Shown here in pieces: positions 1 through 64,000 of a DNA stretch of 64,000 bases. The position numbers were made by a program, and so were the translations under genes. Source of the DNA: Polytrichum commune. Taxonomy: Eukaryota; Streptophyta; Polytrichopsida; Polytrichales; Polytrichaceae. The stretch lies in contig OX485809.1 of NCBI GenBank assembly GCA_950295325.1, positions 16,878,144 through 16,942,143 of the forward strand. The letters are read 5' to 3'. A model generated the notes under the pieces. The model searched no databases. It was given only the letters and a program-made list of their open reading frames with translations, and was not told the DNA's origin. The first letter of the stretch is position 1. The number at the start of each line of letters is the position of its first letter.

Positions 1-276
1 TCCGGTCCCTTTTTTTAGCAAGGGGCCGGCGTGAATAAAGTGTCCGTTCGTAATGCCAATGACCCGATGCCCACTGGACAAGGGGACAATACTACTCTCC
101 CCTTTCGAGGATGGACACTATAGTGACACACTATACTAGTTCCTAGCTAGCCACTAGTGCCTTGAAGATACCGGACATGGTATCCCCCCAAAGGGCTTTG
201 AGGTACCCATACAACAAGGTCCAAGGACCCCCCACCATAGTTGGGTGGACTAAGGTGGTGAGCACCACGCCGGCAT

Positions 277-293
277 GGGGAATAGAACCCACA
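277..293 (-). promoter_or_regulatory. Pol III B box of the SINE
   Basis: The minus strand reads GTGGGTTCTATTCCCC, matching the GGTTCNANNCC core of the B box except at one or two positions. It is paired with the A box at 316-334. Confidence 0.7.
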
Positions 294-315
294 ACCTCCT
301 CATTGGGGGCCATGA

Positions 316-334
316 GCCCTAACCACCAAGCCAA
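316..334 (-). promoter_or_regulatory. Pol III A box of the SINE
   Basis: The minus strand reads TTGGCTTGGTGGTTAGGGC, close to the tRNA A-box consensus. The matching B box lies about 25-40 bp downstream on the same strand. This is an internal promoter, as in tRNA genes and SINEs. Confidence 0.7.
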
Positions 335-1099
335 GGCCCGTGGTGCCCGCCACCAACAACATCATCTACTATACCATCAATGTACAAAAAATCACATGTA
401 ATATGGCTATGGAGTTCCACTTATCCCAATAAATAATGCATGCAATCACTCAAAACCTTACCATGTTCCTCCCTAGACTCTACCAATGCCTCCCCACCTC
501 AAACCAACAAGGCCCTAGCACATCCACACACACATGTGATCATCCACTCCAACTTCAAGCTCCGCCCGGTTACCACGGTCCACCTCAACACAACCCCCCT
601 AATGAATAGCTCTTCACCGATACCATCACAATGGGCCAATTTGATCAATATGTATGCACTTTTGATTGTTCTTCATTATAATAGAGTGTGCAATTCACAC
701 AAATCCACACACACAAGACTTCTTTTGATATAATCTATCATGACCCTCCTACCAAAAAATTAACTCTTGCATAAAAAAACACTTCTCAATGACTTACACA
801 CTTGCTTCACTCGTCATATAACCAAACACAACATCCTCAAAGAGCCCAACACGTCTAAATTTTTTCTCACTCTCATTAGCCTCTTCGTCCTCAAAACACT
901 CTACACCAATGTCACAAAAGTATCCAAAACCACACATTATACACATCACAACAACAAATTGGCATTAATCAAAAATCTCATATATATCCTCACACCTGTA
1001 AGTCTCCCCTACTCAAAAATATCCACAAGCATACCCCTCGAAAATAACATAGCCCCAATGAATCCCAACCCACATTGGCACGTCACACCCCACACAACA

Positions 1100-1385
1100 G
1101 ATAGATAGATAGATATGAACACCTGCCCTTTACAAGGGGCCGGCGTGAATTGAGTGTCTGTTCGTCTCGACAATGGGCCAGAGCCCACAGGACAAAGGAC
1201 CATTGTTGCAAGACTACTCTTCCCTTTCGGAAATAGACACTTTAGTAACTGAAGATAAGTCTTAGTACCTCGAAAGGTGTAGGTAGGTCATATGGGTATA
1301 TATTTGTGTGGGCTTTGTTTTAGGATGCCAAGTCATGGTTCCAATGTTGGTTGGAACGTTTGTGCTACCATTTGGACGGTCCGGG
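1100..1385 (-). mobile_element. 286-bp retroposon sharing the LINE/SINE tail
   Basis: This element is flanked by a perfect 12-bp duplication, CCCCACACAACA, at 1088-1099 and 1386-1397. Read on the minus strand it ends in the family stem-loop (arms AGTGTCT 1153-1159 and AGACACT 1235-1241), a terminal hairpin, and a TATC microsatellite tail next to the left duplication. The roughly 130 bp at its minus-strand 5' end show no clear A or B box. It is therefore either a 5'-truncated LINE 3' UTR or a second SINE type. It is inserted into LINE copy A. Confidence 0.8.
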
Positions 1386-2309
1386 CCCCACACAACACAT
1401 ATCATACACACCATCACTCTCCATACCTTCCCACACACTTCTACCTCACACACCCAACCCCCCCCCCCCCCCACACACACACACGCAAATCACAACCTCG
1501 CCTATAAAGCACAATCCCTACCAAACTTATAACCACGTAATACAAAATAACATAATATACATCAAACACTACTTGGTTGCACAATAACACCTTTAAACAC
1601 CAAAAAAACCACAACATAAATCAATATATTAGACCTAAGCATGCTTATACTAATTGGAAGCAACATTCAACCAAATCCTAGACCACTCAAACCCATAATA
1701 TAACATTTTCAAAAAGCATATACAGAAAGATAAAAGCAATACTTCATGTCCACACCCTAAGATTAAAACCACGCTACTTGCACCTTGAAGACATTCTACC
1801 CTGTACCTCTCCCCCAACACACATATTAACAATTATAATCACCTCTGGAACCTTAGAGGACATAGTTCCCTCCTATCGAAATACCCACCCCACTTCCAAT
1901 TTTGTGCCTTCATAATAGCTATTATCCCCATCCCTCACCAACATACCCACATCTTGCTAGGCAACTACACCCAAGGTGCCTTAACATCCTTAGATGATTT
2001 GAAACCCTCCCCACACACGCCCATTCCAACACAAAGGACCTCCTCACCCATCCCCGCTAATCACAACACCCAACCCACCAATCTCCCCAACCACAACCGC
2101 CTATAAATGCATTAATCAACAAATCACTCATGGAAGAAATATCACACCACAACAACTAAAACAAAACCTCCCATTCATCCCAAGTCAATTGACCCACAAA
2201 CTCATCAAATGCAGCTACCCCACAACTGGATTCATAGCAAATTCAAACATTACCATGCCCACACGTCCACACATCCACACATCCACCACCACAAACACAA
2301 CCCACACAA

Positions 2310-2990
2310 ACCTCCACCATGCATACCCACATTATTACTTGGAACACATGCCATATAGCTCCAGCCTCCCATGCATTATGAAACTAATAGAAAACATACA
2401 AGCAAACCCATCATTTTATACTACAAGAAACCAAACTCTTAGAAGGGTATTCTACTACCTACATAGATATTGATCCTCGAAATACAAAATCCTCTAGAAT
2501 CACAGATATCTCCGAAGAAACCCACAATTTACATCATATGAACCCCCAAGAGGTGGCACCCTTGTCTTGATCCATGAAACATATACTCTTTTTAAAAATA
2601 TAAAAACCCAAACCAAGGAACAAATCACCATATCTACTAGTCTTTAAAATGTCTAACAAACCACTCACACATCTACTCATGATGAACCTATACATGCCCA
2701 CACATCCCCTCGTCCCAATAATCAAAGACAAATTCAAAATCCTTACTAAAAACCACCCTACACATAAAGTGTTATTAGCATAGAGACTTTAATGGAGACA
2801 TCCTCCCAAATGGTTGCCTACACGTCGGCATTCCCCAAACCCTTAAACGAGAGGACAAAGATTGGGCACAATTCATGTAAGGCTTAGCCCTTCACCCCAT
2901 CCCCAACAATGAAACCTTCTTACAACATGGTCGCCAAAACTACACCTCCGCTAGCCTTATAAATGGCTTATACACCAACATCCCACTTCA
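2310..2990 (+). pseudogene. LINE endonuclease domain remnant
   Basis: Across frameshifts the plus strand can be read as IITWNTC near 2327, QETKLL near 2428, RGGTLVLIHETY near 2551 and HRDFNGD near 2778. These correspond in order to the N-terminal strand with catalytic Asn, the LQE..L motif with catalytic Glu, the GG....I segment, and the GDFN motif of apurinic-type (APE) LINE endonucleases. This enzyme nicks target DNA to prime reverse transcription. Stops and shifts make the copy non-functional. Confidence 0.65.
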
Positions 2991-4179
2991 CACCCTACCA
3001 AAATGTCAATCCTTAAGTAACCAAAATCAAAACTCAAACCATTACCCAATCAGCCTCACACTCAACTCCGTACAACTAGCCGGAACATCACACCAGTCAC
3101 CATAATACTAACCAAAAACTGCATACCCATTTTTTCAAGAAAACACACAAACACTCCTCATTAAGTTCCAAAAAGCCACCAATCTAAAATCACAATTATT
3201 GACCACAACCCTACAAAACCCATCAATGACCTCCACTGAATGGAAATATGCCCAAGATAGATTTTAAGACATAAAAAACACAATCAGTACCTCCGTCAAC
3301 AAAACATGTATAAACAAATGAGCCTCCTCTCCATGCTGCACCGTACCCGCCAAAAAAAGGTTTCCTTCCCCACAAACAACAAAAAGTTTGGAAGCAACAT
3401 CTAAAAACATGCCATCTCATAAAGAAAGCCATATGCATAATCAACACCTAACTCCACCCCATTTGGCTTACCCAACCGGACATACAACAACTACAAACCC
3501 TCACAAATGTCATCATGTCACCTACCCAAAAAATAACTCAACAATACAACAATGGGTTGGCGAAATTGCCAAAATAGAAGCTCGCAAAATCACCTCTAAA
3601 GAAACCCATAACTTGTAAAAAGACCATCATCAAATATAGAATCATATTAAACAACAAACCTAAAACAATACATGAAAGAAATTTCAAACCCACCACCAAC
3701 GCACCTCTAGATTGCCTCAAAGACACAAACAACAACGTCCTTACACACCCTCAAGACATTGCCCAAGAAATACGGCGTTTACAACAAACCTCCTTTCAAA
3801 GACAAACCCCTTTATGCAATGACCATACCGACCACCCCTCAACATTTCATTGTGCAGTCAAAAATACCCATGGCATGGCCCAAATAGCCTCATCCTTGAG
3901 GCGAGTGGCTCCAAAAACGCCATCATATCCAAACCACCCCATCAATCTTACATAGCAGTACAACCCCAAATACAATCCACAACAATGCATATACACAAAT
4001 AATTACTTCATACTGCCAAATGAACATGACATAGGAAACATTGTTAGCTATGGTGTTCATAGTACAAATAATGACCGTCGTGTTGCATAAAGACTCCTTT
4101 GACTACCAAACATACTTTGCATGGAACCCTATGCTTTATTCAATGCTATCATTGTCACAAAAGACCAACCGCAAAACAC

Positions 4180-4765
4180 CTCCGTATTTATTGACAACCT
4201 TGACAACATATATCTCATTAACAATCACATCCGACCCTTCATCCCAACACAACCACCCTGACAAAATACTTATCTTAGCCATAGTCCATCAAATTCTATG
4301 GACCAAACACAACATAACATATAAAAAAAAGTTAGAGCACACATTGGAAGCTCAAGCAACGAAATCGCAACCAACTAGCAAAGGAAGGAACCACCCACAA
4401 CAAACCAATCCCCACACCCCACATACACATCGCACACACCATACCTTCTTGGCTCAACGGAATCCCAACAAGTGAACATCACATAGAAATCCACAACCTC
4501 CAAACATACGTAAACAAATACCACTGTGAGCAAACACTATGAATTACAAAATCCAAAATCACATACGTCAACAAATGGGTGTCTAAAGAGCAAATCAATC
4601 CAAAACTCTCAAACTAATGGAAAGCCTCAAGCATATATGACGCACAAATTACACACACCTCAAAATTCCGATATGCCCAATACATGGAAAATTGTTGAAA
4701 GAACATCTTTTGGCCATTAATGTATCCCATCCCCAAATGCACACTTTGCCCACCTACTCTTCATT
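4180..4765 (+). pseudogene. LINE RNase H and zinc-finger remnant
   Basis: Frame-broken segments read VFIDNLDNIYLINNHI, then VRAHIGSSSNEIA, then IPSWLNGIPT. These align with the RNase H core and the linker of the LINE copies at 33.5-34 kb and 56.8-57.1 kb. Further on, FRYAQYM and CTLCPPT match the start of the CxxC zinc finger seen in the 55-56 kb copy. The copy stops in mid-finger at about 4760, where a SINE-like element begins. A short LINE-like fragment (the HIAMVDSQ region of the C-terminal extension) reappears at about 5020-5055, so the intervening C-terminal sequence was lost. Confidence 0.7.
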
Positions 4766-5012
4766 AAACTACCGGGTGATAGTGGAGAGGTACCCATTTC
4801 CGAATGGAGTGGTTGGCGGTTCGATTCATGTTGTAAAATCTTCTCTCTTCTTGATGGAAAAAAACTAGCTAGGTAGGTAGGAAGCCAAGAGCACATCCAC
4901 CGCAAGGTAGGCAGTAAATCCCACCTTGCACCAAGAGGATTCTTGAGCAAGGTAGGGCCAACAAGCTCAAATTCACGATGGATTGCCCGACATTAGTTAT
5001 TTATTTATTTAT
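4766..5012 (+). mobile_element. Probable second SINE family
   Basis: About 245 bp sit between two fragments of LINE copy A. A good B box, GGCGGTTCGATTCATG, is centred near 4816. An A-box-like GGTGATAGTGGAG lies about 40 bp upstream. The 3' end is a TTTA microsatellite (about 4995-5012), a common SINE tail. TTCATT occurs at both ends and may be a short target-site duplication. The body differs from the SINE at 1-345, so this is a distinct family. The pol III head is only moderately convincing. Confidence 0.5.
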
Positions 5013-5060
5013 TCATTCACCTATTGCCATGGTAGATTCCCAAATACTACCATAAGAGGG

Positions 5061-6989
5061 GGGGGGGGGAAATTGACCCCCTCATTCAAACATTAAAAAC
5101 TGCGGGAAGGAATGTTAACCCCCTTATTACTATCACAACAAGGGTACGAGGAGCCGTACACAAACAATCACTTGATGCCCGAGAAGTCAAAAACTCATGA
5201 AAAACATACATCAAATAGTCATAAAATACCTCACATACCTTGTCCTAAATTAAAGAAAGCTCAACAACATGACAACCAAGTCCTAGTTGACCTACCCCCA
5301 TGAATCCAAACATCCACACCCAATTCATCAAAAACCCACAAAAGACCCCCCCCCCCCTTGAAATTATTATTTAAAGGAACCCACCTCCTGGAAGGTAGGA
5401 AGTACGCCTACCCTATCACCTAGTAAAATGGGAACATGTTAAGGAAGAACATGCTCCCATTCACGTTGGTGCAAATAAAAAGCAGTGGTGATATTTTTAT
5501 ATTATTAATATCATGAGCTACAATACAAAAAGAAGATTCACTCAAATGTAAATGTCATTGGTGTGAATTACGATGTTGCTTCATCTTCAAGTTGGTGTAA
5601 TGACCTTCTAGGGCAAATGGGCCAATCACATTCACACGAGTGCAAATAAAATATCAATGTTGTCCTTTTCTTTTGAGTACGAAGATCAAGTCCATTAAGG
5701 GGTGTTTTGGACCCCAAGTTTCTTGAAACTAGATCATGTTGTCAACACACCCTAAGGCACGTGGATCTTATATGGTCGTTGTTCTTAATTGGACAAAGGT
5801 CTAAATTATTTGGTATTTGACATGGCTAAGAATGGACACCAAAATGACATATATGATGCTAGGATTGGACTATGTGCTCAAAATATATACACTCTTCTCA
5901 CTTTAGTTGTCAACATATTTGGGAGGGCATATGTGATCACTTACAAAGAAACAAAGAGAATAGATATTTAAACATCCATATTTTTATGTAGTAAAGTGGG
6001 GCTAGGGCTAGACACCCCACTCTTTTAGTTGGACCATTATTATCATTAATTGACATAGAAACACAAGAAATCCTATTTTAACATGCATATTATTTTTATA
6101 AAAATTTTGATCACAAAATTAGCATCAAAGGCCCCAAATTGGTAAGATGAATAAACCACAAACATATACGGGTCATGTTTTAACTAGACCCCTTTACCTC
6201 AATATCATTGGTTGGGCCCAACTCAAAGAGGTGGCCATGAAGTAGTATACAAGACCTTCCTCTTACAAAGAACTAGTATTAGAAGTTGGAAGGAACACCT
6301 AAACAAAGCTTTTTATGTCTAGCAGTGTTCCCAGCCAAGGCCCATGCATCTTTTGGTAAAGAGCATTCATTTGAGTACATTCAAAAGATAACAACATGGT
6401 GTATTGACAACATAACATTACTCATCGATGTGCTTCTGTTACATGAACCATGAGAATATAACCATGGGATGCTAGGAGCTCAAATCTGAGTATATTCCCA
6501 TGGCCCACATAATGGAACCACGGTGGTGAGAAATGTTAAGAAGTTCAAAAGTAGCATCAAGTAAGTTTATCATTCTGAAGTGCAAGTCCTTGGCACTTGA
6601 TTTCGTGCCCCATCATCGTTCTTTCAAAAGGTGAACCATGTGTGGTGAGTCTAGCAACTCAGTTCTATACATTATAAAATGGACTCGTGTTGTTAAATTT
6701 CATTTCAAACTTATGCAGCTGCATGCACTCGAAGAGAACGGGACCAGTGTGTGTGTTTGACAAATTCCATTTGACATTCAACTTTAAATTCAAAGTGTCA
6801 TGTGATGTTTTTAAAAACAAAAATGAATGTCAATTGACATATACATTTTATTCTAAAATGTCACCTCGATTTTGGGTTACACAGTGTATTAGAAAAACTA
6901 ATATTTTGATTAATGAATATACAGTCTTGATTTGTAACAAAAAAAACTATCAATCGAGCGTAAGTATCCTTCAGTCTTGCATGTTTCTC
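5061..6989. other. No gene recognised
   Basis: AT-rich sequence with poly-G (about 5058-5069) and poly-C (about 5347-5358) runs. No reading frame resembles a known protein, and the short ORFs are not supported by motifs. A motif of the form CATTCAC-N-GTGCAAATAAA occurs twice, near 5459 and 5629. Confidence 0.5.
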
Positions 6990-9130
6990 TAAATGTTGAA
7001 GATGGTAGTCTAATCCATTGCATCCACTTCAAGCCCACAAAGAGTGACCCGCATAAGAGCATCAAGGGTCTTCAAGTTCAACCTATTGCGCAAGTGGCTT
7101 TTGATTGCATTTTGCTTGGAAAATCCTCTCTCACAAATAGCTATACCTAATAGAATGAGTATAATTTTCTACCAAAGTTGCATAAGTTTAGGCCAATTTG
7201 TGTGCCATTCCAATTTACTACCACATATGCAACCAAGCCTCAAATAACATTTTGTTCTCACACTCTTGTCGAAGTGGTTCCGTAAATTCCAAGAGTTCTC
7301 CCTTACAAATGTCACTTTCTTCTTCAGTGTATTAAAACTTCAAGAATATCCTTTCGAGCCACAATTCGGTATTTGTGATATCATCGCTTGGATAATTACA
7401 AGGGTTGAAAAGTTTGGCTGCATTACACTCTACAAACACCTTAGAGCAAACACTAATTGTCTTGAAATGTATGGTAAATGGGCATGTATTCATGAATTTA
7501 ATATCACTCATTAAAAAAATCACCCCTAACTAATTTTCAAATTTGGCAAAATAATGCATGTTTCACAAATTAATACCACACACACTACATGGGATAATCA
7601 TTGTAGTTGGGCATTGACCAAACAAAGTATCTACCACAAATGTCGAGGGTAAAATTGATGAGAGTGGAATATCTCCCAACATCTTAGATATTGGGACAAA
7701 TTAGTTGATGAACCTCATGGCCTTATGAACACTGATAAAAGTCCAATATCACATCCAAGTGCATAACTACTGCTCTCCCCCCTTTGATAGAATCACACGG
7801 CTCCTCTTCCTTCATATCTTACATGATCCTTTGAAGTTCAATTTAAGCATTGTATTGAAGCATTATGATTTTCAAATCGTACATTGAACTCAATTGAAAG
7901 GAATCTTGCACTATGCAAGTCTACCACCTCAAATCATCATGTCAAGTTGAGACGGCTAATTAGCCTAAATGACCGGAGATTGGACTAGGTGGGAACTGAC
8001 CATAACATAGTATCTAGCAAGAGTGTAGATGGTACCATTGGTGAGAGTGGAATATCTAACATTTTCCTAGATATTGGGGTAGATTTAGGGGATGAGCTTT
8101 AGGGCCTTGTGAACATTGGTAGGATTCCACTCACAAACTCAACAATAATATTGATTCCAATCTAACGTCAACTCAAGCATTGCATTTAATCAATGAGAAT
8201 TTCACATTGTATATTTAACTCAAAAGGGACCTTTGCCCTATGCAAGACCTCATAATTCAGATCACCTTGAGTTGAGATGGCTACTTTCCCCAACTTTCAA
8301 TCAAACAAAGCACTCTAGATCTCCTCCCATTTTAAAAACTTCAATTCAAGTGACTTAGGTCATACAAAAATTTCTATCATAATTGTAGGTGGCGCCATTA
8401 GTGAGAGTGGATTATCTAGCACTGGCCTAGAATACGTGACGAACTTTAGGGATTTGTGAACACTAATGGCATTCAAATTACATACCCAACAACAATATTA
8501 CTTCCAATCTAGCTTCAATTTAGGCATTGTGAATTGCACATTAAACTCAATTTTAAGGGGATCTCTGCACTATGCAAATTCTACCTCAAATCATCCCAGT
8601 GTCAAGTTGAGAAGCCTTAAAATTAACCCAATATTTAACTAGCCAAAGCATCACTCTTTGAGATTTGTTTGGGAAAAATATTCATTCACATACTTGCACA
8701 AAATAGTCATGAAAATACATCCGCAAGAGACCAAGAACAATGGTCTTGTCAACCTTGTACTTAGCCTCCACCACCTCTCTGATCACCATCTTAGCTATAG
8801 AGCCTTCCTAGTTACAAGGAAATTACAAGAACAATGTTGAACTTAAGTATGTGAGTGAGTGTAGGAAGTTCTCCTACTGTCATCATGGGTTATGTTTTCC
8901 GGATAATTGAGTTGCAATTTATAGTACTTAAGTTGCCTAGTAGTATGTGTCATTTCAATTTCTAGCATGTCAATTGACATGTGTTTTTTTTTCTTCACAA
9001 GTTACAGTGTCAACTTCTAAATTGTGTGTGTCAATTGACATGCATTTTTTTTGTGCAAGTTTTTGTGTGTCAAAAGTGAAAAACTTGCAAAAACTTTGTC
9101 AAACATACACACTGAATGGACCATGAGGGC
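6990..9130 (-). mobile_element. Decayed hAT DNA transposon
   Basis: The minus strand carries a broken hAT transposase. The hAT dimerisation domain is at about 7030-7250. Just upstream on that strand, KLFNPCNYPSDD and WLERIF (7330-7450) match the segment normally before it. The right part (8820-9110) is closely similar, in reverse, to the 5' part of the hAT element at 60609-61634 (about 60785-61000), so both belong to one lineage. The terminal repeats could not be found by eye and the ends are approximate. Repeated motifs in 7600-8600 (a 'gagagtggaatatcta' type phrase near 7660, 8045 and 8400) suggest internal duplication of about 370 bp. Confidence 0.6.
7030..7250 (-). pseudogene. hAT transposase C-terminal dimerisation domain remnant
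   Basis: With one frameshift the minus strand reads ICERGFSKQNAIKSHLRN followed by LKTLDALMRVTL. This matches the hallmark of the hAT dimerisation domain (ERGFS...N.IKS..R..L....L..LMR) and is close to the domain at 61117-61437. It once mediated transposase multimer assembly; the frame is now broken. Confidence 0.75.
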
Positions 9131-9264
9131 TTGTTGCATCATTACTAGAAAAGTCTAACGTTCCTTTGGAGAGAGCTGCCACAAACTGGTAAGGTGAGTT
9201 GGAGATCCAATGAAAAAAGGGAGGATAGTCAAACCATAAGCACACCAAACTTTCCGTTCGGTTC

Positions 9265-9400
9265 TAGCCATGAAATTGTTGGGGGTTATGTTGAGAAATA
9301 GATGTTGGCCCATCACTTTTCACACTATTACAGTTGGAGATGCTAACAGATGGTGTCAAAAGTGGCCAATGTGATTAACCCCTTAGCAGAGACGCACTTG
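9265..9400 (-). repeat. Inverted partial copy of the 292-bp tandem repeat
   Basis: The reverse complement matches the part of the 11.5-12.2 kb repeat unit running from the 'ttgatcacaccag'-like segment through 'tctccggttgtaatagtgtg' to 'acaattccatggctag'-like sequence. It lies on the other side of the fold-back element at 9462-10923, in opposite orientation to the array. Confidence 0.7.
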
Positions 9401-9461
9401 GCACTTTGAATAGGTGACATTACTTAAATTAGTTAAGCTTACATTCCACCTGCTCACTTAT

Positions 9462-10923
9462 GCCCTAGGCTAGATCGCATCTTTATTCGGTAGAGCCCTA
9501 CTTCTCCCACGTTTTTTTCATTGCCCGGTTTTCCTGCCCGCACCTGCGTGGAAACTCTTCCCCGTTGGAAACCAATGTGACAATACCCGGTCACTTAAGC
9601 CATTAAGCTCCTTTGGCATGTGAAAAAACTCCATCAATTAACTTAGGAATAATGAAAGTGATGTCAACTTGAATATTTGTAATTTTGACTAGATATTGTC
9701 ACGTTGGTTCCCAACGAGGAAGAGTTCCCCGCAGGTGCAAGCAAAAAGATTAGGCAATGAAGGAGGGAGGATGTTAAGTTCCCCCCCCCCCCCCGCACGA
9801 ACTTTTCGGGAGAGGAATATTTGGGGAGGGGCAACTGCCCGTCAAATTTTCTGGACCCGACCGAAAATTGTTGCCCGCCCGCTCGACTTCGAAAAAACCA
9901 TTGTCCTTGCATTCTTGAAGGCCACTTATCCACAACTCCCATATTGAGTGCACTTCATTTTCAAGGTCCCAAATCCAATATATATGTTCACTTCCATTGC
10001 GTAAGTAAGCCATTGACTTGGATTTCATTTTCAAAGTGAAACCGCCAATAAAAGATGTAATTAACTTGGAAGTCAAAAATATTACAAAATCCTCATTAGC
10101 ACTGAGGTTATAATTTTTGTGACTTAAAATTGAAAGGGACTTTATCATTCTAAAATGAAACTAACATTAATTAATTATTTTAATATTATACAATATCTAT
10201 TATATCTATTTACAGTTAATACCTTCTACTTTCACAAAGTATTCATATGCATTTAAATTAATTAAGTGTGATTGAATGTAACTAAGTCTAATTAATTATT
10301 CAGAATTCTGAATAATCCTAATTAAGCCCAATTAAATCAGAAATCATGCTAATCAAAATAATTAAGCCTAATTAATTATAAAATGTACATACTGGAATTA
10401 ATCATGATTTAAAGGAATTAACTCCAGTAAATATTATATATATATAGTATAATATTAAAATAAATCATTAATGTTAGTTTCATTTTAGAATGACAAAGTC
10501 CCTTTCAATTTGAAGTCACAAATATTATAACCTCAGTGCTAATGAGGATTTTGTAATATTTTTGACTTCCAAGTTAATTGCATCTTTTATTGGCGGTTTC
10601 ACTTTGAAAATGAAATCCAAGTCAATTGCTTACTTACTCAATGGAAGTGAACATATATATATTGGATTCGGGACCTTGAAAATGAAGTGCACTCAATATG
10701 AGATTTGTGGATAAGTGACCTTCAAGAATGCAAGGACAATGATTTTTTCGAAGTCGAGCGGGCAGGCGGACAACAATTTTCGGTCAGATCCAGAAAATCC
10801 GACGGGCAGTTGCCCCTGCCCGAATATTCCTCCCCAAAAAAGTTCGTGGGGGGAAACTTAACGTCCTCCGTGAAGAAGGCGTGGGAGGGGCCCAGCCGAA
10901 TGAAGATGTGATCTAGCCCGGGC
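9462..10923. mobile_element. Fold-back (Mutator-like) element with long inverted arms
   Basis: Two inverted arms run inward from GCCCTAGGCTAGATC (9462) and from the complement of GATCTAGCCCGGGC (ending 10923). The pairing continues for about 480 bp to an AT-rich centre near 10190-10450. Flanks are CTCACTTAT (9453-9461) and CTCACTTCA (10924-10932), 7 of 9 identical. This fits the 9-bp target duplication of Mutator-like elements. The left arm is longer because a smaller palindrome is inserted at 9518-9760. No transposase is present, so the element is non-autonomous. The short ORFs seen in both arms are mirror images and not genes. Confidence 0.75.
9518..9760. mobile_element. Small palindromic element nested in the fold-back arm
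   Basis: Left arm 9518-9593 and right arm 9694-9760 are inverted copies of each other; for example GCACCTGCGTGG pairs with CCCCGCAGGTGC, and the ends read TCATTGCC and GGCAATGA. The corresponding place in the opposite arm of the large element (about 10870-10890) lacks it, so it inserted after the fold-back element formed. Confidence 0.65.
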
Positions 10924-11061
10924 CTCACTTCACTTACTGAAGACTCTGAAAGTCAGAGGAGAAGATGGTATTTATTATAAGTTATTGATTGATGAGCTTC
11001 CAGAGGCAATGTCCAGAGTCTGACCAAAACAGTTCACTACGTGCACATCATGCACAGTCCA

Positions 11062-11087
11062 ATATTATTATTATTATTATTATTATT
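11062..11087. repeat. ATT microsatellite
   Basis: About eight tandem ATT units. A similar TTA tract lies at about 17116-17140. Confidence 0.9.
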
Positions 11088-12233
11088 TTCCTAACTTACT
11101 AAGTTGCCGGGACTTACAAACTCTTAAGTTATTTGGCAATGGTATGCAGTGCACTGGTAATGGGAGTTGAGTGTGTGGATTCGACCGTTTGGCATGCACA
11201 CAACTGCAGTCTCCATAGCCTATTTAGCATATTAGAGACTATGATCGGGGAGATGTCAATATTTGAAATGAAGGAAACAAATGGGTTACTAAACACAACC
11301 ACACCATATGAGATTCGAATTATGATAGTTCATATTTTTGGGGTGTACACAATATGTCAATATATGTATTGCAAAAAATCGTGAGCAACGATTTTTGGAA
11401 TGCCCATGGTTCATTCATCGGGTACCATCGTATCTATCAACATGTCCTAATCAGTTGCCCTCCCCCTTGGCAATATTAATAAACAATTGAGAGGCTCATC
11501 ACACCAGCCAGTTCAAACACCATTCGTCGGCATCTCCGGCTGTAATAGTGTGAAAAGTGGTGGGCTAGCATCTATTCCTTAACATAATCCCTAATAATTT
11601 CACGGTTAGAACCAGACATAAAGTTTGGTGTGATCGGGGCTTGAGGCCTACTTACCTTTATGGAAGTTACCTTTGGACCTTGTAATCGGGAGAAAAACAA
11701 TATAGAGTTGAGACAAATGTCTAAGCGGCTACTTAACCAACTTTCATTTCTCATGTTTTGTCTCATCCACCAGCAGTCCGAGGGATTGATCACACCAGCC
11801 ATTTCAAGCACCATCCGTCGGCATCTCCGGTTGTAATAGTGTGAGAAGTGGTGGGCCAACAACAACATCTATTTATGAACACAATCCCCAACAATTTCAC
11901 GGCTAGAACCGGAGAGAGAGTTTGGTGTGATCGAGGGTTTGAGGCTTGCTTACCTTTATGGAAGTTACCTCCGGATCCTATAATCGGGAGAAAACAATAT
12001 AGAGTTGAGACAAATGTCTAAACGGCTACCTAACCAACTTCCATCTTTCATGTTTTGCCTCGTCCACCAACGGTATGAGGGGTTGATCACACCAGCTAGT
12101 TCAGACACCATCTGTCGGCATCTCCGGTTGTAATAGTGTGAAAAGTGGTGGGCCAACATCTATTTCCGAACATAACCCCCCAACAAATTCATGGCTAGAG
12201 CCGGACAAAAAGTTTGGTACGATCGGGACCTAA

Positions 12234-12318
12234 AGGCTGGGGTGAACCAACCCGTACAGTGGTTCCTTGGAGACAAGGGTTTAGGCAAGGAACGAGTGTA
12301 TGGGTTGGTTCTCCCAAA
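12234..12318. mobile_element. 85-bp miniature inverted-repeat element
   Basis: It is inserted in the third unit of the tandem array and flanked by a perfect 11-bp duplication, TCGGGACCTAA, at 12223-12233 and 12319-12329. Its ends form an inverted repeat: GGTGAACCAACCCGTACA near the left and TGTATGGGTTGGTTCTCCC near the right. The duplication length is in the range of Mutator-like elements (9-11 bp). Confidence 0.7.
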
Positions 12319-12356
12319 TCGGGACCTAAGAGGCGTGCTTACCTTCATGGAAGTTA

Positions 12357-12770
12357 CAGTCCACCCTCTATAAATGTTACACCTATAAGTGTTAACCCTC
12401 TCTAAATGTTAACTTTCTTCTACTCCCTACATATTGCACACTATAAATGTTAAACGTGTTAACTGTTAACAAAATGGTACTCCCTTCTTTGTAAATTTGA
12501 CTCTATAAATGTTAACGAATGAAATACAACCATAATATACCATACTGCACCTGTGATTTGTAAACTTGATATTGAATAAAGTTTTGATTGGGTTTGCAAT
12601 TTTATGAATGGTATTCTCTCACAAGGACTCTTCACAATTGCTTATATGTATAAATGTTAAGATTTGTATATTACTCAAAAAAGTAATTTTATAATTGTTA
12701 ACTGTTAACACCTCTATAAATGTTAACTTTGATCCACTCCCGAGGGTTAACATTTATAGAGGGTAGACTG
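12357..12770. mobile_element. Tc1/mariner (pogo-like) miniature element
   Basis: The terminal repeats start CAGTCCACCCTCTATAAATG at the left and, on the other strand, CAGTCTACCCTCTATAAATG at the right. They are flanked by TA on both sides (12355-12356, 12771-12772). TA duplication and CAGT termini fit the pogo branch of Tc1/mariner. The interior repeats a TATAAATGTTAAC-type motif about eight times in both orientations; these could be transposase-binding sites (inference). No transposase ORF. Confidence 0.75.
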
Positions 12771-13152
12771 TACCTCCGGACCCATAATCGGGGAGAAAAA
12801 ACAACATAAAGTCGATGAGTCAGATGTCTAGCTAAACGGCTACCTAACTAACTTTCAGCTTTCATGTTTTGTCTCGTCCAGCAGCAGGCAGTCTGACAAT
12901 GCTGACAATGCTAGTAACAAGCACACGGGCCTACACCTGTTTCATGGATTATTGCATAACTTGGGCCCCACTTGCAGTCAAGTTGCAGTGCATGGTTTTC
13001 CATTCTGACCTCCTTCTGAATCACAAAAGCTAAGTTAGGAGGGAGGCAGGCCTCCATGTGCCGCCCGCACCCGTGCATGAAAACTAAGTTACACTGGTAC
13101 TAATGCCAATTAGCGCGTGCTATTTATTATGACACTGCTGTTGATTACTAGG

Positions 13153-13498
13153 TGTCCGTAGACCCAACCTCGTCATTTAGAGTGAAAAGATCTATGTACA
13201 TAGAAAAGGAAACTTAAGTCTAAAATTAATAAGACTTAAGACTTCTAAAAGGATCTCCTAGATACTATGGATAAAGAAGGATAAGACTATGAGTTCCTTT
13301 GGGATATAAAAGAGAGAGCTCAGAGGATGAGCTCTCAAGGTTAATGTAATCTTGCTTTCGTGATGTGCTTCTTATTTTGTATTGATTTTGTACCTGTTTT
13401 ATATTACTAAGGTAGAAACACCATAACCTGTTAACCACCCTCGAGCCGTGCACTAGACCGCCGTCATAACGGTGAAATGCCGTTTCTAAAACCGATCA
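13153..13498 (+). mobile_element. Possible Copia-type LTR
   Basis: The segment begins TGTCCGTAGACCCAACC and ends ...GATCA, so it has TG...CA ends. It has a clear TATA-like GATATAAAAGAGAGAGCTC near 13305 and is followed at once by TGGTTTGGTGGC, which could be a degenerate primer-binding site. No second LTR, internal coding sequence or target duplication is visible, so this is tentative. Confidence 0.3.
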
Positions 13499-13499
13499 T

Positions 13500-14215
13500 G
13501 GTTTGGTGGCAACTTCAATGCGTGTACAATTAGTGTAGCCAGTGGGAGTCGAGTGTTAATGTACTCATAAGGTAACCGTTTTAGGCGATGTTATGTATGG
13601 AAATGCAAATTATTGTGTTCGGTGTAGGGAGAATCTAGTGAATGAGGAGGGGATTGGACAACTTTCCATTTTGAAAAATTGTAGTAGTTTTTGTATAGGG
13701 CAGAACAATATGAAACAACTTACATTCGTTCTTCATGAATCTTTCTCGTCTCTCTTGGAAAATTATCTCATGATTGTCAGACCAGATCTTCAATGCGAAT
13801 CATCTTATTTTCACGGGTTATGGTATTTCTACCTTAATTGGAGTTGCACAGTGCAATAACATCTTACCCAAAAACTCCAAATCTTATAAACAAAAGTTTA
13901 GTAGGTTGTTTGGAGACAATTGAACATAAACGACTTTGATTGGTAAAATGTTATGTTCTCAGTCATTAGTTGTAGCAGTGCGTAACATGCACTGCTTGGG
14001 ATGACCAACGTACACTGAATACTGTATTTAGCGTCATATGGTATTTTATGTCGGTGCAATAAGTTTTCTAGTGACATTTATTGTGTATGAGTTTACAAGT
14101 ATTGTCATCCCAACTTACTTTTTGTTCACCTGCATAGCAATTATTGAAGAAAAAAATGAGTTTGGTACATTATGCATCCTAACAATTTTGTAATGAAGTT
14201 TAGTCACGGATTATT
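13500..14215. other. No gene recognised
   Basis: Moderately AT-rich unique sequence. An 88-codon open frame at 13593-13859 has no recognisable motif and no supporting context. Confidence 0.4.
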
Positions 14216-14219
14216 GAAA

Positions 14220-14415
14220 CTGGATGATAAGTCACTTAGTTAGTGACAATAATTGCAGCATTATAAATTTGAAACGCCCAAAAAGATTACAAGGAACGAC
14301 AAATAATGCTAGGTCTACATTTAGTGTTGGTGACACTACACGGGCGATTCGAAATTAGTATTGAGCAAGATAAATAGAATTGGTGGCACTTATTATAATA
14401 ATTAGTGTACTTAGA
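14220..14415 (+). mobile_element. Partial copy of the ACTAAATA inverted-repeat family
   Basis: The segment around 'acaaataatgctag...tttagtgttggtgacactac' matches 44945-45060 and the reverse complement of 24880-25060. It retains the conserved interior but not the full terminal repeats. Confidence 0.55.
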
Positions 14416-14433
14416 CTTGGCACTGATTGTGTC

Positions 14434-14580
14434 GGCAAACCTGTTGAGGGCACCTTAGGGCTGCTTTACAACACAAACCAAGGAGTTGTGACCGTGACAC
14501 TCCAAGGGCCATTGGAAATCGTGCAAAGCCCTCAAGTATAGTGTAAAGTGAAAATGGAGCAAGTTTTCCATTATGGCCTC
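14434..14580. repeat. Partial copy of the GGGCCACTTC inverted-repeat family
   Basis: Sequence from 'ctttacaacacaaaccaagg' through 'gagttgtgaccgtgacac' to 'ctcaagtatagtgtaaagtg' matches 15728-15860 and the interiors of the complete elements at 45439 and 54728. Confidence 0.5.
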
Positions 14581-14666
14581 ATTATGATACACTGGCCACA
14601 CCGGGGCCCAGCCATCCTGGCTGGTACGGGTCCCCCCGGATCATGGGCCGGCCATCCAAGCGTCTA

Positions 14667-15591
14667 CCGTAGTTTAATAGCAGGTTCGACAGAAAATAGT
14701 TCTAAAAATAGATGCCGAAAATTTTGGAATTTTATTGGCATTTTTTTCCGAATATAAAATTTATTATTTTTCAAAATTGCTGAAAAGTAAGAAATTTTTA
14801 CTTACAATGGAAGCATATTTGAATTTTGAAAGAGAGAAGGTGCTCCTTTTGTAATCAAGCTCACTTACATTAGTCCACAAAGAATATGGGTTAAGAAGTA
14901 GCAAGACTCTAGGTGAGGCTTTTCAAATGTGTTGTACACAAAATTTTGGAGTCCAATTGAGCATAGAAGATGAAGTTTTATAGAATTTTGTCCAACTAAC
15001 AAAAGTTGAGAAATCAATCCTTCTTCCACCTCCAGCAAGTTTTGTGTCAAAATAAGTCTTTATGCAAAAGATATGGACAAAACATTGCAGCCGTGTAAAG
15101 ATCAAAAAATTAAAATGCGTTCATAACAGTTTTTCGGAGCTCATTTGTGCATAGAAGATCAACTTTTTTGGAATTTTGTTGGTCTGAGAAAAGTTTAGAA
15201 ATCAAGTAATCTTTCACCTCCAACAAAGTTTATGTCATTTGAAGACTCTATGCAAAAGTTATGCGTGTTATAAAAATGAAGTCTAACTCGGTGCTTCACC
15301 TCAAAGTTTACATATCCCATATGCATTGTTGAACACAACTCCACTCTACTTGCATAAAGCACATAGCATTCTCAACTCTTCACTCACATCTTACTTGTCA
15401 TTCAATGCAAGAGAGATGTACAAGATATAAGCTTAAATAGAAAATTAAAAATGAATTTAAGGTGAATTTTTTTAAATTAAAAGAGAAAATTGACAAAAAT
15501 ATGAATATACTATTTTTAGGTGACGAACCTACTTTTTGAACTTTAATTAATTATTCGGCTAACATGTGTCGAACTAGCTATGAACCTACGG
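14667..15591. mobile_element. TA-flanked inverted-repeat element, copy 1
   Basis: The ends are CCGTAGTTTAATAGCAGG at the left and, on the other strand, CCGTAGGTTCATAGCTAG at the right, each bordered by TA (14665-14666, 15592-15593). A second copy with the same ends is at 27700-28646 and is nearly identical across its length. The interior holds two diverged direct repeats of about 145 bp (starting near 14953 and 15146, both containing 'gcatagaagat'). The TA duplication fits Tc1/mariner-type transposition, but no transposase is encoded. Confidence 0.8.
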
Positions 15592-15699
15592 TAATCAGGG
15601 GCCTTTGGGACGGCCAATGTATGACTCACTACATTATGAGGCATACTTCCATGTGGTGGTTGTTCCCAACAAAGAAAACCACTTGGATTTCCTATTGAT

Positions 15700-16165
15700 C
15701 ATGTCAGCAAAACTTTTGAGGGTATCTTAGGGTTGCTTTACAACATAGACCAAGAGTTGTGACCATAGAAATTCAAGGGCCCTTGGATATCATCCAAAGT
15801 CCTTACCATGGGAAATAAAAATTTAGTTTTGCAATTGATGGGTCTTCAAGTGTAGTGTAAAGCGAAAGTGGACCTGTCAAGGGTTGCACTATATGTTCAC
15901 GTTCAAGTCCCCATCATGGCAATGTAATATTTATAAGAGCCAATGGCAATTTAATTTATTGTCATGGCCCCTAGTTTTGTGTTGGATCCGCCTCTTTTTG
16001 ATGGGCCATATCATAAATATCCGGTAGACCATGAAACATCATCCACACATTGGCATGTAGATTTCATCCATTTGAATTTCTTTGGTCCTCTGGGCCTTCA
16101 AAATCTACTGTAGACCACAGTTCTTGGGCCTTCTCTGGATGTTCGACCAATAACATAATTTTTAT
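15700..16165. repeat. Decayed copy of the GGGCCACTTC inverted-repeat family
   Basis: It matches the interiors of the elements at 45439-46044 and 54728-55224: 'caagagttgtgaccat', 'caagtgtagtgtaaagcg', 'catgaaacatcatcca', 'gttcgaccaataa'. The terminal repeats are not preserved. Confidence 0.5.
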
Positions 16166-16437
16166 AACACGGGTCAAAGGTCCTCGAGGTCTAGTGTTGA
16201 TACATTTTGTTGGCTAAGCATTTCCTTGTGAAGTAGGGGGGTTGATGGTTTTTGGTCCATGTCAAGAATTGTACCATCACGGGGAATATGGTAAAAACTT
16301 GCCCCTGCCATGTTTGTTCAAATTGGGTTTCATCGGACTACAGTAAGGTTAGAGACCATGATTCAAGGGTCAAAACTGGCTAATTGAACAATCAAATGAG
16401 CTATGCAATGTTTCTATGCATTCTCACCTTCCCATGT

Positions 16438-17181
16438 GCTCGGGGTGATCACACCCCCTTACGTGTCGTAAACATGTGTGATAATGGGGTATTTAATGAG
16501 GGGATATTTATGCACCGCTCAATAATTCCCCCCGCCCAATTTGTATGTAAAAGCTATTTTGACGCATTTTTTAGCACCCTATATTTTTTTGTAATTTTTT
16601 AGAAAGGCTAGTTTTTGGCACAATAATTAATTTTATAAATCGTACAAGTACCAAATAGTGGATGGAATTCTATAGCATTGCGAAACCAACTATGTGAGCA
16701 ACAAACATTCCATATCATTTAAATTGTCATTCATTTGGTTTCAATTGGTAACACTGATCCTAAACCATTCAAAGTACTATTCAAAACATGACTGATAGCA
16801 CTTGGATACTAGTTGAAGGGTTACCAATGAACATGAAGATAACAAAATATACAAGCTAAAAATTGGACAAAATCTACACACTTCTTCATTCAAGTAGTCA
16901 AACCCATAATTATTCTACTGAGCCTACAACACACTTTTAGGGGGATTCTATGTCTATGACCCTAATTTTTGTTCCTACTGATTACTAGAATGAAGGAATT
17001 ATCCACCATCCTATTTTACATATAATAATGTAGGGGACATATTTCCAACACTATGGTAGATCTAACAAAATAATAAATTTTACCCTAAACAAGTGAAATT
17101 GACCCCCCTTTATTATTATTATTATTATTATTATTTTAATCTCAAGTTGTTTTCTAAAATTATGATAGTTACCTCCCCAAG
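16438..17181. mobile_element. hAT-like non-autonomous element, short copy
   Basis: It is alignable over its length with the element at 48691-50042 (for example 'cacacccccttac', 'ataatggggtatttaatg', 'aatcgtacaagtaccaaatag', 'gtagtcaaacccataattattct') but lacks about 620 bp of that copy's interior (49120-49745). Its ends have decayed (CGGGGTGATC at the left, GTTACCTCCCC at the right) and no target duplication is clear. Confidence 0.7.
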
Positions 17182-17279
17182 CTCTCAAGGTACATGTGAA
17201 ACTTCAATTCATGGCATCAACACATAACAGAGTAGATTTGTCTTGTTATCAAACATCCATCCTCATCATTATTTCCAAG

Positions 17280-17720
17280 GTCAGTTTCTTTTTATTCTTT
17301 GTCTCATTTCTAGGCTCTCTTCATTATTTAAATTATTTATTTTTTCTCCTAAAATGATTAATTGATCCTCCTGGTCTCAAAATTAGGCTCTCTTTGCTCT
17401 TTGTGTCCCCCTCCCCCTCAAGGTTAATCTCTCTTTCCTCTTTATATTAAGGTTAGGTTTCCTTTGTTATTTTGTTCTTTGTTCTTTGATTTGAGGTTAG
17501 ATTCTCTTTGCTCTTTGCTATATTTTTCAAAGTTGTCTCTCTTTGCTTTTCGTCTTGAAGATAGGTTCTATTTTCTATTTGCTATATTTCTCAAGGTTCG
17601 TCTCTCTTTGCTAATTGCCTTGAAATTATGTTTGTTTTGTTCTTTGCTCTTTGTCTAAGAATCAAATTCTATTTATTATTTGTTCAATGTTAGATTCTTT
17701 GTTTATTATGTCAAGGCTGG
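17280..17720 (+). repeat. Degenerate pyrimidine-rich minisatellite
   Basis: A phrase like 'tctctttgctctttgct...tcaaggttag' recurs with drift about ten times at intervals of roughly 40-50 bp. The T-rich frames crossing it encode only repetitive hydrophobic peptides and are not genes. Confidence 0.65.
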
Positions 17721-17885
17721 ACTTTCTTTTCATCTGGTCTTTGTTCCTTGGCCATTCAAGTCATGCTCTCTTTGTTGTTTCTCTCATAACGCCTTTTGTA
17801 TCATATTTTTAATCCATGATTGCAAAAAAAAAAATCCCTCTTGTACATCTTGGATTAAAATCATGTGTAGAAATCTTGTTGTGTG

Positions 17886-20305
17886 ATTTTTTTACACCAT
17901 TTTATTTGGTTGTTATACTATTGCACTCTCTATTTCATAGTGTAACAAATTGTATTAACATGCACATCAAGTATTGGATTGCAAGGAAAAAATGGTCATG
18001 TTTTCATACACTTTAAAAATGCTTGAGGCAATACAACAAAGCAAATTACTAGGAATTTACAAAACAAAACTTGTCAGAAAACTAATTAGATTTTGTACCA
18101 ATATGGATCCACAATGGCATGAAAAATATAGTATAAATTCTCAAGATGTCCGTTATTTCATTCCCATGTACAACGCAAATGTCATTGGAAATCCACAAAA
18201 TAATTCCTTGGAACCTCTATATTTAGCATTGCAATGGTATGTGACATTGTGCAATGTTGTGATTTCACTTTGCCAATACAAAATATTCATGTGTTTATGT
18301 CTATATTTCAAATAATTACTATAGCACATGCATTGTGTATATTGTAGTGTAAAAATAGGACTATGACAAATATATCGAAAGGTAATGAATGATATCTTCA
18401 TACAAACAAGAAATATATCAATAAATTTTCAAAAACAAAAATTTGGTACAACGTGTATTGTAGTGGAAATCGATGATGAAGTTACTTGGCATTATTTATA
18501 TATACAAAAAAAAACATTTGCAGCAAGTATTGCAATACAAAACATCATTAAAAATATCATAGTTAATAAGAATCACAAGACATCATTAAAAATATCATAG
18601 TTAATAAGAATGGAATCTTATATAGCTCAAAATCAAATAGTGAGATCAATGTTCACTTATTTGAAGCTTTGTCACTCGTAGAGTGAATCATCCATGATGA
18701 AGAAATTTGATCTACATCTTGGCATGTTCGAAATTGTCATTCTTTGCAATTATAGAAGCTTTATAACCACACATGAAAAATCATTTGGCGTGATGATATA
18801 ACCATGCAATCGAGATACTTTCCACCACTCAAAAACAAATTCAATGTGAGAAGGTGAAACTTGATATTGTTGGTGTTTGATGTGACATCTATTGCCCTCA
18901 TCTAGTCCTCAAATGTGGCCTCATGTCCCTATATCCACATGAATTGCAATTGCCCATCCCTTTAGATGTTGATAAAAGGTGTGAGGTCTAATCATTTAAG
19001 TTATCAATAAACATAATCTCTTATTTTTGCAACTTCAAGTACACTAACAACATGGATTGTTGGTATTTGGCAAGCGTAGCAGAGCCAAAGCATGGTGAAG
19101 TGAACAAAAGTTGTACCCTATCAGTTTAGAGGTACAAGTAGCCACATTTCCTAGTTATATAACTTTAAAAAAAATTAACGATTCCTATTAAAGTTACTAA
19201 TAACGTGGGTCATGATGTTTTTATAAATATATTTGCAAACTACATGATTTACATCCATAGAAGTAGATTTTAAAGTTTGTAGAATCTACTTCTATAATAA
19301 TCAAATTTCAAAAAGTAAGGGTGAGGTAGATCTTGTTAAGAAAATATATTTTTGTTTCAAAATATGTGGTGCACTAACATACGATATGATCTTGCCAAAT
19401 TATTAATCTATATACACAAATCACAACAAATATTGAAAAGAAATAGATTTTAGCTCAAATCCACCACCTGAGTTAGGATCTACTTCATATATATCTTCAT
19501 AATACTAATGAGACACCACTTTTGTACTCTGTTTGGTTCAAACCCATTGGAAGGCTACATGGTCTCGAAATGACATTTTGCATAGATTTGACCCTACTTC
19601 CCTTACTATATGAAAATCATATCATAGTGGAAGAGCAAACCATTTTTCTCCTTCAATTTACCATGCTTTGGCCCAACTCCCATGCTCCACACTACTTCGC
19701 ACAAATCATAATGACAACCAAGAATCATGCTAAACCGGCTCCCTTTGGTGCCGTTTGCACTTTCTCTTGTTGAGGCAACTGCATGATCCTTTGCTCCAGT
19801 GGAAGCAAGTCTTGCCGGGACTCTGATCATCTGCATAGGTAAAACATTGCACCACCACTCACTCAAATTACAACCATGCATGAAGTTTCTGGCCTTTGTT
19901 GTTCCGAGGAGATTTGAATCAAACTTTGAGGATTGTTGTTGATTTTATTAGTCTTGAAGAAGGTTGTGGGACTTCTAAGTTAGTATTGACTGCCATTCCT
20001 TGCTACATTCAGCGGAGAAGTCATTCAGCTAGTCTATCCACCATGGTTAGTATCTGCTTTGAATTCAATGGCTAGGCTGCATATGCAGTTGCTAGTTCAT
20101 GATTGACCTCATGGTAGGCACTACCTGCTACCCTTTGTTGCTGCATCTGCAAATGGGAGAATCGAGAGTCGGTTTAATGAAGACACCTGGAACCTCGAGT
20201 ATCAATCAAGGGATTGATTCTTGTTGTTCCATCTTGCAGTGCATATATTCCAAGTGCGTCGGAGTTGCTCTATGCCATTGATGAGATTGTCCCTTGACTG
20301 TCAAC
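17886..20305. other. AT-rich region without recognised gene
   Basis: A 113-codon frame at 17974-18315 shows no motif. A 31-bp sequence is directly repeated at 18543-18573 and 18581-18611. Nothing else structured was seen, except that the last few hundred bases may contain upstream exon debris of the carboxylesterase pseudogene. Confidence 0.4.
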
Positions 20306-20309
20306 TTCA

Positions 20310-20610
20310 GGTTTCGGAGGTTAGCCCTTCCGCATGGAGCAAATCGAGATCACCCCTACAACAACGTCTTCTCTCCAGATGATCCTAACCTCACTGATGT
20401 GCAGTTCCCACAAATGTTAATGATCATGGGCGGTAAGGATCCACTCAACACTCTCAAGAATGCAGGCATGGACGTCAAGTTGGTGCCCTGATGGTGCCCA
20501 TGCATTTTCGATTTTTCCCTCAATTTGAAGCCAAGAATGTGAAAGTAAACGAGGCCATCGCTGCGTTCATCAAATCACTGACCTCAACACCTTTGCGTCA
20601 ATGTAAATAA
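20310..20610 (+). pseudogene. Carboxylesterase (plant CXE-type alpha/beta hydrolase) 3' fragment
   Basis: The translation FRRLALPHGANRDHPYNNVF matches the C-terminal third of plant class-I carboxylesterases (alpha/beta hydrolase fold 3, the family that includes the GID1 receptors). It is followed by VQFPQMLMIMGGKDPL, containing the catalytic-Asp segment. After a frameshift near 20489, PDGAHAFSIFPQFEAKN carries the catalytic His, and the frame ends at TAA 20608-20610 after an ordinary C-terminal helix. About ten residues expected between GGKDPL and LKNAGMDV are missing. A Trp usual in 'FWRLALP' reads Arg. The nucleophile Ser half is absent. It is a truncated, frameshifted relic; a 'cttcag' just upstream could be an old 3' splice site. 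Confidence 0.75.
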
Positions 20611-21845
20611 CGAGGTCGCGTGTAATCTCATTAGTGGTTGATGGACTGATGGCAGTCCGTCAATGCAAACCCTGGCCTCAAAAGCAGATTGTTAAATCTC
20701 ACTGCGAATCATGGCCTAGTCCAAGCCACAATTCCAACTCTAACATGGTCAAGAAAACGTTCCATTTCTCAACGTAGCTCCCTCATCTCAAAGCTCTTCG
20801 GTTGTTCCTGCACATTGAGCTCGTTCCAATTTTTGATTTGGCGTATGGCTGTACTTGTCATATTTGAAGGCACTCACAATGATTTGTTCATCATTCTCAA
20901 AGAGTTGGGTACCTGAAGGAAGTTGATCAAGGTGCTGATCGGGGAAGCTAGTCAGGGTGTTGATCTCCCTTAGAGAGAGAGAGAGAGAGGAAAAAAAAAA
21001 GACTTTCCTTGCAACCATCAATATGATATGGAGGCCTACATTCTCTAGAGTTTGCACTGCATTGAAAGTCTACTTAGGAGCTACTTTGGAACTGCAAGCC
21101 AGGTATTAAGATGTGCTTTCTTAATTCATTGTTCTTTCTTTTATTTCAATTCAAGATGTATTTTAAAAGTAAAGCAAAAACTCTAAGCATAAACAGTAAC
21201 ATGACATTTTCACTTGATGCAAGAATATTACCTTTTTCTAGCCAAACTACAGAGTATGGACATGATTGTAGGCTAATTGTTGGGAGTTGAAAGTTGATGG
21301 ACCCTTGTTAACTTTTTCCATTACAAATGAAGTTGAATCATCTGTATTTGCGTCTTCATTGTCCTCATTGAGATACTTTTGTTCAATGTTGTTGTTTTTT
21401 CGTTGTGAACAAAGATGTCTTCATATTCTTCTCTAAAGGTTGTGTCTGGGCAACGAAATCAAATGAGTTTAGAATGCGAGTGTGTTTCCAATCCTTTGCT
21501 ACCATCATAGGTTTGGCAACAATGTGTGACCAAGTTGTATACAACTAGTCGCATATGTTTGGCTTGATGATGAACATTTGGAAGTCCATTTCGACCTTAT
21601 TGTCAATATATAATTGCTTAGTGATAAAATTCATAGTATAGTTGTTAAATTGATCTTAAAACACATGCTCAAATGGATATTGAATGATAATCTATGTTGG
21701 TTGTAGAACACTTGCAAAAATTGATGGTATGAGAATGATAATCACCAAAATTTGTGGATGAGTTTTTTCACCCAAGTTAAAAATCCTCTAACTTGAATAC
21801 ACTCTAGCAATCTATAGGCCAAACTAATTTATGAATTATGGATAA
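20611..21845. other. No gene recognised
   Basis: Probable former 3' flank of the carboxylesterase, then AT-rich unique DNA. A GA microsatellite followed by poly-A lies at about 20972-21000. Confidence 0.4.
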
Positions 21846-21849
21846 ATAT

Positions 21850-22245
21850 AATTCCTCAACACTCAAACCTCTTAAATTAGAATGTTTTGGAGTCTAAATA
21901 CCTTCAAAAATCTCAAATAATCCATTAAATTCTCAAAACACTTAAATCATATGCTTTTGAAGTCTATACCTTCTTAAACCTCTCAAATAAACCTTTGAAC
22001 ACTCAAGCTTCTCAAGTCATATGGTTTTGGAGTATGAACACCTTCAAACTTCTCAAATGAAACCTTAAATTTTCAAAACACTCAAGTCATATGCTTTTGA
22101 AGTTTAAACACCTCCAAAGCTCTCAAATAAATTTCTCAACACTCAAATTCTCTCAAGGCAGATGGGTTTGGAGTCAAAACACCTTTAAAGCTTTCACATA
22201 AGCCCTCAATGCAAACACTCAAAATACTCAAGTTGGATGTTTTTA
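21850..22245 (+). repeat. ~70-bp minisatellite, five to six units
   Basis: The phrase 'ttttg(a/g)agtctaaacacc' recurs at about 21885, 21955, 22025, 22095 and 22167. Each is followed by 'ttcaaa.ctctcaaataa' and 'cactcaa.tctcaagtcatatg'. Units differ by substitutions and small indels. Confidence 0.8.
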
Positions 22246-22590
22246 CATCAAACATACATTCAAACAAAAGCAAGACACAAAGAAACACATACAACAACCA
22301 AATGCGCCATTGGACACCTCCAACGCTCCAAAACGCCAACTCCTCAAGATCCACTCCGCAACCTCAAAGTAATTAAATATCTAGGCACTCCACTTGCATG
22401 CATCGGCTCATAACCTATTGGATGTCAATAGAATTGGAGATGAGAATGCGCAAGCAAGATCACATACACAAAGGCATATGAACAATGCTTGGAGTGAGAT
22501 GGTCTTATGCTCTCCTTGCTTTGTCTTTTATTGCTTTTCTTCTTGTCTTTGGTTCATACAAACAATATGGGGATAACTCTTATTTCTCTC

Positions 22591-22849
22591 GATGGCCTTA
22601 CCAACTAAAATGAGCCAATTGGGCCATTATGAGACAATCCTTTTGTCAGAATTGATGAGATCTTTCATATTACAATTGATTATTTGCATGGTTTTATAAA
22701 CATGTGTGGGTGCACTGGAATGGTTGAGTGTATTTTAAGAACCCTCAACAAGTATTCTCTCGTACCAACTAACAATCATTACGTTCCCATCACGTTCCCT
22801 ACATTAAATTGAGCGGACCAATTGGCTCATTTTAGTTGATAAGGCCATC
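22591..22849. mobile_element. 259-bp inverted-repeat miniature element
   Basis: The left end GATGGCCTTACCAACTAAAA and right end TTTTAGTTGATAAGGCCATC are inverted copies extending over about 32 bp (including TGAGCCAATTGG inward). The target duplication is uncertain. No coding frame. Confidence 0.65.
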
Positions 22850-23686
22850 TCGGACTATGATTGTCTACCATTTTCATTATAATGGTTGTTGAAACCACAT
22901 TGGTTATACCTAACTCATTCATTGTCTCAACATTCACTAGATTAACACTTGGTCATGTATCAATATGGAATCAAGGTATGAGAGCACCTCCTACGATCAC
23001 ATAAATATGAGGGGCCTCAATATCAGTAAGGTAAAATTATGAACCTAAACATGTATAAATCTCTTACAAATCATGGAAGTACTTAAGGAACTACAACATT
23101 GTGGTGCTCTACCCAACAATTGTTTCATGATTATAGTTGATTGTATTTTGTCTAAGTCTTCCGTAATGTCATAGGGCTCAAGGTCTTTCAATAATGCCAT
23201 AGACCTAATTGATATGGATAGTGCCAATCTAATGGCAGATTTAAGAATTTAAACAAAAGAGGTTTTGTTGGTTTGAGTTATTACTTGACAGGTGCAAATC
23301 TAGACGAGGGTTGATATTTGGTAATGGGAGAAGAAGTCCTTGATTCCATGGGGTAAGGTCACTACAGTAGTCTCTAAATAAATAAATAAATATATATATA
23401 TATATAGTTTTTATTTTTATTTTTATTTTTTTTCTAGTAATACCTCAATAGATAGTATTGGCACTACATCGGAGCAGTGTTCAAGTTTGAAGTGTGCACA
23501 TGCATTTCAATGTGAAGGGCTTCAAACTAATCACACTTCACACAAACTTTCAAACATTTTTGCAACACTTCACCAAAAAGAAACTTGATATCCTTCACAA
23601 ACGCTTAGTGATCACGAAAATAAATCCACAAACTTCGCAATTATGAAACACAAGCTCTTAACTACATTCTTGTTCCAAGAACATTA

Positions 23687-23960
23687 GAGTTATCCATTAA
23701 CTCAACCAGAGTTTTAGTAAGGAGTTGGTTGTTTTGCATGCACAACTTTCCATGTTCAGTAAGTTTCGGGTGCATGCTTGGAGTGCATCTCTTGGCATGC
23801 CAAAATGAGTTTGGTACCCAATGAACCAATATGGAATGTCCTTCGTTCAAACCTCCACATTGACTCCAAACAGGCACCCAAAACTTACTGAACATGGAAA
23901 GTTATGCATGTGAAACAACCAACTCCCTACTAAAACTCCGGTTGAGTTAATGGATAACTC
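23687..23960. mobile_element. 274-bp fold-back miniature element with TA flanks
   Basis: Arms of about 87 bp pair from GAGTTATCCATTAACTCAAC at the left to GTTGAGTTAATGGATAACTC at the right, with few mismatches. TA lies on both sides (23685-23686, 23961-23962), as in Tc1/mariner (Stowaway-type) elements. The 63-aa-scale frames crossing it are palindrome artefacts. Confidence 0.7.
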
Positions 23961-24870
23961 TATTGGCATTGAAAATTCTTCTGCCGTTTCTTAGAGCGCA
24001 CAAATGAAGGGACAAAATTTACACAACACACGTTGCAACCACTCAATGACCTCGGAAACAATACTGCAGAGCTTCCACAGACATCACATTCAAGGACTTC
24101 GATGTTCTTCTTTTAGTTCCATCTTTCATTTCATCGCGAAACAAAGAACATGGCAACAACAAAACAATCGCTTAAAATGCAGCACTTTCACAGACTTTGC
24201 AACCATGATGTACAAGCCCTTGACTAGAGAGAGGGATGAATCCAAGTATCAGTTGGCGTGATAGAGGGACGCCTCATGCTTGATCGTAGTCGCAGCTCTT
24301 GACCAACATTCTTAATTTAAACACTAAAATGAGACGAGTTAAGCTAGACTATGAGCAACAAAAATTTGCTAACAAGAAGAACAAGTTCTTCAGAAAAGTT
24401 CTACATTCAAGAACGTCGACATCGAATACTAATCCATCTTTCACAACATTGCCAAGTCGAAGTTGCAGTGCCGACTCCCAAAGTGCCAAGCCAAAGTTGC
24501 AATCAGTGTCGAGTTGAAGTTGCAGGAGTTATTGGAATTTGGAAATGTTTGCTAGAGTGCCAAGATTGAAGTTCGGCTATGTTTCTATTTGCAAATTACA
24601 GTCATTGTATTTTGTGACAGGCAATTTTTTGAGAGGCCTTCACTGTGACTGATGGAAACTTTGCAGTGCACAATTCTGTAAAGTGCCCTCCCCCCCCAAA
24701 AAAAAGACCTTCTTTGAGAGCCAAAATGGCATTTGATAGGTGTTGAAGACTTCAATATTGAACACAACAAGGGAGGATTAGGTTTTCAAAACCCACTCAT
24801 CTTTTTTCTGAAAAGAACTCAAATGGATTTGTCTCTCCACCATTGTGTTTAACGTTGACTTTGTTAGTAC

Positions 24871-25248
24871 TACAATAAATATGATATATAGTGTCACCTA
24901 TTCTAATTGTCTTGCTCAATACTCATTGTAAACCGCGGTATAGTGTCACCAACACTAAACGTTAACCCAACATTACTTGTCATTCCTTGTAATTTTTTTG
25001 GGGAAATATAAATTTACAGTGTTGCAATTATTGTCACTTACCAAGAGATTTTTCATCCAAATTTCAATCATCCATGACAATATTTCATCACAAGTTGTTG
25101 AGAAGAGAAGGTAGGGTTTTGGCCAATGGATGAACTCATCCATCATCCTTGACAATATTTGTTCACTTATTCATAAGAAGTGTCATATGAAAAGTTACCA
25201 TAGTGACATTGAATACCATATGACACTAAGTATCATATTTAGTGTAGA
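24871..25248 (-). mobile_element. ACTAAATA inverted-repeat family, copy 2
   Basis: The reverse complement is alignable with 44703-45060, including 'atttagtgttggtgac', 'gacaatatttcatcacaagttgt' and 'aatggatgaactcatccatcat'. The ends are 'actacaataaatatgatata' and 'atcatatttagtgta'. No transposase. Confidence 0.7.
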
Positions 25249-25479
25249 TCCCTCTTGTTGTACTTCTTTTACAAGTGGTCGTTTGGACCTAGTAATAGCA
25301 ACATTAACAATTCCTTCTATAAAATGTTCAAGCTGATTATGTCTCCCTTCTTCTTGGTTGGCTACAAGTGTTTTCCAATTCCTCTCAAATGGAGGACTGT
25401 CTTTTCTTTGTTGGGTACATTCTATTGTAGGATGTCATGCCTCTTTACAATTCTCACATTATGAGGTATGTTGTTGAAT

Positions 25480-26720
25480 TTTTATGGGGTTAGGACAGTC
25501 TCCAACATAATGACATGTTTGTCCATAATGAAAACACACTACAATTTGAATACACACATGTGTTTTATGATTTTGGGTTTTGGTTAATATGGTGGACCAT
25601 TCCAATTAGGTGGTTGGTCGATATCTCCCCAACTTGGTCTATTCCCAAAATTAAGGGGTGATGGCCTTCAATTAGAATTCATTTTAGGGTTATAACTTGC
25701 AGTAGGCCCTCCATCAATATGCTCTTGTTGCTAAGGTTGTGATTGGTTAGCCTCTATTTGATTAACCCACATGACTCTTGTTCAAGTTCCAATACTCAAA
25801 GACATAATGATTCCCTCCACAAAAAGGCATTTAATTCACATACCTTTTGGGGTCGGACATTGATTTCAAATGTGTCCATCTCCCTCACAATTATTACATT
25901 ACATATTAGTCCTTTTTCTGGCTGCTTGCAACCGCTTATTAGCATCTTTAGTGATTATCACTTGTAAACTCATTAATTTTTTTAGTAGTATTTGTAGAAG
26001 CCAATTCTTGCTAATTGGTTGGGACAACTGGCTGAAGTTTAGATATTACCTTAGGTGGGAAAACACAAATGAACACTAGGATGATTAAAATGTGTAGGAT
26101 CAGTTATTCACTTACCGCATGGATATGCCAATGACTGATTAGGTAGAACGGGGTTGTAATGTTGATTGTTAATAAAGCAATTGTAGAGGTCATAAATAAA
26201 ATTGTCAAAGATATAACAATCCTCTGTTTGGGACTCCTCTCATGCCTTTGCATGTGCAATGCATCCTCTCTCATAGCCGGTGTATGTTCTCTTACATAGA
26301 TCTTCAACTCAAAGGGGTATAACCCTCCTATAAAAATGTTTCTAAGGACGTCATCTAGGATTTGATGAGTTCCCATTCTTCCCCAATAATTGTCACCCAT
26401 ACATATTGTTCTCAATTCTTCCATTAAATTATTTTCAAACCCAAGGGTCCAAAAATATTGCATTTTTTTAGCACATCCCAGTTAGCAAATGATGCTTGAC
26501 AAGAATACCACAAGAGCATATTTTCTTGTAAAGTGGCTACAAAAACTTCCACTTGGTTATTAGCAGGTACGCTATTTGCAACACATGCAATCTCAAATTT
26601 CCTAATGTGGACATCAAGGTCTATTCTTTCTCTAACTTGGAAATGAGACTTACTTTGATGTCAGAAGATTATTGTCAACAAATTTCAATGCCTCCCTAAG
26701 TCCTCATGTGTTGAAGTTCC
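25480..26720 (-). pseudogene. gag: LTR-retrotransposon gag relic
   Basis: Read on the minus strand, 26700-26470 gives IDLDVHIRKFEIAC and LLWYSCQASFANWDVLK, a retrotransposon gag pattern. Codons 26463-26104 continue with FIGGLYPFELKIYVREHTPA, the typical end of the gag core. A zinc knuckle CNNCEGDGHI-NQC (CX2CX4HX4C, with a stop replacing one residue) lies near 25870-25900. A second, CFHYGQTCHYVGDC, with its second Cys changed to Tyr, lies near 25505-25550. Gag proteins form the cytoplasmic particle that packages element RNA. Frameshifts and stops make this copy dead. No protease or reverse transcriptase is seen downstream; the element family is probably Ty3-like (inference). Confidence 0.7.
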
Positions 26721-27697
26721 AACACATATCCATTAGCTATCAAAGTGCTTTGTCAAGGGAACCCCCATAATCTGCTACATTGTTTATGGTAAATACTATG
26801 GCCATGCTTATAACATGACTTACCCTTAGTTGCAATACAATATGACTGACAATATACACCATCATGCTTTATAATAACATGGAACATTGTACTTGGGGAA
26901 ATGTTTTGCATCAAGCTCTTCACATACCTATCCAACCTGTGCAACTTCAATGAACTAATATTAATATGGTGAATTATCAAAAGTCACCAAAAAAATAAAA
27001 GTAAATAATAAGATTCAACAATATCTTTTTGAGAATATGATAGTTTTCAATCTTTTCAAAAGTCTACTTCTTGGGGAAATGAATATTCAAATATTGAATT
27101 CAAAATTATCTAGGTAAGACGGATATGAATTGGATAGATCACTTTGTGGGAAGTCTCTTAACTACTCATTGTTTTCCATCCAGCAGAAACATTGTAACCT
27201 ACAACATAAACCTTTGTTGCTTTCTAATGTGGGTTCAAAGAAAATAGTTTGCATCCACAATGGGTAATACCTTTGATGTTTCTATTTGTTGGATTTTAGG
27301 TTTATAGTGTGGCCCACAGGTTTTACCATAAGCAATTTAGTGTTGGTCATTTGTAAGTAGTAGGTCAAGGACAGAGGGAATCATCACAAATAAGCATACA
27401 TCTCATTCATCCAGCATAAATACTCAAAGTAGTATGCAACTCGAAGGTTAATATTATTAGTAGATTTGACACCGGCATTAGCTAAGACCCCAAGTAAGTT
27501 GAGATGAAATCATTTGAGATGAACTATGCACAAACTTATAGGAGTCAAAATTTATCTTGGATAGATGCGTGGTACACGCATGCATGATATTTCCCTTCCC
27601 ACCCAAATAAGGGTCACACAAACTTCTGGAGAAGGAGCCGTGGTTTTTAGCTTGGTGATCTTTCTGCAATTTGAGATTCTAAAAGTAGAAAGTTGAA
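26721..27697. other. No gene recognised
   Basis: AT-rich sequence that may include the 5' region of the retrotransposon relic at 25480-26720; no LTR could be delimited. Confidence 0.35.
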
Positions 27698-27699
27698 TA

Positions 27700-28646
27700 C
27701 CGTAGTTTAAAAGCAAGTTCGACAGAAAATAATTCTAAAAATAGATGCCGAAAATTTTGGAATATCATTGGCATTTTTTGCCGAATATAAAATTTATTAT
27801 TTTTCAAAATTGCCGAAAAGTAAGAAATTTTTACTTCTCACTATATATTTACTTACAGTGGAAGCATATGTGAATTTTGAAAGAGAGAAGGTGCTCCTTT
27901 TGTAATCAAGCTCACTTACATTAGTCCACAAAGAATATGGGTTAAGAAGTAGCAAGAAGTAGCAAGACTCTAGGTGAGGCTTTTCAAATGTGTTGTACAC
28001 AAATTTTTGGAGTCCAATTGAGCATAGAAGATGAAGTTTTATAGAATTTTGTCCAACTAACAAAAGTTGAGAAATCAATCCTTCTTCCACCTCCAACAAG
28101 TTTTGTGTCAAAATAAGTCTTTATGCAAAAGATATGGACAAAACATTGCAGCCGTGTAAAGATCAAAAAATTAAAATGCGTTCATAACAGTTTTTCGGAG
28201 CTCATTTGTGCATAGAAGATCAACTTTTTTGGAATTTTGTTGGTCTACGAAAAGTTTAGAAATCAAGTAATCTTTCACCTCTAACAAATTTCAATTGAAG
28301 ACTCTATGCAAAAGTTATGCGTGTTATAAAAATGAAGTCTAACTCGGTGCTTCACCTCAAAGTTTATATATCCCATATGTATTGTTGAACACAACTCCAC
28401 TCTACTTGCATAAAGCACAGAGCATTCTCAACTCTTCACTCACATCTTACTTGTCATTCAATGCAAGAAAGATGTACAAGATATAAGCTTAAATAGAAAA
28501 TTAAAAATGAATTTAAGGTGAATTTTTAAAATTAAAAGAGAAAATTGCCGAAAATATGAATATACTATTTTTAGGTGACGAACCTACTTTTTGAACTTTA
28601 ATTAATTATTCGGCTAACATGTGTCGAACCAGCTATGAACCTACGG
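27700..28646. mobile_element. TA-flanked inverted-repeat element, copy 2
   Basis: It has the same ends and interior as 14667-15591, in the same orientation, bordered by TA (27698-27699, 28647-28648). It differs by scattered substitutions and small indels, such as a 25-bp gain near 27838 and an 11-bp tandem gain near 27955 ('aagtagcaag' doubled). High similarity suggests fairly recent activity. Confidence 0.8.
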
Positions 28647-28648
28647 TA

Positions 28649-29123
28649 TATTGCTTCCTTTCATGTTTCCCATGGATGAAGTCACCAAAATCCCCTAACA
28701 AATATCGAATGTGGACGAAATTGCCAAAAAAAATTTATGTATACGTGCAAACTTGGACGAGTCTTCTTCTATAACCATGCGTGTCTGGCTTCGTCACTCC
28801 CATCAATGTAGCCAGTGCCAGTGCTCGTCTCCTGACACATTGGAAAAAGAAAAAGAAATATCAAAATCGCGCACAGAGAGAATATGAGAGAAAGAGAGAG
28901 AGAGAGAGGTTGGAATTGGAATGACGATGGGTGGGCAGTCAGCTGTTGTACTTCTTCCTTTTGGTGTGGGTGGAGGATTGGAGTGGTTTTAAGACTTAGT
29001 AGTATGACAGTGGTGTCACGTGTGTCTCTCCCTCTCTCTCCCTCACACAGTCATGCATGCTCTGTCAGGCAACGTACTGCTCCATGCGAAAAGGGATGCC
29101 AGTAAGTTAAGTGTTGTGACTTT
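28649..29123. other. No gene recognised; GA microsatellite
   Basis: Contains an AGAGAG tract at about 28884-28909 and a CT-rich run near 29026-29044. No coding frame is supported. Confidence 0.4.
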
Positions 29124-29671
29124 GGGCCAAGTTCCATGTGCCGGTCCCGGTCTGTTTTTTTCAAAATAAATGGGTGGGCCGGTGAAAAGAGGGTGGTGCC
29201 ATGTGCCCATCCTTCTCACCCAAGGACCGGTACCCCCCATGGATGGGTGTCCCACATTTTGTGTTGTGCAAGAACGGGTGCCAAAGGACCGGCGGTCCTA
29301 ACGGTCACAATAAGGACATGTGCCAGTTAGAAAGCTCCGGTGACCGGATCGGCCGGTCACCTAGGGTACACCCTTGGATACTAAAGGCCACTTTGTTCTT
29401 CTAGTCCCTTCTTTTGAGGAGTACTCCTAGGGAACATGTATTTTATGATGTTTTTAGAATCTAGATGACCTTCATTGCCGGTGACCTTCATAAAGTGTCA
29501 TGTCTTATCACTCACCAAATTTAGTTAGAAAGTAGGAAATCGAAAAAAACCGGCACCCCACATAGAAGTACCCCTCCATAAAATGGGTGACATCACCCAT
29601 TTTTTGGATGATGTCACCCATTTCTCACCCATTTAAAAAACGGACCGGGACCGGCACATGGAACTTGGCCC
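29124..29671. mobile_element. GGGCCAAGTTCC inverted-repeat element, short copy
   Basis: The ends GGGCCAAGTTCCATGTGCC and GGCACATGGAACTTGGCCC are perfect inverted repeats that continue inward (CGGTCCCGGTC against GACCGGGACCG). A longer relative lies in the opposite orientation at 62247-63188; this copy lacks about 380 bp of its centre. No ORF is plausible. A self-complementary segment of the form ATGGGTGACATCACCCAT lies near 29583. Probably PIF/Harbinger-like, judged from the TTA duplication of the other copy. Confidence 0.75.
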
Positions 29672-29858
29672 TAGGAGGGGGGGGGGGGGGGGAAGAAACA
29701 ACAACAAGAGAACAAAACATTTGTCTGTATGAAGTGAAGTAGATGTGGAATTTCAAAAAGTGTTTCCAAATAAGTTAGACATTCATTCATGTTTGCTTTA
29801 CTCATTCCCCTTTATTTATGGTAGTGTGTCAACATGACTTGTGGAGTTTAAATTCATG

Positions 29859-30192
29859 TACCAGTAGAAAACTACGCAATAAAGAACCGCAGTCGTTTTC
29901 CCATTGCGGTTCTTTTGACCACCCTGATTTGTAGTCGTTATACGACTACAAAGTTTTATTTTTCGTTTTGTTACTGCAATCTTGAAATTGTCGGGGCGTG
30001 TAGTACACCGTTGGAAAGGTAGTTTCAAGACCTTTCCAACGGTATATGACAAGCCCCCCAAATTCCTACAATCTTTAGTTGGTGAATCAAAGAAACAAAT
30101 ATGCAGTCGTTTAGTGATTGCAGAGCAGGATGGTCAAAAGAGCCGCAATGGGAAAACGACTACAGTTCTTTTCCGCATAGTTTCTACTAGTG
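29859..30192. mobile_element. Miniature CACTA (EnSpm-like) element
   Basis: On the minus strand the right end begins CACTAGTAGAAACTATGCGG, a standard plant CACTA terminus. The left end reads TACCAGTAGAAAACTACGC, the same with two changes. Both are followed inward by AGTCGTTTTCCCATTGCGG. A 3-bp ATG duplication flanks it (29856-29858, 30193-30195), as expected for CACTA elements. The centre contains a second palindrome (CCGTTGGAAAGG...CCTTTCCAACGG). It encodes no transposase. Confidence 0.85.
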
Positions 30193-31158
30193 ATGCTTGT
30201 ATTGTTTTTAGACCATGAGTGAGATTGTTGTTGCGTGAAGATATTGTTGAAGTTATTTGATGCTACTTTGGTTGATTCCAGTGAATGTCACTTGCATTAT
30301 TATGATTTAAGGCACTCTTTGAATATTAATTCTTTTTTTTGGACATTCAACGAAATGAATTTCCCAGGATTTAAGGCACCTATATATATATATATATATA
30401 TATACACACTACGGTACCACACACTTGCATTTGACATATTGGTCCATTTTGTCATAGTAGGTATTTGTCGCATGGTCACTTTTACACCAAAGGATCATTA
30501 AGTCAATTGGAAGTTTATGGTTGAACTCACTATCCTAGTTAGAGAAAGATTTGTCCACTCATGCACATATATGCTCACTTTGTAAGATCCTTGTTCTTTG
30601 GCCGCAAACAACATTCCATATAGCCTAAGACAAAATTCGAGGCATATCAAATAGCTTGTAAAATTTTCAATATATATATGTGAGTAAAGGGTAAAGAGTC
30701 TATATTTTTTTTCAATAAAACTTAAATTCATATGCAACCTACAAAATTTTGCAAAGCATACTAAGAAATGAGCCTTTGAGGCAAGTTAAATAACCTTAAT
30801 ATATTCCCCAAAAATTGTACATCTCAAACCTATAAAGATTCTACAAGCTTATTCTAGAAAAAAAAATCATATGCAACCTAAAGATTTTTCCAAATTTATT
30901 TAAAGAAATGAGACTTTTACGCATGTTAATTAACTTGAAATAATTCCAAAAAACCCATAGATTTCAAAACCTATAAAGAGTCTATTTTTTTATTTAAAGG
31001 AAAAAAAATTATTTTCAACCTACAAAAATCTGCAAAGTATACACTAACTTTATGCAGTAACTACGCAATATCTATATACAATAAGTATGTGAAGTCATTA
31101 TGTGCAATAACTAAGTGAGTAGCTCCTTTACTCAATTGTTACGTTTACGTATTAGTTA
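30193..31158. other. No gene; TA microsatellite and degenerate triplicate
   Basis: A TA tract runs from about 30381 to 30404. From about 30655 to 31045 a unit of roughly 140 bp ('tatgcaacctacaaa.tttgcaaa... aagaaatgag... ctataaag') is repeated three times with much drift. Confidence 0.5.
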
Positions 31159-31171
31159 TGTGTAGATGTGA

Positions 31172-32590
31172 GCTACCATGAAACAAAAAATAAAAATGGT
31201 TGACACAGTTATAAGAGCTAGTATAGCCTACAACTTCTACGCCATGCCATACTCTCTTCCGGCCATTAAAAATTTGGACAAGAAAATAATAGCATTGCAT
31301 AAATCCATATGTGGCCTACCAAAATGTATGTCCAATGCAGTCACACAACTGCCACACAATATGTTTGGGACATAAGTTTTTTCATTAAAAAACGCATACA
31401 TAACATGCATAGGAGAACAACTCATACATGCCCTAAATGACAAAGGTAGGCTAGGTAGAATATACAAAGGATTAATACACCACATACTTGCGAAACACGG
31501 AGAAGCCAAAAATTTAATACGTATATCACCCCACGACTGTACAATATCACCAATCACAAGATCTCTGTACTTATTGAAAAAAACAAGTGGAATCCACCTT
31601 AAAAGCACACTCCAAAATTTCCCCCTCATTCCTACACCATTAGAAACACAATGGATGTTACAAGCAAGACACATCCCAACGCTGACCCCAAAACTATCAC
31701 TAAAATACCTCCACAAACTAATACTACACAACATATTCGAACTAAAACATCTAACATGCTCCAATGGAACACACCTAATGAGTAATGATGAATTTGAAAC
31801 CCACTACAATAAACCCACAAAAATAGAGAAAATGGCACTGGAATATGCTACAAAGCTATTTTGTGAACCAATATGCCTTATCCAATGCACACAACCATGC
31901 CCAACACATATGTCACCAAACACCTTGAAAAACAAATATAGAATACTAAATCATAACATACATATAAGACCACAAGAACAACACAACCAACTGCAACCTC
32001 CATTATCACTAGAACACCCCAAACCACCCCCATACATACTCAAAGACCCAACACACTTCCCGATACAAAGCATTAGAAATGACCGCCTATGCGCATACAC
32101 AGACAAGTATAAAATTTCAAAAAATAACACAGCATACCTATGCCAATGGACTCTCCCAAATGAAACAACTTACAACAAATGGCTACCCCAAAAAGAATTG
32201 TTTCCTTGGAACAACCAAGACGCCATAAACCATAACATATTACTACTAACACAATACCACACTCGAAAACAACACCAACATTTTATAAACATATTAAACA
32301 TAAACTTCAACCAAGAACAAATGAGAGATACCAGATATATCCCCCCGCCACAAACCATACCCCTATGCCAAATACACGTTAACGACTGCAACCCAGAAAA
32401 TGATATCGCATGCACACAATATACTATCCAAACCCAATATGACAATGCACACATATACGATAATATTGGTCGACACTTGATTACCATTCCTGAAACACGA
32501 CTAAAATGGTTATGGGCCCAATACCATCTAGCACTAAATAGACCACACAACCTCGAGCCCCCTCCCAACCATTCGAAACTGAAGTAGCAT
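31172..32590 (+). pseudogene. LINE reverse-transcriptase thumb and connector
   Basis: From 31178 the frame reads IAYNFYAMPYSLPAIKNLDK, then LHKSICGLPK, then (after one in-frame TAA near 31373) IGEQLIHALNDKGRLG. This is the pattern found just after the catalytic core in LINE polymerases (I.Y..Y..P.S...I..LDK, LPK, LND.G.LG). The catalytic palm with the YxDD motif is absent because of 5' truncation. An open stretch to the stop at 32585-32587 continues as the connector region, rich in Thr, His, Asn and Pro as dictated by the A/C-rich strand. The second half has no assigned function. Confidence 0.7.
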
Positions 32591-33340
32591 GGCTATACCA
32601 AAGGTATAAATACAAAACTCCCAAAAATGATCCCCTCAAACTCTTGCAATACACACTCCCAAATACCATCCTTGAAAACCTCATAAACACATTCCAAATA
32701 ACACACTCATACTTCTCATCACCAGTAACATGCCCCACCACACTCAGACAATTCCACTCCCCATGCCCTAGAGATGTAGTCTTTGGATCAGTTGGAAAAA
32801 AATTCCAACATAAATGGCATGGCAATGGATATGCACACCCACACACACATACCGAAACTCAACAAGCCCTACACTGGGCCCGCCTAGCAGCCAAATACGA
32901 CTCAAACGCTATCACAATACTAATAATGTCAGACGAAAACTAGTATCATAATCCTAATCCTCATAATGGCCCTTTCCCAGATTCGCATGTTATCACCCAC
33001 TTCAAAGCTGATACCATCATCTACGAAGAACCAACAATTCCCCCAGAACTAAGAACTGAAGCTAGAACAGAAAACCGAGCCATACAAATAGTATGCATAC
33101 ACCATAAGCACACACCCATAGGAACAGAGACCCATACCCAACAAATGCAAGATATTGCCAACACAATAGGTATCCCCGAAATGTTCTGCCAAATAGCACC
33201 ACCAACACCACCAGGCACCATAGTAAACCGCAATACAAAATGGACCAAACTCACCTACCCACCCACCCCGCCTACCATCCAAACCGCAACCAACCCATGG
33301 AATATCAACCCAGAACAATGCCTACCGCTTAAATACCCAC
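32588..33340 (+). pseudogene. LINE middle region of unknown function
   Basis: Continues the LINE frame between polymerase and RNase H. At about 32776-32940 it reads DVVFGSVGKKFQHKWHGNGY, then AHP, ALHWARLAAKYDSN and ITILIMS. After a stop at 32941 it goes on with FPDSHVITHFKADTIIYEEP and IPPELR. The compact conserved-looking block (FGS...F..KW.GNGYAHP...A..WA..AA......TILI) resembles in outline the FG...F..W...NPPY...A..LLP arrangement of Dam-type N6-adenine methyltransferases. The NPPY catalytic motif would be replaced by AHPH. The link is a guess from pattern only. The 3' part of this region (from 33045) is present again at 38687. Confidence 0.45.
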
Positions 33341-33993
33341 CCCAATTCTGCTACTACATGGACGGGTCATTCAAACCTCCCAAACAAATAAATAACGGAC
33401 AATGGAGACGGGAAAAAGCTGGATATGGTATTTACAACCCTTTCAAGAAACTAAAAATTGCAGAAAGACTACCAGGACTACAAAATATCCTACGAGCATA
33501 AATGATGGCCATACACCATACTCTACAACTCCTCACCACAACATACCAAAATGAACCAGCCCACATATTCACAGATTGCCTAAATATCCTATACCTCCTA
33601 AACACCCAAATCAAACACCCCACTAATCATAACAGTCACCCGAACAAAATAATCCTAGAAAACATGATCAAAATGTTAATATCCCGCACACAAACCACCA
33701 CAATACACAAAATAAAGACCCATACAAACATAGAGGAAAATGACCAAGCAGACACACTAGCCAAACTAGGACGTGAATTAGACCACAGAGATGCTGCAAC
33801 CCCATACAAACATGCACACCCCACACCATACTACCTACAAAAAGATTGGTGGCATTCCATGCAAGAAACACTTGATAAAGGCCCCATCAGGCACCTTGGT
33901 AAATACATTATTCAGCATGACAATGAACATAACTTAACAATTATAGCAGGCCAAACGCACCAACTACACAAATGGCTAGAAATGACGACATAG
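33340..33993 (+). pseudogene. LINE RNase H domain (first copy)
   Basis: CYYMDGSF near 33352 carries the first catalytic Asp. KAGYGIYNPF follows. The usual A-E-L-x-A-I helix reads RA-stop-MMAI (stop at 33499-33501), so the codon of the catalytic Glu has become TAA. IFTDCLNILYLL near 33568 carries the second Asp. KTHTNIEENDQADTLAKLG near 33715 carries the H/N..AD motif. RNase H removes the RNA strand during LINE cDNA synthesis. The linker to 33990 (TPYYLQKDWW) is shared with the copies at 4.4 kb and 56.9 kb. The frame shifts near 33970 into the zinc-finger part. Confidence 0.8.
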
Positions 33994-34637
33994 ACAAAAC
34001 ACTATCAAATGACTTTTGGACAAATCCCGCCATCACAAATAAGCAAAAAACATGCTTAATAAAATTCCGCACTGGACAATATATGGGCCATGCCCGGAAA
34101 CAACTTGTCTTTGGCAGAGAAGCCTTCCCATCAAGAACATGTCCCATCTGTAACTCAACAGATGCGGATACATGGCTACATGTACTGCTTAAATGCAAGC
34201 AACAACACATCCACGCACTAATAACAAAAAGACATAACAAAGCGGTATGGGAAACACGCAAACTCATTGTATCAACCCGAATATCAAGACATTATACATT
34301 AATGAATGCAGGAACACATAATGAACTACCCCGAGAAAACACAGTACCTCCATGATTACTTCCATGTACATGTGATACCCTAAGATGTCATTGTAACGCT
34401 AGGCTCAAACCAAACATACTATGTATTATAGGCCATCCATATAACCACCCCCCCTAGAAACCCCTACACCTGATATCATCATACAGTTCATCGAATTCAC
34501 ATATTGCAATGATAGATTCGCCACTGAAACCCAAGACAGAAAATCCACAAAATACTAACCACTCATTAACAACATCATAGCAAAATGATGGAATGTAGCC
34601 CCACTCATGGTACTAGCTGCATGAGCAAGAGGCACAA
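33972..34637 (+). pseudogene. LINE zinc finger and C-terminal extension (first copy)
   Basis: FRTGQYMGHARKQLVFGREA is followed by CPICNSTDADTWLHVLLKCK and, after a short gap, KRHNKAVWETRK, the C-x2-C...H...H finger typical of plant and algal LINE ends. After a stop at 34353 the frame continues as RLKPNILCIIG, then IIQFIEFTYCNDRF and PLINNIIAK. It breaks at 34638, where the TG...CA element is inserted. The remaining C-terminus resumes at 38471. The extension is conserved in the minus-strand LINEs at 50.1-50.4 and 54.2-55.9 kb. Confidence 0.75.
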
Positions 34638-37600
34638 TGTCGTAGCACGGTGGTAATGTATTCAGTTAATTAACTTAATTAACGCGTAAAACGTCAAAAC
34701 CGCGCCAAGTTCGTTCCCACGAAGAACCTGCGGTCGTTCACAACACAGAGGGGGGAAAACTTTCACTTACACACACACAAGAAACACCAGAAACTAAGTT
34801 AACACAAATCGGATTAAGAAATCCGGGATATTACGGAAATTATAGCACGGAAATTTCCGTCTTCCCGGTAGTGGACCGAGGTAGGGAACACAACACAAAG
34901 TATGGACAAGCTCCCACCCTAGAGTAGTAACAACAATAGACTCAGCATCCCGAATCCATAGTTTAACAACTATATACACTCCATTCTAAGATTCCTTATT
35001 ACGGGTCATGACTTCCGGGATAAGGTTTCCGCGATAGAGGTAGCGGATATGACCTGTATTTCCACTATCCACTAGATTTTCGACCGTGTCACAAGGACCA
35101 TAATTCTAGTGTTTTAGGCTAGAATGCTCAGAGAGACTTAGTAGTTGTTCATTAGGATTTCATTCTTTGAGTTGATTTCTTAGGGTTGTCTCCCTATCTC
35201 CACTTCCTCTTTCTAACTACTACTCCCTTAGACTAGTGTTTCGATGGGGGCAACCCTCCCTCGAGAAGGTGTCCCGCTCAAGTACCCGACGCGTGCCACC
35301 CCCCTTTGGCGGGGAGAAAGGTAGAGGAAGTTTTGGGTCTACAAAACCAGCCTGATCCGCTTTCCGTGATGGCAGAGTTTCCACTATACCACACGCGGAA
35401 ACCGAATCCTCCCTCGAGAAAGATGGAAACACAACATCTTCGCTCCTATCCTCACAATGGGTAGCTTGTGTTGTTCCACAGGTCACACAAGATAGGACCT
35501 AAGGTTTGTTGATTTCTGTGACGGCGGGGCTAACATAGGGATGGGGCTACCACGCCTACCATCCGAGGTGGGAACCAAGCGCCAGTTGTGGCAGGTGCAT
35601 GAGTGTTCTAGACCATTCCGTTACTGCTGATCGGTGTGATCCACCTCCAGGTCACGGCAAGCGGAAGGCGTAAACCAGAACCCTCCCCCTACTATTGGAC
35701 AGGTCTATCCACTGCTGCTCATTGTCGGTCCCTAGTTAGACGGAGTAAGTGGGGAAGAACCTACCGTGTGTGTGGAACTTCCCTTGCCCAACAACCCCAC
35801 GGTGGGGTACTTTTCCCTTGCTCGGCCAATCCTTTCCTCCTTTCCGCGCTTAAGATTCCTCCGCCCATCACCTGCTCACACAGGGGCGTTTTAATCACAC
35901 GCACCTCGGGGTATTACTGACCCCCTGTCCTATCACGGAATACTAACCTAACTAACCTAACTAACCTACACAATGATAGGGAATGGCGGAAAACTCGGAA
36001 ACCCCAAGTACGGAAAAGAGGGACCACTTGCATTACACATGTATTCAAGACTCAATTCAAACCGAAGGTGAAGTAAAGCATAAGCTCCGAATTGAACAAA
36101 AGAACATTTGTATTGCAAAATGATAAAAGACACACCGAAGTGTTCTCCCTTTAAAAACCAAACTAACACCCACATGTCATGGTTTCCATGCCGGAAATCG
36201 CGGGCCACGTGGCAGTCCTGACAATTCACCTCATAAAGAGATCAAAACCTAAACAAAGAAAATGACGAGGCGCACAACCCGGGGCCACCTAACTACTTGC
36301 CCAAAACAAACCAAAATGGAATCCTAACTAAAATCTACTCCTTATCCTTCCGCTTCTTCAACTTGGCTTCTTTCTTATTCTGCTTCCGCTCCTCGCGGCG
36401 GTCCGCGCTGTCCATTGCCAAAAATGGAGCACGTGGTGGCGCCACTTGCACATCGTGAGCATTCGGCGCGGAACTCACTCCCACGCAGTCCGCCGTTTCC
36501 GCAACGTTCGGTGCCAATGGGGAGGATAGTTGTTTGTCTGGCGGAAATTCCGGAGTAAGAATGGCAAGTGGCGGCGGATCCCAGACAACCACTTGGAAGT
36601 CCGTGGCAAGGATTGGAGTTGAGACCTCGGCCACGTGGCGATCATCCAAGGTTTCCTCTCCAACCGCGGCGGAAATTGGGGTGACTTTGGGAACTAACAC
36701 CTCAGTGGTGGACACCGGGAGGGCCGTGATCGCCGTGATGTCCTCCACCTGGTCCACCTCTTCCGCATGTTGGTTTCCACCTTCCACCGCGGTACCTTGA
36801 ATTTCTACCATGTCATGAGGGGTCAAGTCGGAGTAGCCGGATGAAGACTCCCTCTCCTCCGATGACTCAACTACCACGGGAAACAACTCCATGCAACTAG
36901 CAATGAGGGCCTTCATTGTTTTCAAGGATGCGTCCATCTTACTCCCTTGATCCATGATGAAGGTAACCATCTTCGACCCGAAAACGTGGCCCGCGTTCTT
37001 AAATTCTGCGTCGAACATCTTAGCTTTCCACCACACGTTCCCCGGGATTTCTATCATATCACTCAACTTTTGTACCGTGAGAGTGATATATTTTACCTGC
37101 TTAAGGAGCTTCTCTCGCTCCGCCTCCAACTTCCGCACTCGCTTCGCGGTCTTCCGCTTTTCCGTAGTAAGGTGGTCCACTTTACGCTCCAGCTCCCGCA
37201 ACCGACGCGGATCTTGGATGGCCTCCTTTATTGCGGCAACCAAACTCTCCCGCGGCGGATTGCCCACCAATTCCCCTACTTGGTGCATTTGTAGCTCATA
37301 GTCCACAATCCGGGACCGTACTCCCTCCAAGTCACGGATAATGGAGTCCACCGGATTGTCTTCCAAAGAAAAGGTGGAGGTTCCACCTCCTACCAGCTTG
37401 GTGGCGGACCTGGTCCGCGTCACACGATTTCCCAACATTAGTTTCCGCTTCTTGGTCACGGGCCGCTCTTCGTCGCTCATCTCCACCACGTCTTTCTCCT
37501 TCGAATCCTCATGGCCCATCTCCGGCTCCAAGTCGGTAGTCTGGAGCTCCCGCATGAACTGATGCGATGTCCATAGGGTGTCTTCTTCGTCCGTAAGTAG

Positions 37601-38470
37601 GTTTTCGTGTGCGTAAAGGTGGAAGAAGAAAGGCCCTATGTAGGAAGGTTGGCCTCGCTTAGTGTTGGTTGCCAACTTGTGCACCAATTCTCCAATGATG
37701 CTCCCCCAATCCACCACCTTCTTCTCGGAGTATGCAATAAGTAAGGTGGTGGTAAGGGTAAGAGTGATGTTATAAGGCTTTTCCGGGCTAAAGATAGGCA
37801 CTAGAAAAGCTAATATCCTTCTTTCCTTCTCGTCTTTACAATCATTCACAAAATATCCATACTTGGGGTCCAGCCTCTGGGAGAATTTGTCCCTGGTACA
37901 ATCCTCTCTCTTAGTGGCCATACCTTCCCCTCCTTGCTTGAACCCGTAAACCCGACTCCACAATTCCGCATTCCACCTATCCGGTCGGCCCCGGATGGTG
38001 GAAGCGTAAACGTGGTCCATCTCCCCCGTGAATGACTCCCTTACCATCTCCTCACAGCGCACTCTCCAAGATTTTCCCATAATCCAAGGCAGCCCATGCG
38101 CCTCAAGTCTGCCTCCAACTCATTGCTCTCCTCTCGACCAGTGGGGGTGACCACGTGCACCTTGCGGAGGGCTAGCGGCTTGTCCATGATCCGCTTTCGT
38201 GTTTGGGTGGCCATGGTGGTTGCGGCCCGCCGTCGCCTGTGCGGTCCGCTCCGCTCTAAGGTTTTCGAGTCGAAACAGAATTCCTAACACTAATTCAATT
38301 CGATATTTTTAACTACTCTAAGGATTTTAGTTTTTCTTCTTCAATTCTAAATAGCCTACCTAACAATCTACCAATAAAATACTCTATTTATTATGTTTTC
38401 CTTGCTCAAACCTATTCCTTAATCTTAAAACAAGGTTTCTTAAGAATTTAAGAAAATGCGGGCCGCGACA
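34638..38470 (-). mobile_element. 3.8-kb TG...CA element, giant solo LTR or unusual retroelement (copy 1)
   Basis: The element splits the LINE C-terminal frame exactly. It starts TGTCGTAGCACGG (34638) and ends GCGGGCCGCGACA (38470), so it has TG...CA ends. The short imperfect inverted repeat is TGTCG-T/C-A/G-GC. Flanks CACAA (34633-34637) and TACAA (38471-38475) fit a 5-bp target duplication with one change. No direct repeat of one end is visible at the other, so there are no internal LTRs. A solo LTR of unusual length or a deleted retroelement is most likely. On the minus strand it carries a 581-codon frame about 390 bp from its end. The remaining 1.7 kb (34638-36330) has no supported gene; it includes four CTAAC-type units at about 35942-35968. 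Confidence 0.65.
36335..38080 (-). CDS. Element-borne 581-aa coiled-coil protein, function unknown (copy 1)
   Basis: I do not recognise a named family with certainty. Residues 1-185 form a folded, mixed-composition region (WRVRCEEMVRESFTGEMDHV near the start, LIAYSEKKVVDWGSIIGELV at 114-133, KRGQPSYIGPFFFHLYAH at 141-158). It resembles in outline the plant transposon-protein regions described around CEEMVREF-type motifs. Residues 186-235 are acidic, then basic with a KKRK nuclear-signal-like cluster (210-213). Residues 293-342 are a strong coiled coil. Residues 400-555 are Pro/Val/Thr-rich and probably disordered. The tail 560-581 is Lys/Arg/Glu-rich. The ATG at 38080 follows an upstream ATG at 38214 whose frame (MATQTRKRIMDKPLALRKVH) runs into this protein if one base is added near 38090. 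The real start is therefore probably 38214 and the gene is frameshifted. Codons are GC-richer than the host LINE. Confidence 0.55.
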   Translation of the reverse strand: MGKSWRVRCEEMVRESFTGEMDHVYASTIRGRPDRWNAELWSRVYGFKQGGEGMATKREDCTRDKFSQRLDPKYGYFVNDCKDEKERRILAFLVPIFSPEKPYNITLTLTTTLLIAYSEKKVVDWGSIIGELVHKLATNTKRGQPSYIGPFFFHLYAHENLLTDEEDTLWTSHQFMRELQTTDLEPEMGHEDSKEKDVVEMSDEERPVTKKRKLMLGNRVTRTRSATKLVGGGTSTFSLEDNPVDSIIRDLEGVRSRIVDYELQMHQVGELVGNPPRESLVAAIKEAIQDPRRLRELERKVDHLTTEKRKTAKRVRKLEAEREKLLKQVKYITLTVQKLSDMIEIPGNVWWKAKMFDAEFKNAGHVFGSKMVTFIMDQGSKMDASLKTMKALIASCMELFPVVVESSEERESSSGYSDLTPHDMVEIQGTAVEGGNQHAEEVDQVEDITAITALPVSTTEVLVPKVTPISAAVGEETLDDRHVAEVSTPILATDFQVVVWDPPPLAILTPEFPPDKQLSSPLAPNVAETADCVGVSSAPNAHDVQVAPPRAPFLAMDSADRREERKQNKKEAKLKKRKDKE

Positions 38471-38686
38471 TACAACACACATCCCATTAATGAAAAAACT
38501 GGAAACAACGTTCACAATCCCCATCACAAAAATCCAAAACACGTTTAAACAAATTAACATAATCGCCACACAATATGCACACTCCATATTAGTACACAAA
38601 CGAAGACTAGAAAATCGACAAACTATTAATGACCTTCAAGACCCAACATAAATAAACAATACCTCCAACCCAACACAGATCCCCCC
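38471..38686 (+). pseudogene. LINE C-terminal end, between the duplicated units
   Basis: Reads KLETTFTIPITKIQNTFKQI, then IIATQYAHSILVHKRRLENR, then INDLQDPT and a stop near 38650. It is the continuation of the C-terminal extension broken at 34637 and aligns with the ends of the LINEs at 50.1 kb (ILLHKRRLENNQ...LQDPP) and 54.3 kb (LVLNKRKLDNKQ). The second unit starts just after it. Confidence 0.8.
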
Positions 38687-38981
38687 AGAACTAAGAACTG
38701 AAGCTAGAACAGAAAACCGAGCCATACAAATAGTATGCATACACCATAAGCACACACCCATAGGAACAGAGACCCATACCCAACAAATGCAAGATATTGC
38801 CAACACAATAGGTATCCCCGAAATGTTCTGCCAAATAGCACCACCAACACCACCAGGCACCATAGTAAACCGCAATACAAAATGGACCAAACTCACCTAC
38901 CCACCCACCCCGCCTACCATCCAAACCGCAACCAACCCATGGAATATCAACCCAGAACAATGCCTACCGCTTAAATACCCA

Positions 38982-39635
38982 CCCCAATTCTGCTACTACA
39001 TGGACGGGTCATTCAAACCTCCCAAACAAATAAATAACGGACAATGGAGACGGGAAAAAGCTGGATATGGTATTTACAACCCTTTCAAGAAACTAAAAAT
39101 TGCAGAAAGACTACCAGGACTACAAAATATCCTACGAGCATAAATGATGGCCATACACCATACTCTACAACTCCTCACCACAACATACCAAAATGAACCA
39201 GCCCACATATTCACAGATTGCCTAAATATCCTATACCTCCTAAACACCCAAATCAAACACCCCACTAATCATAACAGTCACCCGAACAAAATAATCCTAG
39301 AAAACATGATCAAAATGTTAATATCCCGCACACAAACCACCACAATACACAAAATAAAGACCCATACAAACATAGAGGAAAATGACCAAGCAGACACACT
39401 AGCCAAACTAGGACGTGAATTAGACCACAGAGATGCTGCAACCCCATACAAACATGCACACCCCACACCATACTACCTACAAAAAGATTGGTGGCATTCC
39501 ATGCAAGAAACACTTGATAAAGGCCCCATCAGGCACCTTGGTAAATACATTATTCAGCATGACAATGAACATAACTTAACAATTATAGCAGGCCAAACGC
39601 ACCAACTACACAAATGGCTAGAAATGACGACATAG
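38982..39635 (+). pseudogene. LINE RNase H domain (second copy)
   Basis: Duplicate of 33340-33993 with the same defects: the catalytic Glu codon of the A-E-x-x-A-I helix is TAA (39141-39143) and the frame shifts before the zinc finger. The shared defects show the LINE was already dead when the duplication occurred. Confidence 0.8.
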
Positions 39636-40279
39636 ACAAAACACTATCAAATGACTTTTGGACAAATCCCGCCATCACAAATAAGCAAAAAACATGCTTA
39701 ATAAAATTCCGCACTGGACAATATATGGGCCATGCCCGGAAACAACTTGTCTTTGGCAGAGAAGCCTTCCCATCAAGAACATGTCCCATCTGTAACTCAA
39801 CAGATGCGGATACATGGCTACATGTACTGCTTAAATGCAAGCAACAACACATCCACGCACTAATAACAAAAAGACATAACAAAGCGGTATGGGAAACACG
39901 CAAACTCATTGTATCAACCCGAATATCAAGACATTATACATTAATGAATGCAGGAACACATAATGAACTACCCCGAGAAAACACAGTACCTCCATGATTA
40001 CTTCCATGTACATGTGATACCCTAAGATGTCATTGTAACGCTAGGCTCAAACCAAACATACTATGTATTATAGGCCATCCATATAACCACCCCCCCTAGA
40101 AACCCCTACACCTGATATCATCATACAGTTCATCGAATTCACATATTGCAATGATAGATTCGCCACTGAAACCCAAGACAGAAAATCCACAAAATACTAA
40201 CCACTCATTAACAACATCATAGCAAAATGATGGAATGTAGCCCCACTCATGGTACTAGCTGCATGAGCAAGAGGCACAA
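39614..40279 (+). pseudogene. LINE zinc finger and C-terminal extension (second copy)
   Basis: Duplicate of 33972-34637; CPICNST...H...C and KRHNKAVW are unchanged. It breaks at 40280 at the second copy of the TG...CA element and resumes at 44113. Confidence 0.75.
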
Positions 40280-43200
40280 TGTCGTAGCACGGTGGTAATG
40301 TATTCAGTTAATTAACTTAATTAACGCGTAAAACGTCAAAACCGCGCCAAGTTCGTTCCCACGAAGAACCTGCGGTCGTTCACAACACAGAGGGGGGAAA
40401 ACTTTCACTTACACACACACAAGAAACACCAGAAACTAAGTTAACACAAATCGGATTAAGAAATCCGGGATATTACGGAAATTATAGCACGGAAATTTCC
40501 GTCTTCCCGGTAGTGGACCGAGGTAGGGAACACAACACAAAGTATGGACAAGCTCCCACCCTAGAGTAGTAACAACAATAGACTCAGCATCCCGAATCCA
40601 TAGTTTAACAACTATATACACTCCATTCTAAGATTCCTTATTACGGGTCATGACTTCCGGGATAAGGTTTCCGCGATAGAGGTAGCGGATATGACCTGTA
40701 TTTCCACTATCCACTAGATTTTCGACCGTGTCACAAGGACCATAATTCTAGTGTTTTAGGCTAGAATGCTCAGAGAGACTTAGTAGTTGTTCATTAGGAT
40801 TTCATTCTTTGAGTTGATTTCTTAGGGTTGTCTCCCTATCTCCACTTCCTCTTTCTAACTACTACTCCCTTAGACTAGTGTTTCGATGGGGGCAACCCTC
40901 CCTCGAGAAGGTGTCCCGCTCAAGTACCCGACGCGTGCCACCCCCCTTTGGCGGGGAGAAAGGTAGAGGAAGTTTTGGGTCTACAAAACCAGCCTGATCC
41001 GCTTTCCGTGATGGCAGAGTTTCCACTATACCACACGCGGAAACCGAATCCTCCCTCGAGAAAGATGGAAACACAACATCTTCGCTCCTATCCTCACAAT
41101 GGGTAGCTTGTGTTGTTCCACAGGTCACACAAGATAGGACCTAAGGTTTGTTGATTTCTGTGACGGCGGGGCTAACATAGGGATGGGGCTACCACGCCTA
41201 CCATCCGAGGTGGGAACCAAGCGCCAGTTGTGGCAGGTGCATGAGTGTTCTAGACCATTCCGTTACTGCTGATCGGTGTGATCCACCTCCAGGTCACGGC
41301 AAGCGGAAGGCGTAAACCAGAACCCTCCCCCTACTATTGGACAGGTCTATCCACTGCTGCTCATTGTCGGTCCCTAGTTAGACGGAGTAAGTGGGGAAGA
41401 ACCTACCGTGTGTGTGGAACTTCCCTTGCCCAACAACCCCACGGTGGGGTACTTTTCCCTTGCTCGGCCAATCCTTTCCTCCTTTCCGCGCTTAAGATTC
41501 CTCCGCCCATCACCTGCTCACACAGGGGCGTTTTAATCACACGCACCTCGGGGTATTACTGACCCCCTGTCCTATCACGGAATACTAACCTAACTAACCT
41601 AACTAACCTACACAATGATAGGGAATGGCGGAAAACTCGGAAACCCCAAGTACGGAAAAGAGGGACCACTTGCATTACACATGTATTCAAGACTCAATTC
41701 AAACCGAAGGTGAAGTAAAGCATAAGCTCCGAATTGAACAAAAGAACATTTGTATTGCAAAATGATAAAAGACACACCGAAGTGTTCTCCCTTTAAAAAC
41801 CAAACTAACACCCACATGTCATGGTTTCCATGCCGGAAATCGCGGGCCACGTGGCAGTCCTGACAATTCACCTCATAAAGAGATCAAAACCTAAACAAAG
41901 AAAATGACGAGGCGCACAACCCGGGGCCACCTAACTACTTGCCCAAAACAAACCAAAATGGAATCCTAACTAAAATCTACTCCTTATCCTTCCGCTTCTT
42001 CAACTTGGCTTCTTTCTTATTCTGCTTCCGCTCCTCGCGGCGGTCCGCGCTGTCCATTGCCAAAAATGGAGCACGTGGTGGCGCCACTTGCACATCGTGA
42101 GCATTCGGCGCGGAACTCACTCCCACGCAGTCCGCCGTTTCCGCAACGTTCGGTGCCAATGGGGAGGATAGTTGTTTGTCTGGCGGAAATTCCGGAGTAA
42201 GAATGGCAAGTGGCGGCGGATCCCAGACAACCACTTGGAAGTCCGTGGCAAGGATTGGAGTTGAGACCTCGGCCACGTGGCGATCATCCAAGGTTTCCTC
42301 TCCAACCGCGGCGGAAATTGGGGTGACTTTGGGAACTAACACCTCAGTGGTGGACACCGGGAGGGCCGTGATCGCCGTGATGTCCTCCACCTGGTCCACC
42401 TCTTCCGCATGTTGGTTTCCACCTTCCACCGCGGTACCTTGAATTTCTACCATGTCATGAGGGGTCAAGTCGGAGTAGCCGGATGAAGACTCCCTCTCCT
42501 CCGATGACTCAACTACCACGGGAAACAACTCCATGCAACTAGCAATGAGGGCCTTCATTGTTTTCAAGGATGCGTCCATCTTACTCCCTTGATCCATGAT
42601 GAAGGTAACCATCTTCGACCCGAAAACGTGGCCCGCGTTCTTAAATTCTGCGTCGAACATCTTAGCTTTCCACCACACGTTCCCCGGGATTTCTATCATA
42701 TCACTCAACTTTTGTACCGTGAGAGTGATATATTTTACCTGCTTAAGGAGCTTCTCTCGCTCCGCCTCCAACTTCCGCACTCGCTTCGCGGTCTTCCGCT
42801 TTTCCGTAGTAAGGTGGTCCACTTTACGCTCCAGCTCCCGCAACCGACGCGGATCTTGGATGGCCTCCTTTATTGCGGCAACCAAACTCTCCCGCGGCGG
42901 ATTGCCCACCAATTCCCCTACTTGGTGCATTTGTAGCTCATAGTCCACAATCCGGGACCGTACTCCCTCCAAGTCACGGATAATGGAGTCCACCGGATTG
43001 TCTTCCAAAGAAAAGGTGGAGGTTCCACCTCCTACCAGCTTGGTGGCGGACCTGGTCCGCGTCACACGATTTCCCAACATTAGTTTCCGCTTCTTGGTCA
43101 CGGGCCGCTCTTCGTCGCTCATCTCCACCACGTCTTTCTCCTTCGAATCCTCATGGCCCATCTCCGGCTCCAAGTCGGTAGTCTGGAGCTCCCGCATGAA

Positions 43201-44112
43201 CTGATGCGATGTCCATAGGGTGTCTTCTTCGTCCGTAAGTAGGTTTTCGTGTGCGTAAAGGTGGAAGAAGAAAGGCCCTATGTAGGAAGGTTGGCCTCGC
43301 TTAGTGTTGGTTGCCAACTTGTGCACCAATTCTCCAATGATGCTCCCCCAATCCACCACCTTCTTCTCGGAGTATGCAATAAGTAAGGTGGTGGTAAGGG
43401 TAAGAGTGATGTTATAAGGCTTTTCCGGGCTAAAGATAGGCACTAGAAAAGCTAATATCCTTCTTTCCTTCTCGTCTTTACAATCATTCACAAAATATCC
43501 ATACTTGGGGTCCAGCCTCTGGGAGAATTTGTCCCTGGTACAATCCTCTCTCTTAGTGGCCATACCTTCCCCTCCTTGCTTGAACCCGTAAACCCGACTC
43601 CACAATTCCGCATTCCACCTATCCGGTCGGCCCCGGATGGTGGAAGCGTAAACGTGGTCCATCTCCCCCGTGAATGACTCCCTTACCATCTCCTCACAGC
43701 GCACTCTCCAAGATTTTCCCATAATCCAAGGCAGCCCATGCGCCTCAAGTCTGCCTCCAACTCATTGCTCTCCTCTCGACCAGTGGGGGTGACCACGTGC
43801 ACCTTGCGGAGGGCTAGCGGCTTGTCCATGATCCGCTTTCGTGTTTGGGTGGCCATGGTGGTTGCGGCCCGCCGTCGCCTGTGCGGTCCGCTCCGCTCTA
43901 AGGTTTTCGAGTCGAAACAGAATTCCTAACACTAATTCAATTCGATATTTTTAACTACTCTAAGGATTTTAGTTTTTCTTCTTCAATTCTAAATAGCCTA
44001 CCTAACAATCTACCAATAAAATACTCTATTTATTATGTTTTCCTTGCTCAAACCTATTCCTTAATCTTAAAACAAGGTTTCTTAAGAATTTAAGAAAATG
44101 CGGGCCGCGACA
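40280..44112 (-). mobile_element. 3.8-kb TG...CA element (copy 2, by tandem duplication)
   Basis: Identical to 34638-38470 and in the same place in the LINE. It arose by the 5,642-bp duplication, not by a second insertion, since its flanks and the insertion site are duplicated with it. Confidence 0.8.
41977..43722 (-). CDS. Element-borne 581-aa coiled-coil protein, function unknown (copy 2)
   Basis: Identical translation to 36335-38080: folded N-terminal 185 residues, KKRK cluster at 210-213, coiled coil at 293-342, low-complexity C-terminal third and charged tail. The upstream frame starting at ATG 43856 is separated by the same one-base shift. The defect therefore predates the duplication, and neither copy is likely to make the full protein. 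Confidence 0.5.
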   Translation of the reverse strand: MGKSWRVRCEEMVRESFTGEMDHVYASTIRGRPDRWNAELWSRVYGFKQGGEGMATKREDCTRDKFSQRLDPKYGYFVNDCKDEKERRILAFLVPIFSPEKPYNITLTLTTTLLIAYSEKKVVDWGSIIGELVHKLATNTKRGQPSYIGPFFFHLYAHENLLTDEEDTLWTSHQFMRELQTTDLEPEMGHEDSKEKDVVEMSDEERPVTKKRKLMLGNRVTRTRSATKLVGGGTSTFSLEDNPVDSIIRDLEGVRSRIVDYELQMHQVGELVGNPPRESLVAAIKEAIQDPRRLRELERKVDHLTTEKRKTAKRVRKLEAEREKLLKQVKYITLTVQKLSDMIEIPGNVWWKAKMFDAEFKNAGHVFGSKMVTFIMDQGSKMDASLKTMKALIASCMELFPVVVESSEERESSSGYSDLTPHDMVEIQGTAVEGGNQHAEEVDQVEDITAITALPVSTTEVLVPKVTPISAAVGEETLDDRHVAEVSTPILATDFQVVVWDPPPLAILTPEFPPDKQLSSPLAPNVAETADCVGVSSAPNAHDVQVAPPRAPFLAMDSADRREERKQNKKEAKLKKRKDKE

Positions 44113-44328
44113 TACAACACACATCCCATTAATGAAAAAACTGGAAACAACGTTCACAATCCCCATCACAAAAATCCAAAACACGTTTAAACAAATTAAC
44201 ATAATCGCCACACAATATGCACACTCCATATTAGTACACAAACGAAGACTAGAAAATCGACAAACTATTAATGACCTTCAAGACCCAACATAAATAAACA
44301 ATACCTCCAACCCAACACAGATCCCCCC
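44113..44328 (+). pseudogene. LINE C-terminal end (second copy)
   Basis: Duplicate of 38471-38686; ILVHKRRLENRQTINDLQDP and a stop near 44292. It leads directly into the only copy of the 3' UTR. Confidence 0.8.
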
Positions 44329-44551
44329 ACTACTACCCCAAAACATGGCTCATACATAATAATTGGCTACCAAAATTTACTATTGGTAACTAAATATAGT
44401 GTCTACGTCCTGCAAAGGGCGAAGTAGTTTTACATCTAACGCCACTACTGTAAGGCATGGCCTAGGGTGTTCTACAAACAAACACTTTATTCACTCCAAC
44501 CTCCTTCTGGAGACCGGAGTTCTTCTTCTTCTTCTTCTTCTTCTTCTTCTT
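44329..44551 (+). other. LINE 3' UTR with conserved stem-loop and TTC tail
   Basis: On the sense strand the arm AGTGTCT (44398-44404) pairs with AAACACT (44480-44486). A terminal hairpin CTCCTTCTGGAG lies near 44502. A TTC tract (44519-44551) abuts the 13-bp target duplication. The order is the same as in the reverse complements at 48305, 54108 and 55283 and in the SINE tail at 1-130. Such 3' structures are what the reverse transcriptase of stringent-type LINEs binds to start cDNA synthesis. Confidence 0.8.
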
Positions 44552-44702
44552 GTGTAGATGTGATGTGAGTGGAGTTGATGGGCTACTGGCTTTGTTTGGG
44601 AGCTATGAGGCCCCATGTTTGAACCCACTTGCTATCCACTTCTCCTAGGCTAGGTACTCAAAAATGCCATGTTGGACCCTAACTACTAGTAGATTTGACT
44701 AC

Positions 44703-45060
44703 ACTAAATAGGATATTTAGTATCACTATGGTAACTTTTTGAATGACACTTCTTATGAATAAGTGAACAAATATTGTCATGGATGATGGATAAGTTCATC
44801 CATTGGACAAAACCCTACCTTCTCTTGTCAACAACTTGTGATGAAATATTGTCATGGATGATTGAAATTTGGATGAAAAATCACTTGGTAAGTGTTAGTA
44901 AATGCAATATTGTAAATTGACAATCCCCAAAAATATATTACAAGAAATGACAAATAATGTTGAGTAAGCATTTAGTGTTGGTGACGCTATACCGCGCTTT
45001 ACAATTAGAGTAGCGAGACAATAAGAATTGATGACACTAAATATCATATTTAGTGTACTA
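44703..45060 (+). mobile_element. ACTAAATA inverted-repeat family, copy 3
   Basis: The ends TACACTAAATAGGATATTTA and ACTAAATATCATATTTAGTG are inverted repeats, each itself partly palindromic. The interior is alignable with 24871-25248 (reversed) and 14220-14415. About 358 bp, non-coding. Confidence 0.75.
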
Positions 45061-45438
45061 AACTATGAATGCATTTTTAATTATTAAACAATTTACAATG
45101 AAATTCACCTTACTATAATCAAAATGAAAAATAATGGAAGCTCGTCTCATTGTATAAGTTGCCAAAATATCTTTAATGTAATCAAGATTATTAATAAATA
45201 AAAAGCGGGTTCCATGGCACAAGAAGCCATAATATCTGCAATCTAATGTACTTACCACATTAAAAAAATGTGAAAATAACCATAGTCATTGCGACATGAC
45301 CCAAATGATAGCTATTTGATTGAAGGTGTCAAATTTGATTATTATATTGAATGTAATCAAATTAACCATTTCCAGTAAAAAAAATAAAGTCATAATTGAT
45401 CTCGCCTTGGCCCTATTCCAGAGTTTGGACCACACATA

Positions 45439-46044
45439 GGGCCACTTCACACATGAGCTAAGAGCCGTGACCTTGTAATAGTGAGGATGCTTGACTCTCA
45501 TCCAAAGGCCGTACTATGGGTGTTGGGAAAATTGTTTTATGTAGTCACGGGCCCTCAAGCATAGTGTGAATTGAGAATGGATCATGTGTGCAGGACCATT
45601 GCATATTTTGTTGGTGGAAAAAGAGGGGAAATTTTGGTTTGATAGAATGTGTCTCAAACTCTATCAATTTAAGATAATTACTTGGTGGTGTTTGTATAAC
45701 CTGGAATCTATCCTGGAGTTTTTATTGGAATCTACCTTGCAATATGTCCTACAATCTCTCCTGTTGGGAAAAATATTAAAAAAAAATCAGGGTCTGCCAG
45801 AATTTGCGTCAGGCCCACCTCCAAGAGGTGGGCCTGGCGCAAATTCCGGCAGACTATGAAACCTTATCCATAGTCCGCCATGTAGAACTCCATGTAGACT
45901 TTTCTTTTCATGAAGACCTCTTTAGGCCTTTAGGCCTTCACCTTTGTGTGTGAAGTGAACTTGGACAGTGTCCGCCCTTTCGACCAATAAGAGCTCTTAG
46001 ATTGCAATGGTCATGGGCCTTCAGTCTTGTGTGTGAAGTGGCCC
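45439..46044. mobile_element. GGGCCACTTC inverted-repeat element, copy B
   Basis: The left end GGGCCACTTCACACATGAGC and the right end GTGTGTGAAGTGGCCC are inverted repeats, continuing inward through GAGCCGTGACC against GGTCATGGGCC. A 3-bp ATA lies on both sides (45436-45438, 46045-46047). The interior carries the strong hairpin at 45792-45854. The 91-codon frame at 45584-45859 crosses the hairpin and is not credible as a gene. The copy at 54728 has the same ends with a TGA duplication, so the duplication is 3 bp with variable sequence. Confidence 0.75.
45792..45854. repeat. 63-bp near-perfect hairpin
   Basis: GTCTGCCAGAATTTGCGTC and AGGCCCACCTC pair with GAGGTGGGCCT and GGCGCAAATTCCGGCAGAC around a 3-nt loop (CAA), giving a stem of about 30 bp. 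It lies in the middle of the inverted-repeat element at 45439-46044. The copy at 54728-55224 keeps only the inner CCTCCAAGAGG. Confidence 0.85.
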
Positions 46045-46456
46045 ATAGTCCTTTGTGCAAATATACCTTCTCATCGTGACACACAGGAAGAGAAGAGCAC
46101 AATTGCCACCCAGTCAACTTTCTTCATGATTCTTCATTTATGAATGATCCATTCAAAGACATTGGAATGCATATAAAACTGCTACGCTTTTGTAAGAGCT
46201 TATTTATTAACATGCATTGCCTTTAAAATATCCGGACTCAGGTGGATTATTGTAGAGAAACAGTTTGGTTTTCAAACTCCGTGACTTGGCCAGTGTGGAA
46301 AGTGCACCAGTGGTCTGGGATTCACTTACAGACTATGGTAGGATTGAATGACAAAGAACCTTGAAAGATCTTCAAAAGGCTCTTGACACGCGTTATCACG
46401 ATACCCTCAATGAAGTTATGTACGTGTGTTGTGTTAAAGGCCTTCTCACCAATAAG

Positions 46457-46837
46457 GATGAGGCATCTATAACCGATAAAATAAGAGAGTATGTATCTAT
46501 ATAGGAGGTTTAATAGCAAGGAATTGCTTTTTCTTGTGAAGAGAAGAAAATTTCTCAAAAAAAATTCGGGAATATGAAAATTGTTACAAATTTTGAAGCA
46601 GTACAATATAAAGTAGCACATAGTCGATCTATAAGTTAACTCATAACCGCTCATCTAAATGCTAATGCTTGGCCATGATAGTTGTTAAGACTCTTGTGAG
46701 GGTAATCAATCACAAGCCAACACCACATAAACCTTAACTCCGTTTGCCTAAACATTATAGATCTCATCCATGTCAGCATTACATGACCGTAGTGAGTGGT
46801 TAAATGACCTTAGCTGACTATGGATGCCTTGACCTTA
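46457..46837 (+). repeat. Dispersed ~390-bp repeat, copy 1
   Basis: Alignable end to end with 63214-63608 in the same orientation ('gaggcatctat.accgataaaataag', 'taaccgctcatctaaatgc', 'ataaaccttaactcc', 'tgactatggatgccttgacctta'). Not coding; no terminal repeats or duplications found, so the class is unknown. Confidence 0.75.
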
Positions 46838-48304
46838 AAAGTAATTGAATAATTACTTGGACGACTAGGCCCAAAATGTCACTATCTCACAATTCCACCT
46901 TGGGTCACGTTTTTTGGGTGTTTCCCCTTTGGTTGGTTGAACTTGTTTCCTTCCTGCAATTGATTTCGTTCTCAATTTGTACTCCAAATAAAAGGGAAAA
47001 AGAAAGAAAGAAAAAATGGAACGGCTTACATGGTCGGAGATTATACCCACAATGGACTACATGATCACGGAGTCATATGCATAATATTTGGTTGCAATTG
47101 TTTACATAGAAAGTGGCCCAAGAAATAAAGAGAGAGCAACAAACATTGTGATGGGAAATGAGGTACTTGGTTGGCAGTCTTTGTCGCCATGGTAAGTATA
47201 GGCCCTTAATATGTGCATTAGTGGAAGGGAAAATTTGCATACCAAACATAATAAGTTGAAGTATGTTTTAATAAATTTTAATATGTGCATTTCGGATAGC
47301 ATTGTGGTAGTATTGGGTTGTGCAATATGAGGTTGAAGCATAAGAGTGTTTGATGTAGACACATAGAAGTTTTATATGTTAGGGTTGGTTTTTGAAAAAT
47401 GTATATTCAAGGTGTATCGGAGGTTCAAATTATTTGTATAGTTATTGGAGTTTGCATGGTCTCATCATCGTAGTTATTTATGATCAAAATGCATTTCATG
47501 CAACCTCATGGTTATGTAATCTAGAATATTGCAAGTTGTTACCCAATTTAAGCAGGTCGAAGGTTTAAATCTTTGAGTGGCCTTCCTAAGCCAAATGAGA
47601 AGAGAGAACATTTAGCTCTCTCACATTGAGCTAGCCATACGGTTTTACAATTCTTCCACGTATGGATTAATGTGCAACTTTGAGGTTTGAATAGAGGTTC
47701 ATTGATTATATCAAGTTTAATTGTTTTGGTGCAATTGCCCGTTGCCAGAGGGGGGGGGGGTTAGGGTGTGTGGACACATAGTCGACTTAAAACATGAGAT
47801 GAGTGTGTTGTCCCTAGGCTATACCTCTTTATATACAAAGATTTATGTCACAAAATGATACACATACAAATTTATAGGTAAGGAGTAGTCTCAAGTATTT
47901 ACACAAGTTGGAAAATAATAAATAATGAATTGTTAAACATACTTATATCCAAACATCATGATGCATGTAATGTAAACTTCCAAAGCTCTTATTGCATCAT
48001 AAATAACCTAATATATTCACAAAATGAATAAATTGGTACCCTATATGTATAATTTGTGTTCCCTACCCCGTAATGATACTCCTTTTGTGCAGCCACATGG
48101 GTAAGAAAATGGGAATGTGATAGAGGAGTTTTAAGGTAAACCATTAATTTGGGAGTTTTAGCATCAACCATAAAGCATGCGCTACCTTATAGAGTATACC
48201 TATACATAGTTTTGCCTATTGAGATTTCATGTAGACTCCCTTTCTAAGTATCCACTGAAATGCGTAGAGTTAACAATATTTAATGGTCACTTGACCAGAA
48301 GAAG
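46838..48304. other. No gene recognised
   Basis: AT-rich sequence with a poly-G run near 47750-47760. Nothing with motif support on either strand. Confidence 0.4.
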
Positions 48305-48690
48305 AGAAACTTCGGTCTCCGTTAGGAGGCCGACGTGAATGAAGTGTCTGTTCGTTCCACCCCTAGACCTATGTCCACTAGACAAAGGAATAGAGGTATA
48401 GAACTACTTCCCCCTTTCGAGAGTAGACACTATAGTCACAAGTAATCAATAACAGATAGAACTAGTACCCAATAAGGACTGGTTAGTCTTGGATTTGTTT
48501 GGTGCAAGGTTTTAACTCTTGGTGTTTTAGATTCTGGTGAGTGTGTTTGCGTAAGTATTAGGAGTGTGATGTTTATGTCACCTAGCAGTCCATCTTTCGC
48601 GTGGCAGGGGGAATTGTGCCCGTTGCCGATATATACTAATGTGGTTTTAATTATTATATTTTTAGTATTTATTTATTTGTTGACTAGGGG

Positions 48691-50042
48691 CACGGGGGGG
48701 TCACACCCCCTTACAGTTTGTAACCACGTGCGATAATGGGGTATTTAATGGGGGGGGGGTATTTATGCACCTCTCGGTATTTTTTCCCTCCCTATTTGTA
48801 GATATAAAGTTGCTTTGACATATTTTTAAACACCCTATATTTATTTGTATTTTTTAGAGAGACCAATTTTTGGCATCATATTTTTTTTATAAATCGTACA
48901 AGTACCAAATAGTGAACGGAATACTATAGCATTGCAAAATCAACTATGTGAGCAACAAACGTTCCACACCATCCATCTTATCATTTAATAATCGGTTTCA
49001 ATTAGTTATACCAATGCTAAAGCATTCAAAATGCCATTCAAAACACAACCAATAACACTTGGAGTTTAGTTAAAAGATTACCAATAAACATGAAGATAAC
49101 ATAGACAAGTTGTAAACACGGATAGAACAAAACAAGAATTATTATCAATTGTCATAAAACATGAAATTTTGCATAATTATCTACTCCAAAACAAAAGATT
49201 GCATTCAATTGAAAAAACCAAATACAAAAATTAAAAACATTTACTTTAATTGTGTTCACAAACACATTCAACCTTGTACCAAATATTTACAATGTGAAGG
49301 GTTAGGATATAATTATGCACCCTCCAATACATGTCAAGGTACATATCGATATCCTCTACAATGTCATGATAAGACAAATTTTTTTGGAGAGGTTTAACTT
49401 CCAATCAAGAAAAATCAAGAAGTTGGAGTTCGAAATTGACTCTTACCGCAAGAGGAGCAAGCCGAATCTTTGGCGCTTGTGAAACACCTGTGTGAATGCT
49501 GTGAATGCTATGGAGCAACGAAGAAAGCTCCAAAAAATGTGTCTTACCTACCGCCTTTGTGCCACGCTTCAATGCTTCACCCCTTCACGCTTCACCAACG
49601 CAAGACCTCCTACCCAAACGCTTCACCGCCTTCACGCCACTATACTTGTCCAAACCCTAAGCCAACCCAAGGGCCGTTGAGAAGTCACAATGTTCCTTCC
49701 CCCCAAAAAATCCACAACATTTTCCCTCCATACTAACACTTTTCATTCAAATTTGGACAGAATTTACACAATTCTTCATCCAAGTAGTCAAACCCATAAT
49801 TATTCTATTGATTCTACTACACACATTTGGGGGGATCCAATATCTATAATCCTATTTTTTTCTATTGATTACTAAAATGGAGGAATTATTCACCGCCCTA
49901 TTTTATATGTAATCATGTATGGGACATATTTCCAAAGCTATGGTAGATCTAACGAAGTTACAAATTTTACCCTCAACGAATTAAATTGACCCTATTTTTT
50001 ATCTCACGTGGTTTCTAAAATTTTGATAGTCACCCCCCCGTG
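48691..50042. mobile_element. hAT-like non-autonomous element, long copy
   Basis: Perfect 11-bp terminal inverted repeats CACGGGGGGGT / ACCCCCCCGTG are flanked by a perfect 8-bp duplication, ACTAGGGG (48683-48690, 50043-50050). An 8-bp duplication with short CAC-type ends is typical of hAT transposons. It landed in the LINE at the last codons of the C-terminal extension. The interior has no transposase; the frames at 49470-49736 are unsupported. A shorter relative lies at 16438-17181. Confidence 0.85.
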
Positions 50043-50054
50043 ACTAGGGGGGGT

Positions 50055-50437
50055 CTTGTAATTGAGTTAGAGGTTGATTATTTTCTAATCTTCTTTTGTG
50101 GAGGAGGATGGACATGGCATATCGTATGGCAATGGTGTTTATGTTTTTAAAGGTGTTTCGAATGGCTGACATAGGTAGTTTGAATTTGTCTTCAAGTATT
50201 TTCATTGATGGGGTGTGTGTTGCAGCTCTAGCGCCTGCCGTAATAACGATGATCGGGTCAATTTTCCAGCCTCTAGTGGCTATGTTTTCTATTAAGGGTC
50301 TATATTTGTTAGCTTTAGCTTCGAGTGTTTCCGGTGAGAATCTGTCGTTACAGTATGTGAATTCAATGAATTGTATGATAAGATTTTGGTCAATATTTGT
50401 GGGTGGTTCGTTTTGGTATGGTCACTTGACCATTTAA
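50055..50437 (-). pseudogene. LINE C-terminal extension (copy C)
   Basis: The minus strand reads LIIQFIEFTYCNDRFSPETL, then KYRPLIENIATRGWKIDPII, VITAGARAATHTPSMKILED, and finally IRYAMSILLHKRRLENNQPL and LQDPP. It is the best-preserved example in the window of the extension that follows the zinc finger in this LINE family and has no internal stop. The upstream domains are missing because of 5' truncation. The function of the extension is unknown; its position suggests nucleic-acid or template-tail binding (inference). Confidence 0.7.
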
Positions 50438-50440
50438 TGC

Positions 50441-53400
50441 AAGGTAGTACGTAACTGATCCCACATGTTTTCCACTTCCATGTTCACAAAAGTGTGCGGC
50501 CATTAATAATGTATAATTTGTACATCATCCTTGTTGGTTTGATGCCATTGACTCTGTAGTTGAAAGTGAAGCCTACTTGCCTAGTGTGTTGGAGTGTCTA
50601 TGAGCCCAAAATGGTGCCCACAATTATTCCTAACCTTTATTTTCCATTAAATATGGGTTGTCAATTTAATCATGCCATTGAAAAGCACAAAAAGAAGAGT
50701 GTGGGCTTGGGTTTGGTGTGAAATTGAGTTAAGGGTTAGCTAGTTAGTTAAGTCGCTTACAAGTTAGTTCATTTAGTCAGTACTTAGTTGAGACCAGGGA
50801 GGTTAAATCCATTTGATAGGTGGGAGCTTGGTGGCCAAAGCGGGCGGGGAGATTGTCTAAATTAAGTCTCACGGGTGTCCGTTTAAAGTTGGTGGGGCTC
50901 GGGTTGAATAGGCATGGGGGGTGTCCGAATTAGGACCAGGGACTGTGCCCTAGACTTTTCAGGGAGCTGGGATCAGCACTGTGGGGTGAGAAAAGGTTGA
51001 TGGTTGCGGAGGTTCTTCTCTTCGAAGTTCGGTGGCGGCCTGCTGCTCGGTGGTCGCCTACTGTTCGCTGGCCGACTGCTGCTCTAAGGTGGTTGTTGCT
51101 ACTGGGAAATGTGTGGGGACAATATAATGTGGGAGGTTCTGAAGCCAAATTGAGATTAGTAAAGAAGTGGGAGTCATCCTGGGGGATTAGGAGGGGATGG
51201 AATTGCGGCCTGGGTCACTCGCACAAGAGGGAAGAGCTCTGGTGAGTGAGAAGGGCCGAGGATTGACCACTCCGACTAAGCACATGCGGTGATGCCACTT
51301 CTGATGGGCCGGATGGACTGGGAAATGGGCAGTCTTAGCAGCTGCGGAGGTTGACAGTCAGGTGTTGAGGAGCCTTCCCGAACTGCAGTGAGGAGCCCGA
51401 GCAAGCCACCTAGGCAGACTATGAACAGTTGATGAGCTGCCGAAGGTCAGGGACCCTTGACGGGCAACAGTTGGGAGGGAACATCGTACAATGACGACTC
51501 GGTGCCCGGGACTGTACTGGATTTCTGGGCCCGATTCCAGGGCCCCAAGGCTGACCCATTGTGAGCCAAATTTTTGGTCATTTAGTAAACTATAGACTTG
51601 TAGTTGAAACCTGGATGAGGTCATTCTAGAGGATGAATATAGTTGAACTATAGGCTAGGAGGAGGTTACAACTATGGTCACGGCCATAGGAGGCCTTAGG
51701 TAGTTATAGTAACTATCGTCTTCTCCTCGCCTCCGTAAGAGGGTTGGCGAGGAAGGCCAAGCCAGACATTTCTTAGATAATTTTTGAGCGCATTGTATAA
51801 CTGATAGTCTTGTCTCCCTCAGCACCGAGAAAGGCGAGGACAATAGTTTAACCATTTTCTGAAGTTAACTCAGTGATCACTGCAGAGATTGCAGGACACT
51901 ATTCTCCACTTGACGTTTATTGTTAAGTTGAATTCTAATTGAACGAATGGCCGAGGCCTCGTCAAACTATCTTCTTGTGATTGTATGCAATGTGTAGTTG
52001 GAAACTATTATCTGTCAACGGGAATGCAAGTAATTGAGATGGGCGACGTGAATGGAAAGGACTGAGTGCAAATTGAGGAGAGTAATGCGTGAATGAGAGA
52101 GAATGTGAGTAGGAAGAGGAATTCACAGTGAGTTAATTGTGAGCGATCCGAAATGTATGAGAGTTCGAAGAGTGATTCCGGAAATGGGGAGAATTGATAT
52201 AACATTTAGAGAAGTGTGTAACTATCGACGGGGTGTGAAACCCTGAATATGGTCGAACAGATTGTGATTGTTGAGTCAGGAAACATGAGTGGAACTAACG
52301 GCGCACTAAACTGAACATTGTGTAACTATGCTGTGGACATGCATTTGTGTGTATAATTGAACCTGCCGAAATGGTGATTATTGTGATGCAAGCAAACTAT
52401 TGTCTGAGTGAGAAACGCATCTAGTCTGAGAGATAATTGTTGAGTGGTTAGAACCTCAAGGATGAGGGATGAAGTGGAACCATGGGCAGTGTCCAATTAA
52501 AAGGAGAGCTGAAGTAAAATTCTTGGCCGAAGAAGGCGAAATAAAGAGAAGTAAAAGATGAGACCACTATTGTCTGAGTGAGAGGGTGAGGGATAGTGAA
52601 ACTATGGATATAGTTTAATCATAAGAGAAGCGAAGTGAAATCCTTAGCCGAGAGTGGCTGAGATTGATGAGAGTAAGCAAAAAGAAACTATAATCTCCCT
52701 GAGAGAGGGTCCACTGAGAGGGATAGAAGAGGAAAGAGAGAGGACCCGATAGAAGGCCAAGTGTCAGCCGAGCGTTAGCCTGAATATTGTGTAACTATTG
52801 GCTATGGTGGTATTCTCTGTAGGCTGAGAGAAAGCCGAGAGGTCAAGAGTCTGACCATTGTGTGAAATGATTATTATTGGCCTGTAAGAGGCATGATGAA
52901 GTTAAAGGAGCATAGTTCAGCCTTAAGAGAATATAGTTTAAATCTAAACTTAGGCTGTTAGTATTGTAATTGGGTAGAATGGAATTAACGAGAGGATCTT
53001 AATCAACTGAAGTGATGAGAATTCATTTCTGATCGGTTGATTAGAGAAATTAGTAAGGATTGTAGGAGGGATCAAGTGTAAGAAGGATAGAATTAACTTT
53101 GGTTCGTAAATGTTACCTAGGCATAAGTTAATCTAATCTTAATTAAGTTTTAATTGATCATTAGTCACGAGGAGAGATCTTTGAGTATGGAATGCGATTT
53201 AATCCTTTCAACCATTGTCTTGTGTGTTACCCTGGTTGTTGTTGTTGCAGGTTGTGCAGGGTGACCAAGACTATAGCTTGATTGATTATGGTTAATTGCA
53301 TAAGTTGTGAGTAATGATTAAATCTGGAGATAAGGAATAAACAATTGTTTTGTATTGGAATTAACATTGACCAAGTAATGAAGGAGTTGTTTTGAATTGA

Positions 53401-54074
53401 GGATGCATTGGCCAATGGTTACCAAAGACAATTGTGATACTCAAAGACTATTGTTCTCGAAAGACTATTGTTATACAAAATCTCATGACGAGATGGTTAC
53501 TACTGAGACTGACACACACATACCCCACTGAATGAGACACAGTGAGAGGAAACCAAGAGAGAAAGAGAGTGAAAGACATACCAGTCATGTTTTAGAGTGT
53601 AGATAGCAACCCTTTGGTCTAATTAACGAACTATGAAGTGACAAATGCCTGTAATGGACACCAGTTAAGTCTTCCTTGAGAGTCTATACCCTGGGTTTTG
53701 GGTTCTTTAAGTGAGAGCAAAAACTAACTACACCCATCATTTGGATTAATTAGCTGGGCAATTAGCTAAGCAATACATAGTTAATTAAGCTTTTGGGAGG
53801 TTTGAGGGCCATAATGCATTGAGCCTTTAATAAGGAGGGTGTGTTAGATTAGGGAGTTGGACTTTGTGTGAGGGAGGAGTAGGAGAACAACATTTGTTGA
53901 ATGTTTGTAACCCTATATGGAATAAATTGGTGTGCATTAGTTTGATCTTGTGGTTTGCGAACGACTGAACCATTGGAGAGGAAGAATACATTGGGCAATG
54001 GATGTGAGTGACATGCCCCCACTTGGACTAAGACGCATAAAGGTGGGAGGTTTGGCCTCACAGTGTCCCTCTAC
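50441..54074. other. Unidentified purine-rich region
   Basis: The plus strand is rich in G and A from about 50900 to 53600. Degenerate repeats occur at about 52380-52740, with phrases such as 'actattgtctgagtgagag', 'gaagt.aaatccttagccgag' and 'agagaagcgaagtgaaa' recurring at about 165-bp spacing. No frame shows domain motifs. It could be the long non-coding part or LTR of a retroelement; neither ends nor coding sequence could be shown. Confidence 0.35.
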
Positions 54075-54085
54075 AACTCCAATTA

Positions 54086-54430
54086 AGAAAAGAAAAGAAA
54101 AGAAAAAGTAGCGCCCGTACATTGGTACCGGCATGAATGTGAGCCCGTTAGCCTTATGTTGATCACGGTATTCCGAGATGCAATATAGGGTGTTTTACCT
54201 CCATGGGAGGTGGGCTCTAATATTATATTAACATATCCAACTTTACTATGGCGGGGGGATAGGTGTTTGTTTGTTATCAAGTTTTCTTTTATTTAGGACG
54301 AGGTATGTAAGGTATTTAATGGCGTTTTGGTGTATATGTTTCATGAGGAGTTTGATGCTAGGTTTTGGGATTTTTAGTTGGGTTAATTTGTCGATGGAGT
54401 GTTCGTGTATGGCTCCTCTAACTCCAGTAT
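54086..54430 (-). mobile_element. 5'-truncated LINE 3' end (copy D)
   Basis: A 345-bp insertion with a perfect 11-bp duplication, AACTCCAATTA, at 54075-54085 and 54431-54441. The minus strand encodes TGVRGAIHEHSIDKLTQLKI ... LTYLVLNKRKLDNKQTPIPP. The 3' UTR follows, with stem arms GAGCCC (54141-54146) and GGGCTC (54212-54217), a GTAC-CAAT-GTAC terminal hairpin and a TTTTC-type microsatellite tail (54086-54106 on the plus strand as AGAAAAGAAAAG). Confidence 0.85.
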
Positions 54431-54727
54431 AACTCCAATTACAAATAGGTTTCTTTCCATATTTCAAAATGTAGTATACCTTAAAGCCATAACATCAACT
54501 TCTGTAATGTGATTCCTTCTCTAATATTTCAAAACTCTAGAAAATAGATGTTCGTAATTCAATGTCACTCCTTATTGTCACATCCCCCCTTTGTATCATG
54601 GGTTTTGACATTAATGCAAACCACCAAAGAAGTCAACCCACACCCTCGTATTGCGCCATGTATCAAGAAATTCCTCTTGCATGTTCTCCGTTGTCATGCT
54701 CCTCACGTTCTTCATGCTTTAACTTGA

Positions 54728-55224
54728 GGGTCTCTTCACACACAAGCCAAGAGCCGTGACCATGTGATTGTGAGAGCCCAAAGAAAGTGTCCAAAGGCCG
54801 TCCCAAGACACTTCCAAAATCATGTAGTGTGGTCACGGACCCTCAAGTGTAGTGTAAAGTCATATGTACCCGGGCCCTCAACCAAATGCTATTTCAATGA
54901 ATTTCTATTCAGTGGATTCTCACACATGACAAAATGGAATAAAACAACGGTTATGAGTGTTTGAAGTGCCATGGTCTCCCGGTTTTGTGTTAGGCCTACC
55001 TCCAAGAGGTGGTTTTTGAAAACAATCCAAATGAGCATGAAACATGATCCATTCAATGCCATGTAGGAATTCATGTAGACTTAACATCCATCTTGCATTC
55101 ACATACTTTGTTGGTCCCTCAAGCGTAGTGTGAAGCGAACTTGGACCGGCTCCGCCTTTTCCACCAATGAGAGTGCTTGAAGTGTAATGGTCACGGGCCT
55201 TCAGTCTCGTGTGTGAAGTGGCCC
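54728..55224. mobile_element. GGGCCACTTC inverted-repeat element, copy C
   Basis: The left end GGGTCTCTTCACACACAAGC and right end GTGTGTGAAGTGGCCC are inverted repeats. A 3-bp TGA duplication lies at 54725-54727 and 55225-55227. The interior matches 45439-46044, with 'gccaagagccgtgacca', 'gtcacggaccctcaag', 'gccatgtagga.ttcatgtagac' and 'tccgccttttccacca'. Non-coding. Confidence 0.75.
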
Positions 55225-55439
55225 TGAGGTTATGGTTTGTTTAAACACAACAATTCAATGGAGCAAATAAAATAAAAATAAAAGTAACGTCGGGGTTTGG
55301 TTTGTACACTGACATGAATGGGAGCCTGTTCCTCTATATTGTGTTCATGTTTGACCATGTGTCATCATAAGAGTACTTCCTTCCTCTCGGAAGGTGGGCT
55401 CCTGTAGTTTTCAAGAGGGAACGTGTTGTCAAGCAACAA

Positions 55440-56295
55440 GGGGGGATTTATGGGGGGTTGTTTGTTGTCTAGCTTCCTTTTGTTTAAAATTATGTAACTG
55501 AGGTATTTAATGGCGATTTGGTGTAGATTTTTCATGAGTCTCTTGATCTTGTTTTTGGGTATCTTGAGTTTTTCTAATTCTTCAATTGGCTGTTCGTGAA
55601 TAGCTCCTCTGACTCCTGTTGTGATGGTGATGAGAGGGTTGACTTGCCAACCGCCTATTTTGAGTATTTGTATGAGTGGGTTATATTTAACGGTTTTTTC
55701 ACTGTGTGCGGTATTTGGGAATCTATCATGGCAATATGTGAATTCAATGAATTATATGACATTTGTTGGGGTTGGCATTATGGGAGGTTGGGTGTTTGTG
55801 GAGGCACTTGATACGCATAGTATGTCCGGTCTAAGTATGGCTAGGTATGCGCATGTGGTAGAGGGGCATGCACATTGGAGTAGCCATTGTGGGAGTGTGT
55901 TGTCTTGTGGTCTAAAGTTTTGGTTGCCTGCATTTATGAGTGTGTAGTATCTTGTATATTTATTTGATTGTAACATATGTGCAATTTGGTGGACTGCTTT
56001 ATTATGGCATGCTATACATAGGCCCTTTATGTGAGGGGCTTGAGTATGTAGAGAGTAGGTGTGGCCATGTGTCCATGGTATTGCTGGGGCATAGTGTACA
56101 ATATGGGTTTAAGAATAAGTTAGGTCAGAAGATATTTTTATAGTGGTTACCCATGTATTGGGCATAGCGGAATTTTAGAGTTTGTGTAATTTGGGCATCT
56201 TTGATCCGGGGGTTTTTCCAAAATTGGTTGGAAAGGTTGTGATTGATTTGGTCGTTGGATGTCCATTTCTCTATGTATGTGAATTTAGATTGGGT
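55440..56295 (-). pseudogene. LINE zinc finger and C-terminal extension (copy E)
   Basis: The minus strand reads LKFRYAQYMGNHYKNIF, then (after a stop) CTLCPSNTMDTWPHLLSTYS and ACHNKAVHQIAHML, a C-x2-C...H...H finger with one Cys changed to Tyr. RYYTLINAGNQNFRPQDN and LRPDILCVSSAST follow. After another stop come FIEFTYCHDRFPNT, KIGGWQVNPLITITTGVRGA and IHEQPIEELEKLKIPKNKIK. It aligns throughout with copies at 34 kb, 50 kb and 54 kb. Confidence 0.75.
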
Positions 56296-56832
56296 CACAG
56301 GTAGATCACTTAGTGCATTTTAAAAATGACGTGCGGCATAATATAGAGAGGATTAAAATCATTTGAAATAAAAATTATAAGGAATTCCAAATAATGAAGG
56401 GGCCATTAAATGTAGACAATCCCATTATAAGTAAGTTAGATGAACATAAAATGTGGACCATTATTTTTTTGTAAAATTAATATAGGGGCTGAAGATAAGG
56501 ATCCTAGAAGGTATGTTTAGTATGGTATGTAAATGGGTTTAGGACGCACGGGGATGTTTGCACCCTTCTTTGTTTCCATGCTTTCCCTCAACACTCGTCA
56601 ATTGCGTTAGGAAGTAGAATAGTTTTTATTACTTAAAAGGAATATAGAGTACAAAAAATTGCAGTAACTTGGACAATATAAGTAATGGAAGGGTGCAAAC
56701 AAATGGGCCATTTTTGAAATTTAAGTAAATATAGGGAGGCTTTAATTCAGCCCTTGAAGGTAAATAGCCCCAAAACAAAAAACCCCCAGCTGCACGTGGT
56801 GCACAAAAATGCCTTAGAGTGATCTACCCGTG
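56296..56832. mobile_element. hAT-like non-autonomous element inside LINE copy E
   Basis: The ends CACAGGTAGATCACT (left) and, on the other strand, CACGGGTAGATCACT (right) form inverted repeats flanked by a perfect 8-bp duplication, GATTGGGT (56288-56295, 56833-56840). Removing it with one duplicate restores the LINE reading across the gap. No transposase. It is a different family from 48691-50042, though the ends also start CAC. Confidence 0.85.
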
Positions 56833-57092
56833 GATTGGGTTAGTCTTAGTTTTTGATTCTTGTGTTCCTTATTGATGTATGTTTGTAGGTTCCGTATAGC
56901 ACCCGTGTGGGTACTTGTGGGGACTCCGTTGAGCCAATATGGTGTGGTGTGGGCCGTATGTATTCTAGGGATGTTGGGCAATTTGTCTAATAGGGCACCA
57001 TTGTTGGCTAGTTGATTCGCGATGTCATTGCCTATTATGCATGTGACAAAGTCGCCACATTTGGGAATCACATGCAAGGCTACCTCTGTCAC
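56833..57092 (-). pseudogene. LINE RNase H end and linker (copy E)
   Basis: The minus strand reads HVIPKCGDFVTCIIGNDIAN, QLANNGALLDKLPNIP and TPYWLNGVPTSTHTGAIRNL. The GNDIANQLA segment corresponds to the final catalytic-Asp motif of RNase H, with Asn in place of Asp. The N-terminal part is missing, probably by 5' truncation near 57100. Confidence 0.7.
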
Positions 57093-57100
57093 AAGTTAGC

Positions 57101-58143
57101 CAGATTCACTTAAACGAATGGGGAAATTATCAATAGAGGATTGCACCAAATAGTCATTCCCATTACAAATTCACTCCCTCACCAACCAAGATGAATGAGT
57201 ATGCTTAACTCCAATGATGTTTCTTCTTACGTATACGGATTACCGGGTTTCACACCCTGTTATCCCAAATAAGAACCAGTAAGGTAAAGAAGCTTCATTC
57301 TTCATGAGCAATGTGCGTGGTCTTTGCTTTTCTTTAGGTCAGACCTTTAATGTATCATACACATTATGCCATCAGAATTCTATATGATTCACCGTCATCA
57401 CCAAGAACTTTGCAATCAACACAGTAGATTACTCAAGGGGATATGAAAGAAAGACGCGTCACACTTTTATATTATAAAGAGAATGTTTTTACAATATAGG
57501 GCTTCACACCCAAGATTTGACTACTTCTACATAGACCTCGATTGCTACTGCGGCTAGGAAAGTCACTCTCTTCCCTAGAGGAGAATGAGAGACTGCACAC
57601 ACCCTCTCTCCTTGCCTATGGTCCTTATCAATCATACAAGTCTCTCTCGCCAGTAGGTCTGCCCGTATCTCAATTTCTCTTCATTTTGATCACATGTCTA
57701 TGGCCTGCCCATTCGACTCTCCCGTCCTAATATTTAGTTTAGGTGAGTGAAAAGAATTCACTTCTTACTCACTTCTACTAATTAGTCACTAATTTCCTAT
57801 TTTCCTATTCATTCTGCATTCTAACTTCCATTTGGAGCACATATTTCATCAAAATTCAAAAAGTCATACATCCTGACCAAAAATTGTATCACACACAGAT
57901 AGACTTTTTCTTTCCTTTGCACACTTCAGGGAAGTTAACAATCGGCTTCAGAGAGTTTGGAAAGTCGTCAAGACCTTGCAAAAAATCTACGGAAGGCACA
58001 ACCAATCGAAATCCAATGTGAAGCTCATGACCAAAGTTCATCTACAGAATGATCTACTTGTAGGAATTTTTTACAAGTCTGCAAAACAGGGTCACATTCT
58101 ATGATAGAACTACATGAAGCTACCACCTCCTACTTAAATCATC
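57101..58143. other. Intergenic, 3' side of the monooxygenase
   Basis: No gene recognised. It should include the monooxygenase 3' UTR just left of 58144, but no single polyadenylation signal stands out. Confidence 0.4.
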
Positions 58144-59760
58144 TCACAATATCGGTGACACTGCAAAACCTTCATACCCCTTCTGTGCAATCTCGCTGCA
58201 CTTTTGCTTGTAGTTTGCAAACCCACCGATGTAAGCCATGAAGCCCCGAGGTTTGTTGGGAACATTGGCTCCCATATACCATGAATTGGCTAAGGGAAAT
58301 AGAGTCTCGTTTGCCGTCGATGCTACAAATTCAGCCCACTCATCCTCGGCATCCACCATGGTATCAATCTCCACAATACCTTGTTCACGAAGGTATGTGA
58401 TGCAATCAGTAATCCAGTTTACATCATGTTCGATCGCCAATGTCATGACGGTGAAGAGTCCAGGCCCTAACGGCCCCGTGATGACAAAGAGGTTGGGGAA
58501 CCCGGAAACCGCCATGCTAATGTAGGAGCGGGGGCCTTGCTCGGCCCACTTGTGCTTCAACGACACCCCGCCCTTGCCTTGGATGTCGATCCGGGTGAGT
58601 GCCCCGGTGATGGCGTCGAAGCCGGTCGCAAAAACGATCGCGTCTACTTCGTGTTCCTTCTCGGTTGTGCGTACGCCAGTCTCGGTGATTTCGACAAGGG
58701 GCGTCTTGCAGAGGTCCACCAAATGGACGTGGGGGAGGTTGAATGTCTCGTAGTACTTTGTGTCAAGGCATATGCGCTTGGTGCCGTAGGGAAAAGTGCG
58801 CGGAGACAAACTCTCAGCCACCTCAGGGTCTCGGACGACTGCCTGGATCTTTTGTCGGAGGAACTCAGCGGCCGTTTCGTTCGCAGCTTTGTTAGTGAGA
58901 ATATCGTGGTATCTGGTGCTAATGCCGTAAACGCACCCCTCCTCGTAGGCCGCTTGGAAGGCCGCGTTGCGCTCCTCCTCGGTGACCTCAAGCGCCGATT
59001 TGGAGGGTGGCTCCATCGGCACACCGACCGCGGACTTGAGTTGCAACTCACGGAACTCTCGGTAGTTCGCCTTCATGTCCGCCACCTCCTTTTCTGTCAA
59101 TGGCCGGTTGCCGGCTGGTATGGTGAAGCACGGCGTGCGTTGGAAGACTGTCATCTCGGCGGCCCGTTGGGCTAAGATTGGGATGGATTGGACGCCCGAG
59201 GATCCTGTGCCAATCACCGCAAGCCGCTTACCTGCAAAGTCGATGTCTTCACGAGGCCATTGCGCAGTGTGGTATGTGGAGCCTCGGAATTTCTCGATGC
59301 CCGTGACCTCGGGCATCTTGGGCGCCGTGAGGGCGCCCGTCGCCATAATTAAGAATTGGGTTTCGACTACTTCGCCGGTATCAGTCGTCACCTGCCAGAG
59401 CTTGTTCACCTCGTCGTAGACGGCGCTCACGACTCGTGTGCTGAATGTGATGTCCTTACGCAGATCAAACCGGTCCGCGACATGGTTCAAGTAGCACAGA
59501 ATTTCGGGTTGCGTCGCGTATTTTTCTGTCCAATTCCACTCTTGTTCGAGTTCGGGAGAGAAGGAATACGAGTACATCATGCTGTTGATGTCGCAGCGTA
59601 AACCGGGGTACCGGTTCCAGTACCAAGTGCCACCGACACCATCTCCAGCCTCGTAGACGCGGGTGCTCAAACCAAGGTTTCGGAGCTTGTAGAGTTGGTA
59701 GAGTCCACTAATGCCGGCGCCCACAATAACCGCATCCACCTTTGCCGTATTCGATGTCAT
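58144..59760 (-). CDS. Type I Baeyer-Villiger monooxygenase (FAD/NADPH)
   Basis: A 538-residue intact, intronless frame. Counting from the ATG at 59760: Rossmann motif GAGISG (14-19) binds FAD, and PGLRCDIN (52-59) holds the conserved active-site Asp. The family fingerprint FRGSTYHTAQWP (158-169) follows, then GTGSSG (184-189) for NADPH. TKRICLD (327-333) has the Arg equivalent to the catalytic Arg of phenylacetone and cyclohexanone monooxygenases, and FATGFD is at 377-382. The enzyme class inserts oxygen next to a ketone carbonyl, giving esters or lactones, using NADPH and O2; the substrate here is unknown. A GTG nine bases upstream in frame was rejected as start because this is a eukaryotic context. 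No targeting peptide is evident, so it is probably cytosolic. The coding sequence is visibly GC-richer than its surroundings, which with the absence of introns suggests acquisition from bacteria or fungi (inference). An upstream non-coding exon cannot be excluded. Confidence 0.9.
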   Translation of the reverse strand: MTSNTAKVDAVIVGAGISGLYQLYKLRNLGLSTRVYEAGDGVGGTWYWNRYPGLRCDINSMMYSYSFSPELEQEWNWTEKYATQPEILCYLNHVADRFDLRKDITFSTRVVSAVYDEVNKLWQVTTDTGEVVETQFLIMATGALTAPKMPEVTGIEKFRGSTYHTAQWPREDIDFAGKRLAVIGTGSSGVQSIPILAQRAAEMTVFQRTPCFTIPAGNRPLTEKEVADMKANYREFRELQLKSAVGVPMEPPSKSALEVTEEERNAAFQAAYEEGCVYGISTRYHDILTNKAANETAAEFLRQKIQAVVRDPEVAESLSPRTFPYGTKRICLDTKYYETFNLPHVHLVDLCKTPLVEITETGVRTTEKEHEVDAIVFATGFDAITGALTRIDIQGKGGVSLKHKWAEQGPRSYISMAVSGFPNLFVITGPLGPGLFTVMTLAIEHDVNWITDCITYLREQGIVEIDTMVDAEDEWAEFVASTANETLFPLANSWYMGANVPNKPRGFMAYIGGFANYKQKCSEIAQKGYEGFAVSPIL

Positions 59761-60608
59761 TCTTTCCACAGCTTATGTTATGTAGACTTATCCTAACTGC
59801 AAGCCAATTTTGATCGCCAAACTAATCCTTGTTCAGTGGGGTAATTGCAGAGGTACGCCTCAAGATGGGTTGCAAAGCATGTCCAGTAAGATTCATATGA
59901 ACCTCCAGATTCTTTTGATTATGAGAGCTTCACATGGCTTTCTAGAACACCTGGGAGGATAAGAAACAACAGCAAATTAAGGAAAGTTGGCAGGATTATG
60001 AAGAACAGAAGATTCCCTCAGAGTCAGCAATCAACAATCAGGGCAACTACAGCATCCTTGGCTTTAGGAGTGACTGTTAATGCACAAGAATAAATCTCCC
60101 CAAGAGGAAGAGTTGAACACAGCGATCTCTCCTGCTCTTGCAAGGTTTCAGATCGATTTGATCAGTTGATGACAAATCCTCTCACTCCGCAGAATGTAAC
60201 CAGAACAAGAGAAACTCCAAGTAACCAGCACAAACTGGCTACATATTCCAAGTAACTTCTCTAGCAATTTCGTATCAGAAACCAAAAGAAAGCTATTCTA
60301 TGCAGCACTTGTGAAGGAACTCTTAGACCTCTCGCACATGAAGGCGTACGCCTTCACTTTCGCCTCTCACCACTCTTGAACCTGGGGAAAGCCTTAGAGA
60401 AGCGTTTCATGTGCGCAGGACTTCTGTGTTAGATGAGAAAATCTGCCTTATAGTGGATGCGATGTGCTGTAGGACCGGACGATTCGTGATTTTTCAAAAC
60501 TCATTCTGCAGCTTCAGATCCCTTCCATAGAGCAACCCACAACTACCAGCGAGACGTGGTTGTCAAAATGGTCCTGATTATGTCCAGCATTATGATTGCG
60601 ATCTACAC
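59761..60608. other. Upstream region of the monooxygenase
   Basis: Presumed promoter and 5' UTR on the minus strand. Composition is more balanced than in the flanking transposon DNA. No clear TATA box or further exon could be identified. Confidence 0.35.
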
Positions 60609-61634
60609 CAGGGCATAAAATTGACACCCTGGGGGGTGTATTTTGCTTCCTAGAGTGTCCTAGGACACCCAAATCTCAAACAAGGTGTCACCGAGGACAC
60701 CCAAAAATCCTACAAGGGTGTCCTTTTTACACCCAAAAAAAATTCAGGGTGTCCCCTGTACTTGTAGGGCCTATCAGCGTATATGTTTGACAAAGTTTTT
60801 GCAAGTTTTTCTTTTTTGACACGCAAAAACTTGCACCAAAAAAAAATGCACGTCAATTGACACACTAGAAATTGAAATGACATGTATTACTTGAGTACTA
60901 TAAAGTGCAGCTCAAGTATCCGGAAAACATAACCCATAACAGTAGGAGAACTTCCTACACTCACTCACATACTTAAGTTCAACTTTGCTCGTGCAATTTC
61001 CTTTGTAACCGGGAGCTAGGACGGTGAATGGAGAGCGAGACTAACTAGGAACACGGCGAGGCAAATGTTTCTATCACCGTGGTGCCTCCACATCCTCCAC
61101 TCAATGTTTTGGTTTTTTGGATACACTTCATATTTCATGTGGTGGTCTTAAAATGCACCAAGCTTGGATGGTTTATTCTTCCAATTTGGACTATGTTGGA
61201 AGATATCCTCATATGACAAAGTTGTGGCAAGCTGTTCTTGTAATTCCTGCTAGTACAGCTTCTGGTGAGAGAGGATTTTCTACTCAAAATCATATTAAAT
61301 CTACTTTACGGTGTAGTTTGGTATTAGAGACTTTGGAAGCACAAATGAGAGTTGCAATGGCAAAAATCCCCATAGAGGCCATTGACTTTGAACAAGTATG
61401 GGTAAAGTGGTGTGCTATGAAAGGCCGCCGCTTGTAGGTTTGATTTGCATTGCAAGTTATGATATGTAGTGATTTTTTTGATTTTTAATTGAAATTTTGA
61501 AATGATATTATATATTTTTCAAAATTGTACCTATTTTGACAAAAAAAAATTTTAAGAGAAATTTATGAGGACACCCAAAAATTGGAGCAGGGTGTCCCCT
61601 GGAAATTTGGCTAGGGTGTCAAATTTATGGCCTG
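60609..61634 (+). mobile_element. Internally deleted hAT transposon
   Basis: The terminal repeats CAGGGCATAAAATTGACACC (left) and, on the other strand, CAGGCCATAAATTTGACACC (right) start with the hAT-type CAG(G). Flanks ATCTACAC (60601-60608) and ATCTACAT (61635-61642) form an 8-bp duplication with one change. Sub-terminal 'gacaccc' / 'gggtgtc' motifs are repeated many times near both ends. The interior keeps only the 5' non-coding part and the last transposase exon (61117-61437), so it cannot move alone. It lies about 850 bp upstream of the monooxygenase. Confidence 0.9.
61117..61437 (+). pseudogene. hAT transposase C-terminal (dimerisation) fragment
   Basis: About 100 open codons without a proper start. 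YPHMTKLWQAVLVIPASTAS then GERGFSTQNHIKSTLRCSL and LETLEAQMRVAM form the hAT dimerisation domain, which holds transposase subunits together. IDFEQVWVKWCAMKGRRL ends the frame at the TAG near 61437. The DDE catalytic regions are gone, removed by internal deletion of the element. It could only act, if expressed, as a partial subunit. Confidence 0.85.
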
Positions 61635-61642
61635 ATCTACAT

Positions 61643-62246
61643 GATCCACACAAAGAGACGGAATAGGATCTGACGAGATGTTTGGACCAGTGCCCGGGCA
61701 GTTTTTGGGCATAGTCTGTCAAGATCCTCCTGATTCTAAATCCAGCTAGTTAAATTTTGACATCTTGATTCGAGGTATATTCTATAAATTCCTCTAAAAT
61801 GATCGGTAATTCTCCTGAAGTCTCCAACTTCAAACGGATATTTCTCAAACTCAACCGGTTCATCTGTAACTAACCACCAGTTCTTCCCGATGATGGACCA
61901 TGGGATGGTCGGGTTAGTCAAGCTTCATTTGGAAATGTTTTCTTTTCTTCATCATTCAGAAGCCCAGGAAATTAACATTGGATAAACGAGGGCAGGTTTT
62001 TATATTGCTGGAGATTACTTTATTTATATTCACCCCAGAATCCCAGACCAGCATGTGCAACACCTTGATAGCAACAAGTATATAGTAGCAAAGTGGGCTA
62101 CAGCACTAAATGCCATTTATGGTATTTAGTGTCACTTACTCTATTTAGTGTCACTTTAACAACTTCACCATAAGTGTAATGTCAGGGCACTTGGTATTCG
62201 AATGCACTTACTTAATTTCTTAGCATGGATATGTTCAACAATGTTA
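61643..62246. other. No gene recognised
   Basis: A 61-codon frame at 61736-61921 (minus) is open but shows no motif. At about 62108-62155 short 'atttagtgtcac' and 'ggtatttagtgtcac' phrases resemble ends of the ACTAAATA inverted-repeat family. Confidence 0.4.
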
Positions 62247-63188
62247 GGGCCAAGTTCCATGTACTAGTCCTGGTTCATTTTTTAAATGGGTGAGAAACGT
62301 GTGACATCATCCAAAAAATGGGTGATGTCACCCATTTTATGGAGGGGCACTTCTATGTGGGGTGCCGGTTTATTTCGATTTCCTACTTTCACACTAAATT
62401 TGGTGAGTGATAATACATGACAATTTATGAACGTCATCATCATTTAACTTTTCATATTTGATTTGCACATCAATTTCCATACTTTATTAAATGAATTTCA
62501 AATTATGTATTCTTGGTATCCATAGGTGGTACGATGTCATCTATGGAAATATATAAATTTTTATATATATAAACTTTAGATGAAACCGTGATTGTACGTT
62601 GTTCGTAAGTGATTTTGGATACATTTGCGTAGTCTTTGATTATTATATTTTAAAATCTATTAAACCCGACAATTACTATCACATTGCATTATATCTATTT
62701 TTGTTTTGGTTATTAAGATCCATATTCTTGAAAAACATCATGAAATACATGTTCTCATGAGTTCACTGTAGTTCACGATGAGAACTCCAACGATATAACA
62801 TACAACCATTTTCTATCTCTTCTTTCCTTTTCATTTAGGTTTTGAGTGTACAAAGAGTGCACGATGCAAGAGCAAGGAGCCCTAGGAGTACCCTTCAAAA
62901 GAAAGGACTTGAAGATCAAAGTGGCCTTTAGTACTCAAGGGTGTGCTCAAGGTGACCGGCCGATCCAGTCACCTGAGCTTTCTAACCGGCACGTGTCCTT
63001 CTTGTGACCATTAGGACCGCCTGCCCTTTGGCACCGGTCCTTGCACAACGTTCAATGTGGGACACCCATTCATGGGGAGTACCGGTCCTTGGGTGAGAGG
63101 GATGGGCACATGGCACCACCCTCTTTTCACCGACCCACCCATTTATTTTAAAAAAAACGGACTAGGACCAGTACATGGAACCTTGCTC
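62247..63188. mobile_element. GGGCCAAGTTCC inverted-repeat element, long copy
   Basis: The left end GGGCCAAGTTCCATGTAC and right end GTACATGGAACCTTGCTC are inverted repeats, with TTA on both sides (62244-62246, 63189-63191). The 3-bp TTA duplication fits PIF/Harbinger. Relative to 29124-29671 it is inverted and has about 380 bp more in the centre (62420-62800). No transposase frame. Confidence 0.75.
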
Positions 63189-63213
63189 TTATGAGGTGCA
63201 TGCCAATGTTAAG

Positions 63214-63608
63214 GTTGAGGCATCTATGACCAATAAAATAAGTGGTTTTGCATTTGTTTAAGAGTATTAGGAAGAGTTTTCTTTTGTTTTGCAAAGAGAA
63301 ACAAGTTTTAAGGAGAAACTCAATTTTTTTAAATCATGAAAATGGAAATTGTTGCAAATTTCGAAGCGATAAAGTTAGGGTAACATGCAGTCAATCTATA
63401 GGTTAACACATAACCGCTCATCTAAATTCCAATGCTTGCCTATGATAGTTGTCAAAACTCTAAGATGAGGGTAATGAATCACGAGTTGCCATGACATAAA
63501 CCTTAACTCCGGTTGTTTAAAATACAATAGATCTCATCCATGTTGGAATTACATCACCTTAGTGAGCAGTCAAATGGACTTTTGTTGACTATGAATGCCT
63601 TGATCTTA
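63214..63608 (+). repeat. Dispersed ~390-bp repeat, copy 2
   Basis: Matches 46457-46837 in the same orientation over its whole length, with moderate divergence. It begins about 25 bp after the PIF-like element. Confidence 0.75.
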
Positions 63609-64000
63609 CACAATGGTCTAAAGTACAAAAACCAAAAATAGAGAATGACCATTGTTGGTGCCCTGGTCTAGGGGTAGAATGATTCTTGTGTGGACCCAAA
63701 ATGATTAGTTGTAGAAGTGATGACCCAAAAAGGATGCAGTGCCTGGTCGGATAGGTGTAGCTTCACACCATATGCAATCACTTTTAGGTGCCATTGAGTC
63801 AATTGTTGTGTAATTTTTTGCATGCAGGGGGACTCAAAAGGTTGTTGCCGTCGTAATAACCAAAAAAATAGATTCTCAATATCCCAAGCCCCGTAGTACA
63901 AGGGTGTACCCACAAGGTCACATGGAACATGAGGTGCCACATGGTTTTGGACCATGGGTCCGAGTCAATGGAGTATTGCTTAGCGTACTCAACCTTGCCG
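63609..64000. other. No gene recognised at the right edge
   Basis: A 95-codon frame at 63668-63955 (minus) has no recognisable motif. Confidence 0.4.

What the first reader, a model, noticed from the sequence alone, without database searches (positions are those of the whole stretch)
1..130. SINE and LINEs share a 3' stem-loop that keeps its pairing while its sequence changes
Six tails can be compared: 1-130 (SINE), 1126-1250, 44398-44520, 48305-48440, 54108-54240 and 55283-55410. The closing stem is AGTGTCC/GGACACT, AGTGTCT/AGACACT (twice), AGTGT/ACACT, GAGCCC/GGGCTC and GGAGCC/GGCTCC. The next pairs also covary (TTCG with CGAG or CGAA-like; TTCC with GGAA). A second hairpin at the very end shows CTCC/GGAG, GTAC/GTAC and CCCTT/AAGGG forms. 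Compensatory change in independent copies is strong evidence for a functional RNA. In eel and zebrafish L2-type LINEs, and in some plant L1/SINE pairs, such tails are recognised by the reverse transcriptase and are copied by SINEs. The tRNA-headed SINE at 1-345 fits that role here.
Basis: partly seen in the sequence, partly recalled or inferred. Interest (0 to 1): 0.85.

Follow-up and report, generated by a model that had tools for sequence, protein, structure and literature searches.

The report
Folded RNA tail shared by retroposons
Jumping genes in this genome, large self-copying ones and at least one family of small hitchhikers, end in the same elaborately folded RNA shape even where the letters differ, which suggests that the copying enzyme recognises the shape and that the hitchhikers exploit it.

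Summary
Six retroposon 3' tails of ~130 nt share one fold: outer stem H1, hairpin H2, long arm H3, an ATTCAYG linker, terminal hairpin H4 and a simple repeat. Five lie on the minus strand. A decayed seventh lies at 5376-5490. In 22 tails of one family 95.6% of cells pair and 19 of 42 pairs changed on both sides (shuffled mean 6.7, 0/500). A structure model of that family finds a second family in the window (E 5e-6) and in 27 of 30 loci; a sequence-only model finds none of these. Of 30 loci fetched by LINE C-terminal protein, 29 carry the tail, 28 in sense. The SINE at 1-347 shares only ~159 nt of tail with a LINE of 2,625 codons (89.9%) and has target-site duplications. A second tRNA-headed repeat (4765-5010) was checked and its tail is not supported. 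The LINE has RT, RNase H, a PCIF1-like domain, a 2A-like motif, a weak APE-type match and restriction-like endonuclease motifs: probably Dualen/RandI-like, unproven. Binding by the LINE protein is inferred.

The parts
1..347 (-). SINE1: tRNA-like head (starts at 347; A box 333-323, B box 289-279), tail 122-1; its 3' repeat lies outside the window
1..122 (-). folded 3' tail of SINE1
1100..1385 (-). retroposon with first-family tail 1112-1244 and (TATC)n end; 12-bp direct repeats 1088-1099 and 1386-1397; body is either another SINE or a truncated LINE
2325..4749 (+). decayed LINE copy: endonuclease region, then RNase H and C-terminal parts (no RT match); that it belongs with the tail at 5376 is inferred
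   Evidence: tblastn with L091
5376..5490 (+). decayed second-family tail
   Evidence: not found by R1 at E<=10; weak R2 match E 1.2; best single fold differs
31172..34636 (+). LINE copy: end of RT region, PCIF1-like domain, RNase H, CCHC/RHN region
44006..44290 (+). C-terminal end of the LINE copy that carries tail 44395-44527 (duplicate at 38364-38648)
44395..44527 (+). folded tail, first family, ends in (TTC)n
50047..50421 (-). C-terminus of the LINE whose tail is 48302-48434 (about 1.3 kb of foreign sequence at the stop codon)
48302..48434 (-). reference tail: H1 48431-48425/48349-48343; H2 48423-48419/48414-48410; H3 48407-48350; linker 48340-48334; H4 48333-48325/48320-48312
54249..54494 (-). 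LINE C-terminus upstream of tail 54104-54221
54104..54221 (-). folded tail, third family (GAGCCC/GGGCTC, GTAC/GTAC), ends in (TTTTC)n
   Evidence: (E 0.021)
55455..56268 (-). second-family LINE C-terminus (RPDILC...FIEFTYC...KY motifs)
55280..55405 (-). folded tail, second family (GGAGCCC/GGGCTCC)

Best explanation
The tail is a cis-acting RNA at the 3' end of a LINE lineage. Shown: it lies downstream of the LINE stop codon, its helices are kept while their letters change, it is more conserved than the adjoining 3'UTR, it ends in a simple repeat, and a tRNA-headed SINE family (SINE1) carries the tail and no other detectable LINE sequence. Inferred: the LINE protein binds the folded tail and starts target-primed reverse transcription in the terminal repeat, so that RNAs with the fold are copied; SINE1 has captured the fold and is copied in trans, most likely by the L091 family.
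For: 95.6% of 923 cells paired, 19 of 42 pairs changed on both sides (shuffled mean 6.7, 0/500; slid versions 4-8) in 22 first-family tails. Tree-based null on 75 distinct tails, 18 pairs: 94.2% paired vs 68.5%, 11 vs 4.0 double-changed pairs, 0/1000 each. A structure model from family 1 finds family 2 (E 5.3e-6) and family 3 (E 0.021) in the window and 27 of 30 family-2 loci; the sequence-only model of the same alignment finds none of these. Protein-anchored loci: tail in 29 of 30, 28 in sense (L079 and L080 are identical). DNA-anchored tails: LINE C-terminus upstream in sense in 45 of 60. Of the 12 first-family loci without it 11 could be tested: direct repeats of 9 bp or more in 11, of 10 bp or more in 10; cross-locus controls 89 and 19 of 756. 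Tail 87.0% vs adjoining 3'UTR 64.8% identity at C-terminal nucleotide identity 80-85% (75 pairs among 20 of 31 loci). SINE1/L091 share one stretch, 159 nt at 89.9%, with the same (TATC)n end; target-site duplications by eye in 3 of 3 SINE1 copies read.
Against: No binding or retrotransposition data. Within the second family alone double changes do not exceed the null (1 vs 1.85, 867/1000). The generic covariation test found nothing. R1 misses the decayed tail 5376-5490 at E<=10 and three of 30 family-2 loci. ARAGORN sees no tRNA in the SINE and its A box alone is not significant. The second SINE candidate did not hold up.
Confidence: 0.83

Rival explanations
1. The tail is kept because its primary sequence, not its fold, is recognised, or because copies are young; pairing is incidental.
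For: The linker ATTCAYG is nearly invariant and many copies are close to each other. Second-family tails alone show no excess of double changes.
Against: A sequence-only model does not find the second family, a structure model does; double changes exceed shuffled and tree-based nulls.
Confidence: 0.07
2. The fold acts in RNA stability, 3' end formation or export of LINE and SINE RNA rather than in priming of reverse transcription.
For: Nothing here separates these; the fold sits at the RNA 3' end.
Against: Stringent LINEs studied in fish use the tail for template choice (PMC4176376, passages); a pol III SINE transcript would be processed differently (general knowledge).
Confidence: 0.12
3. SINE1 is mobilised by another machinery and obtained the tail by chance fusion; the partnership is not functional.
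For: No trans-mobilisation data; only one SINE family with the tail is shown here.
Against: SINE1 is a large, uniform family (40 of 40 scored hits span 343 or more of 345 nt, 39 at 97%) that keeps the whole fold and ends in the same (TATC)n repeat as LINE L091.
Confidence: 0.07

Closest known systems
Stringent-type SINE/LINE pairs (eel UnaL2, zebrafish ZfL2; PMC4176376, passages)
   Same: Structured LINE 3' tail plus a terminal repeat; stem sequence may vary while the structure matters
   Different: There a short stem-loop and L2-type LINEs; here a branched ~130-nt domain with a terminal hairpin and another kind of LINE
Plant L1 ME1 tails with ZmSINE2/3 (PMC3747384, passages and section 4.3)
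   Same: Plant SINE/LINE pair with compensatory changes in a 3' hairpin
   Different: There a hairpin within ~45-50 nt with UCU loop and CGAG flank in an L1-clade LINE; here neither by eye, and the RT is closest to R2 among solved structures
Dualen/RandI LINEs of green algae and their SINEX-1/-2 (PMC3747384 Table 1; PMC8226300 and PMC3636483, passages)
   Same: RT, RNase H, and features of both endonuclease kinds; SINEs that share the LINE tail
   Different: SINEX promoters are listed as unknown, here a tRNA-like head; here a PCIF1-like domain and a 2A-like motif (whether algal Dualen has these was not checked); no tree was made
R2 3'UTR RNA (recalled)
   Same: A large structured RNA at the 3' end that the LINE protein recognises
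   Different: Not compared here; R2 inserts in rDNA

Membership tests
stringent SINE/LINE tail pair | SINE 3' end homologous to a LINE 3' end and to nothing else in that LINE | tested here: met
   one match between SINE1 copy L092 and L091, 159 nt, 89.9%
stringent SINE/LINE tail pair | pol III-type head (A and B boxes) | tested here: met
   SINE1 A box 7/8 (shuffle p 0.23), B box 9/10 (p 0.0035), 44 nt apart; ARAGORN finds no tRNA
stringent SINE/LINE tail pair | target-site duplications and simple 3' repeat | tested here: met
   SINE1: three of three copies; LINE tails:
stringent SINE/LINE tail pair | conserved fold with compensatory changes | tested here: met
   negative; second family alone negative for double changes
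stringent SINE/LINE tail pair | tail is bound and required in retrotransposition | not testable with these tools
   needs an experiment
Dualen/RandI LINE | non-LTR reverse transcriptase | tested here: met
   RVT_1 2.6e-29; R2 proteins 3.9e-31, LINE-1 ORF2 2.6e-17
Dualen/RandI LINE | RNase H domain | tested here: met
   4.6e-13
Dualen/RandI LINE | N-terminal APE-type endonuclease | tested here: inconclusive
   Exo_endo_phos_2 E 1.5e-4, 22 bits, below the cut-off of 27.4; ExoIII E 0.23; motifs by eye
Dualen/RandI LINE | C-terminal restriction-like endonuclease | tested here: inconclusive
   CCHC, RHN, RPDILC, E 27 residues later, K..KY by eye (meaning of the motifs partly recalled); no sequence or profile match; fold pLDDT 39
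Dualen/RandI LINE | RT groups with Dualen in a tree | not tested
   no Dualen reference sequence was at hand
plant L1 ME1 tail | hairpin with UCU loop and 3' CGAG flank | tested here: not met
   by eye, sequences against the description in PMC3747384 section 4.3

The most novel reading that the evidence does not exclude
A dual-endonuclease (Dualen-like) LINE lineage, a kind that the passages I read place in green algae, has multiplied, probably to thousands of copies (3,732 first-look candidates, 150 scored), in what may be a land-plant genome; it carries a PCIF1-like domain and a 2A-like site, and uses a branched RNA domain as its template tag, which at least one tRNA-headed SINE family has captured.
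Probability: 0.45. Interest if true: 0.78.

Novelty: new variant of a known kind. Interest (0 to 1): 0.6.

Why it matters
It gives a natural series of tails in one genome in which the fold is kept and the letters change, so the rule that the enzyme reads shape becomes directly testable. It bears on the proposal that stringent template recognition was ancestral in green plants (PMC3747384), adds a SINE/LINE pair with a probably Dualen-like LINE, and offers a structure-based handle to annotate retroposon ends that sequence searches miss.

Tried and rejected
Rfam scan of the window at gathering scores: no match. MAFFT of two families together misplaces the H1 3' arm, and RNAalifold on it gave only four pairs, none of them ours; replaced by arm-wise alignment in a script and a model from one family. 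One search contained one wrongly turned locus and was redone. The generic covariation test found nothing. A scan by linker motif gave many chance hits. In one search, 46 of 133 candidate rows were dropped, most of them the same tails read on the other strand; among the sense rows lost are the 44395 and 54104 window tails and the window copy of SINE1, and likewise, so these are not in the 75-tail test (SINE1 is there through L092-L094). The A4 pair counts mix second-family tails with one third-family tail and one truncated fragment and are fitted to the model; I do not rely on them. Structure prediction of a C-terminal fragment failed (pLDDT 39), so no fold search was made. The apparent target-site duplication of L001 is judged chance, since one copy lies in the inserted element. 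TSDs were not looked for in the three second-family loci without a C-terminus (L044, L048, L055). Organism: 407.8 Mb with seven large contigs suggests by recall a Polytrichum-like moss; two tests of plant identity did not complete, so it stays a guess. The literature search returned papers without the word Dualen and says nothing.

Full report
What was checked. The sense strand, judged from LINE reading frames, the SINE head and the 3' simple repeats, is minus for five and plus for 44395-44527. A decayed tail of the second family lies at 5376-5490. A look-alike at 4882-5010 did not hold up (below).

Anatomy. On the sense strand the tail starts with a 7-bp stem H1 (AGTGTCT/AGACACT, AGTGTCC/GGACACT or GGAGCCC/GGGCTCC; shorter in 54104) that encloses a 5-6 bp hairpin H2, with a GNRA loop in 67 of 74 distinct tails (counted), and a long arm H3. 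After H1 come a nearly invariant ATTCAYG linker, hairpin H4 (TCGG..CCGA, TCGATCCC..GGGATCGA, CCGG..CCGG forms), and a simple repeat such as (TTC)n, (TATC)n or a T/A-rich one.

Is it more than chance? In 22 first-family tails with a 42-pair structure, 95.6% of 923 cells pair; 19 pairs have a change on both sides against 6.7 in shuffles (0 of 500), and slid structures reach 4 to 8. The structure was drawn from family members, so the paired percentage leans towards it. In 75 distinct tails of two families, with substitutions redistributed on the tree, 18 common pairs show 94.2% pairing against 68.5% and 11 double-changed pairs against 4.0 (0 of 1000 for both). The first family alone gives 6 against 1.6 (4 of 1000); the second alone keeps pairing (90.3% against 67.5%) but shows no excess of double changes (1 against 1.85, 867 of 1000). 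Higher pairing can also come from plain conservation of these columns; the double changes cannot. Slid versions, 20 simulations each, reach 2 to 7 double-changed pairs and in one case (-3) also exceed their own null. A generic G-test with the same null found no significant pair.

The strongest test uses prediction. Model R1 (structure) and model R2 (sequence only) were built from the same 22-tail alignment, which includes window tails 48302, 1112 and 44395 and a SINE1 copy, so those matches are expected. In the window R1 then finds 55280-55405 (E 5.3e-6) and 54104-54221 (E 0.021, modest); R2 finds neither at E up to 10, though it gives a weak match (E 1.2) at 5389-5470. In 30 loci fetched by DNA similarity to the 55280 tail, R1 finds the tail in 27 (missed: L036, L052, L059), R2 in none. 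R1 misses 5376-5490 and 4882-5010 at E up to 10.

Link to LINEs. A search with the 125-aa C-terminus at 50047-50421 gave 3,732 first-look candidates, 150 scored. Of the 30 best loci R1 finds a tail in 29, in sense in 28; L070 has it reversed; L061 is the window copy, whose stop codon is followed by about 1.3 kb of foreign sequence and whose 3'UTR and tail resume at 48690-48302. These 30 are close relatives and L079 and L080 are identical, so they are not 30 independent events. In the other direction, of 60 tails found by DNA alone 45 have a LINE C-terminus upstream in sense (18 of 30 and 27 of 30). Of the 12 first-family loci without it, 11 could be tested: all have flanking direct repeats of 9 bp or more and 10 have 10 bp or more, against 89 and 19 of 756 cross-locus pairs; in all 28 testable loci 12 and 11 have such repeats. 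One of the 11, L001, is judged chance. Four (L003, L004, L010, L020) begin 0-9 nt before H1: tail-only copies. At C-terminal nucleotide identity of 80-85% the tails are 87.0% alike and the adjoining 3'UTR 64.8% (75 pairs; 20 of 31 loci passed the filter).

SINE1 (1-347, minus). The genome search gave 1,753 first-look candidates; 40 of 40 scored hits span at least 343 of 345 nt, 39 at 97%. Three copies read in full have, by eye, direct repeats of 9-12 bp on both sides and a (TATC)n end. It shares with LINE L091 one stretch, 159 nt at 89.9%, that starts 8 nt before H1. B box 9/10 (shuffle p 0.0035) and A box 7/8 (p 0.23) sit at tRNA-like positions. ARAGORN calls no tRNA.

Other repeats. The element 1100-1385 has a first-family tail and identical 12-bp direct repeats but no B box; only its tail part matches the fetched loci, so it may be another SINE or a truncated LINE. 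The repeat 4765-5010 has A and B boxes 8/8 and 9/10, 2,607 first-look candidates, and 37 of 40 scored hits start at 4764-4767, so it is a SINE-like family; but its 3' part has no R1 match, no BLAST match to a LINE tail and another best fold, and loci L082 and L048 carry its head with a different continuation. I therefore do not count it. Tails 44395 and 54104 belong to families with 793 and 1,033 first-look candidates. First-look numbers are not confirmed copies.

The LINE. L091 (G000:C1:17946200-17954900) has one open frame of 2,625 codons, stop to stop: RVT_1 2.6e-29, RNase H 4.6e-13, PCIF1_WW 3e-10, Exo_endo_phos_2 1.5e-4, below the cut-off. RT matches solved R2 proteins best (3.9e-31), LINE-1 ORF2 less (2.6e-17). 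A 2A-like LLKCGDIEPNPGP lies near residue 278, and the C-terminus has CCHC, RHN, RPDILC, a glutamate 27 residues on and KY. Together these resemble Dualen/RandI, described as coding for both endonuclease kinds (PMC3636483, passages) and found in Chlamydomonas relatives (PMC8226300, passages). The second endonuclease rests on motifs only: no profile match, failed fold.

Mechanism. Shown: position, fold, compensation, sharing by SINE1, insertion hallmarks. Inferred: the LINE protein recognises the fold and primes in the repeat; SINE1 is copied in trans. This follows the mechanism shown for fish L2 LINEs (PMC4176376, passages). Tail-only copies fit a reverse transcriptase that stops once past the folded domain; that rests on four loci picked with a tail-only query.

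Novelty. SINE/LINE tail sharing, compensatory stems in plant tails and Dualen-linked SINEs are known (PMC3747384, passages and section 4.3). I saw no report of the branched tail or of a PCIF1-like domain in a LINE in the listings; the library lacks most subscription journals.

Noticed in passing
window 32542-32940 (+); L091 residues 1871-1966: PCIF1-like domain (PF12237, E 1.4e-9 and 3e-10) inside the LINE between RT and RNase H; the place of PCIF1's NPPF motif (recalled) reads AHPH, so it may not be an active methyltransferase.
   Followed up: partly
L091 residue ~278: 2A-like motif GDIEPNPGP upstream of the endonuclease region, suggesting that one frame yields two proteins; the only such motif in the loci held, most of which do not reach that part of the LINE.
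   Followed up: partly
window 4765-5010 (+): tRNA-headed SINE-like family (A 8/8, B 9/10; 2,607 first-look candidates) with an ATTCACG stretch and a (TTTA)n end; its tail is not supported as the LINE fold, and other loci carry its head with a different continuation.
   Followed up: partly
L003, L004, L010, L020: Copies that consist of the tail alone and begin 0-9 nt before H1, with direct repeats of 10-13 bp.
   Followed up: partly
33037-38678 and 38679-44320: Tandem duplication, 5,641 of 5,642 positions identical, real or an assembly artefact; it copies part of a LINE and an insert in it.
   Followed up: partly
about 48690-50040: Insert at the LINE stop codon with near-perfect inverted GTCACCCCCCCGTGA-like ends, parts of it related to 16626-17105; perhaps a DNA transposon.
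   Followed up: no
14665-15593 and 27698-28648: Two direct repeats of roughly 930-950 nt, 89-99% alike block by block, 13 kb apart; possible LTR pair.
   Followed up: no
58147-59772 (-): Uninterrupted frame of 542 aa with flavin monooxygenase domains (FMO-like 5.6e-18) in a stretch of 52% GC against about 40% around it; perhaps a gene of bacterial origin.
   Followed up: no
L032:1315-1370 (-): 5'-truncated fragment of a first-family tail with (TC)n end and a TATTCATTTGA direct repeat, found by R1 and R2 in the flank of another copy.
   Followed up: partly
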